Positions 1-40,667 of a DNA stretch of 40,667 bases are shown here, piece by piece. The position numbers were made by a program, and so were the translations under genes. The stretch comes from Pseudolabrys sp. (lineage in GTDB: Bacteria; Pseudomonadota; Alphaproteobacteria; Rhizobiales; Xanthobacteraceae). How positions within the stretch are numbered: position 1 is the stretch's first letter; the number at the start of each line of letters is the position of its first letter. The DNA is taken from NCBI GenBank assembly GCA_030651965.1, contig JAUSBQ010000267.1, forward strand, positions 1 to 40,667, given 5' to 3'. The notes beneath the pieces are model-generated. The model was not told where the DNA came from. It saw nothing but the letters and a program-made list of their open reading frames with translations, and did no database searches.

Positions 1-284
<284 letters not shown>

Positions 285-288
<4 letters not shown>

Positions 289-1385
289 AGGCCCACCAGC
301 GAGCGCTGCCGCAGCAGGATGACCAGGAAGAACGGCGCGCCGACGATGGCCGTCAGCACGCCGATCGGCACTTCCGCTGGCGCCGCGATGGTGCGGGCGC
401 AGGTGTCGGCCGCCAGCAGCAGAATGGCGCCGGCGCAGGCGGACGACGGCAACAGCCGGCGATGGCCGGGACCGATGATCAGCCGCAGCAGATGTGGCAC
501 CACGATGCCGACGAAACCGATGACGCCGGCAAACGCCACGGCGGCGCCGGTCATCGCCGACACCAGGACGATCGACAGCCGCTTGAGACGTTCGACCTCG
601 ACGCCCATGTGAAACGCTTCGGCCTCGCCGAGCACCAGGAGGTCGAGACCGCGGGCGATGAACGGGGTGACGATCAGCAGGCCAAGCAGAAACGGCGCGA
701 CGATCGCGACCTTCTCCCAGGTTGCGCCGCCGAGCGAGCCGAGCAGCCAGAAGGTAATATCGCGCAATTGCCGGTCGTCCGCGGCGAAGACCAGAAGGCC
801 GATGCCGGCGTTGGCCAGCGCCGCGATCGCCAGTCCACCGAGCAGGAAGACCGCGATCGACGTGCGGTTCTCGCGCGTGGCGATGCGGTGCAGGATGAAG
901 GTGGTGGCGAGCGAGCCGAGAAAAGCCGCGGCCGGCAACAACTCAAACGGCAGCGCCGTTTGGCCCGCCGCCAGCAGCCGGTCGCCGACGACGATGGTCG
1001 CCGCCGCCGCCAGCGCGCCGCCGCTCGAGACGCCGACCAGCGCCGGATCGGCCAGCGGATTGCGGAACAACCCCTGCATGATGGCGCCGCTGGCCGCCAG
1101 CAGCGCGCCGATGATGATGGTGATGGCGACGCGGGGCAGCCGCACCGACCACAGCACAAGTTGATCGCGCGCCAGCGTCGACGGATCGGCATGGCTCGGC
1201 CAAAGTCCGAGTGCGGCCGGCAACCGCGCCAGCGGAATGCCGGCGGCACCAATCGACGCGGCAATCAGCGCGGTTGCCAGCAACAGCAGCAGAAGCAGCG
1301 CCGTCAGCATGACGCCGCCCTGGGTCGAGCGCCACCAAACGCTGCCCCAGCGCGCCGGCGGCATGGCCGTTGCGATGCCGCTCAT
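285..1385 (-). CDS. hmuU: Heme ABC transporter permease HmuU
   Basis: Inner-membrane permease of the FecCD/BtuC type, 366 residues, the usual length for the family with about ten membrane segments. It forms the channel that receives heme from HmuT and is driven by HmuV. Family signatures include RLPRVAITIIIGALLAASGAIMQ-type text after the first segment, NPLADPALVGVSSGGAL, and GFVGIVVPHLLRL near the C-terminus. I chose ATG at 1385 because it forms an ATGA overlap with the hmuT stop. An in-frame GTG at 1394 would add three residues. The family is certain. The heme substrate is inferred from the operon. Confidence 0.93.
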
Positions 1386-2362
1386 TCGGCGCACGTCGCG
1401 GCGGCAGCAGCGGTATCCGCCGCTTTCGGCTTCAGTTCGGGATAGAGCGACACCGCAAGATCGCGCGCCGCTTGGGCGCTACGCGGCCCGAAGCCGAGCA
1501 TGTAGAGCCCTTCCATCGAGAGGAAGGCGCGGTTGGGGGCGGCCGGCGTCGCGGCGAAGGCCGGATGCGCGAACACCGCATCGGAGGTGACGGTGGCGGG
1601 GCCGGGTCCGCCGCGTTCCATCGTCAGCACCACGTCCGGCCTGGCTGCGATGACCGCTTCGTCGCTGATCTGCTTGTAACCTTCATAGGAGGTGATGACG
1701 TTCTCGGCGCCGGCCATGCGGATGATGCCGTCGGCGGCGGTCTTGGTCCCGCTCACCATGGCCTTGCCGCTGACGAAAGACAGAACGAACATCACGCGCT
1801 TGGACTTTGTAATGCCCGTTTCTAATTTGCCGAGCATGTCGAGATCGGCGCGTACGCGCGCGGCCAGGCATTCGCCGCGTTCGACCGCGCCGGTGGCCCG
1901 CGCGATGATCCGGATTTTCTCGACGATGCCGTCGCCGGTATAGGAATCGGGAACCACGACCAGCGGCACGCCCGCGGATTGCAACACGCCGAGCGTCTCC
2001 TTTGTGCCGCTGCCTTCGATGGCCAGGATCAGACTCGGCTTCAACCCGAGCACGCCCTCGGCCGACAACTGCCGCATATAGCCGACGCTTGGCTTCCCGG
2101 TGGCGGCGCGCGGATAGAGGCTCGTCGTATCGACGCCGACGATATTGTTCTCCTTGCCGAGCGCGTACAATATTTCGGTGACGGCGCCGCCGACCGAAAC
2201 GATGCGGCTGGCATCGTTGACCGTGACATTTCGGCCCGTCGCGTCTTTCAACACCGTGTCGCCGTGAGCGGTCAGAGACATCGTCACGGCGAGACAGGCG
2301 AGTATCCCGGTATGCAGAAAACGACGGGCGATGGCGACGGGACGCATGATGCTGGTTCTCAC
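1382..2362 (-). CDS. hmuT: Periplasmic heme-binding protein HmuT
   Basis: Substrate-binding protein of the helical-backbone (TroA/BtuF-like) class, 326 residues from GTG at 2362, or 321 from ATG at 2347. The N-terminus carries a signal peptide (hydrophobic stretch about residues 16-32, likely cleavage after TAHG). The conserved opening of the mature domain, RIVSVGGAVTEILYALG, and the mid-domain VGYMRQLSAEGVLGLKPSLI are typical of HmuT. It captures heme in the periplasm and delivers it to HmuU. The GTG start overlaps the hemP stop as GTGA. The C-terminal tail is alanine-rich and probably not part of the fold. Confidence 0.92.
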   Translation of the reverse strand: MRTSIMRPVAIARRFLHTGILACLAVTMSLTAHGDTVLKDATGRNVTVNDASRIVSVGGAVTEILYALGKENNIVGVDTTSLYPRAATGKPSVGYMRQLSAEGVLGLKPSLILAIEGSGTKETLGVLQSAGVPLVVVPDSYTGDGIVEKIRIIARATGAVERGECLAARVRADLDMLGKLETGITKSKRVMFVLSFVSGKAMVSGTKTAADGIIRMAGAENVITSYEGYKQISDEAVIAARPDVVLTMERGGPGPATVTSDAVFAHPAFAATPAAPNRAFLSMEGLYMLGFGPRSAQAARDLAVSLYPELKPKAADTAAAAATCAE

Positions 2363-2565
2363 TTCGTCAGGATGAGTTTGTTCTGCGCCGTCAGGCGCAG
2401 CCGGTAGATTTCATCGCCGTGGGCGATGGTGATCTCGCGAATGCCGGCGAACAGATCGCGGCTGTCCAAGCGGTTACCCGCCAGCAATATCTGGCGCTTT
2501 GAGTCGGCAGCACTCGGCGCCGCGCCGGTGTTGCTGGAATCGTCTTCATTCGTCGTCGTATTCAT
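2359..2565 (-). CDS. hemP: Hemin uptake protein HemP (HmuP family)
   Basis: Small protein of 68 residues. The conserved HemP core covers roughly residues 34-68: a DSRDLF motif, an HGDEIYRLRLT segment and the terminal NKLILTK. The first 25 residues are polar and look disordered. Family members sit at the head of heme-uptake operons. In Bradyrhizobium the homologue HmuP is described as a coactivator needed, with Irr, for heme-utilisation gene expression, so a regulatory role here is plausible by homology. It is first in the leftward operon, and its start faces the divergent promoter region shared with hmuR. Confidence 0.9.
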   Translation of the reverse strand: MNTTTNEDDSSNTGAAPSAADSKRQILLAGNRLDSRDLFAGIREITIAHGDEIYRLRLTAQNKLILTK

Positions 2566-2815
2566 CGCGCCAAGCCAGTAGTATTCGACATATTTATACT
2601 TACTTTTGAATCACTTTAAACTGTACTGTTTCCCGTACGATCTACTTTAGAGCCGTTTTAACTTACAAATACGCTGTTGACGTAAGTAATACAGGTTCTG
2701 TACAGATGGCAACAGAATGCTGCCGCCCAATAACGGCGCGGTATGCGAGCCAGCCAGTCGCTGCGTTTGTTGCGCGCGCCCGCCAGCCAATAAGTCAAAA
2801 ATTTGGGGGCGTTAG
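2566..2815. promoter_or_regulatory. Divergent heme-locus promoter region
   Basis: This 250-bp gap between hemP (left) and hmuR (right) is much more AT-rich than the flanking genes and has no convincing ORF. The hexamer ACTTAC occurs at 2598-2603 and 2661-2666, and inverted as GTAAGT at 2682-2687; the last two form a dyad with a 15-base spacer. CTGTACAG at 2698-2705 is a perfect 8-bp palindrome. Candidate promoter elements are TATAAA on the minus strand (2593-2598) toward hemP, and TTGACG (2677-2682) with TACAGA (2701-2706, 18-bp spacer) toward hmuR. I found no clear Irr ICE box or RirA-type box. hmuR has a GGGGGCG ribosome site just before its ATG. Confidence 0.6.
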
Positions 2816-5047
2816 ATGAATGGCATTCTGCGCGCGACGCGCGCGAGCACACTGGCGATTTCCGTTGCGGCAACCGGCATCGGCTTGACGACAGCGGCGT
2901 CGGCGCAAACCGCGCCGGCAACGACGATCACGCTCGACGCCATTACAGTGGTCTCGTCCAAGACCGAGGAAAAAGTCGTGGACGCACTCGCCCCGGTCAG
3001 CGTCGTCGGGCAGGAAGACATCAAGCGGCAGCAGCCGACCCGCATGTCCGACCTGTTCTATAATATCCCTGGCGTCTGGATGCAGGATCGCGGCGACGAC
3101 CCGTCAACGTCGATCAATATTCGCGGCCTTCAGGATTTTGGCCGTGTTGCCGTCATCGTCGATGGCGCGCGGCAGAATTATCAACGCACCGGCCACAACT
3201 CCAATGGTTCGTTCCATCTCGATCCGGAACTGGTCGGCAGTCTCGACGTCGCGCGCGGACCGACCGCGAATATCTACGGCTCTGGCGCCATCGGCGGCGT
3301 CGCCTCTTTTACCACCAAGGATATCAATGACGTCCTCCGCCCCGGCGAGAAATGGGGCGCCGACATTGGCGGCGGCATCGGCTCGAACAAATTGCAGGGC
3401 TACAGCTCGGCTTTCGGTGGCGTCCGCGTCAATCCGAACGTCGACGTGTTCGGCGGCGCGGTCTACCGCAGCCAGCAGAATTACAAGGACGGCGACGGCA
3501 CCGAAATCGCCAATACCTGGAACAACATTTCGAGCGGGCTGTTCAAGCTGACGGCGCGGCCGGCCGATGGTCACGAGGTCAAGTTCGGCACCGTGATGCA
3601 GAAGAACCTCCACAATGTCGGCCAGTACAATCGCGGCGCCACCACAACCGCGGCACCGCCGGCGGCGATCGCCGGCTCCTCGGTCTATGCCACCGACGTG
3701 ACCAACTACAACACCTCGTTGGGATGGAAATACTCCAAGCCGGACGACAAGCTGTTCGACTGGGACGCCAAGGTCTATTGGAACCGAACCGATAACGACC
3801 AGACCAAGATCTACAACAACCGCATCACCACCGGCGGCGGCACCTGTACGCTCGGCAATCCGGGCAACAACATATCGGGTTGCGTCGGCGATCCACGCAG
3901 CTACCGGCTCGACACCTTGGGCTTCGACATCCACAACACGTCACGCTTCGATGTGGGCAACTGGCACAACGCCCTGACCTACGGCATCGATGCATTTCAG
4001 GACGAAGTGTCGGCCACCGACGCCCGCGGCAATTCGGAAATCACCACGCCGGGCGGCAAGCGCACGGTTTCGGGCGGCTTCTTGCAATGGAAGGCGAATT
4101 ATTCGAACTGGCTGGAGATCGTCAGCGCCGCCCGTTACGACCATTATGAGCTGAAGTCCGCCGGCGTTTCGTCAAGCGGCAGCCGGCTGTCGCCGAAAAT
4201 CACCATCGGCGTAACCCCTGTGCCTGGCGTGACGCCCTATGTCAGCTATGCGGAGGGATACCGCTCGCCCTCCGTCACCGAAACATTGATCTCCGGGGCG
4301 CATGCCACCGGCGGCGGGCCGGCATTTTTTGTCTGTGCTGACGGCACCACCGGCCTGTTCTGCTTCCTGCCGAATCCCAATCTGCGGCCCGAGGTCGGCA
4401 AGAACAAGGAAGTCGGCATAAACCTGAAATTTGACAGCGTATTCGCGAAGGGCGACAGCTTCCGCGGCAAGCTGAACGGTTTCCAGAACGACATCGACGA
4501 CTACATCAATCCGGTGTCGTTCACCCCGACCCTCGTGTTCCCGTTCGGCACGTATAACCGGGATTACCAGTATCAGAACATCCCGCACGCGCGCATCCGC
4601 GGTGTGGAAGCGGAGATGATGTATGACGCTGGCGGCTGGTTCATCGGCTTCAGCGGCACGGTGCAGGAGGGCGAAAACACCCAGACCGGCGTCGGCCTCG
4701 CCACCATTCAGCCGCGCCGAATGACGACGACGGCCGGCGTTCGCTTGCTGGACCGCAAGCTGGTGCTGTCCGCGCAATGGTCGTCGGTAGCATCCAACAC
4801 GGATCTCCCCGCCGGCTATATACCATCGACGTCGTACGAGTTGGTCAACCTCTATGCGTCCTATCAAGCGACCAAGGACGTCTCGATGAACTTCTCGATC
4901 GACAACCTCTTCAACAAATACTACCGGCCCTACGCCATCCCGGGCGGCTCAGCCGACGGCACCACGCAGAACGACGTGCTGTGGACCAGCCCCGGCCCGG
5001 GCATCACCTTCAAGGGTGGGATCAAGGTTCATTTCGGCTCGACATGA
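2816..5047 (+). CDS. hmuR: TonB-dependent heme/hemoglobin receptor HmuR
   Basis: Outer-membrane receptor of 743 residues that imports heme using TonB energy. A signal peptide ends in ASA-Q at about residue 30. A TonB-box-like segment (about 38-49) precedes the plug domain (about 55-165), with typical text such as SINIRGLQDFGRVAVIVDG and VARGPTANIYGSGAIGG. The beta-barrel follows and ends in an aromatic-rich terminal strand. The heme-receptor hallmarks are a degenerate FRAP box (YRSP, 482-485), NPNL (520-523) and a histidine between them (H496), as in HmuR/HemR proteins. The arginine-alanine of FRAP is RS here. It lies head-to-head with hemP-hmuTUV, which supports heme as substrate. Confidence 0.93.
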   Translation: MNGILRATRASTLAISVAATGIGLTTAASAQTAPATTITLDAITVVSSKTEEKVVDALAPVSVVGQEDIKRQQPTRMSDLFYNIPGVWMQDRGDDPSTSINIRGLQDFGRVAVIVDGARQNYQRTGHNSNGSFHLDPELVGSLDVARGPTANIYGSGAIGGVASFTTKDINDVLRPGEKWGADIGGGIGSNKLQGYSSAFGGVRVNPNVDVFGGAVYRSQQNYKDGDGTEIANTWNNISSGLFKLTARPADGHEVKFGTVMQKNLHNVGQYNRGATTTAAPPAAIAGSSVYATDVTNYNTSLGWKYSKPDDKLFDWDAKVYWNRTDNDQTKIYNNRITTGGGTCTLGNPGNNISGCVGDPRSYRLDTLGFDIHNTSRFDVGNWHNALTYGIDAFQDEVSATDARGNSEITTPGGKRTVSGGFLQWKANYSNWLEIVSAARYDHYELKSAGVSSSGSRLSPKITIGVTPVPGVTPYVSYAEGYRSPSVTETLISGAHATGGGPAFFVCADGTTGLFCFLPNPNLRPEVGKNKEVGINLKFDSVFAKGDSFRGKLNGFQNDIDDYINPVSFTPTLVFPFGTYNRDYQYQNIPHARIRGVEAEMMYDAGGWFIGFSGTVQEGENTQTGVGLATIQPRRMTTTAGVRLLDRKLVLSAQWSSVASNTDLPAGYIPSTSYELVNLYASYQATKDVSMNFSIDNLFNKYYRPYAIPGGSADGTTQNDVLWTSPGPGITFKGGIKVHFGST

Positions 5048-5053
5048 CAACAT

Positions 5054-5096
5054 CCGCGCAGCCGTTTTTCGAGCGGCTGCGCGGCCTATCGTTTTT
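5054..5096 (+). terminator. Hairpin with T5 tract after hmuR
   Basis: A perfect 11-bp stem (CCGCGCAGCCG at 5054-5064 with its complement at 5074-5084) encloses a 9-base loop. It starts 7 bases after the hmuR stop. A run of five T (5092-5096) follows seven bases after the stem. This resembles an intrinsic terminator with a displaced U-tract. Because the ABM gene begins about 50 bases later on the same strand without an obvious promoter, it may act as a partial terminator or an mRNA-stabilising 3' structure that sets receptor levels above those of the downstream genes. Confidence 0.7.
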
Positions 5097-5147
5097 CTGC
5101 CACCGACCAAAACCTGCGCCAGCAAGCGCCAGCCAAGGGAACTGCCG

Positions 5148-5486
5148 ATGTACATCGCGATGAACCGCTTCAAGGTGAAAAAAGGCTCCGAGGATGCCTT
5201 TGAAAAAGTCTGGGCCAGCCGGGATTCCTATCTCGACCGCATGGCCGGCTTCGTCGAATTTCACCTCCTGAAGGGTCCGGAAGCCGACGATCACACGCTG
5301 TATTCGTCGCACACCGTGTGGGCGAGCCACGCCGACTTCGAGGCCTGGACCAAGTCGGAGGAATTCCGCGTCGCGCATGCCCGCGCCGGCAACAATTCGA
5401 CGACCGGCACGCTCTACCTTGAGCATCCGAAGTTCGAAGGCTTCGAGGTCAAGCAGACGCTGACACGCAAGGGCGCGGCGGCTTAG
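5148..5486 (+). CDS. hmuQ: Heme-degrading ABM-family monooxygenase (IsdG/HmuQ type)
   Basis: Small ferredoxin-fold ABM protein of 112 residues. It carries the Asn-Trp-His set that defines IsdG-type heme oxygenases in register: N6 (MYIAMNRF), W67 (FEAWTKS) and H77 (FRVAHAR). Such enzymes ruffle and cleave heme, releasing iron without the canonical HO-1 fold. I chose ATG at 5148 because it gives the family N-terminus and has AAGGGA seven bases upstream; an in-frame start at 5016 would run through the upstream hairpin. It follows the heme receptor and precedes hutX. The symbol follows Bradyrhizobium HmuQ/HmuD; which of the two paralogues this matches cannot be told by eye. Confidence 0.85.
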   Translation: MYIAMNRFKVKKGSEDAFEKVWASRDSYLDRMAGFVEFHLLKGPEADDHTLYSSHTVWASHADFEAWTKSEEFRVAHARAGNNSTTGTLYLEHPKFEGFEVKQTLTRKGAAA

Positions 5487-5513
5487 AGCCACAGTTCGAA
5501 AAACCAAGGACGC

Positions 5514-5539
5514 GGGCGTCGCGCTTCAAGCGCGCGCCC
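5514..5539. other. GC-rich hairpin between the ABM gene and hutX
   Basis: GGGCG-t-CGCGCTT pairs with AAGCGCGCGCCC through a two-base turn, with one T bulged out. There is no T-tract after it, so it is not a clear terminator. It sits in the 95-base gap between two co-directional heme genes and could protect mRNA ends or be chance in GC-rich DNA. Confidence 0.35.
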
Positions 5540-5581
5540 GGCGTTGGCGTTTGGCGACTGCCAGCACCAGAGGAAACACAC

Positions 5582-6085
5582 ATGACCGAAACCGCGACTA
5601 TGACGCTGAAAGACAAGATGATGGCCGAGCCCGGCGCCATCGTCGAGACGGTGGCCAAGGAGTACGGCGTGACGCTGCGCGAGGTGGTCGAGGCGCTTCC
5701 CGAGGCGAACCGGCGCTTCGCGGCGGGCTCTGCCTTCGCCGAGGTCATGACCGAGGTGGCAGGCTGGGGCACGGTCACGCTGATCATCCATACCGACGAC
5801 GGCGTGAACGAGTTCACCGGGCCGATCGCGGCAGGCAAGATCGCGCAGAGCTACTACAACATCGGCGGCGGCACCGGCTTCCACGGTCATCTGCGCTATG
5901 AGCGGTGCGCCAGGATCGCTTTCGTCGAGCGGCCTCTGTTCGGCCGGCTGTCGGTGTCGATGCTGTTCATCAATGTCGACGGCGGCATCATGCACAAGAT
6001 CTTCGTCGGCCGCGACGAGAAGCGTGAGCTGCTGCCCGATCAACTGGCGAAATTCCGCGCGCTCGCCGACCGGATTTGCATCTAG
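5582..6085 (+). CDS. hutX: Cytosolic heme carrier protein HutX
   Basis: Protein of 167 residues matching the HutX/HugX/HuvX heme-utilisation family in length and text. The N-terminal helical part contains the repeated pattern of a GVTLREVVEALPEA segment. The core beta region includes WGTVTLIIHTDDGVNEF, the GGGTGFHGHL loop (95-104) and a C-terminal SVSMLFINVDGGIMHKIFVGRD segment. HutX homologues bind heme in the cytoplasm and pass it to a degrading enzyme, which fits the adjacent ABM protein. The start at 5582 is preceded by AGAGGAAA. It ends 10 bases before the stop of the convergent ligase-type gene, with no clear terminator in that gap. Confidence 0.9.
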   Translation: MTETATMTLKDKMMAEPGAIVETVAKEYGVTLREVVEALPEANRRFAAGSAFAEVMTEVAGWGTVTLIIHTDDGVNEFTGPIAAGKIAQSYYNIGGGTGFHGHLRYERCARIAFVERPLFGRLSVSMLFINVDGGIMHKIFVGRDEKRELLPDQLAKFRALADRICI

Positions 6086-6095
6086 TTGTTTGCGC

Positions 6096-7313
6096 CTAGG
6101 CTTGGCGATTTTTCAAAGCGACGCCGCCGGCAATGCCGATGCCGACGACGTAGAGCCAGCCATGGGTGAAGTCGAAGAGATGCGTGTTGAACTGCGAGCC
6201 CAGTATGTTCTGCGTGGCCACGACCAGGCCGACCCAGGACGCCAGCCCGGCGGCGCGGAACAGCAGCGCATGTGAGATCCACATCGCCAGCAGCACGGCG
6301 ATGCCGACAAAGCCGAGTTGAATGCCGACCGCTAGTATCTGGTTATGCGGATTGGTCGACACCGCCGCCGCCATGCCGGTGCGGCCGGCCGCGGAGCGTT
6401 CGAACTGGTCGCGGATCGAGCCGGTGCCGTGGCCGAAAATGGGCGCGGCCTGGATGAAGCCCGCCGACTTCGTCCAGAACACCAGACGTTCGCCGGCCGG
6501 CGTCGGCGGTCCGTCGGGTTGATACGACTGGACTTCCTGGACGAAGGTGCCGACACGCTGGCGCAGATAGCCGGCCGACGGCCAGGCCGCCGCCGCCAGC
6601 AACAGAAACACGGCCGCCGACGCGATGATGCCTTTCCAGCCGAACTGCCGGTAGCCGAACAGGACGAGCAGCGCCGGAATGACGACGAGCGATGTGCGGC
6701 TGGTGGCGACGTAAAAGACATTCGCCAGGAACAATACCGCCAGGACGCCGAGCGCCATCGCCAGATTGCGTCGCCCGTCGCGCCACATGCCGAAGGCAAT
6801 ATGGAGGGTGATCGCCACGCAGATCGTGAACATGGCGCCCTGCGAGATATAGTCCTTCACCGGAACGCCGAAGCCCTTGGCTTGCACGGGAAACGGCATG
6901 GCCGGCCAGATAAATATCACCCACGAGACCAGCAGCAGGAGGGTGCAGGAGGCGAGAAAGCCGATCAGGACATGATGCGCGCGCTGCGAAGTGACGAAAT
7001 GGCACATCAGCAGCGGGATGAACAACAATTTGAGAAAGGAGCTGATGCCGTTGGCGCGCTCGGCCCATGCGACATCGGCCCACAGCATTCCCAAGGCGCC
7101 GAGCGCCACCAGCATCAGGGGCAACCCGCCCGCTGGACTGAGGGCGATGCGGCGCAGGCGTGTCAGATCGCAAACCGGGATGAACGCCAGCAGCCAGAGC
7201 ACCGTCAATATGCCGGTCGCCGAGGTCGACCAAGGCAGCGACGCCGCGAGCAGCACGGCAAAAACGTCGGCCAGCGACTCAAGACGGTTGCGGACATGCG
7301 GCATCAGCTTCAT
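6096..7313 (-). CDS. O-antigen ligase/polymerase family membrane protein (WaaL/Wzy-like)
   Basis: Polytopic inner-membrane protein of 405 residues from ATG at 7313 (an upstream start at 7382 would add 23 polar residues and lies only 3 bases from a palindrome). About ten hydrophobic segments flank one large periplasmic loop. The Wzy_C-type signature is clear: an SRTS motif near residue 206, then AGFIQAAPIFGHGTGS (about 284-299) and NPHNQIL with H323. Members either ligate O-antigen to lipid A core or polymerise repeat units or EPS; sequence alone does not separate these. Its position at the head of a Wzx-containing locus makes it the best candidate here for Wzy. It is transcribed away from the biosynthesis operon. 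Confidence 0.82.
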   Translation of the reverse strand: MKLMPHVRNRLESLADVFAVLLAASLPWSTSATGILTVLWLLAFIPVCDLTRLRRIALSPAGGLPLMLVALGALGMLWADVAWAERANGISSFLKLLFIPLLMCHFVTSQRAHHVLIGFLASCTLLLLVSWVIFIWPAMPFPVQAKGFGVPVKDYISQGAMFTICVAITLHIAFGMWRDGRRNLAMALGVLAVLFLANVFYVATSRTSLVVIPALLVLFGYRQFGWKGIIASAAVFLLLAAAAWPSAGYLRQRVGTFVQEVQSYQPDGPPTPAGERLVFWTKSAGFIQAAPIFGHGTGSIRDQFERSAAGRTGMAAAVSTNPHNQILAVGIQLGFVGIAVLLAMWISHALLFRAAGLASWVGLVVATQNILGSQFNTHLFDFTHGWLYVVGIGIAGGVALKNRQA

Positions 7314-7385
7314 CGGTCGCTCGGTATTGAGGGCAGGGTGGTGCTTTGTTGGCAGGTTGCCCAGGCGCTCGAAAGGGCCCATTGC

Positions 7386-7402
7386 GAAGATCGCCGATCT
7401 TC
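7386..7402. promoter_or_regulatory. Perfect 17-bp palindrome between ligase and methyltransferase genes
   Basis: GAAGATCG-C-CGATCTTC is an exact dyad with a single central base, in the noncoding stretch between the two divergent genes. There is no T-tract, so it is more like an operator than a terminator. Its sequence differs from the 8377/8403 palindromes, so another regulator would bind it. Confidence 0.5.
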
Positions 7403-7507
7403 TTGAAGCGCCGCGGCCATGCTAGCAACTAATCCCGGCGAGATGAAATCGGCGCATGGTTTTGCCCAGAAATCCTGTCAAGGAGAGCGAAATGGAGCCG
7501 TGGCGTA

Positions 7508-8347
7508 ATGTCCGGTGAAAGCGTGCGCGCCGATCAGTCGGCCGAAATATGCGGCGACGGGACGATGACGGCCGGCAATCGGTTTCGCTACCTGTGGCAG
7601 AACCTGTGCCGCAACTTGTCCACGCTCGGACGCGGCCCGGCGGCACGGTCGTTTTTCCCCGATCTCGAGCGTGCCCGCAACGCGATGACGGGACAGTCGC
7701 CGAGCCGCCTCATCACCAACGTATTTATCGACAGCGAATTGCCCAGGCTGCTGCCGCCGCGCAAACTCGAGGTGCTTGAAATCGGCTGCGGCGCCGGCGC
7801 GATGGCCGACCGGCTGGCGGCGCTTGGCTACAGCGGCGCTTACACCGGCGTCGACATTCAGGATTATTTCAAGCGCGACCGCGCGAGTAGTTTTCCCTTC
7901 GCTATCGAGTTTCACCAGATCGACGCGCATGAATTTTCGCCGGCGCGGCCGATCGACTTGATGGTCTCCGTGTCGACGCTCGAGCATATTCCTGCGGATG
8001 CGAACTTGATCGGGCGGTTTCCCGGCTTCTTCGCTCCGGGCGGTCTCGAAGTGCATGTCGTCCCGGCGGGCTCCAGCCTGCTGCCCTATCTCTGGCACGG
8101 CTTTCGCCAATATTCGCCGGCAATGCTTGCGGTACGCTTCGGGCCCACGGTCGAACTGGTCAAGATCGGCGGTCTCGGCAGCCTGCTGCTGCATTTCCTG
8201 GTGATCACCGGGCCGGAAATGTTTCTGCGCCGGTCGCCGCGCAAAGTGTTGCCGGGGGTCTATGCCGCGATGATGCGGCTGGCGCTGCGGATCGATCGCG
8301 TTCTACCGGTGTGTCCGACGGCCTATGCCGTTATCCGGCGGCATTAA
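7508..8347 (+). CDS. Class I SAM-dependent methyltransferase
   Basis: 279 residues with a class I Rossmann methyltransferase core: motif I LEIGCGAG (90-97), an acidic GVDIQDYF about 25 residues later, and a motif IV/post region VSVSTLEHIPAD. The C-terminal part contains hydrophobic and arginine-rich text. The substrate is unknown; a sugar or lipid intermediate of the polysaccharide is likely from context. The start is uncertain: ATG at 7508, or ATG at 7565 (260 residues). The strongest ribosome site upstream (AAGGAG, 7480-7485) is instead spaced for ATG 7492, which opens an 8-codon frame ending at 7518 and overlapping the 7508 start. Confidence 0.82.
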   Translation: MSGESVRADQSAEICGDGTMTAGNRFRYLWQNLCRNLSTLGRGPAARSFFPDLERARNAMTGQSPSRLITNVFIDSELPRLLPPRKLEVLEIGCGAGAMADRLAALGYSGAYTGVDIQDYFKRDRASSFPFAIEFHQIDAHEFSPARPIDLMVSVSTLEHIPADANLIGRFPGFFAPGGLEVHVVPAGSSLLPYLWHGFRQYSPAMLAVRFGPTVELVKIGGLGSLLLHFLVITGPEMFLRRSPRKVLPGVYAAMMRLALRIDRVLPVCPTAYAVIRRH

Positions 8348-8376
8348 TACCGCCCTTAACCGCCTCGGGAACTAGT

Positions 8377-8393
8377 CGTTCATGCCATGAACG
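8377..8393. promoter_or_regulatory. Operator-like palindrome, copy 1
   Basis: CGTTCA-TGCCA-TGAACG, in fact a perfect 8+1+8 dyad (CGTTCATG-C-CATGAACG). It shares both 6-base arms and the 5-base spacing with the copy at 8403-8419, with centres 26 bp apart. It lies just upstream of the candidate -35 element of the regulator promoter. Confidence 0.75.
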
Positions 8394-8398
8394 ATAAC

Positions 8399-8427
8399 TT
8401 GACGTTCATCGCGTGAACGGCTAGCGT
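8399..8427 (+). promoter_or_regulatory. Candidate sigma-70 promoter of the regulator-antiterminator pair
   Basis: TTGACG (8399-8404) is followed after 17 bases by TAGCGT (8422-8427), a good -35 with a weak -10. The second palindrome occupies nearly the whole spacer between them and shares bases with the -35, so a bound protein would block polymerase. The predicted transcript starts near 8434, about 16 bases before the ATG of the regulator. Confidence 0.5.
8403..8419. promoter_or_regulatory. Operator-like palindrome, copy 2
   Basis: CGTTCA-TCGCG-TGAACG has the same arms and spacing as copy 1 but a different centre; the arms extend one base on the right as GTGAACG. Conservation of the arms but not the spacer is what a dimeric DNA-binding protein site looks like. 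It overlaps the candidate promoter core. Confidence 0.75.
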
Positions 8428-8449
8428 CCGGTCTCAACGGGGACCGTCA

Positions 8450-9094
8450 ATGGCCAACGCCGCCGAGCAAGAAAAGGGTGAAAACCCTATGATTATGCTA
8501 GGGATTCTCGAATCCGTCGAACGCGACGGCGGACAATCCCAACGGCATCTGGCGGCGGAACTCGGGGTCGCCCTCGGGCTGGTCAACGCCTACCTGAAAC
8601 GTTGCGTGAAGAAGGGTCTACTCAAGGTCAGCGAGGCGCCCGCCCGGCGTTATGCCTACTACCTGACCCCACACGGCTTCTCCGAGAAATCGCGGCTGAC
8701 CGTCCAATACCTCTCGCATTCCTTCGGCTTTTTCCGCCGGGCGAAATCCGACTGTTCGCTGCTGCTGCAAGCGGCCGAGCAGAAGGGCATCCGCCGCATC
8801 CTTCTCGCGGGCAAGTCCGATCTCGCCGAAATCACCGCGATCTGCGCGCTCGACCACGGCATCGAGATCGTGGCGGTGGTCGATCGTCAGGCGGGCGAAG
8901 CGCGGTTCATCGGCTTGCCGGTCTATCCGGACTATGGCGCGGTGCGCGAACAATTCGACGCCGTTATGATCACTGACATGGTCGACGCGCGCGAGAGCGC
9001 CGACCGGGCCATCGCCCGCTTCGGCGCCGACCGAGTGCTGATTCCGGAATTGCTGCGCATCCGCATCGTCAAATTGCAGGAGGCCGCGTCATGA
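8450..9094 (+). CDS. Winged helix-turn-helix regulator with Rossmann-like sensor domain
   Basis: 214 residues in two parts. Residues about 12-85 form a MarR-like winged helix: recognition region SQRHLAAELGVALGLVNAYLK (about 30-50) and a wing ending in RRYAYYLTPHGFSEK. Residues about 114-205 resemble a Rossmann or CoA-binding fold (RRILLAGKSDLAEI, VAVVDRQ, FDAVMITD, DRVLIPELLR), as in the N-terminal parts of sugar-nucleotide dehydratases. I infer a repressor or activator that senses a nucleotide, CoA or sugar-nucleotide ligand. Two palindromes directly upstream suggest autoregulation. The stop overlaps the next start (ATGA), coupling it to the NusG-like antiterminator. Ligand and direction of control are unknown. 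Confidence 0.82.
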   Translation: MANAAEQEKGENPMIMLGILESVERDGGQSQRHLAAELGVALGLVNAYLKRCVKKGLLKVSEAPARRYAYYLTPHGFSEKSRLTVQYLSHSFGFFRRAKSDCSLLLQAAEQKGIRRILLAGKSDLAEITAICALDHGIEIVAVVDRQAGEARFIGLPVYPDYGAVREQFDAVMITDMVDARESADRAIARFGADRVLIPELLRIRIVKLQEAAS

Positions 9095-9606
9095 CCTTGA
9101 TCGCAGGGCCTCGCTGGTACGTGGTACAAACGCAGCCGAACGCCGAGCGCAAGGCCGACGCGCATCTCGTTCGTCAGGGATTTCAGACTTATCTGCCGCG
9201 CTATCAGAAGCGGCGGCGTCACGCCCGCAAGGTCGACCTGGTGCCGGCCGCGCTTTTTCCTCGCTACATGTTCGTATCGATCGATGTCGCCACGCAGCGC
9301 TGGCTCGCCATTCGCTCGACTGTCGGCGTCACGCAGGTGGTCTGCAACGGCAATGAGCCGGCCGTTGTTCCCGTCGGCGTTGTCGAACAACTCAAAGCCA
9401 GCGAAGACGCCGCCGGGTTCATCCCGCTCGATACACGTCCGCACTTTAATCCGGGCGACAAGATCAAGGTTATGGACGGCGCCTTCACCGATTGTCTTGG
9501 CCTGATCGATACTGTTACCGACCGCGAGCGCGTTGCCATTCTACTCGACCTTCTCGGGCGCAAGGTTCGCGTCGTCCTTGATGCAGACTTCATCGCCGCG
9601 GCCTGA
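9091..9606 (+). CDS. NusG/RfaH-like transcription antitermination factor
   Basis: 171 residues with an NGN domain (about 8-105; opening RWYVVQTQPNAERKA, then LFPRYMFVSID) and a C-terminal KOW domain (about 118-165; FNPGDKIKVMDG). This is the architecture of specialised NusG paralogues (RfaH, LoaP, ActX), which load onto RNA polymerase at a leader signal and let it read through long polysaccharide operons. The gene is coupled to the regulator upstream (4-base overlap). It lies 116 bases ahead of the first sugar gene, and that gap carries a hairpin and an ops-like element. It is not the housekeeping NusG: it lacks nusG neighbours such as secE and rplK and sits in an accessory locus. Confidence 0.9.
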   Translation: MTLIAGPRWYVVQTQPNAERKADAHLVRQGFQTYLPRYQKRRRHARKVDLVPAALFPRYMFVSIDVATQRWLAIRSTVGVTQVVCNGNEPAVVPVGVVEQLKASEDAAGFIPLDTRPHFNPGDKIKVMDGAFTDCLGLIDTVTDRERVAILLDLLGRKVRVVLDADFIAAA

Positions 9607-9651
9607 CCGCGTCGACTACTTCCTGCCCTGCTAGCGATCCGAGCGGCCAGT

Positions 9652-9674
9652 CCGAGGTGACTGATGTCACCCGG
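9652..9674 (+). promoter_or_regulatory. Leader hairpin upstream of the sugar operon
   Basis: CCG-a-GGTGAC, loop TGAT, GTCACC-CGG: a nine-pair stem with one bulged A and a four-base loop. It ends three bases before the ops-like octamer. No T-tract follows, so it is not a terminator. The position suggests an RNA signal read with the NusG-like factor, comparable in arrangement to hairpin-dependent recruitment described for LoaP. Confidence 0.6.
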
Positions 9675-9677
9675 GCT

Positions 9678-9685
9678 GCGGTAGC
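9678..9685 (+). promoter_or_regulatory. ops-like antiterminator recruitment site
   Basis: GCGGTAGC matches the core of the RfaH ops element (GGCGGTAGC in enterobacteria) at eight of nine positions, missing only the first G. It lies in the leader between the NusG/RfaH-like gene and the first biosynthetic gene, as expected for a pause and recruitment site. Caution: the shorter string CGGTAGC also occurs by chance inside hmuR near 4785. Confidence 0.5.
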
Positions 9686-9722
9686 AATGCTGAAACGCCA
9701 ATTGAGACCCGAGTCTTTCCTG

Positions 9723-10724
9723 ATGAAACTCAAGCATATCCTGATAACCGGTGGGACCGGGTCGTTTGGCTCGGTGATGGCCGAGCGACTCCTGGCGGAG
9801 CCAGGCGTCGAGCGCATAACGATCTTCAGCCGCGATGAATTCAAGCAGCACGAGATGTGGACCCGGTTTCATACCCCGAAGCTGGCCTTCATCATCGGCG
9901 ACGTGCGCGATCGGGATGCCGTCGCCGACGCCATGCCGGGCGTTGATGCGATCTTCCACGCGGCGGCTCTCAAATCGGTGCCGACCGGCGAATTCTTCCC
10001 GATGGAAGACGTGCGCACCAACACGATCGGTACGCACAACGTCCTCGATGCCGCCGAAAAGGCCGGCGTCGGCCGCGTGATCGTCCTGTCGACCGACAAG
10101 GCCGTGCATCCGATCAACGTCATGGGCATGACCAAGGCGCTTGCCGAAAAGATGGTCGAGGCCAAAGGGCGCAATAGTGCAACGTCCACGGTGTTCGCGA
10201 CCACGCGTTACGGCAACGTGATGGGCTCGCGCGGCTCGGTGATCCCGCACTTCATCGGTCAGATCAAAGCCGGCAAGGATATCACCGTCACCAATCCCGA
10301 CATGACGCGCTTTCTCTTGTCGCTCGAAGGCGCAATCGATTTGGTTCTCTTTGCGCTCGAAAACGCCAAGCAAGGCGATCTGTTCATCCGCAAGGCGCCG
10401 GCCTGTACGGTCGATGTCCTCGCCAAAGCAGTTCTTGAAATATTTGACGCGAAGAACCCGATCCGCATCATCGGCACGCGCGGCGGCGAAAAGCTGCATG
10501 AGACATTGGCGACCGGCATCGAGTTGGCCTCGACCGAGGACATGGGCGACTACTTCCGGATTCCGAAGGTCGTGACCAGCTTGGACTACGATCCGTTTTT
10601 CGAAGGCGGTCTCGTCAAGACTCTGGCCGACGACTACACTTCGGAGAACACGACGCGGCTCGATAAAGCGCAGACTATGGCGCTTCTTCTGAAAGAGCCA
10701 TTTGTGCAAGAAGCGCTCAAGTAA
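9723..10724 (+). CDS. UDP-GlcNAc 4,6-dehydratase/5-epimerase, CapE-like
   Basis: Soluble short-chain dehydrogenase/reductase-type protein of 333 residues. The NAD-binding GGTGSFG lies at 10-16, STDK at 123-126, and the catalytic pattern is M134-x3-K138 instead of Tyr-x3-Lys, typical of the SMK-type inverting dehydratases (CapE/WbjB/FnlA, PseB). The C-terminal half (FIRKAPACTVDVLAKA, IGTRGGEK, EDMGDYFRIP) resembles CapE more than PseB. CapE turns UDP-GlcNAc into a 4-keto-6-deoxy-L-arabino-hexulose. I chose ATG at 9723 because it gives the family N-terminus; the frame stays open back to 9657 but that would overlap the leader signals. It is the first gene of the pathway with the next three. Confidence 0.88.
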   Translation: MKLKHILITGGTGSFGSVMAERLLAEPGVERITIFSRDEFKQHEMWTRFHTPKLAFIIGDVRDRDAVADAMPGVDAIFHAAALKSVPTGEFFPMEDVRTNTIGTHNVLDAAEKAGVGRVIVLSTDKAVHPINVMGMTKALAEKMVEAKGRNSATSTVFATTRYGNVMGSRGSVIPHFIGQIKAGKDITVTNPDMTRFLLSLEGAIDLVLFALENAKQGDLFIRKAPACTVDVLAKAVLEIFDAKNPIRIIGTRGGEKLHETLATGIELASTEDMGDYFRIPKVVTSLDYDPFFEGGLVKTLADDYTSENTTRLDKAQTMALLLKEPFVQEALK

Positions 10725-10745
10725 GAGACGGAGCAGATTTCCCGA

Positions 10746-11849
10746 ATGAAAAGCATCCCCCTTTTCAAAGTATTCATGCCGCCGGAGGTGGACGCGGCGG
10801 TGCTTGAGACGCTGCACAGCGGCTATCTGGCGGAAGGTCCGCGCGTGCGCGAGTTCGCCGAAACCGTCGGCAAATTTCTCGGGACGCAGTACACTATTCC
10901 GGTATCGAGCTGCACGATGGGTCTCACCATCAGCTATGACGCGGCCGGCATCCGCGCCGGCGATGAGGTGATTACGACGCCGCTGACATGCGTCGCGACC
11001 AATACGCCGCTGCTGCATCTCGGCGCCAAGATCGTGTGGGCGGACTGCGAAGCAAAGACCGGCATGGTCGATCCGAATTCGCTGGAAAAAATTATCACCA
11101 AGAAGACCAAGGCCATCGTCGTTCTGCACAAGGACGGCGATCTCGCCAGGATGGATCAGATCCTCGCGATCGCGAAGGCGCACAATCTCAAGGTCATCGA
11201 GGATGCCGCGCACACATTCGGCGCCAAATACAAGGGCAGGAATGTCGGTACGATGGGCGACTTCACCTGCTTCTCGCTGCAGGCGATCAAGCACATAACC
11301 ACCGGCGACGGCGGCATCATCACCTGCACCAACGAAGACGACTACCGGCGTGCCAACGCGCTGAAATGGTTTGGCCTCGACAAGGCGGCGATCCCCGCCG
11401 GTACCAGCCCATGGGATCACGATATTTCGTTGGTCGGCTACAAGGCGAATTTGAACGATCTTGCCGCGACGATCGGGCTGGTTCAGATGCGCCACGCCGA
11501 CGACATCCTGGCGCGCCACAACCGCAACGGCAATCTCTACAGTGAGTTGCTGGCAGGGGTTCCCGGGGTGGAACTGATCGCGCGGGACGCCGGCAATTTC
11601 GAAACCTATTGGACCTATGTCATCCTGGCCGAAAAGCGCGATGCCATCCGCGCCGCGCTGGCCGCCGAGGGGATCGCCTCGCAGGTCATTCACCCGCGCA
11701 ACGACACCTACAGCATCTTCAAGACATCACGCCGCGACTTGCCGGGCGTTGACTACTTCTCCGCCCGCGAACTGTCACTCCCCTGCGGCTGGTGGGTGGA
11801 CGAAGACGACATCCGCCGTATCGCCAACATCATAAAGCGCAGCGCATGA
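10746..11849 (+). CDS. DegT/DnrJ/EryC1-type sugar aminotransferase
   Basis: PLP-dependent aminotransferase of 367 residues that should aminate a 4-keto (or 3-keto) nucleotide sugar. The Schiff-base lysine is K182 in SLQAIKHITTGDGG, preceded by the cofactor-binding VIEDAAHTFGAKYKG. The usual VHLYG-type segment reads VVLHKDGDLARMD, a less common variant. It starts 21 bases after the CapE-like gene and ends in a 4-base overlap with the 2-epimerase. In L-FucNAc clusters a CapF reductase acts on the CapE product; here this aminotransferase occupies that place, implying a 4-amino sugar. Exact substrate is inferred. Confidence 0.88.
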   Translation: MKSIPLFKVFMPPEVDAAVLETLHSGYLAEGPRVREFAETVGKFLGTQYTIPVSSCTMGLTISYDAAGIRAGDEVITTPLTCVATNTPLLHLGAKIVWADCEAKTGMVDPNSLEKIITKKTKAIVVLHKDGDLARMDQILAIAKAHNLKVIEDAAHTFGAKYKGRNVGTMGDFTCFSLQAIKHITTGDGGIITCTNEDDYRRANALKWFGLDKAAIPAGTSPWDHDISLVGYKANLNDLAATIGLVQMRHADDILARHNRNGNLYSELLAGVPGVELIARDAGNFETYWTYVILAEKRDAIRAALAAEGIASQVIHPRNDTYSIFKTSRRDLPGVDYFSARELSLPCGWWVDEDDIRRIANIIKRSA

Positions 11850-12979
11850 AAGTTATGACCATCCTCGGCACGCGTCCGGAGATCATCCGGCTCGCGGCCA
11901 TCATCAAGAAACTTGACCAGTTCTGCACGCATGTCCTGGTGCACACCGGCCAAAACTATGATTATGAGTTGAACAAGGTGTTCTTTGAGGACCTGGAGCT
12001 GCGCCAGCCGGATATCCAGCTTGAAGTGCGGTCAGACACGCTGCACGGCCAGATCGCCAACATCATCCGCGAGACCGGGGCCGCGCTTGAGAAAGAGCGG
12101 CCGGATGCGTTGCTCGTTCTCGGCGACACGAACTCCGCGCTCTCGGTCATCAATGCGAAGCGCCTGAAGATTCCGGTTTTCCACATGGAAGCGGGCGACC
12201 GTTCATTCGACGAGAACGTGCCCGAAGAACTCAACCGGCGCATCGTCGACCACGTCGCCGACGTCAACCTCGCTTACACCGAGTACAGCCGGAAGAATCT
12301 CCTGCGCGAAGGCATCCATCCGAGCCGGGTATACGTTACGGGCTCGCCCATTCGCGAAGTCTACGCGAATATGATGGACAAGTTCGCGGCCTCGGCCATC
12401 ATGAAAACACTGGGCCTCGAGAGCGGCAAGTTCATCACGGCGTCGATTCACCGGGAAGAGAACGTCGATATCGAAGGCGGCCTCGAGAAGATGGTCGACT
12501 CCTACAATGCTCTGATTGAGAAGTACGGATTTCCCGTAATCGTTTCCACTCATCCGCGGACGATGAAGCGCCTGGAACAGCGCGGCCTCCTCGCCAAATC
12601 GAGCAAGAAGATCAATTGGCATAAGCCTTTCGGTCTGATTGACTACATCAATCTGCAGATGAATTCGTTCGTCGTCGTGTCGGACAGCGGCACGATCCAC
12701 GAGGATTCCAGCATTCTCGACTTTCCGGCGATTGCCATTCGCCGCTCTACCGAAAAGGCAGAATCGATCGACGCCGGCCACTGCGTCATGAGCGGCCTCG
12801 ACAAGGAAGACGTGCTGCGCAACGTCGCCATTGCCGTGGAAGACCGCGTCAATCAGAAACTGTCGCCGATGCCGCTGGAGTACACGCCGCTGAATGTCTC
12901 GTCCAAGGTCCTGCGTATCGTCGTCGGCACCGCCTCGATCGTCGACAAGCAGGTCTGGGGGGACAAGAAACATGTTTAA
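11846..12979 (+). CDS. Non-hydrolysing UDP-N-acetylhexosamine 2-epimerase (WecB/CapG-like)
   Basis: 377 residues, GT-B fold epimerase. Characteristic segments are MKVMTILGTRPEIIRLA at the start, HTGQNYDYELN, GDTNSALS, HMEAGDRSFDENVPEE, TASIHREENVD and VVSDSGTIHEDSSIL. The GDRSFDENVPEELNRRI text is closer to CapG/FnlC (UDP-L-PneNAc to UDP-L-FucNAc) than to housekeeping WecB (GlcNAc to ManNAc). Together with CapE and the cupin it implies an L-configured 2-acetamido sugar. ATG at 11846 forms an ATGA overlap with the aminotransferase stop, and the 3' end overlaps the cupin gene by eight bases. Confidence 0.87.
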   Translation: MKVMTILGTRPEIIRLAAIIKKLDQFCTHVLVHTGQNYDYELNKVFFEDLELRQPDIQLEVRSDTLHGQIANIIRETGAALEKERPDALLVLGDTNSALSVINAKRLKIPVFHMEAGDRSFDENVPEELNRRIVDHVADVNLAYTEYSRKNLLREGIHPSRVYVTGSPIREVYANMMDKFAASAIMKTLGLESGKFITASIHREENVDIEGGLEKMVDSYNALIEKYGFPVIVSTHPRTMKRLEQRGLLAKSSKKINWHKPFGLIDYINLQMNSFVVVSDSGTIHEDSSILDFPAIAIRRSTEKAESIDAGHCVMSGLDKEDVLRNVAIAVEDRVNQKLSPMPLEYTPLNVSSKVLRIVVGTASIVDKQVWGDKKHV

Positions 12980-13373
12980 GGCGCCGTACGACGTCCGCCA
13001 ACTGAAACTGCACCGAGACGCACGTGGCGATCTTTTCGAAATATTGCGGTTTCCGGACGATTCAATTCCGCCAGCCGGCTACATCTATGCCTACACGATC
13101 AATCCAGGTGCGCGTCGGGGCGACCACTATCATGAGCGCAAGCATGAATGGGTGACCTGCGCTGCCGGCGCCTTCTCGGTGCTGGTCGAAGACAAAGACG
13201 GCAACAAAGCTCGTTTCGAGCTTAGCGCCGAACATCCGTCAATCGTATACTTCGCGCCCTATTGCGTGCACGCTGTGCTGAACGAGGGCAAAGATGTCGG
13301 CGTAGCGATTTCCTACGGTTCGTCGCCGCATGATCCGGCGGACCCGGACACCATCATGAAGTTCATTGCTTGA
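12972..13373 (+). CDS. Stand-alone CapF-type cupin (sugar 3-epimerase-like)
   Basis: 133 residues, single cupin domain. The metal-binding motif GDHYHERKHEW and the ending SPHDPADPDT match the C-terminal cupin half of bifunctional CapF/FnlB, which epimerises C3 of the 4-keto intermediate. The N-terminal NADPH reductase half of CapF is absent here and nowhere else in the window. The protein is therefore likely a free-standing 3-epimerase working between the CapE-like enzyme and the aminotransferase. It ends in an 11-base overlap with the convergent acetyltransferase gene. WxcM/FdtA-like ketoisomerases are a more distant alternative. Confidence 0.8.
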   Translation: MFKAPYDVRQLKLHRDARGDLFEILRFPDDSIPPAGYIYAYTINPGARRGDHYHERKHEWVTCAAGAFSVLVEDKDGNKARFELSAEHPSIVYFAPYCVHAVLNEGKDVGVAISYGSSPHDPADPDTIMKFIA

Positions 13374-13812
13374 TGTCGCGCAGATCGATCTGCATACGGT
13401 GCACGTGCTGTTTCTTCTTGAAGCCGGCTTTTGTGTAGAAGCCAATGGTTTCGTCGCTGCAATCAAGGCGGACGACAAGGCAACCTTTCCGCTTGGCTTC
13501 TTCGATGGCGGCTTCCACGAGGCGCATTCCGATGCCTTGCTTCTCGAAGCCTTTTCTAACCGCCATGTCTTCGATGTATGCAAAGCGTGCGCCGTTCAAG
13601 ATGAATTTCTGTTCGACCAGCAGCGTTGTGGCGCCGACGATTTCGCCGCCGAGTTCAGCGACGAAAATCCGGTAGACCGGGTTGTCGCGAATCTTGTCGA
13701 AAATAATCACAGCGTCCTGCTCGTCGAGTCCCGCTTTGAACAGGTTTGAAATGCTTTCCAGAAAGCCATTCCGCAGATCGTTTTTTTCGAGCAGTCGTAT
13801 TTGCAGGGTCAT
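13363..13812 (-). CDS. GNAT acetyltransferase resembling GNA1 (GlcN-6-P N-acetyltransferase)
   Basis: 149 residues, one GNAT domain. The central FAYIEDMAVRKGFEKQGIGMRLV contains the acetyl-CoA-binding Q-x-x-G-x-G/A-type loop (KQGIGM). The following CLVVRLDCSDETIGFYTKAGFKKK parallels eukaryotic GNA1 (IEDIAV, LDCDEKN..FYEKCGF) as I remember it. Acceptor is probably an amino sugar. It is on the opposite strand to everything around it and overlaps the cupin gene end. Two sampled 60-base stretches have 34 and 30 G+C, visibly below the flanking rhamnose genes, so it may be a separate acquisition. It could finish the 4-amino sugar by N-acetylation; this is inference. Confidence 0.8.
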   Translation of the reverse strand: MTLQIRLLEKNDLRNGFLESISNLFKAGLDEQDAVIIFDKIRDNPVYRIFVAELGGEIVGATTLLVEQKFILNGARFAYIEDMAVRKGFEKQGIGMRLVEAAIEEAKRKGCLVVRLDCSDETIGFYTKAGFKKKQHVHRMQIDLRDIKQ

Positions 13813-13847
13813 GTTGCAATAATTCGTGTCTTGGGGTGAATGGGTAA

Positions 13848-13856
13848 ATTATACCA
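13848..13856 (-). promoter_or_regulatory. Extended -10 promoter for the GNAT gene
   Basis: On the minus strand the sequence reads TGG-TATAAT, a perfect -10 with the TGn extension, about 35 bases before the GNAT start codon. The -35 region is poor (TGCACG at 18-base spacing, 3 of 6), as allowed for extended -10 promoters. The 80-base gap 13813-13892 is AT-rich and otherwise holds only the rfbC upstream region, in which I see no strong plus-strand promoter. Confidence 0.55.
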
Positions 13857-13892
13857 CGAAATGCACCCGCGCGTGCAGAATTTGAACTTTCG

Positions 13893-14468
13893 ATGAAGAT
13901 CGAAGACGCCGGACTGCCGGGGCTGAAGCTCCTGACGCCGAAACGCATTGACGACGGGCGCGGGTTCTTTTCGGAAACCTACCGGCGCGACGCACTGGCC
14001 GAGCACGGCATCGATTTGTCTTTCGTGCAGGACAATCATTCGTTGTCGCTTGCCGCCGGCGTCGTGCGCGGGCTGCATTTTCAGTCGCCGCCGCACGCCC
14101 AGACCAAGCTGGTGCGGGTGGTGCGCGGCGGAATTCTCGATGTCGCCGTCGATATTCGACGCGGGTCGCCGACCTATGGCCGGCATGTGGCGATTGAACT
14201 CAGCGCCGGGAATTGGCAACAGCTCCTGGTCTCGGTTGGGTTTGCGCACGGCTTCTGCACTTTGAGCGAACAGACCGAGGTGATCTATAAAGTCACGGAC
14301 TACTACAGCGCGCAGGACGACCGCGGCCTGCTGTGGAACGATCCCGCCCTCGGCATTGCCTGGCCGGTGACGGCCGATAGAGCCGTGCTGTCGGAACGCG
14401 ACCGCAAGCATCCGGCGCTGGCCGATCTGGTCAGTCCGTTCGACTTTGACGGAGGGGCGGCGGCCTAG
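13893..14468 (+). CDS. rfbC: dTDP-4-dehydrorhamnose 3,5-epimerase
   Basis: 191 residues, double-stranded beta-helix (cupin-like) epimerase of the dTDP-L-rhamnose pathway. Family marks: DGRGFFSETYRRD, FVQDNHSLS, the catalytic histidine H62 in VRGLHFQ, GFAHGFCTL and the YKVTDYYSAQDDRG segment with the active-site tyrosines. Length is normal. It opens a compact rfbCBDA set in which each gene abuts or overlaps the next: rfbB starts directly after its TAG stop. No strong ribosome site is visible. Confidence 0.95.
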   Translation: MKIEDAGLPGLKLLTPKRIDDGRGFFSETYRRDALAEHGIDLSFVQDNHSLSLAAGVVRGLHFQSPPHAQTKLVRVVRGGILDVAVDIRRGSPTYGRHVAIELSAGNWQQLLVSVGFAHGFCTLSEQTEVIYKVTDYYSAQDDRGLLWNDPALGIAWPVTADRAVLSERDRKHPALADLVSPFDFDGGAAA

Positions 14469-15536
14469 ATGTCCCGGCCCGATCGCGTTGTCGTCGTCAC
14501 CGGTGGCGCCGGATTCATCGGTTCCGCCGTGGTGCGGATGCTGATCCAAGACAGCAACGCCACCGTGGTCAACGTCGACAAGCTCACTTATGCCGCCAAC
14601 CTGCGCAACGTCGAAAGCGTCGCGTCGAGCGAGCGCTATCACTTCGTCAAGGCCGATATCTGCGATGCCGACGCGATGACCGCGGTGTTCGAGCGGCACG
14701 ATCCGGACTGCGTCCTGCATCTTGCCGCCGAGAGCCACGTCGACCGCTCGATCGATGGACCGAGAGACTTCCTGCGCACCAATGTCGACGGCACTTTCGT
14801 CATGCTGGAGACCGCGCTCAATCACTGGCGTCAAATGCCGCCGGGCCGGAAAGAGGCCTTCCGCTTCGTCCATGTCTCGACCGACGAAGTGTTCGGCGCG
14901 CTCGGGCAGGACGGCTTGTTCACCGAAGAGTCGCCTTACCGGCCGAACTCGCCATATTCGGCGAGCAAGGCTGCGTCCGATCATTTCGTCCGTGCCTGGC
15001 ATCACACTTACGGTCTGCCGACGATCATCAGCAATTGCTCGAACAATTACGGCCCGCATCAGTTTCCCGAGAAGCTTATTCCCCTGGTCATCGCCAATGC
15101 CGTCGATGGCCTGCCGCTGCCGGTCTACGCCAAAGGCGAGAACGTCCGCGACTGGCTTTTCGTCGAGGATCACGCGCAGGCGCTTTGGTCGATCGCGCAG
15201 CAGGGCGTGCCCGGTGAGTGCTATTGCATCGGCGGCAACAGCGAGCGCCGCAATATCGACGTGGTGCGGCAGATTTGCGGGCTGCTCGATCAGCGACGTC
15301 CACGCGTTGACGGCAAGACGCATGACACGGGTATTACCTTCGTCAATGATCGTCCCGGCCACGATCTGCGCTACGCCATCGATGCGACCAAGATCGCGCG
15401 TGCGTTGAATTTCTCGCCGTCGGTCGGTTTCGATGCGGGTCTTGCCAATACAGTGCAGTGGTATCTTGACCACGAGGACTGGTGGCGTCCGCTGCTGAAG
15501 CGCGCACCCGCCCTGGCCGCGAGCGCGCGGCAATGA
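14469..15536 (+). CDS. rfbB: dTDP-glucose 4,6-dehydratase
   Basis: 355 residues, extended SDR. NAD-binding GGAGFIG at 12-18, the TDE catalytic triad at 138-140 (HVSTDEVFG), and Y163-x3-K167 (SPYSASK) are all present. NNYGPHQFPEKLIPL is diagnostic for RmlB-type enzymes. It converts dTDP-glucose to the 4-keto-6-deoxy intermediate used by RfbC and RfbD. Its stop overlaps the rfbD start by an ATGA junction. Function is certain at pathway level given its three partners. Confidence 0.96.
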   Translation: MSRPDRVVVVTGGAGFIGSAVVRMLIQDSNATVVNVDKLTYAANLRNVESVASSERYHFVKADICDADAMTAVFERHDPDCVLHLAAESHVDRSIDGPRDFLRTNVDGTFVMLETALNHWRQMPPGRKEAFRFVHVSTDEVFGALGQDGLFTEESPYRPNSPYSASKAASDHFVRAWHHTYGLPTIISNCSNNYGPHQFPEKLIPLVIANAVDGLPLPVYAKGENVRDWLFVEDHAQALWSIAQQGVPGECYCIGGNSERRNIDVVRQICGLLDQRRPRVDGKTHDTGITFVNDRPGHDLRYAIDATKIARALNFSPSVGFDAGLANTVQWYLDHEDWWRPLLKRAPALAASARQ

Positions 15537-16453
15537 ACGTGGCGACATCCGCAAAGCCGATGGCCCTTGTAATCGGCACCGGCCAGTTGGGGCAGGAACT
15601 GGCGCGGGTGCGGACCTCGCATTTGCTGGTGAAGGTTGTCGGCCGCGACACCCTCGACGTGACCGACGCAGCCGCCACTCAGGCCGCGATCAGAAAAGTT
15701 CGCCCTTCCATCGTGCTCAACGCCACGGCCTACACCGCGGTCGACAGAGCCGAGGCGGAGCCCGCAGCGGCATTCGCCGTCAACCGCGACGGCGCTGCCA
15801 CTCTGGCGACGGTTTGCGCTGAACTTGGCATTCCGCTGATCCACGTTTCGACCGACTATGTGTTCGACGGTGATAGCGGCCCCTATACGGAAAATTCCGC
15901 GGTTGCGCCGCGTTCGGTCTATGGCGACAGCAAGCTGCAAGGCGAAATCGAAATCCGTTCGGGGCTGGAGCGTCACATTATTTTGCGCACCGCCTGGCTG
16001 TTCAGCTCGTTCGGCAACAACTTCGTCAAGACGATGCTGCGCCTGAGCGCGACCAGATCCGAGATTCAGGTGGTTGACGATCAGTTCGGCTGCCCGACGC
16101 CGGCAGCCGCGTTGGCGCAGGCGATCGTCGCGCTGGCAGAGAAAGCCGTCGGGGGCGGTTCGCTGGCCTGGGGCACGTATCATTTCGCCGGCCAGCCCGC
16201 GACAACCTGGCGGCGCTTTGCCGAGCATATATTCGACCGCGCAGCGGCAATCGGTCTGATCGGCAGCGTGCCCAGGGTCATTCCGATCACGACAGCGCAA
16301 TATCCGACAGCGGCGCGCCGTCCGGCCAATTCGGTGCTGAGCTGCGATGCGCTGGCGGCGCTCGGCCTCACGGCGCCGGACTGGCACGCGGGGCTTGCCG
16401 CCGTCCTCGACGACCTGCGGCTGGCCCGCATTACCGGGAGTGTCGTGCATTGA
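15533..16453 (+). CDS. rfbD: dTDP-4-dehydrorhamnose reductase
   Basis: 306 residues from ATG at 15533; the frame is open upstream but that start gives the 4-base overlap and a normal length. SDR features: IGTGQLG near residue 14, STDYVFDG at 106-113, and Y130-x3-K134 (VYGDSK). It reduces the RfbC product to dTDP-L-rhamnose with NAD(P)H. The stop overlaps rfbA as TTGA. The first ten residues before VIGTGQLG are longer than usual and may be a soft N-terminus. Confidence 0.95.
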
Positions 16454-17349
16454 AGGGCATCATCCTCGCCGGCGGCAGCGGCAGCAGGCTCTATCCGCTG
16501 ACGCTCGCGGTCAGCAAACAGCTCATGCCGGTCTACGACAAGCCGATGATCTACTATCCGCTGTCGGCGTTGATGCTGGCTGGCATTCGCGAGATCGCCA
16601 TCGTCACGACGCCGGCCGACCGCGCCGCGTTTCAGCGCCTGCTGGGCGACGGCTCGCAGTGGGGACTGAAGTTCACCTTTATCGAGCAGCCGTCGCCGGA
16701 CGGCATTGCCCAGGTGTTTCTGCTCGCCGAGAAATTCATCGCCGGTGCGCCGTGCTGTCTGATCCTCGGCGACAATATTTTCTACGGTACCGGCCTGACC
16801 GGCCTGTTGCAGGAGGCGGCGAGCCTCACCCAGGGCGCGATTGTGTTTGGCTGTCATGTCGCCGATCCGGAACGCTACGGCGTGGTGACGTTCGACGCCA
16901 AGGGGCGCGCGATCCACATCGAGGAAAAGCCGGCCCAGCCGCAATCGCGCTATGCTGTCACCGGGCTATATTTCTATGACGGCCGGGTTTGCGAGATGGC
17001 CAAGCGGCTCAAGCCGTCGGCGCGCGGCGAACTGGAAATCACTGACCTCAATAACCTGTATCTGAATGAAGGCGCGCTGCAGGTCCGCGTTCTCGGCCGT
17101 GGCTATGCCTGGCTCGATACCGGGACGCATGAGTCGCTGCTGGAGGCGTCCGAGTTCGTGCGCGCGGTCGAACTGCGCCAGGGCATCAAGATAGCCTCAC
17201 CGGAGGAGATCGCCTATCGCGGCGGCATGATCGACCGCGACGAATTCCACAAGCTCGCGATGACGTTGAGCAAGAGTCCTTACGGCGAATACCTGCTGCG
17301 GCTGCTCGACGAAGAGCAGCCCGGCGGCGGCTCGTCGTCGTTCACGTGA
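16450..17349 (+). CDS. rfbA: Glucose-1-phosphate thymidylyltransferase
   Basis: 299 residues, nucleotidyltransferase. [11 protein letters not shown] near the N-terminus, [24 protein letters not shown] and the [14 protein letters not shown] segment identify RmlA. It makes dTDP-glucose, the first step of the rhamnose branch. The start is TTG at 16450, overlapping the rfbD stop as TTGA; no ATG is available that keeps the family N-terminus MKGIILAGG. The gene ends inside the GTGATG start region of the flippase, keeping the coupled chain intact. Confidence 0.95.
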
Positions 17350-18599
17350 TGCGACTGCTTCACCGGATGGACCTGCGCAATTTGTTCGCTGGTGCCGGCT
17401 GGCTTGCTTTCGCGCAAGTCTTTGGCGTCCTCTGCGCACTCGGAACGACTGTGCTTTGGACCCGCTTTATGTCGATCGAATTGTTCGGAGAATTCCGTAC
17501 TTTGACGGGCATTGTCGGTTTTGTATCGGCGTTCGCCTTGATGGGGACCGGACAGGCAGTCCTGATGTCAGCTTCGAAAAATGCCGATGGAAATTATTCG
17601 GCGCTGCTGCGGTCGAAGTTAAAGGCGAACTGTTGGGCGAGTCTCGTTCTAAGTGGCGCGGCACTCTACCATTTGTGGTCGCCGTCCGGCTCCGCTGCCA
17701 TCGGCCTTGGCCTGTTGGCCGTTGCCGCGATTTTTCCAATCTATAATACGTCGGATTTTTGGATGGCGTGGCTCAATGGGAAGTCCCGCTTTCTTGAGCT
17801 CGCGCTTGGCCGCTCTCTCATCTCGGCGCTCGGCATTGCGGCCGTCGCAGCGGTTGCTTTGACTTCCGTCACGCAGCTGTGGGTCGTGTGTCTTGTCTAC
17901 TTCGGATTTGCAGCAGCCCAGTCCGGCTGGGCCCTGTTGCGCACGAGCCGGCAAAGAGCCAATGACACTAAGGATGTGTCGATCCCCGCGTTTGGCGTTC
18001 ATTCAAGTATTGCAATGGCCTTTAGCGGATTACTCTCTCTCGATGTGGTCGTGCTCAATCATCTTTTTTCCGCACAAGATGTCGCTATCTATGCGGTTGC
18101 CCTGCAGTTTCCCGAACTGCTGAAGCGGCTCTTTTCCGTTATGGACTCGATCATCTCACCAAAAATTTACGCGGCAGTGGATTTCAAGAGCATCTGGCCC
18201 GAGATCAAGGGCGCCTTTCTCACGGTTACTGTGGGCTGCGTCGCGATAGGTATTGTGGGCTTCTTCCTTCTGCCGCCGCTCACCGTTCTGCTATTTTCCG
18301 AGCGTTACGCCGACGCTGCGGAGTTTGGCCGATGGCTCTGGCTTGCAGTCGCCTGCTGCGGCAGCACAACGCTTCTGGCGCCCGCCTTGCTTTCGACTCA
18401 AAAGCCGTTCTTCGTTTATGCGCCGTATATTGGCTATCCGCTGTTTCAAGCGGTGCTGTTCGCATCGCTAGTCAGCAATGGCATCGGCGGTTTGACGCTA
18501 GCGCGGATCGTTGGCGTTCTGGTGCTGTCGGCGTTTTACGTCGGCGGGTTCGTCTATTGCCTGCGCGGCTCCGGCGTCAAAGTGGTGCGCGCATTGTGA
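17349..18599 (+). CDS. wzx: Oligosaccharide flippase (Wzx family)
   Basis: 416 residues with about twelve hydrophobic segments spread over the whole length. The pattern of short loops and the N-terminal segment WLAFAQVFGVLCALGTTVLWTRFM-type text fit polysaccharide transporters of the MOP superfamily. It should flip lipid-linked repeat units across the inner membrane. ATG at 17349 (TGATG with the rfbA stop) or GTG at 17346 are both possible. Base composition drops here: one sampled 60-base stretch has 33 G+C against 41 in rfbA, as often seen for wzx genes in mosaic loci. Confidence 0.85.
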   Translation: MRLLHRMDLRNLFAGAGWLAFAQVFGVLCALGTTVLWTRFMSIELFGEFRTLTGIVGFVSAFALMGTGQAVLMSASKNADGNYSALLRSKLKANCWASLVLSGAALYHLWSPSGSAAIGLGLLAVAAIFPIYNTSDFWMAWLNGKSRFLELALGRSLISALGIAAVAAVALTSVTQLWVVCLVYFGFAAAQSGWALLRTSRQRANDTKDVSIPAFGVHSSIAMAFSGLLSLDVVVLNHLFSAQDVAIYAVALQFPELLKRLFSVMDSIISPKIYAAVDFKSIWPEIKGAFLTVTVGCVAIGIVGFFLLPPLTVLLFSERYADAAEFGRWLWLAVACCGSTTLLAPALLSTQKPFFVYAPYIGYPLFQAVLFASLVSNGIGGLTLARIVGVLVLSAFYVGGFVYCLRGSGVKVVRAL

Positions 18600-19273
18600 G
18601 CGTACTCATTCAAGTTGTCACCAATAGTCAAGGCAGTAGCGTCGGCCTTGCGGCCGGGCAGAACTATCCTGCGCTTGCGGCCAAGTATCTTGGTCCCCAA
18701 TACGACGTGCGTTCACTGGTTGTCAGCGGCTGGACGCTTTCGGATGTCGTCAACAATCTAGAAGATAACGTTCTTTCGCTGAAACCGGACATCGCGATAT
18801 TCCAGATCGGCATTGTGGAAGCCGCGCAGCGCATTTTGTCCAACCGCGAAAAGGCATTCCTGTCGATTTTACCATTCGGCCGCATTTTGACGGCGGCGAT
18901 GCATCGGCACCGCGCCACCGTGCTTACATGGCGAAAGCGGCTCGGGATCGGCTCGCGCGTTGTTCCACCAGATGAATTCAGACGCCTGCTTGAGCTACTG
19001 AGTGAGAAACTTCAGTCGTACGGCATTCCGTTCCTGTTGGTGCCGATCCCCCTTTTCCCGGATGCCGGCGAGTCGCTCGCGCATCCGCTGATCAACGAGG
19101 ACATAGCGCTCTACAATGCGATGCTGTCTCGGTTTGGATGCCTCGATATCGATCGCGTCCCGGAAATTTCCTATTTCCAAAATGGTACGGTTCATTTTTC
19201 AGCCAAGGGTCACGATTGGCTGGCAAAGGCACTCGTGGCCGGGATCCAGCGTTTCGCCGCGGTGACGGCATGA
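18596..19273 (+). CDS. SGNH/GDSL-like hydrolase, degenerate
   Basis: 225 residues from GTG at 18596 (GTGA overlap with the flippase). The fold pattern suggests SGNH: an N-terminal nucleophile region NSQGSSVG (10-17) where GDS is expected, [11 protein letters not shown] in place of the G-x-N-D block, and a C-terminal [12 protein letters not shown] with H200 and H206. The canonical GDS and DxxH spacing are not intact, so either the family is a divergent branch or activity differs. Context suggests removal or transfer of acyl groups on the polysaccharide. Followed by an ATGA overlap with the LbH transferase. Confidence 0.6.
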
Positions 19274-19776
19274 GTTTCGCAAGGCGCTCGATGGCGGTTA
19301 TGGTGGGTACGATAATTGCCAGATGCGACCATATCCTGGACCATGCCCGCGCCAGATACGCATTATCGCGCTGCGCCGAGGTCGGCACCGACGTGCAACT
19401 GCGCATGCCGGTCGTTATTTACGGCCCGGAGCAACTGCGTTTCGGCTCGTCGGTCGCGGTGGGCGAAAATGTGGTGTTACGCGCCGGGGGAGGGCTGACC
19501 ATCGGCAATCGCGTCCTGATCGCCGCGGGGGCTGCCATCGTTACCGTTGGCCATCCAATCGAACCGCCACGCTGGAACAAAGTCACTGCGGCACCCGTCA
19601 AGATCGGGGACGACGTCTGGATAGGCGTCAACGCAGTGATTCTTCCCGGCGTCACTATTGGCAATGGCGCTATTGTCGCCGCGGGAGCGGTCGTGACCGA
19701 AGACGTTGCGCCTTTCACCATGGTCGGCGGCGTGCCGGCGCGGGTGCTGCGTAAATTCGACACGAAGGCCAATTGA
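19270..19776 (+). CDS. LbH (hexapeptide-repeat) O-acetyltransferase
   Basis: 168 residues with left-handed beta-helix repeats from about residue 35 on. The xat/maltose-O-acetyltransferase-type ending is clear: VGHPIEP with the likely catalytic histidine, [35 protein letters not shown], and [12 protein letters not shown]. It should transfer acetyl (or another acyl) from CoA to a sugar hydroxyl in the cytoplasm. ATG at 19270 overlaps the SGNH-like stop, suggesting that the two proteins are made together. Acceptor unknown. Confidence 0.85.
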
Positions 19777-19796
19777 GCGGGGACGGGAAGTAGAAC

Positions 19797-20750
19797 ATGT
19801 CGAAGAAATCCGAATTTGTTGCCGTGCATCTTCCCGGCGGCAACCTGTTCGACGATATGCGGCTCGATATCGCCAAGAGCCATGAAATCCTGGCGGGGCT
19901 TTCGGGCAACAAGCAGCCTGCGCGCAACTTCGGCCTGCTGAACAAGCTTCGCTACCTGGCAAACGGCGCTCTGCAGAAATATTCGCTGCAGGAAGTCCTG
20001 GTGACGTCCGGTCTGCGGCGCGCGTGGTTCGATGAATTTCACGACTACTGGCAGACTATTCTGACCGGCCGACCGTTGAAAGTGATGGATTTCTTCATGC
20101 TGGCGCATGACTACCGCAAGCGCCAGCAACACATGCGGGAGCTGAACTGGTCGTCTCCCGAGTTGCACGTGCAGAACTGGCAGGCGCCGAGCGAGCTGTA
20201 TTCGACCTTCGCCTTCGTGCGCAACGACGCGCTGCGTCCGGTCATCGCGCCGCGCTTCTGGGCGCATCTGAAGGCGGGCGACGCTGTGCTGGAATATGGC
20301 TGCTCGCTGGCTCCGTTCTATAGCTGCTACCGTAAGTTCTATCCGCATCTCGGCTGCCAGTGGACGCTCGCCGATATTGCGAACTTCCCGTTCCACTATG
20401 CGAAGTACCGCTATCGTAACGAGGCCAATGTCGATTTTCGCACTATCGAGCCAGACGGCTTCCGCGATCCGCTGGCAAGCGAGCGCAAATACAATGTCAT
20501 CGTCTTGACGACCGTGCTCGAGCATCTCGATGACCCGGTCTATGTCATGGGTTATCTGACCGAGCGGCTGCAGCAAGGCGGCTACCTGGTCTTCGATTAT
20601 CTCATCTCCGAGGGCAAAGGCCTGGATACGCCTCAGGCTTTGATGATGCGGACGGCATGCCTGAAATGGATTCTCGAGCGATTCGCTATCGTCGAAGGAC
20701 GCGTCGATATCGAGCGCGACGTTCCGGTTGTCGTCGCGCGGCGACGGTAA
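19797..20750 (+). CDS. Class I SAM-dependent methyltransferase
   Basis: 317 residues. A long N-terminal region (about 1-150, with YRKRQQHMRELNWSSPELHVQNW) precedes the Rossmann core with motif I VLEYGCSLAPFY (164-175), and VIVLTTVLEHLDDPVYVMGYL marking motif IV. The C-terminus is short. It probably methylates a sugar or a lipid-linked intermediate. The N-terminal part is not one I recognise. A GGGAAG ribosome site lies about 11 bases before the ATG. It is not obviously related to the methyltransferase at 7508 beyond the fold. Confidence 0.78.
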   Translation: MSKKSEFVAVHLPGGNLFDDMRLDIAKSHEILAGLSGNKQPARNFGLLNKLRYLANGALQKYSLQEVLVTSGLRRAWFDEFHDYWQTILTGRPLKVMDFFMLAHDYRKRQQHMRELNWSSPELHVQNWQAPSELYSTFAFVRNDALRPVIAPRFWAHLKAGDAVLEYGCSLAPFYSCYRKFYPHLGCQWTLADIANFPFHYAKYRYRNEANVDFRTIEPDGFRDPLASERKYNVIVLTTVLEHLDDPVYVMGYLTERLQQGGYLVFDYLISEGKGLDTPQALMMRTACLKWILERFAIVEGRVDIERDVPVVVARRR

Positions 20751-20775
20751 TCAGAGTAGCCACTCCCAAGCCGCC

Positions 20776-22299
20776 GTGCTGTTTAATTCCTACGAATTCC
20801 TGTTCCTGTTCCTGCCGGTTACGCTGGCAGGGTTCTTCATCCTTGGCCGGGTCAGCTACAGACTGGCGGCGCTCTGGCTCGGTCTGGCGTCGATTGTCTT
20901 CTACGGCTTCTGGAATCCGAAGTTCGTAGCCTTGCTGCTGGCGTCGATCGCGGTCAATTTCACGTTCGGATATTTGATCAGCCGTCGCCGCGCGACGTCC
21001 AACACAATGCCGCTGCTGACGGCGGCGGTTTGCCTGAACCTGCTTCTGCTTTTCTATTTCAAATACGCCAACTTCTTTCTCGAAAACCTCAACGCGGTGT
21101 CCGGCTCCGATGTCCCTTTGCAGGCGATCGTGCTGCCGCTCGGCATCTCGTTCTTCACGTTCACGCAGATTGCCTTTCTGGTCGATACCCATCGCGGCAA
21201 GGCAGACGAGGTAGACTTCATCAATTATCTGCTGTTCGTGACGTTCTTTCCGCATTTGATCGCCGGGCCGGTGCTGCATCACAGCCAGATGATGCCGCAG
21301 TTCAGAAAGCCGGAGGTCTATCGGTGGAACTCAGACGATGTCGCGGCAGGCGTTGCGATGTTCATCCTCGGCCTGGCCAAGAAAGTGCTGATTGCCGACA
21401 GCCTGTCCGAATATGCGAGCCCCGTTTTCGCCGCTGCGGCGCAAGGTCAGCAACTGCAGTTCTTCGAGGCCTGGGTCGGTGCTCTGGCCTATTCTCTGCA
21501 ACTGTATTTCGATTTCTCCGGTTATTCCGACATGGCGGTCGGCCTTGCGCGCATGTTCGGCATCCGCATCCCGATCAACTTCAACTCGCCTTACAAGGCC
21601 GGCAACATCATCGAGTTCTGGCGGCGATGGCACATCACATTGTCGAACTTTCTTCGCGATTACCTTTATTTTCCGCTCGGCGGCAACCGCCGGGGCCCGG
21701 CGCGGCGTTACGTCAATCTTTTCGTCACGATGGTGCTGGGCGGACTTTGGCACGGCGCCAACTGGACTTTCGTGGTGTGGGGCGCCTTTCATGGTGTTCT
21801 GTTGATGGCGAACCACGCGCTCCATGCGCTGGGCTTTCGCCTCGACCGCGTGCGCGGGTTCTGGGCCAGCCCGCTCCGCGTTCTCGCGACGGGTTTCACG
21901 TTCACGCTGATCGTCGTGGCTTGGGTGTTCTTCCGCGCCGACAACATCGGCAGCGCGGTATCGATGATCCAGGCGATGGCGCTCGGGCACGGCGTCTCGG
22001 TGCCGCCGGAACTGGCCGGTCGGCTGCCGCATCTATTCCACGATGCGGGTTTTTTCCCGGTAACGCGGCTGGCCGGCAGCGCGGCATTGCCGCTCATCGG
22101 CTTTGGTCTCGCCATTGTGTTCTTCTTGCCGAACTCGCAGGAACTCGTTCTCGAATCCAAACACCGTTTGGAACGGAAGGTGTTCCGCCGCGCCGATGGG
22201 ACCTTCGGATTGCGCGCGGGGGTGATGCTAGGCTGCATTCTGGCGGTGTCGATCTGGTCGCTGACCCGCGCCAGCGAATTTCTGTATTTCCAGTTCTGA
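20776..22299 (+). CDS. MBOAT-family O-acyltransferase (AlgI-like)
   Basis: 507 residues, polytopic inner-membrane protein. The N-terminus VLFNSYEFLFLFLP is the AlgI-type signature, which is why I chose GTG at 20776. The family histidines are present: H286 in EFWRRWHITLS and H326 in GGLWHGANW. Also visible are GISFFTFTQIAFLVD and the FDFSGYSDMAVGLARM segment. AlgI-like proteins carry an acetyl group across the membrane for polysaccharide O-acetylation together with a periplasmic SGNH partner, which is the next gene. No good ribosome site is visible; it starts 26 bases after the methyltransferase stop. Confidence 0.92.
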   Translation: MLFNSYEFLFLFLPVTLAGFFILGRVSYRLAALWLGLASIVFYGFWNPKFVALLLASIAVNFTFGYLISRRRATSNTMPLLTAAVCLNLLLLFYFKYANFFLENLNAVSGSDVPLQAIVLPLGISFFTFTQIAFLVDTHRGKADEVDFINYLLFVTFFPHLIAGPVLHHSQMMPQFRKPEVYRWNSDDVAAGVAMFILGLAKKVLIADSLSEYASPVFAAAAQGQQLQFFEAWVGALAYSLQLYFDFSGYSDMAVGLARMFGIRIPINFNSPYKAGNIIEFWRRWHITLSNFLRDYLYFPLGGNRRGPARRYVNLFVTMVLGGLWHGANWTFVVWGAFHGVLLMANHALHALGFRLDRVRGFWASPLRVLATGFTFTLIVVAWVFFRADNIGSAVSMIQAMALGHGVSVPPELAGRLPHLFHDAGFFPVTRLAGSAALPLIGFGLAIVFFLPNSQELVLESKHRLERKVFRRADGTFGLRAGVMLGCILAVSIWSLTRASEFLYFQF

Positions 22300-22300
22300 C

Positions 22301-23284
22301 ATGAACGCAATTCTGCGCTTCTTTATCCCGGTTCTATTGATTGGCGTTTGTATTCCGGTTGGAACGATGGCGCTGGTACAGCCGATTGCCGGTGACCTGA
22401 CCCGCATCGGGTTTCTGCCGGAGCGCTCATTTGGCTGGAACGCGCCGCAACCGCCGATCTTGGCGGCTGCCGCCAACGCAGCGCCGGACAAGGCGAGAAT
22501 TGTCGTCGTGGGCGATTCGTTCACCTGGACCGGGCTATGGCAGAGTGCCGCCTTCACCGACCAGGACCGCTACATCAGCTTCGGGTTCGGCGACATCTGT
22601 GCGGATATTGGCGCTTACATGCAAAAATTCGGGCTCGCGCCGGATGTGGTCATCGTGGAGGCGGTCGAACGGCTATTCGCGCAGCGTTTCCTCTCCAAAT
22701 GCGCGGCATCGGACCTCAAGCCGTCGCTGCCGAATGCGACGAAGCCGACGCAGCCACAGCGCGACACCGGCATTCTTTACGGATCGTTCGGCGCGAAATA
22801 CGCGCTAGGCGGGCTTCTCTATCTGGCGCGGCCGGGTCCGCAGCATCGCGCCACCGGCAGCGGCGGCGTCTATGTGCGGCCGGTGCCGGATGGCTGCGCA
22901 CGATTCTCGCATGCGGATTGTGGCAATGCGCTGTTTCTCGGCAACGACGAACTGCTGCCGTCGCTGCCATTGACCGAATACGATAGCCCAATGATCGCGT
23001 ATCTAAAGGCCGCCGGCGTGAAGAAGATCATCGTCATGTCTATACCCAACAAGACATCGATCTATCTGCGTTCGGCCGAACAGGCAGAGCGCAGCGACGC
23101 CTATCTCGCCGAATTCGCCCGCCGCAACGGGGTGCAGGCGGTGCCGCTGCACACTTTGCTCATCGGCCTGAAGGAAAAGCACCGCGACCTTTACTTCGGC
23201 AACGACAGCCATCTGTCGAACGAAGGCATGACGATCCTGGGCGCGCAGATTCGAGATGTGATGCGTGCCGGCGGGCCGCGATGA
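22301..23284 (+). CDS. Periplasmic SGNH partner of the MBOAT protein (AlgJ/AlgX-like)
   Basis: 327 residues. An N-terminal hydrophobic segment (about 5-27) anchors or exports the protein. The SGNH nucleophile block is VVVGDSFTW (S73), and the acid/base pair is D302 and H304 in FGNDSHLSNEG, close to the AlgJ/X-type ending. It probably takes the acyl group delivered by the MBOAT protein and places it on the polysaccharide in the periplasm. It starts right after the MBOAT stop and overlaps the glycosyltransferase start (ATGA). Confidence 0.82.
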   Translation: MNAILRFFIPVLLIGVCIPVGTMALVQPIAGDLTRIGFLPERSFGWNAPQPPILAAAANAAPDKARIVVVGDSFTWTGLWQSAAFTDQDRYISFGFGDICADIGAYMQKFGLAPDVVIVEAVERLFAQRFLSKCAASDLKPSLPNATKPTQPQRDTGILYGSFGAKYALGGLLYLARPGPQHRATGSGGVYVRPVPDGCARFSHADCGNALFLGNDELLPSLPLTEYDSPMIAYLKAAGVKKIIVMSIPNKTSIYLRSAEQAERSDAYLAEFARRNGVQAVPLHTLLIGLKEKHRDLYFGNDSHLSNEGMTILGAQIRDVMRAGGPR

Positions 23285-24366
23285 TTCGCATTGCTCTTCT
23301 GTTCGCGCAGAGCGACGTCAATGCCACGCTGAGTTACCAGCATGGCTGGCCACGCGCCATCATGGAAAGTCCGCTGTTCGAGACCGTCCCGTTCAACTTC
23401 GCCGGCCGCTCGCTTGCAGGCCGGCTGGCGCTCGTCGGCAGGATTGCCGCCAGCCGCGTCGACGCCATCGTGCTTCTGCACTCGATGTATTCAAACCAGA
23501 ACGAGCTGCGCGGCCCGCTACCTTGGCTGCTCGGCAGGCTTCCCCAGCCAAAGGCATTCTTCATCGGCAACGAGTATAAGGGCATGCCGGAGAAGATGGC
23601 GTTTTGCCGTTCGCTTCGCCTGTCGCTTTTGATCAGCCAATGCAACGCACCAGCCGTGCTCGAACTTTATCGCCGGGAACTGGGTTGCGCGGTTTCCAGC
23701 GTCCCCAATACCGGCTTTGATGAGAAGATTTTCGCTCCCGCTGTTCCGCTCGCCGATCGTCCGGTCGATATCGGCTACCGGTCCTTCGAGCCGCCGTGGT
23801 ATCTCGGCAACCGCGAGAAGATCGAGATCGCCGATTTCTTCCTTGCCGCCGCGCCGCGCTATGGCCTGAAGGTGGATATTTCTCTCGATCCGAAGGACCG
23901 TTTTGACGCCGCCGGCTATGCCGGATTTCTCAATCGTTGCCGCGCGCAGATTGGCACCGAGTCGGGCGGCGATTACTTCGAACTGACCGACGCAACGCGT
24001 AACGCGGTCAACGCCCATATGGACGAAAATCCCGATGCGACATGGCCGGAGGTGCGGCGGCGCTTCTTCGACAATTATGGCCCGTCGACTGCGCTGCGCA
24101 TCATCAGCGGCCGCCAGGTCGAGGCCGCGGCGTGCAAGACGGTGCAGATTTTAATGGAGGGCGACTACAACGGCTATCTCAAGCCCGGCATTCACTACAT
24201 CCCGCTGCGCAAGGATTATTCGAATGCCGATGACGTGGTGAGAATGCTGCACGACGATGCGCTATGCGCCTCCATGACCGAGGCCGCCTATCAGGTGGCG
24301 CGGCAGGAACTGACTTACGCGAAACTTACCGGCAAGTTCGCCGCCGCGCTGCGGACTGTCCTTTAA
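23281..24366 (+). CDS. Glycosyltransferase, GT-B/CgeB-like
   Basis: 361 residues. The C-terminal half reads like Glyco_trans_1_2 (CgeB-type) enzymes: ALRIISGRQVEAAACKTVQILMEGDYNGYL, then PGIHYIPLRKDYSNADDVVRML and a C-terminal helical tail. The N-terminal half has FFIGNEYKGMPEKMAFCR. Donor and acceptor cannot be read from sequence. It bridges the acylation genes and the nonulosonate genes, with an ATGA overlap upstream and a 20-base gap downstream. Confidence 0.75.
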   Translation: MIRIALLFAQSDVNATLSYQHGWPRAIMESPLFETVPFNFAGRSLAGRLALVGRIAASRVDAIVLLHSMYSNQNELRGPLPWLLGRLPQPKAFFIGNEYKGMPEKMAFCRSLRLSLLISQCNAPAVLELYRRELGCAVSSVPNTGFDEKIFAPAVPLADRPVDIGYRSFEPPWYLGNREKIEIADFFLAAAPRYGLKVDISLDPKDRFDAAGYAGFLNRCRAQIGTESGGDYFELTDATRNAVNAHMDENPDATWPEVRRRFFDNYGPSTALRIISGRQVEAAACKTVQILMEGDYNGYLKPGIHYIPLRKDYSNADDVVRMLHDDALCASMTEAAYQVARQELTYAKLTGKFAAALRTVL

Positions 24367-24386
24367 CGGCCGACAGAGGCAATGCT

Positions 24387-25385
24387 TTGAAAAAAATTCT
24401 GGTCACGGGTGCCGATGGCTTCATCGGCTCGCACCTCACCGAAGCACTGGTGCGCAAGGGCTACGACGTCCGCGTCTTCGTGCTGTACAACTCGTTCGGA
24501 ACCTGGGGCTGGCTCGATCGCGCCCCGGACGATATTCGCTCCAGCCTTGACGTGTTCGCAGGCGACATCCGCGATCCGCATGGCGTCAAGGAAGCCATGA
24601 AAGGCTGCAATGCGGTGCTGCATCTGGCGGCCTTGATTTCAATTCCGTTCTCCTACCATTCACCGGACGCCTATATCGACACCAATATAAAGGGCACGCT
24701 CAATGTGCTCCAGGCGGCGCGCGAGCTCGGAACGAAGCGCGTCATTCACACCTCGACCAGCGAGGTCTACGGCACCGCGCGTTTCGTACCGATCACGGAA
24801 GAGCATCCGGTGTTGGGCCAGTCGCCTTACTCAGCCTCGAAAATCGGCGCCGATCAACTGGCTTATTCGTTCTTCGCGTCGTTCGATACGCCGGTGACCA
24901 TCGCGCGGCCGTTCAATACCTATGGCCCCCGCCAGTCGGCGCGCGCCGTCATTCCGACCGTGATTGCGCAGATCGCCAACGGCGCATCGCGGCTCAAGCT
25001 CGGCGCGGTGCATCCGACGCGCGATTTCAGTTACATCGGCGACACGGTCGCCGCTTTCATTGCTTTGCTTGAGAGCGGTAAGGGCCTCGGCGAGGTCGTC
25101 AATTTCGGCTCGGGCTTCGAGATATCGGTCGGCGATACCGTGGCGATGATCGCCGAGGTGATGGGCGCCGCGGTCGAGATCGAGACCGACGCGCAGCGCG
25201 TACGACCGGCCTTGAGCGAAGTCGAACGGCTGTGGGCCGATAATTCGAAGGCGCGGGAATTGCTGGGCTGGTCGCCGGCCTATGGCGGACGTGACGGCAT
25301 GCGGCGCGGCCTGGCGGAGACGGTGGCGTGGTTCACCGATCCGGCCAATCTCGCGCAATACAAAAGCAATCTCTACAACATCTGA
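24387..25385 (+). CDS. legB: NAD-dependent 4,6-dehydratase LegB
   Basis: 332 residues from TTG at 24387 with AGAGGC upstream; no ATG preserves the N-terminus KKILVTGADGFIGSHL. Extended SDR with TSTSEVYG and SPYSASK (Tyr-x3-Lys). The segment HLAALISIPFSYHSPDAYIDTN is characteristic of LegB-type dehydratases of legionaminic acid synthesis, which in Campylobacter act on GDP-GlcNAc. The PtmE-like guanylyltransferase downstream supports the GDP route. The stop overlaps the LegC start (TGATG). Confidence 0.9.
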   Translation: MKKILVTGADGFIGSHLTEALVRKGYDVRVFVLYNSFGTWGWLDRAPDDIRSSLDVFAGDIRDPHGVKEAMKGCNAVLHLAALISIPFSYHSPDAYIDTNIKGTLNVLQAARELGTKRVIHTSTSEVYGTARFVPITEEHPVLGQSPYSASKIGADQLAYSFFASFDTPVTIARPFNTYGPRQSARAVIPTVIAQIANGASRLKLGAVHPTRDFSYIGDTVAAFIALLESGKGLGEVVNFGSGFEISVGDTVAMIAEVMGAAVEIETDAQRVRPALSEVERLWADNSKARELLGWSPAYGGRDGMRRGLAETVAWFTDPANLAQYKSNLYNI

Positions 25386-26584
25386 TGATGACCATGCTCG
25401 ACAGAACGCCAGTGCAGAAATTCGTCGATGGGCTTGAAAAGGTGGTCGGTGCCGCCACGCGCCCGGTCGTGCTGCACGAGCCGGAGTTCGGCAACAATGA
25501 ACAGCGCTACGTCGCTGACTGCATCACCAGCGGCTGGGTTTCCAGCGCCGGAAAGTACGTCGACCAGTTCGAAGCCCGTATCGCCGAATTCACCGGCGCG
25601 CGCCATGCCGTCGTGGTGTCGAGCGGCACCGCGGCGCTGCACGCGGCTTTGCTGATTGCCGGCGTCAAGCCGGGCGACGAGGTATTGATCCCGGCACTGA
25701 CGTTCGTCGCTTCCGCAAATTCTGCCGTGCATTGCGGTGCGGTCCCGCACTTCATCGACAGCGCCGAGGACACGCTCGGTGTGTGCCCGGATGCGCTCGA
25801 CGCCTATCTGCGCGATGCTTTGGAGCCGGCCGGTGACGGCTTTCGCAACCGAAAAACCGGCCGCCGCGTCGCCGCCATCGTGCCGATGCACACCTTCGGT
25901 CACCCAGTACGCATGGAACGACTGCTCGAGGTCGCCGGCCGATACAAGATCACGGTGGTCGAGGACGCGGCGGAGTCGCTCGGCTCCTCAATCGACGGCC
26001 GTCACACCGGCACCTTTGGCGTGATGGGCACGCTGAGCTTCAACGGCAACAAGATCGTCACGACCGGCGGCGGTGGCGCGATCCTGACCAATGATGCCAA
26101 ACATGCCGATGCTTTGAGGCAATTGACAACCACGGCGAAGCGGCCGCATCGCTGGGAGTTCGTCCACGATCAGGTGTCATACAACTACCGGATGCCGAAT
26201 CTCAATGCCGCGCTGGGCTGCGCGCAGTTCGACAAACTGCCGCAGATGCTGGAGCAGAAGAGGCTGCTGGCGAACCGCTATATCCAGGCCTTTGGCCAGT
26301 TCGCGGCCGGACACTGCGTCGTCGAGCCCGCGGGAACGCGCAGCAATTACTGGCTCAACGCGTTCAAGCTTGCCTCGCCGGATCGCGGTTTGCGCGATGC
26401 CATGCTGGAGGCCTCCTATGACGCGGGCTTCCACTGCCGCCCGGCGTGGGAACTGATGCACCGATTGCCAATGTTCGTGGATGCGCCGCGCGCGCCGCTG
26501 CCGGTCGCCGAGCGGCTCGCCGATTCGATCATCAATCTGCCGAGCAGCCCGAAGCTCGCCGGACAAAATACGCCGCATGGCTGA
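25385..26584 (+). CDS. legC: LegC-type PLP aminotransferase
   Basis: 399 residues, DegT/DnrJ/EryC1 family. PLP lysine K223 in SFNGNKIVTTGGGG; cofactor loop VVEDAAESLGSSIDGRHTG. The family start LEKVVGAATRPVVLHEPEFGNNE-type text and the C-terminal HCRPAWELMHRLPMF match LegC. It adds the 4-amino group to the LegB product. It starts at the first of two adjacent ATGs that overlap the legB stop. It differs clearly from the aminotransferase at 10746, so the locus encodes two 4-amino sugar branches. Confidence 0.92.
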   Translation: MMTMLDRTPVQKFVDGLEKVVGAATRPVVLHEPEFGNNEQRYVADCITSGWVSSAGKYVDQFEARIAEFTGARHAVVVSSGTAALHAALLIAGVKPGDEVLIPALTFVASANSAVHCGAVPHFIDSAEDTLGVCPDALDAYLRDALEPAGDGFRNRKTGRRVAAIVPMHTFGHPVRMERLLEVAGRYKITVVEDAAESLGSSIDGRHTGTFGVMGTLSFNGNKIVTTGGGGAILTNDAKHADALRQLTTTAKRPHRWEFVHDQVSYNYRMPNLNAALGCAQFDKLPQMLEQKRLLANRYIQAFGQFAAGHCVVEPAGTRSNYWLNAFKLASPDRGLRDAMLEASYDAGFHCRPAWELMHRLPMFVDAPRAPLPVAERLADSIINLPSSPKLAGQNTPHG

Positions 26585-27737
26585 CCGCAAGCGCAAGGTC
26601 TGCGTCGTCACCGGTTCGCGCGCCGAATACGGCCTGCTGTACTGGCTGCTGCGCGGCATTCAGGCGGAGCCAAGCCTGCAATTGCAACTGGTCGTCACCG
26701 GCATGCATCTGTCGCCGCAGTTCGGCATGACCGTGAACCAGATCGAGGCCGACGGGTTTGCCGCCGACGCCAAGGTCGATATGCAACTGACCGGCGATAC
26801 GCCAAAAGCGCTCACCCGGTCCATGGGGCTGGGGCTTGTCGGCCTTGCCGACGCTTTCGAATCGCTGCAACCGGACATCGTTGTGGTGCTGGGCGACCGC
26901 TATGAGATATTCGCCGTCGCGCAAGCGGCCATGGTCGCGCGTATCCCGATAGCGCATATCCACGGCGGTGAATTGACCGAAGGCGCAATTGACGACGCGA
27001 TCCGCCATGCCATCACCAAGATGGCGCATCTGCATTTTGTTGCCGCGGAAGAATATCGCAAGCGCGTCATTCAGCTCGGCGAAGCCGCGGATCGGGTGTG
27101 GAATGTCGGTGCGCCAGGGCTCGATGCCATCCGAAAGCTGACGTTGCTCGATCGCGCCGCGCTGTCGAAAGAGCTGGAGTTCGACGTGACACGGCCGTTC
27201 TTTCTGGTCACCTATCATCCGGTAACCCTTGCAGCCGCCGATGAAGGCGCTGAACCGCTTTTTCGCGCGTTGGAGACCTTTGCCGACCATGTCTTTGTGA
27301 TCACGGGCGTCAACGCGGATACCGGGCATGAGGGTATCCGGCAGCAAACTGTGGCGTTTGCCAAAGCGTATCCCGGCCGCGTGCTGGTGCGTGCGTCGCT
27401 GGGCCAGTTGCGCTATCTCAGTGCAATGGCTCACGCGGATGCGGTGATCGGCAATTCCTCAAGTGGGCTGATCGAGGCGCCGGCGCTGAAGGTTCCGACG
27501 GTGAATATCGGCGAGCGCCAGCGCGGCCGGCTTCGCCCGCCGAGCGTTATCGATGTCGAAAATGACACAAATGAAATTACGGCCGCTATCAAGAAGGCGC
27601 TAAATCCGGAATTCCGCGACGCTTTGCGGTCCGCGGAATCCATCTTCGGCGATGGGTTTGCGACCGAGAAGATGATCGAGGTCCTCCGCGATCATCCGTT
27701 AAAAGGAATCTTGAGAAAGCATTTTCATGATCAATAG
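26577..27737 (+). CDS. legG: Hydrolysing nucleotide-sugar 2-epimerase LegG (NeuC-like)
   Basis: 386 residues. KVCVVTGSRAEYGLLYWLL, VTGMHLSPQFG, VVVLGDRYE, IHGGELTEGAIDDAIRHAI and GNSSSGLIEAP are the NeuC/LegG signatures. It releases the nucleotide and inverts C2 to give 2,4-diacetamido-2,4,6-trideoxymannose, the precursor of legionaminic acid. It overlaps legC by eight bases. The 24-base gap to legI holds a strong ribosome site (GGGGGAGG). Confidence 0.93.
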   Translation: MADRKRKVCVVTGSRAEYGLLYWLLRGIQAEPSLQLQLVVTGMHLSPQFGMTVNQIEADGFAADAKVDMQLTGDTPKALTRSMGLGLVGLADAFESLQPDIVVVLGDRYEIFAVAQAAMVARIPIAHIHGGELTEGAIDDAIRHAITKMAHLHFVAAEEYRKRVIQLGEAADRVWNVGAPGLDAIRKLTLLDRAALSKELEFDVTRPFFLVTYHPVTLAAADEGAEPLFRALETFADHVFVITGVNADTGHEGIRQQTVAFAKAYPGRVLVRASLGQLRYLSAMAHADAVIGNSSSGLIEAPALKVPTVNIGERQRGRLRPPSVIDVENDTNEITAAIKKALNPEFRDALRSAESIFGDGFATEKMIEVLRDHPLKGILRKHFHDQ

Positions 27738-27761
27738 TATGCTTTCGGGGGAGGTCCGTCC

Positions 27762-28835
27762 ATGGGTGCTTATGTGATCGCCGAAGCCGGCGTCAATCAC
27801 AACGGTTCGCTCGAGCGGGCGCGGCAGTTGATCGACGCCGCCGCGGCCGCGCGCGCCGACGCCGTCAAGTTCCAGACCTTTCGCGCCAGCGCCATCGTCA
27901 GCCGGCATGCCCGCAAGGCGGCGTATCAGGAGCGCACGACCGGCGTGGACGAAAGCCAGCTCGATATGATCAGGCGGCTCGAACTGTCGGAATCCGATCA
28001 CCGGGCGCTCATCGCCCACGCGCGGAGCGCCGGCATCGAATTCCTGTCGACGCCGTTCGACGAGCACAGCGTCGATATGCTGGTCAACGACCTCAAATTG
28101 CGCACCATCAAGGTCGCCTCCGGCGAGATCACCAACGCGCCTCTGCTGCTGCGGATCGCGCAAAGCGGCTGCCGCATCATTCTGTCGACCGGCATGAGTA
28201 CGCTGGCGGAAGTCGAGGCCGCGCTTGGCGTGCTGGCCTTTGGCATGCTGCGGCCAGCGGGTTCGCCGTCGCCAGAGGGCTTCAAGCAGGCGTTCGCGTC
28301 GCCGCAAGGCGTCGCGCTGCTGAGCGAGCGGGTGATGCTGCTGCATTGCACGACTGAATACCCCGCCGCCGTGGGCGAGGTGAACCTGCGCGCGATGGAA
28401 ACGATGCAGAAGACGTTCGGGCTGCCGGTCGGCTACTCCGACCACACCGAAGGCATTCATGTCGCGGTCGCAGCGGTTGCGCGCGGCGCCTGCGCGATCG
28501 AGAAGCATTTTACGCTGAGCCGCGCGCTTCCCGGGCCCGACCACAAGGCGTCGCTTGAGCCCGGCGAGTTGACGGCAATGGTCGCGGCGATCCGGGATGT
28601 CGAGGCCGCGCTAGGCGACGGCGTCAAGCAGCCGTCGCCGGCCGAAATCGGCAACCGCGCCGTGGTGCGCAAGAGCCTTGTCGCCGCGCGCGACATTGCC
28701 GCCGGCGAAATACTCAGCGCCGAAAACCTGACCTGCAAGCGGCCCGGTGGCGGCATATCGCCGATGCATTACTGGGAATGGCTGGGTCGCCCGGCGCGCC
28801 GCGCCTATGCGGCAGACGAGTTGATCGAACCATGA
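27762..28835 (+). CDS. legI: Legionaminic acid synthase LegI (NeuB family)
   Basis: 357 residues. The TIM-barrel synthase domain (about 1-285) has IAEAGVNHNGSLERA, VKFQTFRAS, ASGEITNAPLL, STGMST, LLHCTTEYPA and GYSDHTEGI. A C-terminal SAF (antifreeze-like) domain (about 300-357) has RKSLVAARDIAAGEILSAENL. It condenses the LegG product with phosphoenolpyruvate. The best ribosome site in the operon (GGGGGAGG about 7 bases upstream) suggests high output. The choice of legionaminate over sialate comes from LegB/LegC/PtmE nearby. Confidence 0.94.
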   Translation: MGAYVIAEAGVNHNGSLERARQLIDAAAAARADAVKFQTFRASAIVSRHARKAAYQERTTGVDESQLDMIRRLELSESDHRALIAHARSAGIEFLSTPFDEHSVDMLVNDLKLRTIKVASGEITNAPLLLRIAQSGCRIILSTGMSTLAEVEAALGVLAFGMLRPAGSPSPEGFKQAFASPQGVALLSERVMLLHCTTEYPAAVGEVNLRAMETMQKTFGLPVGYSDHTEGIHVAVAAVARGACAIEKHFTLSRALPGPDHKASLEPGELTAMVAAIRDVEAALGDGVKQPSPAEIGNRAVVRKSLVAARDIAAGEILSAENLTCKRPGGGISPMHYWEWLGRPARRAYAADELIEP

Positions 28836-29473
28836 GCGTTCCGATCCTGATCATCGGCGCCGGCGGACACGGACGCGTGGTCGCGGACCTCATTGTCGCG
28901 GGCGGCCACGAGGTGCTCGGCTTTCTCGACAGCAACCAGGCTCTGCACGGCACGAGTGTGGATGGTCTCAAGGTGCTCGGTGGCGATGACCATCTGGCGA
29001 ACTACACGCCGGCCGGAATTCGACTGGCGAATGGGATCGGCGCGGTCACGTCGCTCGATCCGCGTTCGCGTATTTTCACCCGCCTGAGCGCGGCCGGCTA
29101 TCGCTTCGAGCCGCTGGTGCATCCGCGCGCCATCGTCGCCGCCGCGGCGATCATCGCCGCTGGTGCACAGATCATGGCCGGCGCGGTGGTGCAGACCGGC
29201 GCCCGGATCGGGGAGAACGCCATCGTCAATACCGGCGCCATCGTCGACCACGATTGCCGGATCGGCCGCCACGCGCATATTGCGCCGGGCGCTACTCTGT
29301 GCGGCAACGTGCAGGCCGGCGAGGGCTGCTATGTCGGCGCCGGCAGTACTGTTATTCAGGGCGTGCGGATCGGCGCCGGCGCGTTCATCGGCGCGGGCTC
29401 TGTCGTCATCGCCGATGTGGCGGACGCCGCCCGGGTGGCGGGCGTTCCTGCCAAGGCTATGGGCTCACAATGA
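28832..29473 (+). CDS. legH: Sugar N-acetyltransferase LegH (NeuD/PglD-like)
   Basis: 213 residues. An N-terminal Rossmann-like part with IIGAGGHGRVVADLI is followed from about residue 90 by hexapeptide repeats forming a left-handed beta-helix (IGENAIVNTGAIVDHDCRIG contains the usual catalytic histidine). The ending RVAGVPAKAM is typical. It acetylates the 4-amino group made by LegC (PglD-like), although some NeuD homologues act on the finished acid. ATGA overlaps on both sides tie it to legI and to the guanylyltransferase. Confidence 0.88.
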   Translation: MSVPILIIGAGGHGRVVADLIVAGGHEVLGFLDSNQALHGTSVDGLKVLGGDDHLANYTPAGIRLANGIGAVTSLDPRSRIFTRLSAAGYRFEPLVHPRAIVAAAAIIAAGAQIMAGAVVQTGARIGENAIVNTGAIVDHDCRIGRHAHIAPGATLCGNVQAGEGCYVGAGSTVIQGVRIGAGAFIGAGSVVIADVADAARVAGVPAKAMGSQ

Positions 29474-30543
29474 ATAAATGGCAGTCGGTCACAATCCGGA
29501 AAACCGCCACGATTCGCGAGGCGCTGGCGGTCATCAATGACGCGCGCAGCGCCTTCGCCATGGTCGTGGAAGGCCGCAATAAATTGCTCGGCACGTTGTC
29601 GGACGGCGACATTCGCCGCGCCCTGCTGGCCGGCGCGGTACTCGAATCGCCGGTGGAACCATGGATGTGCCGGACGCCCTTCGTCGCTTCCGACAGCGCC
29701 TCGGTCGACGACATCCTGCGCATGATGCGCGGGCGCGGCTTGCATCAGGTGCCGATCGTCGATGTTGAAAACTGCGTCATCGGCTTGAAGACCATCGACG
29801 ACTTCCTCCAGGCGCCCAAGCGCGACACGCCGGTGGTCATCATGGCCGGTGGGCTCGGCACGCGCCTCAACGAACTGACGCGCGAGAATCCGAAGCCGAT
29901 GCTGCCGATCGGCGGCCAGCCGATGCTTGAGATGGTCGTCAATCGCTTCGTGCTGCAAGGTTTCACCGACATCTGGCTCGCGGTCAATTATCGCGCCGAT
30001 GTCATCGAGGACTACTTTGGCGACGGCGCCAAATACGGCGCGCAAATTCGCTACCTCAAGGAGTCCAAGCGGCTCGGCACGGCGGGCGCGGTCAGCCTGC
30101 TGCCGCGCGACATCGAGGAACCGATCGTCGTCAGCAACGCCGATGTCATCACCAGCGTCGATTACGCCGGACTGGTCGAGACCCATAAGGCCAATGGCGC
30201 GGTCGCTACCATGGCGGTGCGCGAACAGGAGTTCTCCATTCCCTTCGGCGTCATCGTCGAAACCGAAGGCCGCCTGATGCGCATCGAGGAAAAGCCGGTG
30301 CAGCGGCTGGTGGTCAACGCCGGCATCTATGTGCTGTCGCCCGACGCCGTGCGCGCGGTGCCGGCTGACACCTACTACGACATGCCGCAACTGTTCGAAA
30401 CGCTGATGGCGCAGAAGAAGCCCGTGTTCTGCGAGCGCCTGCACGGCTATTGGCTCGATGTCGGGCAGCGCGCCGATTATGACGCGGCGAACGCCGTTCT
30501 GGGGCGCCGCGCGTCGTCGGCCGGAGAGCCGGATGGCGTCTGA
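29470..30543 (+). CDS. ptmE: CBS-domain hexosamine-1-phosphate guanylyltransferase (PtmE-like)
   Basis: 357 residues: two CBS domains (about 8-60 and 66-118) ahead of a nucleotidyltransferase domain (about 122-345) with the AGGLGTRL loop at 126-133, ENPKPMLPIGG and the VSNADVITSVDY metal site. This fusion is that of PtmE, which makes GDP-glucosamine for legionaminate in Campylobacter. The CBS pair may regulate activity by nucleotide binding. Mannose-1-phosphate guanylyltransferase activity is the main alternative. The partner isomerase PtmF is not in the window. Confidence 0.85.
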   Translation: MNKWQSVTIRKTATIREALAVINDARSAFAMVVEGRNKLLGTLSDGDIRRALLAGAVLESPVEPWMCRTPFVASDSASVDDILRMMRGRGLHQVPIVDVENCVIGLKTIDDFLQAPKRDTPVVIMAGGLGTRLNELTRENPKPMLPIGGQPMLEMVVNRFVLQGFTDIWLAVNYRADVIEDYFGDGAKYGAQIRYLKESKRLGTAGAVSLLPRDIEEPIVVSNADVITSVDYAGLVETHKANGAVATMAVREQEFSIPFGVIVETEGRLMRIEEKPVQRLVVNAGIYVLSPDAVRAVPADTYYDMPQLFETLMAQKKPVFCERLHGYWLDVGQRADYDAANAVLGRRASSAGEPDGV

Positions 30544-31555
30544 TAATTTGCCGGCCGGCCGCACCTTTCTGGTGGTCGGTTCCGGCAGCATCGGCCAGCG
30601 TCATCTGGCCAATCTGCGCCGGCTTGCGCCGCAAAGCCGCATCGTCGTGCTGCGGCGGCACACCGACGGTGAACTGGCGGGGGCCGATCTCGTCGTCCAC
30701 AGTATCGAGCAGGCCCTGGCCGAGCGGCCATACGCCGCCATCGTCGCCAATCCTGCGCCGATGCATGTGCCGGTGGCGCTGGAGCTTGCCGGCCACGGTT
30801 GTCATCTGTTGGTCGAAAAGCCGCTTTCGGATGGCCTCGCCGGCGTTGACGCGTTGCTGCGGACCTGCACTGAGCGCCGGGTTGTTCTCGCGGTCGGCTA
30901 TAATCTGCGCTTTCTGCCGTCGCTGCAAAGACTGGCCGCGCTGCTCGCTGAAGGCGCGATCGGCAAGATCCTGCATCTGCGCGCCGAAGTCGGCCAGTAT
31001 TTGCCTGATTGGCGGCCGAAGGCCGACTACCGGCAAAGCGTCACGGCGCAACGCGCGCTCGGCGGCGGCGCGTTTCTTGAGCTTAGCCACGAGATCGATC
31101 TCGCGCTCTGGCTCGCCGGGCCGGCGACCGCCGCATCGGCGCGCATCGACCGTATCGGCGACCTCGCGATCGATACCGACGACTGCGTCGATCTTGCGCT
31201 GGACTTCGCCAGCGGCGCGCGCGGCTCGGTGCATATGGATCTGTTGCAGCGCATGCCACGCCGGAAAATCCTGGTGGCCGGCAGCACAGGTTCGCTCGAA
31301 TGGGACTATTTCGCCGATACTTTGCGCATCGGCCGCTCCGCCGCCGAAGGCTGGCAAGAGGTCGACGCGCCGAAGCAGACCGATCGCAACGATATGTATG
31401 TGCGCGAGCTGGAGACGTTCCTCGACTGCACCGTGACCGGCGCATCGCCGCCGGTTGATGGCGCTGCCGCGCGCAATGTTCTTGCCGTCATCGAAGCGGC
31501 GCGCCGGTCTCAGCAAAATAGCCAGGCGCGGATCGAGATTGAATGCCAGCCGTGA
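30533..31555 (+). CDS. Gfo/Idh/MocA-family oxidoreductase 1
   Basis: 340 residues. N-terminal NAD(P)-binding GSGSIGQRHLANL and the catalytic EKP motif at 95-97 (LLVEKPLS), then the C-terminal alpha/beta domain with GGGAFLELSHEIDLALWL. It should oxidise or reduce a sugar or nucleotide-sugar. It begins inside the end of ptmE (11-base overlap). It is the first of three paralogous families within this operon and has the most canonical motifs. The product is unknown; dehydrogenation at C3 of a nucleotide sugar is a family precedent. Confidence 0.85.
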   Translation: MASDNLPAGRTFLVVGSGSIGQRHLANLRRLAPQSRIVVLRRHTDGELAGADLVVHSIEQALAERPYAAIVANPAPMHVPVALELAGHGCHLLVEKPLSDGLAGVDALLRTCTERRVVLAVGYNLRFLPSLQRLAALLAEGAIGKILHLRAEVGQYLPDWRPKADYRQSVTAQRALGGGAFLELSHEIDLALWLAGPATAASARIDRIGDLAIDTDDCVDLALDFASGARGSVHMDLLQRMPRRKILVAGSTGSLEWDYFADTLRIGRSAAEGWQEVDAPKQTDRNDMYVRELETFLDCTVTGASPPVDGAAARNVLAVIEAARRSQQNSQARIEIECQP

Positions 31556-32421
31556 CACTGAGATTGCCGCGGCCGATCCGCACTTTGGGCCGGTATTGCC
31601 TCGAAGCCTACTGGCGCACGATGGCCGCGCCGGGGCAGTTTTCCGATTGGTGGGCTGACCGCCGCAATCGGCACAATTATCCGGTGCTGGTCGAGGCAGA
31701 CCTTCGCCGCGCGCGCAAATCCGACACCGTCTTCATTTGCGGCACCGGCGCGTCGATCCTGTCGATTGCGCCGGGCGAGTGGCAGCGGATGGCGCAGCAT
31801 GACATTTTCAGCTTCCGCGATTTTCCGCGCCAGACATTCGTCAAAGCCGACTATCACGTCACCGGCGAAATCGACGATGCCGACATTTACGCCGCAGCGA
31901 TCAACACCAATCCGCGCTATGACCGGACCTTGTTCATGGTGCAGGAAGGCTTCACCGCGCATATGGGAAACCGGCTGATCGGCCGGCTCAAGCTGCGCAA
32001 GGGTGCGCCGGTGTTTCGTTATCGCCGGCGCGGGCGCGGGCAATCGATCCCGTTCAGCCGCAGCTTCGCCGACGGCGTTGTGCATGGCCACGGTTCGGTC
32101 GTCGGGATGGTGAATATCGCTTATCTGCTGGGCTGGAAACGCATCGTGCTGGTCGGTATCGATCTTTACGACCATCGCTATTTCTACATGCCGCCGGGCG
32201 AGACCCGCGAGGTGGAGAAGAGCGGGCTGACCAGCAGCGATCCTTTCATCGCCGGATCGTCCATCGTCGACCAAATCGGCATGTGGGCGGACATGATGCG
32301 GCGGGAAGGCGTTCAGGTCGTGGCCTATAACCCGCGCTCGCTGCTGACCAGCCGTATCCCGATATTCCAATGGTCCGATGCCGTTTCGGCGGACGGCAAT
32401 TCTCAAGGCGAATCGACGTGA
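31543..32421 (+). CDS. GT42/DUF115-like protein, possible nonulosonate transferase
   Basis: 292 residues. VFICGTGASILSIAPGEW (nucleotide-binding-like loop, GTGAS 67-71), YLLGWKRIVLVGIDLYDH (GIDLYDH 205-211) and QVVAYNPRSLL near the end parallel the CstII-type sialyltransferase/DUF115 fold (GNGPSL, GIDFYQ, CPNSLL). The conserved histidine that serves CstII catalysis is not evident in the equivalent stretch (DPFIAGSSIVDQ). It may be a transferase of the CMP-nonulosonate or a DUF115-type Maf relative. It overlaps the previous gene by 13 bases. Recognition is by pattern only. Confidence 0.55.
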   Translation: MPAVTLRLPRPIRTLGRYCLEAYWRTMAAPGQFSDWWADRRNRHNYPVLVEADLRRARKSDTVFICGTGASILSIAPGEWQRMAQHDIFSFRDFPRQTFVKADYHVTGEIDDADIYAAAINTNPRYDRTLFMVQEGFTAHMGNRLIGRLKLRKGAPVFRYRRRGRGQSIPFSRSFADGVVHGHGSVVGMVNIAYLLGWKRIVLVGIDLYDHRYFYMPPGETREVEKSGLTSSDPFIAGSSIVDQIGMWADMMRREGVQVVAYNPRSLLTSRIPIFQWSDAVSADGNSQGEST

Positions 32422-33380
32422 ACGGCGAATTGCGGATTCTCGTGGTTGGCGCCGGCCAGATCGGCAGCCGCCATATACAGGCGCTGGCGACCACCGAAGG
32501 TGTCGGCGCCGTCACGGCGGTCGATCCCGGCGCTGCGTCGCGCGACACGGCGCTGGCGCGCTGGCGCGACGTGCCCGGTCACGCCGGCAAGACGCTGACT
32601 CTGGCCGCGAGGCTGGCCGAAGTCAGCCGGGTGGATAAATTCGACCTGGCGATCATTGCCACCAGTGCGCCCGGCCGGGTGGAGATTCTGAAGGACATTG
32701 TCGCGCTGGGTGTCCGCCGCGTTCTGTCCGAGAAGCTGCTGTTTCAATCGGTTGCGCAGCTCGATGTCGCGGTCGCGCTATGCGCCGACAGCGGCGTCAG
32801 CCTTTATCCGAATTATGTCTACCGCTTCGTCAGTCCCTGGGCGGCGGTGGCGCAGCAACTCAAAGGCCGGCCGTTTACCTTGAATGTCGCGGCCGGCGAC
32901 ATCGGTCTGGCGACCAACGTGCCGCACTGGCTCGACATGTTTCAGTTCCTCGCCGGCCGCGCGGCGGTGACGCAGGTCGGCATAACCCTGAGCAAGCCGC
33001 CTTACGCGAGCAAACGCGGCGGCGGCCTCCTGGAGATCGCCGGCGCGGCTTCGGCAAGCGCTGCCAATGGCGCGACGTTTACGATGTCATTCGATGGGCC
33101 GGCGCGCTCGCCGGTCATCACTCTTTCTGCCGGCGGTAAACATCTGACGGTGGATGAAGAAACGACGTCTATCAGCGGCGACCTTCTCGACGGCGAACTT
33201 ATCCTCCAGGTGCCGATGGTAAGCCGGACCACGGCGCTGGCCGTGCCGCAGATCATGGCGGGCAAAACCGTTCTGCCGACTCTTGCCGAGACCGCCGAGG
33301 CGAACCGCCTGCTGCTTCGGGCGATGGGGGCGGCGATGTTCGGCGCCTATGCGGACGATCGGGAAGTGCCGGTGACATGA
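32418..33380 (+). CDS. Gfo/Idh/MocA-family oxidoreductase 2, variant active site
   Basis: 320 residues from GTG at 32418 (GTGA overlap). The N-terminal fold is clear (LRILVVGAGQIGSRHIQAL), but the EKP motif reads EKL at 105-107, keeping the catalytic lysine and losing the proline. Substrate segments such as YPNYVYRFVSPWAAVAQQL follow. It may be catalytically altered or act on a different substrate than its two neighbours. The stop overlaps the next gene by ATGA. Confidence 0.8.
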   Translation: MNGELRILVVGAGQIGSRHIQALATTEGVGAVTAVDPGAASRDTALARWRDVPGHAGKTLTLAARLAEVSRVDKFDLAIIATSAPGRVEILKDIVALGVRRVLSEKLLFQSVAQLDVAVALCADSGVSLYPNYVYRFVSPWAAVAQQLKGRPFTLNVAAGDIGLATNVPHWLDMFQFLAGRAAVTQVGITLSKPPYASKRGGGLLEIAGAASASAANGATFTMSFDGPARSPVITLSAGGKHLTVDEETTSISGDLLDGELILQVPMVSRTTALAVPQIMAGKTVLPTLAETAEANRLLLRAMGAAMFGAYADDREVPVT

Positions 33381-34336
33381 TCAATTCAAAGATGAAGATT
33401 CTCCTGATCGGCGCCGGCGAGATTGCCCACGAATATGTTCGCGCGTTCGTCGCCCTGGGCGTGAAGGATATTCACGTCATGTCGCGGACCGCGGCCTCCG
33501 CTGAGGCCTTCTGCAAGACATGGGACCTGACGCCGGCGCCGGCGCACGGGCGAGGCTACATCGCCGCTCATGCAGCGTCTTACGATGGCGTGGTGATCGC
33601 CAGCCCGGTGGAAACGCTGTTGCCTTACTTGAACGATCTTGCCGAGGCCGGCGCCAAGCGCATCCTGGTGGAAAAGCCGGTCGCCTTGCGCGCGCAGGAG
33701 CTCGACGCCTTCCTGGCCAGGTATCCGGACGCGCCGGTGATGGTGGCGTTGAACCGGTTGTTCTTTCCGTCGGTCGAGGCTTTGCGCCAGCACTTGCGGA
33801 CGGAGCCGGTCCGCTCCGCCGAGTTCAGCTTTACCGAGTGGGTGCACCGCATCCAGCCGGAGAAATACAGCCCCGAGGTTCTGGCCCGGTGGGGCGCGGC
33901 GAACTGCGTTCATGTGATTGCTACAGCGTTCGATCTGACCGGCGCACCGCGCAAGCTGGCCGTGCAGGTCGGCGGCGGCTCGGATATTGCCTGGCATCCG
34001 GCCGGATCGAATTTCGCCGGCAGCGGCGTGACGGAGACAAATGCACTGTTCTCTTACGCCGCCGACTGGATGAGCGCCGGACGCTGGTCGCTGACGATCC
34101 GCACCGCGCGTGGCAGTTACCAACTGGAGCCGATGGAACAACTGACCTTCTGTCCGAAAGGAAGTGTCACGCGCGAGGTCCTGGTGCCCAACTGGGCCGG
34201 GCCGACCAAATGCGGTTTCGTCGAGATGCTGACGCACTGGATGTCCACACCGGCGGCGGACCCGCGCTTTGGCCTCGCGCGCTTGCGCCAGCATCTGGCC
34301 GCCGTCGGTGCGATTCTTTACAGCGAGGCGCTTTGA
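33377..34336 (+). CDS. Gfo/Idh/MocA-family oxidoreductase 3
   Basis: 319 residues. IGAGEIAHEYVRAF at the N-terminus and EKP at 99-101 (ILVEKPVAL). The C-terminal domain includes WVHRIQPEKYSPEVLARWGAANCVHVIATAF with a histidine in the usual active-site helix. The SMEN-like positional order (methyl-shift in frame) suggests it acts in the same route as oxidoreductases 1 and 2; that order of action is inference. It ends in a TTGA overlap with the propeller-like gene. Confidence 0.82.
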   Translation: MINSKMKILLIGAGEIAHEYVRAFVALGVKDIHVMSRTAASAEAFCKTWDLTPAPAHGRGYIAAHAASYDGVVIASPVETLLPYLNDLAEAGAKRILVEKPVALRAQELDAFLARYPDAPVMVALNRLFFPSVEALRQHLRTEPVRSAEFSFTEWVHRIQPEKYSPEVLARWGAANCVHVIATAFDLTGAPRKLAVQVGGGSDIAWHPAGSNFAGSGVTETNALFSYAADWMSAGRWSLTIRTARGSYQLEPMEQLTFCPKGSVTREVLVPNWAGPTKCGFVEMLTHWMSTPAADPRFGLARLRQHLAAVGAILYSEAL

Positions 34337-35436
34337 ACCGGCCTGCGCTCAAGCCAGCGGATATACTCGACGATAGCAATGGCAGCTTCGGGTATTATCA
34401 ACTGCTGCCCAGCGACAGACCGTTGCTCGGCGCCGATTGGCCGAGCCTCGATCTGAAGGATCTGGGCGGCCGGCTCGACGGCGTGACGTTTGGTTCTCTC
34501 GTCGAGGAGGACATAGATCCGCTGTCGCTGGCGTTGCTGGCGCTTGGCGAGAACAGCCTGCCTCCTGGTATCGATTGGCATGGCATCGCTACCCAGCTTT
34601 CGTTGCTCTATGCGTTTCATCTGAAGCCGGGCGGCGAGCGCCGCGCGCGCATGCGAGCCGCCCGCGCCAATTTCTATCTTCGGGATCGGATCGACGCCGA
34701 GGCGCCCGAGTGTCCCGATCTCATCGACGAACGACGGTTTCCGCAGCCTTTCGTCTGGGATTGGTTGCCGTTACCGGAGGGCGAACTCGTCGCGGATAGT
34801 TCGGAACTCAATGTCAGTTATCGTGGCCGCGATGGCGCCGCGGCGTCGGCCCGCATGGGGCTGCCGACGCAGATCGATAGCCTGGGCAGCGGCCGTTATT
34901 CGCTGTCGTCCTGCTACAGCGACGGCTGGTATGAGTGGACAGGGCCAGACTGCCACGAATTCCACGGCCATCCGCGCCCGGTCGTGCTGGTGTTTGCCGT
35001 GCACGGCGGCGTGCATTTTCTGGATCGCGATGGAGCTATCTATCGCGCCGGAACCGGCGAGAAAGTTGCCCGTATTGGGGTCGAAGCGGTCTGGCGCGCG
35101 CGTCTGGTCGGCACGAACATCTATATTTCCGACTGGGGCGATCCCCGGGTTCTCACTGTTGTCGATACGAACACCTGGAGCTACGACAGGATCGGCACCG
35201 GTCCGGTACTTCTGACCAACGACATATGCAAGATCGGCGACCGGTTCTATGTCATCGACAAGATGCAAGGTCGGGTGTTTTCGTTTGATGATGGTTTCAA
35301 GCCGCTCGATGCCCGCATGTCATTTGGCAAGGGCCGTGGCGAGCTGTTCGATCCGATCACGCTCAGGGTGCACCAGGGCAATCTCTGCGTTTTGTCCTGG
35401 TTGACCGGCGCACTCGCAACCATAAGGCCGTTCTAA
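34333..35436 (+). CDS. Uncharacterised protein with beta-propeller-like C-terminal half
   Basis: 367 residues from TTG at 34333 (TTGA overlap). I do not recognise the family. The C-terminal half (about 215-367) has repeated short beta blades: HFLDRDGAIYRAGTGEKVARIG, IYISDWGDPRVLTVVDTNTW, ICKIGDRFYVIDKMQGRVFSFDD and LRVHQGNLCVLSWLTGALATI. This looks like an NHL/6-bladed propeller. The N-terminal half is mixed and contains no signal peptide. It sits between oxidoreductase 3 and the deacetylase-like gene, coupled to both. A scaffold or binding role is one guess; none is supported by motif. Confidence 0.65.
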   Translation: MNRPALKPADILDDSNGSFGYYQLLPSDRPLLGADWPSLDLKDLGGRLDGVTFGSLVEEDIDPLSLALLALGENSLPPGIDWHGIATQLSLLYAFHLKPGGERRARMRAARANFYLRDRIDAEAPECPDLIDERRFPQPFVWDWLPLPEGELVADSSELNVSYRGRDGAAASARMGLPTQIDSLGSGRYSLSSCYSDGWYEWTGPDCHEFHGHPRPVVLVFAVHGGVHFLDRDGAIYRAGTGEKVARIGVEAVWRARLVGTNIYISDWGDPRVLTVVDTNTWSYDRIGTGPVLLTNDICKIGDRFYVIDKMQGRVFSFDDGFKPLDARMSFGKGRGELFDPITLRVHQGNLCVLSWLTGALATIRPF

Positions 35437-36743
35437 TGGCGATTCTGCATGTCGTCCATTGTATCGATACCGAAGGGCCGTTGACCGAGACGCTCGCGGC
35501 CACCTTCGGCCGGTTGAAATCGGCGTTCGGCATCGATCTGCCGACGAGCCAGGACACGCTTGGCCGGCTGCAGCGCCGCGAAATCGACTTGCAAGGAAGG
35601 GAAGACGCGGTCGCGCGTATGCTGGCGCCCGAACTGCTGGCTTATAATTCGTCCTGGAGCGACATTCGCGCCATGCTGGACGACGCTCTGTCGCCGCGCT
35701 TCCGAAACCGGATGGTCGACGGCGCCGGCAATGGCTGGGTCTATTCCTGGCACTGCATGGACCACATGAACTATGCGGAAAATCCGCGCTTCAAGGATGT
35801 CGGCTACGGCCATGTGTTCCATTTCTATCGGGACATTCTGGCCGAGACGAAAAGTCCCGATGAGATCAACTGGCACTTCCATCCGCGTTCGATCACCGGA
35901 CATCCGCTGCATGCGGCGACCAGCTTCGTGAATTCCTACGAGTTGCTGACCGGGATTCTGTGCCGGCGCATTCTGGACGATGGCTGGTTTCCGGTGGTCA
36001 ACCGCCCCGGCTTTCATGCCGAGCGGCCGGATTCGCACAGCTTTCTGGAGCAATGGATTCCGTTCGATTACGCCAACCAGTCGCATGAAGACGAAGACGA
36101 CCAGCCGGATCTTGCCGGCGGCCGTTTCGGCGACTGGCGGCGGGCGCCGCGAAGCTGGCGCGGCTATCATCCCCATCATGATGAACACCAGCGCGAGGGC
36201 AACTGCCGCCGCGTGATCTTCCGCTGCCTGAACGTCGGTACGCGATTGCGGCCGCTGCTGCCGCGGCATGTCCGCGAGGCTTTCACCGAGGCGCGGGATA
36301 AAGGCGCGGCAGTGCTTGCCTTTGCCGATCACGACTACCGCGACATTCGTCCCGATGTCGAAGCCGTCCGCGCGATGCTCCAGCAGGAGGAGCCGGAATT
36401 TCCCGGCGTCGAATTGAGCTTCTCCGGCGCGGAAGCCGCGGCGCGCGATGTGCTTGGCGTAGCGTCCGAGCCGAAACCCGCGCTGTCAATCCGGCGCGAA
36501 GGCAATCGCGTGCTGGTCGATCTCACGCGGGGCCAGATTTTCGGCCCGCAGCCCTTCCTCGCCCTGAAGCTTCGCGACGGCCGCTACCGTCACGATAATC
36601 TCGATGTGCAACGGCCGGGAGAATCCTGGACGTATGTGCTCGACGACCAGACCGTGCCGGTTGCCGGGGTGCTTGAGGTCGGCGTCGGCTCCGCCGGCCG
36701 CCACGGCGGCTTCAGCGTTGCCAAGTTGAGCATCACCGAATGA
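35436..36743 (+). CDS. Uncharacterised protein with deacetylase-like N-terminus
   Basis: 435 residues. The opening ILHVVHCIDTEGPLTET resembles the first metal-binding strand of NodB-type polysaccharide deacetylases (DTE), and NWHFHPRSITGHPLHAATSF carries the histidine pair such folds use. HPHHDEHQREGNCRRV and FADHDYRDIRPDV add further possible ligands. The last hundred residues look like a small beta-sandwich. No signal peptide, so it may act in the cytoplasm on a nucleotide sugar. ATGA overlap with legF, TAATG overlap upstream. Function unknown. Confidence 0.62.
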   Translation: MAILHVVHCIDTEGPLTETLAATFGRLKSAFGIDLPTSQDTLGRLQRREIDLQGREDAVARMLAPELLAYNSSWSDIRAMLDDALSPRFRNRMVDGAGNGWVYSWHCMDHMNYAENPRFKDVGYGHVFHFYRDILAETKSPDEINWHFHPRSITGHPLHAATSFVNSYELLTGILCRRILDDGWFPVVNRPGFHAERPDSHSFLEQWIPFDYANQSHEDEDDQPDLAGGRFGDWRRAPRSWRGYHPHHDEHQREGNCRRVIFRCLNVGTRLRPLLPRHVREAFTEARDKGAAVLAFADHDYRDIRPDVEAVRAMLQQEEPEFPGVELSFSGAEAAARDVLGVASEPKPALSIRREGNRVLVDLTRGQIFGPQPFLALKLRDGRYRHDNLDVQRPGESWTYVLDDQTVPVAGVLEVGVGSAGRHGGFSVAKLSITE

Positions 36744-37468
36744 AGCCATCGATCGTTGCCTTCATCTTTGCGCGCGGCGGCTCGAAAGGCCTGCCGCGCA
36801 AGAATCTGCGGCTGCTCGCCGGCAAGCCGCTGATCGTCCATGCGATCGAGATCGGACGGGCGCTGGCGCGGGTCAGCAAGGTTATCGTGTCGACCGACGA
36901 CGCCGAAATCGCCGCGGTCGCCGAACGCGCCGGCGCGTTGGTGCCGTTTATGCGGCCGGCCGAACTCGCGAGCGACGCAGCGCCGGAATGGCTGGCCTGG
37001 CAACATGCCATTCGGCAAACGCGCGCCTTGGGCGATGCCGTCGATGTTTTTGTCAGCCTGCCGCCGACGTCGCCGTTGCGGACGCCGGCGGATGTCGATT
37101 GCGCCATCGATCTCAAGCTCCGGTCGGATGCCGATATCGTCATTACCGTGCGCGAGGCCGAGCGCAATCCCTATTTCAACATGGTGCGTGCTGGCGCTGA
37201 TGGTGCGCTGTCGCTTGCTATCGAAGGCCAGTATCACCGCCGTCAGGATGCGCCGCCGATTTACGACATTACCACTGTCGCCTATGTGGCGAATGCCGAC
37301 TTCATTCTGTCGGCCAAGCGTATCTTCGACGGCAAGGTGCGAGCAGTCGAAGTGCCGCGCGAACGTGCAATCGATATCGATACCGAGTACGACATGCGCA
37401 TTGCCGAGGCGACGGCCGGCATGCCGGGGGGCAAGCCGGCGCGCATTGTGAGTGGCTCCAATGAATGA
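36740..37468 (+). CDS. legF: CMP-nonulosonate cytidylyltransferase LegF (NeuA-like)
   Basis: 242 residues, NeuA/KdsB-type fold. FIFARGGSKGLPRKNLRLLAGKPLI (nucleotide-binding loop), STDDAEIA, LPPTSPLRTPADVD, and the terminal RAIDIDTEYDMRIAE identify the CMP-sugar synthetase of the sialate/legionaminate family. It activates the LegI product with CTP for transfer to the polysaccharide. It is separated from legH/ptmE by the six-gene unknown block, although its start overlaps the gene before it by four bases. Confidence 0.93.
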   Translation: MKPSIVAFIFARGGSKGLPRKNLRLLAGKPLIVHAIEIGRALARVSKVIVSTDDAEIAAVAERAGALVPFMRPAELASDAAPEWLAWQHAIRQTRALGDAVDVFVSLPPTSPLRTPADVDCAIDLKLRSDADIVITVREAERNPYFNMVRAGADGALSLAIEGQYHRRQDAPPIYDITTVAYVANADFILSAKRIFDGKVRAVEVPRERAIDIDTEYDMRIAEATAGMPGGKPARIVSGSNE

Positions 37469-37504
37469 ACCGATGAAGCAACGGCAGCGGAGGGCGTTTC
37501 AGTC

Positions 37505-38302
37505 GTGAGCCGATCGATCAAGGAACTGATGAGCCTCACCGGCCGGGCCGCGGTCGTCACCGGCGGTGCCGGTCACGTCGGCCGCGAAATCTGCGACACT
37601 TTGGCCGAACTTGGCGCTACCGTCGCCGTCGTCGACCGGCAGGACGCCAAGGCCTGCGCCGAGCGGGTGGCGAAAGCCTTCAAGGTCGAGACGCTGGCGC
37701 TCGACGTCGACCTTTCGGACGAGACCGCGACGCGCGCTGTTGCCGCTCAGGTGCAGGCCCGGTTCGGCCGCTGCGACATTCTCGTGAATAACGCGGCCTT
37801 CGTCGGCACCAGCAACCTGACCGGTTGGGCGGTCCCGTTCGCCGAACAGTCGGTGGCGACGTGGCGGCAGGCGATTGAAGTCAATCTCACCGCGGCGTTC
37901 GTGCTGAGCCAGGCCTTGGCACCGCTGCTTTCCGCGCAGGCCGGCAGCATTATCAACATCGCGTCGATCTACGGAAACCTCGGGCCGGACTGGCGGCGCT
38001 ACGAGGGCACCGCTTTGGGCAACCCGGCGGCTTACGCGGCCAGCAAAGGCGGCCTGATCCAATTGACCCGTTGGCTGGCGACGACTCTGGCGCCGCGCAT
38101 CCGTGTCAATGCAATTTCGCCCGGCGGCATCGAGCGCGGTCAGCCCAAGGCCTTCGCCGATCAGTATGTCGCGCAGACGCCGATGCAGCGCATGGCACGC
38201 GAGGAGGACCTCAAGGGTGCCATTGCATTTCTCGCCAGCGACGCCTCGGCTTACATGACCGGGCAGAACATTATGGTCGACGGCGGCTATTCCGCGTGGT
38301 GA
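37505..38302 (+). CDS. SDR-family oxidoreductase (PtmA-like)
   Basis: 265 residues from GTG at 37505 with GGAGGG about 10 bases upstream. Classical SDR: TGGAGHVG (19-26), NNAA (95-98), S154 (NIASIYG), Y177-x3-K181 (AYAASKGG) and the terminal TGQNIMVDGGYSAW. PtmA in Campylobacter legionaminate clusters belongs to this class and is followed, as here, right next to the CMP-synthetase. The chemical step is not settled from sequence. It is one of the few genes in this stretch with a gap (36 bases) upstream. Confidence 0.85.
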   Translation: MSRSIKELMSLTGRAAVVTGGAGHVGREICDTLAELGATVAVVDRQDAKACAERVAKAFKVETLALDVDLSDETATRAVAAQVQARFGRCDILVNNAAFVGTSNLTGWAVPFAEQSVATWRQAIEVNLTAAFVLSQALAPLLSAQAGSIINIASIYGNLGPDWRRYEGTALGNPAAYAASKGGLIQLTRWLATTLAPRIRVNAISPGGIERGQPKAFADQYVAQTPMQRMAREEDLKGAIAFLASDASAYMTGQNIMVDGGYSAW

Positions 38303-38334
38303 TCGCGACGATCAGGGCGTCACGGTAGGCGATC

Positions 38335-39243
38335 ATGCGAATCGGCCTCTTCATCCCCACCTGGCGGCGCGATTACGACCGCGTGCAATCGGCGATCTGG
38401 ATTCGCGCCTTGCAGATGGCCGAGCCGCTGCGTGCGCTCGGCCACGACGTCTCGGTGAACAATCCGTTGCGACGCTACGACGTTGCGATCTATCACCGCG
38501 GCATGTTGCGCCGCTCGGTCAAGGTCGTGCGTATGCTCCGGCATATTGCCGACCGCGTCTATTGGGACACCTGTGTCGACTATTTCGAGCGGCATGAAGC
38601 GGCCGACGACGAGCACGTCGAATCGTCACGTACCATTGCCGGCATCGTCGATGGCGTCTGCGTGCCGACCGCGGGCATCGCGGAAAGCGCACGGCGTTAC
38701 AACGACAACGTGTTCCTCATGCCGGACCCGGTCGATTTGCAGCATTTCGCGGCGATCAAGCCGGCCATCAATTGGGAGAACCCGGTGTTCGGCTGGTCCG
38801 GCGTGTCGGTCAAGGCGCCGCCGCTCGAGGCCTATGCCGATCTGCTCGACAGCCACACCCGGATCATCGCCGAAAAGCCGCCAGAGCTTTCGTTCCGCTA
38901 CGAATTCGAGCGCTGGCATCACGCCAGCTTTCCCGATGCGCTGCGCCGCTGCGACATCGCCTTCCTGCCGCGCACGCTGGAATCGACCTATACGATCAAC
39001 AACAGCAGCTTCAAGGCCCTCGTTTTCGCTGTGCTCGGCATGCCGATCATCGCCAACCGCCTGCCGTCCTATCAGGTGATGGCGCAGCATTATGACGGCA
39101 TCGTTTTTCTTGAGGATTTCGGCGGCGACCCCCGCGCGGCGCTCGCCGCGGTGCGGCAGCGAAGCCTCGATCCGGCGCGGGTGCGGCAGGTCTATGACCG
39201 CTTCGGCTGGGCCGAAAAGCTGACGGACTGGTGCCGTGGCTGA
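38335..39243 (+). CDS. Glycosyltransferase (GT-B, GT4-like)
   Basis: 302 residues. MRIGLFIPTWRRDYDRVQSAIWIRAL opens an N-terminal domain that has the look of GT-B acceptor domains. The C-terminal domain has DIAFLPRTLESTYTINNSSFKALVFAVLGMPIIANRLPSY, matching the donor-binding stretch of GT4-like enzymes with E and K in place of the E-x7-E signature. A tail for donor contact follows. Donor could be CMP-nonulosonate, rhamnose or the 4-amino sugar; sequence does not tell. GTG of the next gene overlaps its end by eight bases. Confidence 0.78.
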   Translation: MRIGLFIPTWRRDYDRVQSAIWIRALQMAEPLRALGHDVSVNNPLRRYDVAIYHRGMLRRSVKVVRMLRHIADRVYWDTCVDYFERHEAADDEHVESSRTIAGIVDGVCVPTAGIAESARRYNDNVFLMPDPVDLQHFAAIKPAINWENPVFGWSGVSVKAPPLEAYADLLDSHTRIIAEKPPELSFRYEFERWHHASFPDALRRCDIAFLPRTLESTYTINNSSFKALVFAVLGMPIIANRLPSYQVMAQHYDGIVFLEDFGGDPRAALAAVRQRSLDPARVRQVYDRFGWAEKLTDWCRG

Positions 39244-40667
39244 GCCGATCAAGGTCCATATTCTGTACCCATTTCGCGCCGGGCCCTGGGGCGGTTCGAA
39301 CCAGTTGCTGCGAACGCTGCGCGTCGAGATGGAGGCGGCGGGCGTCTGGGCAAATGCGCCGAATGAAGCCGATGTCATCTTGTTCGACAGCTTCAATGCC
39401 GCCGCCGACGTCATTGCCTGGAAGCGCCGCCTGCCGGATATGCCCTTCGTCCATCGTATCGACGGGCCGATCTCGCTCTATCGCGGCAATGACCGGCATA
39501 TAGACCACCTCATCTACGCCTTTTCCGATCTCGTCGCTGACGGCGTGATTTTTCAGAGTTGCTACAGCGAGGCGGCGAACCTTGCGCTCGGCATGGCGCG
39601 CCCGAAGCAGTCCGCCGTCATTCTGAATGCGCCCGGCAAGGATTTCGCGCGCGGTCAGCGCGCCGAAGCCGCCGACAATCGCATCCGTCTTGTCGCGTCG
39701 AGCTGGTCGGCCAACTGGAACAAGGGCTTCGATATCTATCGGCACCTCGACGATAATCTCGACTTCAGCCGTTATCGGATGACCTTCATCGGCAACAGCC
39801 CGATTTCCTTCCGGAATATCCAGCAGTTGCCGCCGCAGGACAGTCTGGGTCTGGCGGCGTTGCTGCGCAGCCATGACATCTACGTCATGGCGAGCCGCAA
39901 CGAATGCTGTTCGAATGCGCTTGCCGAGGCGCTCGCATGCGGCCTGCCGTCGGTGACGCTGGAAAGTGGCGGCAACGCCGAAGTGATGGGTGAGGGCGGC
40001 ACGCTTTTCCAAAGCACCGACGATGTGCTGTCGTCCGTCGATCGCGTTGCCATGAAGCTCGAGCAGTATCGCCTTTCGCTGCCGGCACGAACGATGGCGG
40101 ACCTGACGCGCGACTATCTCGCATTCTGTTCGCATGTGCGTCAGGTGACCCCGCGGCCGAAGCAGCTTTCGCGAAGCGGAGCCTTGAAGCTGAGGACGTT
40201 GCTGCTGACGATGCGCGCGCGCTCCAAGCTGGATGGCGCGCGCCGGCGCTTGTTGCCGCTCGTCACGCGCAGCGACAGCGCCCAACTGACCGAATCCATT
40301 CTCAAGACAATTGCCCGCAAAGCCTACCGGCTGGCGCGCGGCACGCAGGCCGCGATCAACTGTCTGTTGCCCCGTCGCGCGGGCCTCGCCGTGCATTATG
40401 GCGGCGCCCGTGTCGGCGATGTCGGCGGACCTCTGGTCAAGGTCAAGCGGCTGTCCGAGCATTTCCCGGATCACCCGCTCGGCTTCAATCTGGTCTATCT
40501 GCTCAGCAACGCGCCCTATCTGCCGGCGCCGGCGCTGCGCCTTCTCAAGGCGCGCGGCATTCCGATCGTGGTCAATCAGAACGGCGTGTTCTATCCCGGC
40601 TGGTATGCCGGCGACTGGAAGACACCAAACCGGATCATGGGCGAGGCATTTCACGCAGCCGACGGGG
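39236..40667 (+). CDS. Glycosyltransferase with apparent tandem second domain (3' end missing)
   Basis: Open from GTG at 39236 to the right edge (477 codons). Residues about 1-300 form a GT4-like enzyme: FRAGPWGGSNQLL, FVHRIDGPISLYRGND, FIGNSPISF, and E-x7-E in NECCSNALAEALACGLPSV. After a basic linker (about 303-385) a new N-terminal-like domain begins: LAVHYGGARVGDVGGPLVKVKRL, then VYLLSNAPYLPAPALRLLKARGIPIVVNQNGVFYPGW, typical of a GT-B acceptor domain. This suggests two glycosyltransferase modules in one chain, a bifunctional enzyme adding two residues. The second donor domain lies outside the window. Confidence 0.78.
   Translation, partial: MAEPIKVHILYPFRAGPWGGSNQLLRTLRVEMEAAGVWANAPNEADVILFDSFNAAADVIAWKRRLPDMPFVHRIDGPISLYRGNDRHIDHLIYAFSDLVADGVIFQSCYSEAANLALGMARPKQSAVILNAPGKDFARGQRAEAADNRIRLVASSWSANWNKGFDIYRHLDDNLDFSRYRMTFIGNSPISFRNIQQLPPQDSLGLAALLRSHDIYVMASRNECCSNALAEALACGLPSVTLESGGNAEVMGEGGTLFQSTDDVLSSVDRVAMKLEQYRLSLPARTMADLTRDYLAFCSHVRQVTPRPKQLSRSGALKLRTLLLTMRARSKLDGARRRLLPLVTRSDSAQLTESILKTIARKAYRLARGTQAAINCLLPRRAGLAVHYGGARVGDVGGPLVKVKRLSEHFPDHPLGFNLVYLLSNAPYLPAPALRLLKARGIPIVVNQNGVFYPGWYAGDWKTPNRIMGEAFHAADG

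Follow-up and report, generated by a model that had tools for sequence, protein, structure and literature searches.

Sugars derived from the CapE product arise by reduction, either with inversion at C3 (L-FucNAc) or without it (L-RhaNAc and L-QuiNAc), while amination without C3 inversion gives the precursor of pseudaminic acid (Pse). To our knowledge, amination after C3 inversion is the combination that is missing among the known CapE-derived routes. The four-gene set described here, in which the cupin half of CapF is encoded without its reductase half and next to an aminotransferase, would fit this combination. Epimerization has been assigned to the CapF cupin, with a requirement for Zn, in the accessible part of PMC5393024.

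The set lies at positions 9723-13373 of a 40,667-nucleotide stretch of Pseudolabrys sp. DNA (hereafter the window), where our reading of the open reading frames gave four intact frames on one strand. These are a CapE/FnlA-like UDP-GlcNAc 4,6-dehydratase/5-epimerase (9723..10724, + strand, 333 aa), a DegT/DnrJ/EryC1/StrS aminotransferase (10746..11849, + strand, 367 aa; PF01041, 297 bits), a CapG/FnlC-like non-hydrolysing UDP-sugar 2-epimerase (11846..12979, + strand, 377 aa), and a stand-alone CapF-type Zn cupin, presumed to be a C3-epimerase (12972..13373, + strand, 133 aa). The genes are tightly packed, with a gap of 21 nt between CapE and the aminotransferase followed by overlaps of 4 nt and 8 nt. 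The four-gene set contains no dedicated reductase, and only a free cupin is found where CapF fuses an SDR domain to a Zn cupin. The initial annotation had read the locus in the same way, as CapE, CapG and a separate CapF cupin without the reductase, with a DegT aminotransferase between the CapE and CapG homologs, and the coordinates of the frames together with their profile and PDB matches bear this out. It had also named a CapF-type reductase encoded elsewhere as a possible objection. A profile search of the window's genome (about 90% complete, 468 contigs) recovered no CapF over the NF047837 cut-off, and the three other matches to this model (26-32 bits) all fell within its dehydrogenase half. 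As the genome is about 90% complete, a reductase could still lie elsewhere in it.

The best PDB matches of the CapE-like protein (4j2o and CapE 3vvb) and its conserved catalytic residues place it with CapE/FnlA, although it falls below the FnlA equivalog cut-off; its top NCBIfam model is FnlA (TIGR04130, 373 bits, cut-off 730), with PseB second at 304 bits (303.6; cut-off 407.75). Pfam matches cover the main domain (PF02719, 312 bits) and a C-terminal domain (PF08485, 39.8 bits). Residues D125, K126, M134 and E256 align with D125, K126, M134 and E257 of CapE, which are named in PMC3699295; the CapE of one related locus, L023, has Leu in place of the catalytic-site Met134. The 2-epimerase has CapG (7ya2, 388 bits) as its top PDB match, is 47-52% identical to 13 CapF-linked CapGs, and scores 250 bits against TIGR00236 (cut-off 210) and 60 bits against the NeuC-type model. 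It keeps D94, E115, E128 and H202, whose catalytic roles we take from WecB.

The free cupin matches PF14667 (56 bits, cut-off 28.7) and aligns with the CapF model NF047837 (372 positions) from position 251 to 365. The FdtA ketoisomerase family PF05523 is also over its cut-off here (36.9 bits versus 23), but PF14667 outscores it in all five of the set cupins scanned by Pfam. A Foldseek search with the cupin model returned CapF for all of the top five PDB matches (E 3e-10 to 3e-9), with FdtA/FdtD ketoisomerases lower (~2e-6), and we thus do not assign the protein to the FdtA type. The metal ligands H52, H54, E59 and H100 are kept in all six set cupins. A plasmid search with the cupin returned 15 records, all at 33% identity or less, of which 11 were annotated as CapF or as epimerase/dehydratase and four had no feature name.

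For the aminotransferase, the closest PDB entries are 4zwv, 4xau and 4zas; we take the nearest entries 4zwv and 4xau, as well as CalS13 and ArnB, to be C4 aminotransferases. K182 is the presumed PLP lysine. The top NCBIfam model is PseC, at 232.7 bits and under its cut-off of 423.5. Among 58 loci with related aminotransferases, 37 have a CapE-like gene nearby (within 1.5 kb in 26), and a CapE-like frame is absent from the other 21, 19 of which have at least 2 kb on each side. Because of these 21 loci, the wider enzyme group to which the aminotransferase belongs is not tied to CapE products. Neither CapG nor the cupin was present in the stretches examined around five further matches (G410, G333, G326, G158 and G381), and the set was found in none of the three plasmid matches inspected, the best of which (40%) is a locus with CapE and two DegT genes.

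The initial annotation had proposed a search for the same four genes elsewhere, and the set does recur complete in a few distantly related bacteria, in an order that differs from that of the window. While the window has CapE-aminotransferase-CapG-cupin, the order is aminotransferase-CapG-cupin-CapE in L016/L024, L023 and L138; in L022, CapE lies 3.6 kb downstream of the cupin. A scan based on the aminotransferase gave three further complete sets and one 15-kb locus without CapG (L077). The aminotransferase is present in L022, L023, L024 and L077 by selection, since these loci were found through it. A search with the cupin only, however, led to one further complete set, L138, where the other three genes adjoin the cupin. 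The repeated co-occurrence of these genes in other genomes, one of which was detected solely through its cupin, shows the set to be more than a chance arrangement. Profile searches detected no CapF over the cut-off in the six genomes compared (those of the window, L016/L024, L022, L023, L077 and L138; the window's is about 90% complete).

Phylogenetic analysis, with CapEFG comparators from E. coli O26 and O25, 12 other loci, and L040, indicates that the set genes were inherited together. All six set cupins fall on one side of a branch that separates them from 14 CapF cupins (100/100), all five set CapGs are apart from 15 CapF- or RmlD-linked CapGs (100/100), and the six cupin-linked aminotransferases group apart from 59 others (SH-aLRT 99). 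Five of the six set CapEs also group together (97/96), with that of L077 outside. Two residues are group-specific as well: K129 of the aminotransferase, which is Tyr or Trp in 53 of 54 others, and D118 of CapG, which is Asn in 15 of 15 others. Both are also found in L138. The set also suggests that the cupin half of CapF can be passed on as a unit of its own, separately from the reductase half.

The genes around the set differ between loci. In the window, an RfaH/UpxY-like antiterminator gene (9091..9606, + strand; TIGR01955 at 121 bits, cut-off 144.5; PF02357) lies upstream. The interval between it and CapE contains GCGGTAGC (9678..9685, + strand), which resembles the core of the ops element; this is its sole copy in the window, with 1.48 expected per whole window from shuffles. 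Convergent with the cupin is a GNAT N-acetyltransferase gene (13363..13812, - strand; PF00583, 63 bits). Acetylation of the new amine by this protein is possible but unproven. We considered it as a conserved fifth member of the set and rejected this, as no relative of it turned up in the other set loci, L016 and L138 included, and the 58 loci gave a single weak match (30%, L046). Several sets have genes resembling acetyl-, formyl- or methyltransferases next to them, including a PseH-like GNAT in L023 (66 bits, cut-off 93). The interval from CapE to a glycosyltransferase gene, homologous in the two loci, holds a GNAT in L016, and a formyltransferase and a methyltransferase-like gene in L138; the methyltransferase-like genes beside sets stay under the Pfam cut-offs. 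A glycosyltransferase-like gene of the window (23281..24366, + strand; PF13524 at 20 bits, under the cut-off of 25) is 39% related to the gene just downstream of the L138 set, a gene that shares 64% identity with its L016 counterpart, and is a candidate for using the sugar.

We consider it probable that the set is a self-contained nucleotide-sugar pathway to a UDP-2-acetamido-4-amino-2,4,6-trideoxy-L-hexose for surface polysaccharide. CapE would convert UDP-GlcNAc to UDP-2-acetamido-2,6-dideoxy-L-arabino-hexos-4-ulose, the free cupin would epimerize C3 of this product, the PLP aminotransferase would add an amino group at C4 in place of the NADPH-dependent reduction by the CapF SDR domain, and CapG would invert C2. 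Glutamate, the amino donor in this aminotransferase family, is probably the donor here as well. The product would most likely be the L-galacto isomer (L-FucNAc4N), reached via L-talo, while addition of the nitrogen from the other face would give the L-manno/L-gluco pair; enzymes particular to each lineage may go on to acylate, formylate or methylate the amine. Amination of the 4-keto intermediate had been the initial reading, and amination in place of CapF reduction is well supported, because the sets recur with no CapF found, their genes are co-inherited, and several of them lie next to the acetyl-, formyl- or methyltransferase-like genes described above. The chemistry of each step, their order, the stereochemistry, the placement of the nitrogen at C4, and the identity of the L-hexose are what we infer from this gene content.

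The chief rival to amination at C4 is amination at C3, because the nearest aminating relative found, the E. coli O109 locus with CapE and two DegT proteins, is predicted in the available text of PMC9676051 to make L-RhaNAc3NAc, which carries the nitrogen on C3. The cupin would then be an FdtA-like 3,4-ketoisomerase acting on the CapE product, the aminotransferase would act at C3 and CapG would invert C2, giving a UDP-2-acetamido-3-amino-2,3,6-trideoxy-L-hexose. The first DegT protein of O109 is 36% identical to the window aminotransferase, and the FdtA score of the cupin noted above is in keeping with such a role. On the other hand, the cupin's Pfam and fold matches favor CapF, the annotated O109 stretch has no such cupin, and the set aminotransferases group apart from those of O109. 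The set cupins also keep the full HxH-E-H metal set, which is absent from FdtA-type enzymes. We therefore regard amination at C3 as unlikely.

Release of the diamino-L-hexose from UDP and condensation with PEP, as a nonulosonic acid precursor, would accord with the NeuB, 2-epimerase, cytidylyltransferase and other legionaminic-type genes at 24264-38302 of the window and with a NeuB-like frame seen by eye in L016, but we judge it improbable: that cluster has its own dehydratase, DegT protein and 2-epimerase, the CapG of the set is of the non-hydrolysing type, and no NeuB-like frame was seen by eye in L022, L023, L077 or L138. It is very unlikely that the set is an ordinary but split UDP-L-FucNAc pathway, with the CapF SDR half substituted by a reductase encoded elsewhere and the aminotransferase working on a different sugar. 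The incomplete genome and an RmlD-type reductase over the cut-off at 15572-16414 would allow for this, but the latter adjoins rmlC and frames that look like rmlB and rmlA on visual inspection, and L138, found via its cupin, carries the aminotransferase within the cluster. RmlD over the cut-off was absent from three of five genomes tested, among them Aestuariispira insulae, which has the full set and no CapF over the cut-off either. We attach equally little weight to a Pse-type route (PseB/PseC) supplemented by further genes, leading to an L-altrose diamine; while PseC is the best model for the aminotransferase, its cut-off is not reached, the dehydratase favors FnlA over PseB and shares with CapE the Met residue and the C-terminal domain, and such a pathway has no place for a C3-epimerase or CapG.

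A more specific form of the proposed C4 amination, which we hold tentatively, is that the set is a dedicated and horizontally spread UDP-L-FucNAc4N pathway, in which CapE, the CapF cupin and CapG are kept, a transaminase takes the place of the CapF reductase, and swappable acetyl-, formyl- and methyltransferase-like genes beside it would yield a family of 4-N-modified 2,4-diamino-L-fucoses. A 2,4-diamino-L-fucose with a 4-N-methyl group is reported for B. pertussis LPS in the accessible part of PMC10609480, at odds with the available text of PMC8048906, according to which CSDB listed FucNAc4N solely as the D isomer in 2020. As a genetic precedent we considered the acinetaminic acid genes aciABCD and rejected them as unrelated, because they act after CMP-legionaminic acid according to the available text of PMC5595891. 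If the proposed pathway is correct, the pairing of a stand-alone CapF cupin with an adjacent DegT gene bearing an HKDG/HKEG motif would be a genomic signature predicting diamino-L-sugars, and the enzymes could serve glycan synthesis by giving access to UDP-linked 2,4-diamino-L-hexoses.

The initial annotation knew of no well-described pathway of this composition. We found none in the literature searched, a collection with few subscription journals, although O109 is a close aminating relative. The UDP-L-FucNAc pathway (CapE-CapF-CapG; FnlA-WbjC-FnlC) shares with the set a CapE-type dehydratase/5-epimerase, a CapF-type cupin and a CapG-type 2-epimerase, and the first intermediates are likely the same; in contrast, the set has no CapF SDR half that we found, a free cupin and an added aminotransferase, and its CapG and cupin group apart. 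Ten E. coli regions, from lists of 202, 416 and 461 records, were also compared. The O109 and O182 module (GNAT, two DegT proteins, CapE) has in common a CapE-type enzyme and DegT with a GNAT nearby, but it has two adjacent DegT proteins where the set has one aminotransferase, these lie outside the set group, and the annotated stretch has no CapF-type cupin or CapG; three module genes are marked as frameshifted in the O182 strain examined. The FnlA-RmlD(-FnlC) loci of O123/O186 and O3, which we take to be L-QuiNAc and L-RhaNAc pathways, share the CapE-type enzyme, with FnlC (O123/O186) or without it (O3; compare L077), but have an RmlD-type reductase in place of the aminotransferase and no CapF annotated. 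The start of pseudaminic acid synthesis (PseB, PseC, PseH) likewise joins an inverting dehydratase to an aminotransferase, and L023 adds a PseH-like GNAT, but the set enzymes score under the PseB and PseC cut-offs, and that route has no C3 or C2 epimerization ahead of acetyl transfer. The set is probably a known kind of pathway in which the reduction step has been exchanged for amination, with a product probably destined for the surface coat.

The set in the window comprises four intact reading frames, at the coordinates that the initial annotation had given: a CapE-like gene (9723-10724) matching the FnlA/CapE family and PDB entries 4j2o and 3vvb, a DegT aminotransferase gene (10746-11849; PF01041), a CapG-like gene (11846-12979; 388 bits to CapG, PDB 7ya2), and a cupin gene (12972-13373) matching PF14667 and positions 251-365 of the CapF model NF047837. 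The genes are separated by a 21-nt gap, followed by 4-nt and 8-nt overlaps. These family and structure matches agree with the names first assigned, and the reductase half is indeed absent, the CapF match being confined to the C-terminal cupin. The reaction steps of CapE, CapF and CapG are those given in PMC3699295. Comparison of the genes gives good support to amination instead of reduction. We found no description of this gene set in literature that covered few subscription journals, in keeping with the earlier statement that no well-described pathway was known to have this composition.

The initial annotation had allowed for a CapF-type reductase encoded elsewhere, and none was found above cut-off in six genomes. 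In that of the window (4.66 Mb in 468 contigs, about 90% complete), NF047837 matched only the window cupin (27 bits) and three further proteins (26-32 bits), and in the genomes of the other set loci (L022, L023, L024, L077 and genome G835) the best match was always the free cupin, the rest scoring at most 40.1 bits. RmlD was above cut-off in two of the five genomes examined, those of L077 and of the window, where it adjoins the rml genes, and in none of those of L022 (only 0.6 Mb as analysed), L023 and L024. The L023 genome has one partial match of 79 bits at a contig start, which could be a cut RmlD. Among the five genomes tested for both reductases, that of Aestuariispira insulae (L024) is the only near-complete one (99%) with neither.

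The proposed search for the same gene set elsewhere recovered it in L022, L023, L024 and G835, and without CapG in L077. Searching with the aminotransferase returned only the window among 60 relatives (E ≤ 1e-60) and seven matches, the window's own included, among 385 genomes of the class (E ≤ 1e-70); the other set genes adjoin one of the six non-window matches, all of which were inspected (genome G270, 53% identical). A profile scan of genome contigs with a two-row aminotransferase alignment, which detects only proteins with either of two exact peptide patterns, yielded 58 loci, three with CapE, CapG and cupin homologues together (L022, L023 and L024) and one, L077, with CapE and cupin homologues and CapG absent. 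As the layout of L024 matches that of L016, the G270 locus, the two were counted once. Independently, a cupin alignment gave four matches at 1e-8 in the 385 class genomes, two strong (G000 and G270, about 230 bits each) and two weak ones in long frames (G071 and G114, 49-59 bits), that of G071 being a CapF according to the CapF search of phylum genomes. The cupin search also matched 2/43 genomes of G270's order (G270 and the newly found G835), 1/43 in the genus to which the window belongs (its own genome) and, at 1e-15, 1/398 of the phylum, again the window. In G835 the aminotransferase (54%), CapG (65%), cupin (46%) and CapE (53%) lie side by side, forming locus L138. Given so few matches with either protein, the set is rare and scattered in distribution.

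Sets and CapF loci differ in more than the reductase. A CapF-like protein occurs in 12 of 200 phylum genomes at E ≤ 1e-60 (eight above the curated cut-off; the match in G571 is in two pieces), and CapE, CapF-type cupin and CapG homologues are co-located in all 12 regions and in L040, a CapF-type locus of the aminotransferase scan. The window CapG shares 64-77% identity with four set CapGs versus 47-52% with 13 from CapF loci, and the window cupin 44-53% with five set cupins versus 26-31% with 13 CapF-locus cupins. In trees that include added E. coli rows, all six set cupins (100/100), all five set CapGs (100/100), all six set aminotransferases (65 rows, SH-aLRT 99) and five of six set CapEs (97/96; that of L077 falls outside) group together; because the trees are unrooted, each grouping marks a split at one branch and does not prove a clade.

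Residue patterns follow the same division. In the aminotransferase, nine columns do not vary among the first five sets, and at most 8% of 54 other scan members have the same residue there (none of them at four of the columns); at the sharpest, K129, the others have Tyr or Trp in 53 cases and Val in one. In CapG, six columns are fixed differently in sets (4/4) and others (15/15), among them position 118, three residues past E115, with Asn in the others and Asp in the sets; D118 may contact the amine. L138, which lay outside the column-finding sample, carries 9/9 and 6/6 of the respective set residues. More broadly, 37 of the 58 loci include a CapE-like frame, which never lies on the strand opposite the aminotransferase and is within 1.5 kb of it in 26; the frame is absent from 21, of which 19 have at least 2 kb on both sides. 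A second aminotransferase is adjacent in 34. Separately, L076 (Omnitrophota; 1806-4050) combines an aminotransferase (48% identity to that of the window) with an overlapping CapE-like gene of only 39%, lacks cupin and CapG, and is possibly an intermediate type.

Could the cupin be an FdtA-type ketoisomerase? Four cupins, from the window, L016, L022 and L077, exceed the FdtA Pfam cut-off (that of L023 falls below), which counts against a CapF-type assignment, but PF14667 outscores the FdtA model in all five. H52, H54, E59 and H100, invariant across five set cupins and present in L138, align with CapF cupins, and the K/R-G-x-H-x-H spacing fits CapF Lys285, Gly286, His288 and His290 as listed in PMC5393024, according to which epimerisation is catalysed by the Zn-requiring cupin domain. 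The AlphaFold2 model of the cupin (mean pLDDT 77, pTM 0.72; the other four models reached only 35-48) has CapF entries as its top five PDB matches (TM 0.76-0.77, rmsd 1.8-2.0), with FdtD and FdtA ranked lower, behind other cupins (TM about 0.56).

Several neighbouring genes are consistent with a product that carries a free amine, without proving it. A GNAT lies next to the set in L023 (best NCBIfam model PseH, 66 bits, cut-off 93), and a convergent GNAT is the sole modifying-type neighbour in the window. A glycosyltransferase-like protein is common to L016 and L138 (64%), as is an ABC transporter further along (38%). The interval from CapE to the glycosyltransferase-like gene contains a GNAT in L016 and, in L138, a formyltransferase (5801-6589; PF00551, 72 bits) and a methyltransferase-like gene (6605-7324) with no Pfam match. 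The formyltransferase occupies the GNAT position, as if N-formyl replaced N-acetyl. Another methyltransferase-like gene adjoins the cupin in L022 (9662-10375; Pfam methyltransferase matches below cut-off) and is related to that of L138 (38%, E 7e-41); the two lie directly beside sets of different genomes and may carry out 4-N-methylation. By eye, no acetyl-, formyl- or methyltransferase-like gene lies directly beside the L077 cupin. Related glycosyltransferase-like genes accompany the set in the window (23281-24366; 39% to L138), L016 (8389-9483) and L138 (4404-5495), and are candidate transferases for the new sugar. Elsewhere in the window, the genes at 24264-38302 form a cluster of legionaminic-acid type (dehydratase, DegT, 2-epimerase, NeuB, PglD-like, CBS-nucleotidyltransferase, oxidoreductases, cytidylyltransferase and SDR). 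The sole copy of GCGGTAGC in the window (9678-9685, forward strand; 1.48 expected by chance window-wide) resembles the core of the ops element and lies within the 116 nt that separate an RfaH/UpxY-like gene (9091-9606) from the set's first gene.

Of the initial proposal that the 4-keto intermediate is aminated, the replacement of reduction by amination has good support from comparison; given a CapF-type cupin combined with CapG, C4 and the L-galacto configuration are the most economical reading rather than a result. Amination at C3 seems unlikely, and is retained mainly because of E. coli O109, whose genes, like those of O182, include a GNAT, two DegT, a flippase and CapE. PMC9676051 gives the O109 sugar as L-RhaNAc3NAc, with WeiS, WeiP and WeiQ as predicted makers; we infer that these are the GNAT and DegT genes. 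Modules of this type, with CapE and two adjacent DegT, are widespread in Proteobacteria, Bacteroidota and Bacillota (among L029-L075, and in L119, L121 and L006). The other E. coli loci compared have different arrangements: FnlA-CapF-FnlC in O26 and O25, FnlA-RmlD-FnlC in O123/O186, and FnlA-RmlD with FnlC absent in O3.
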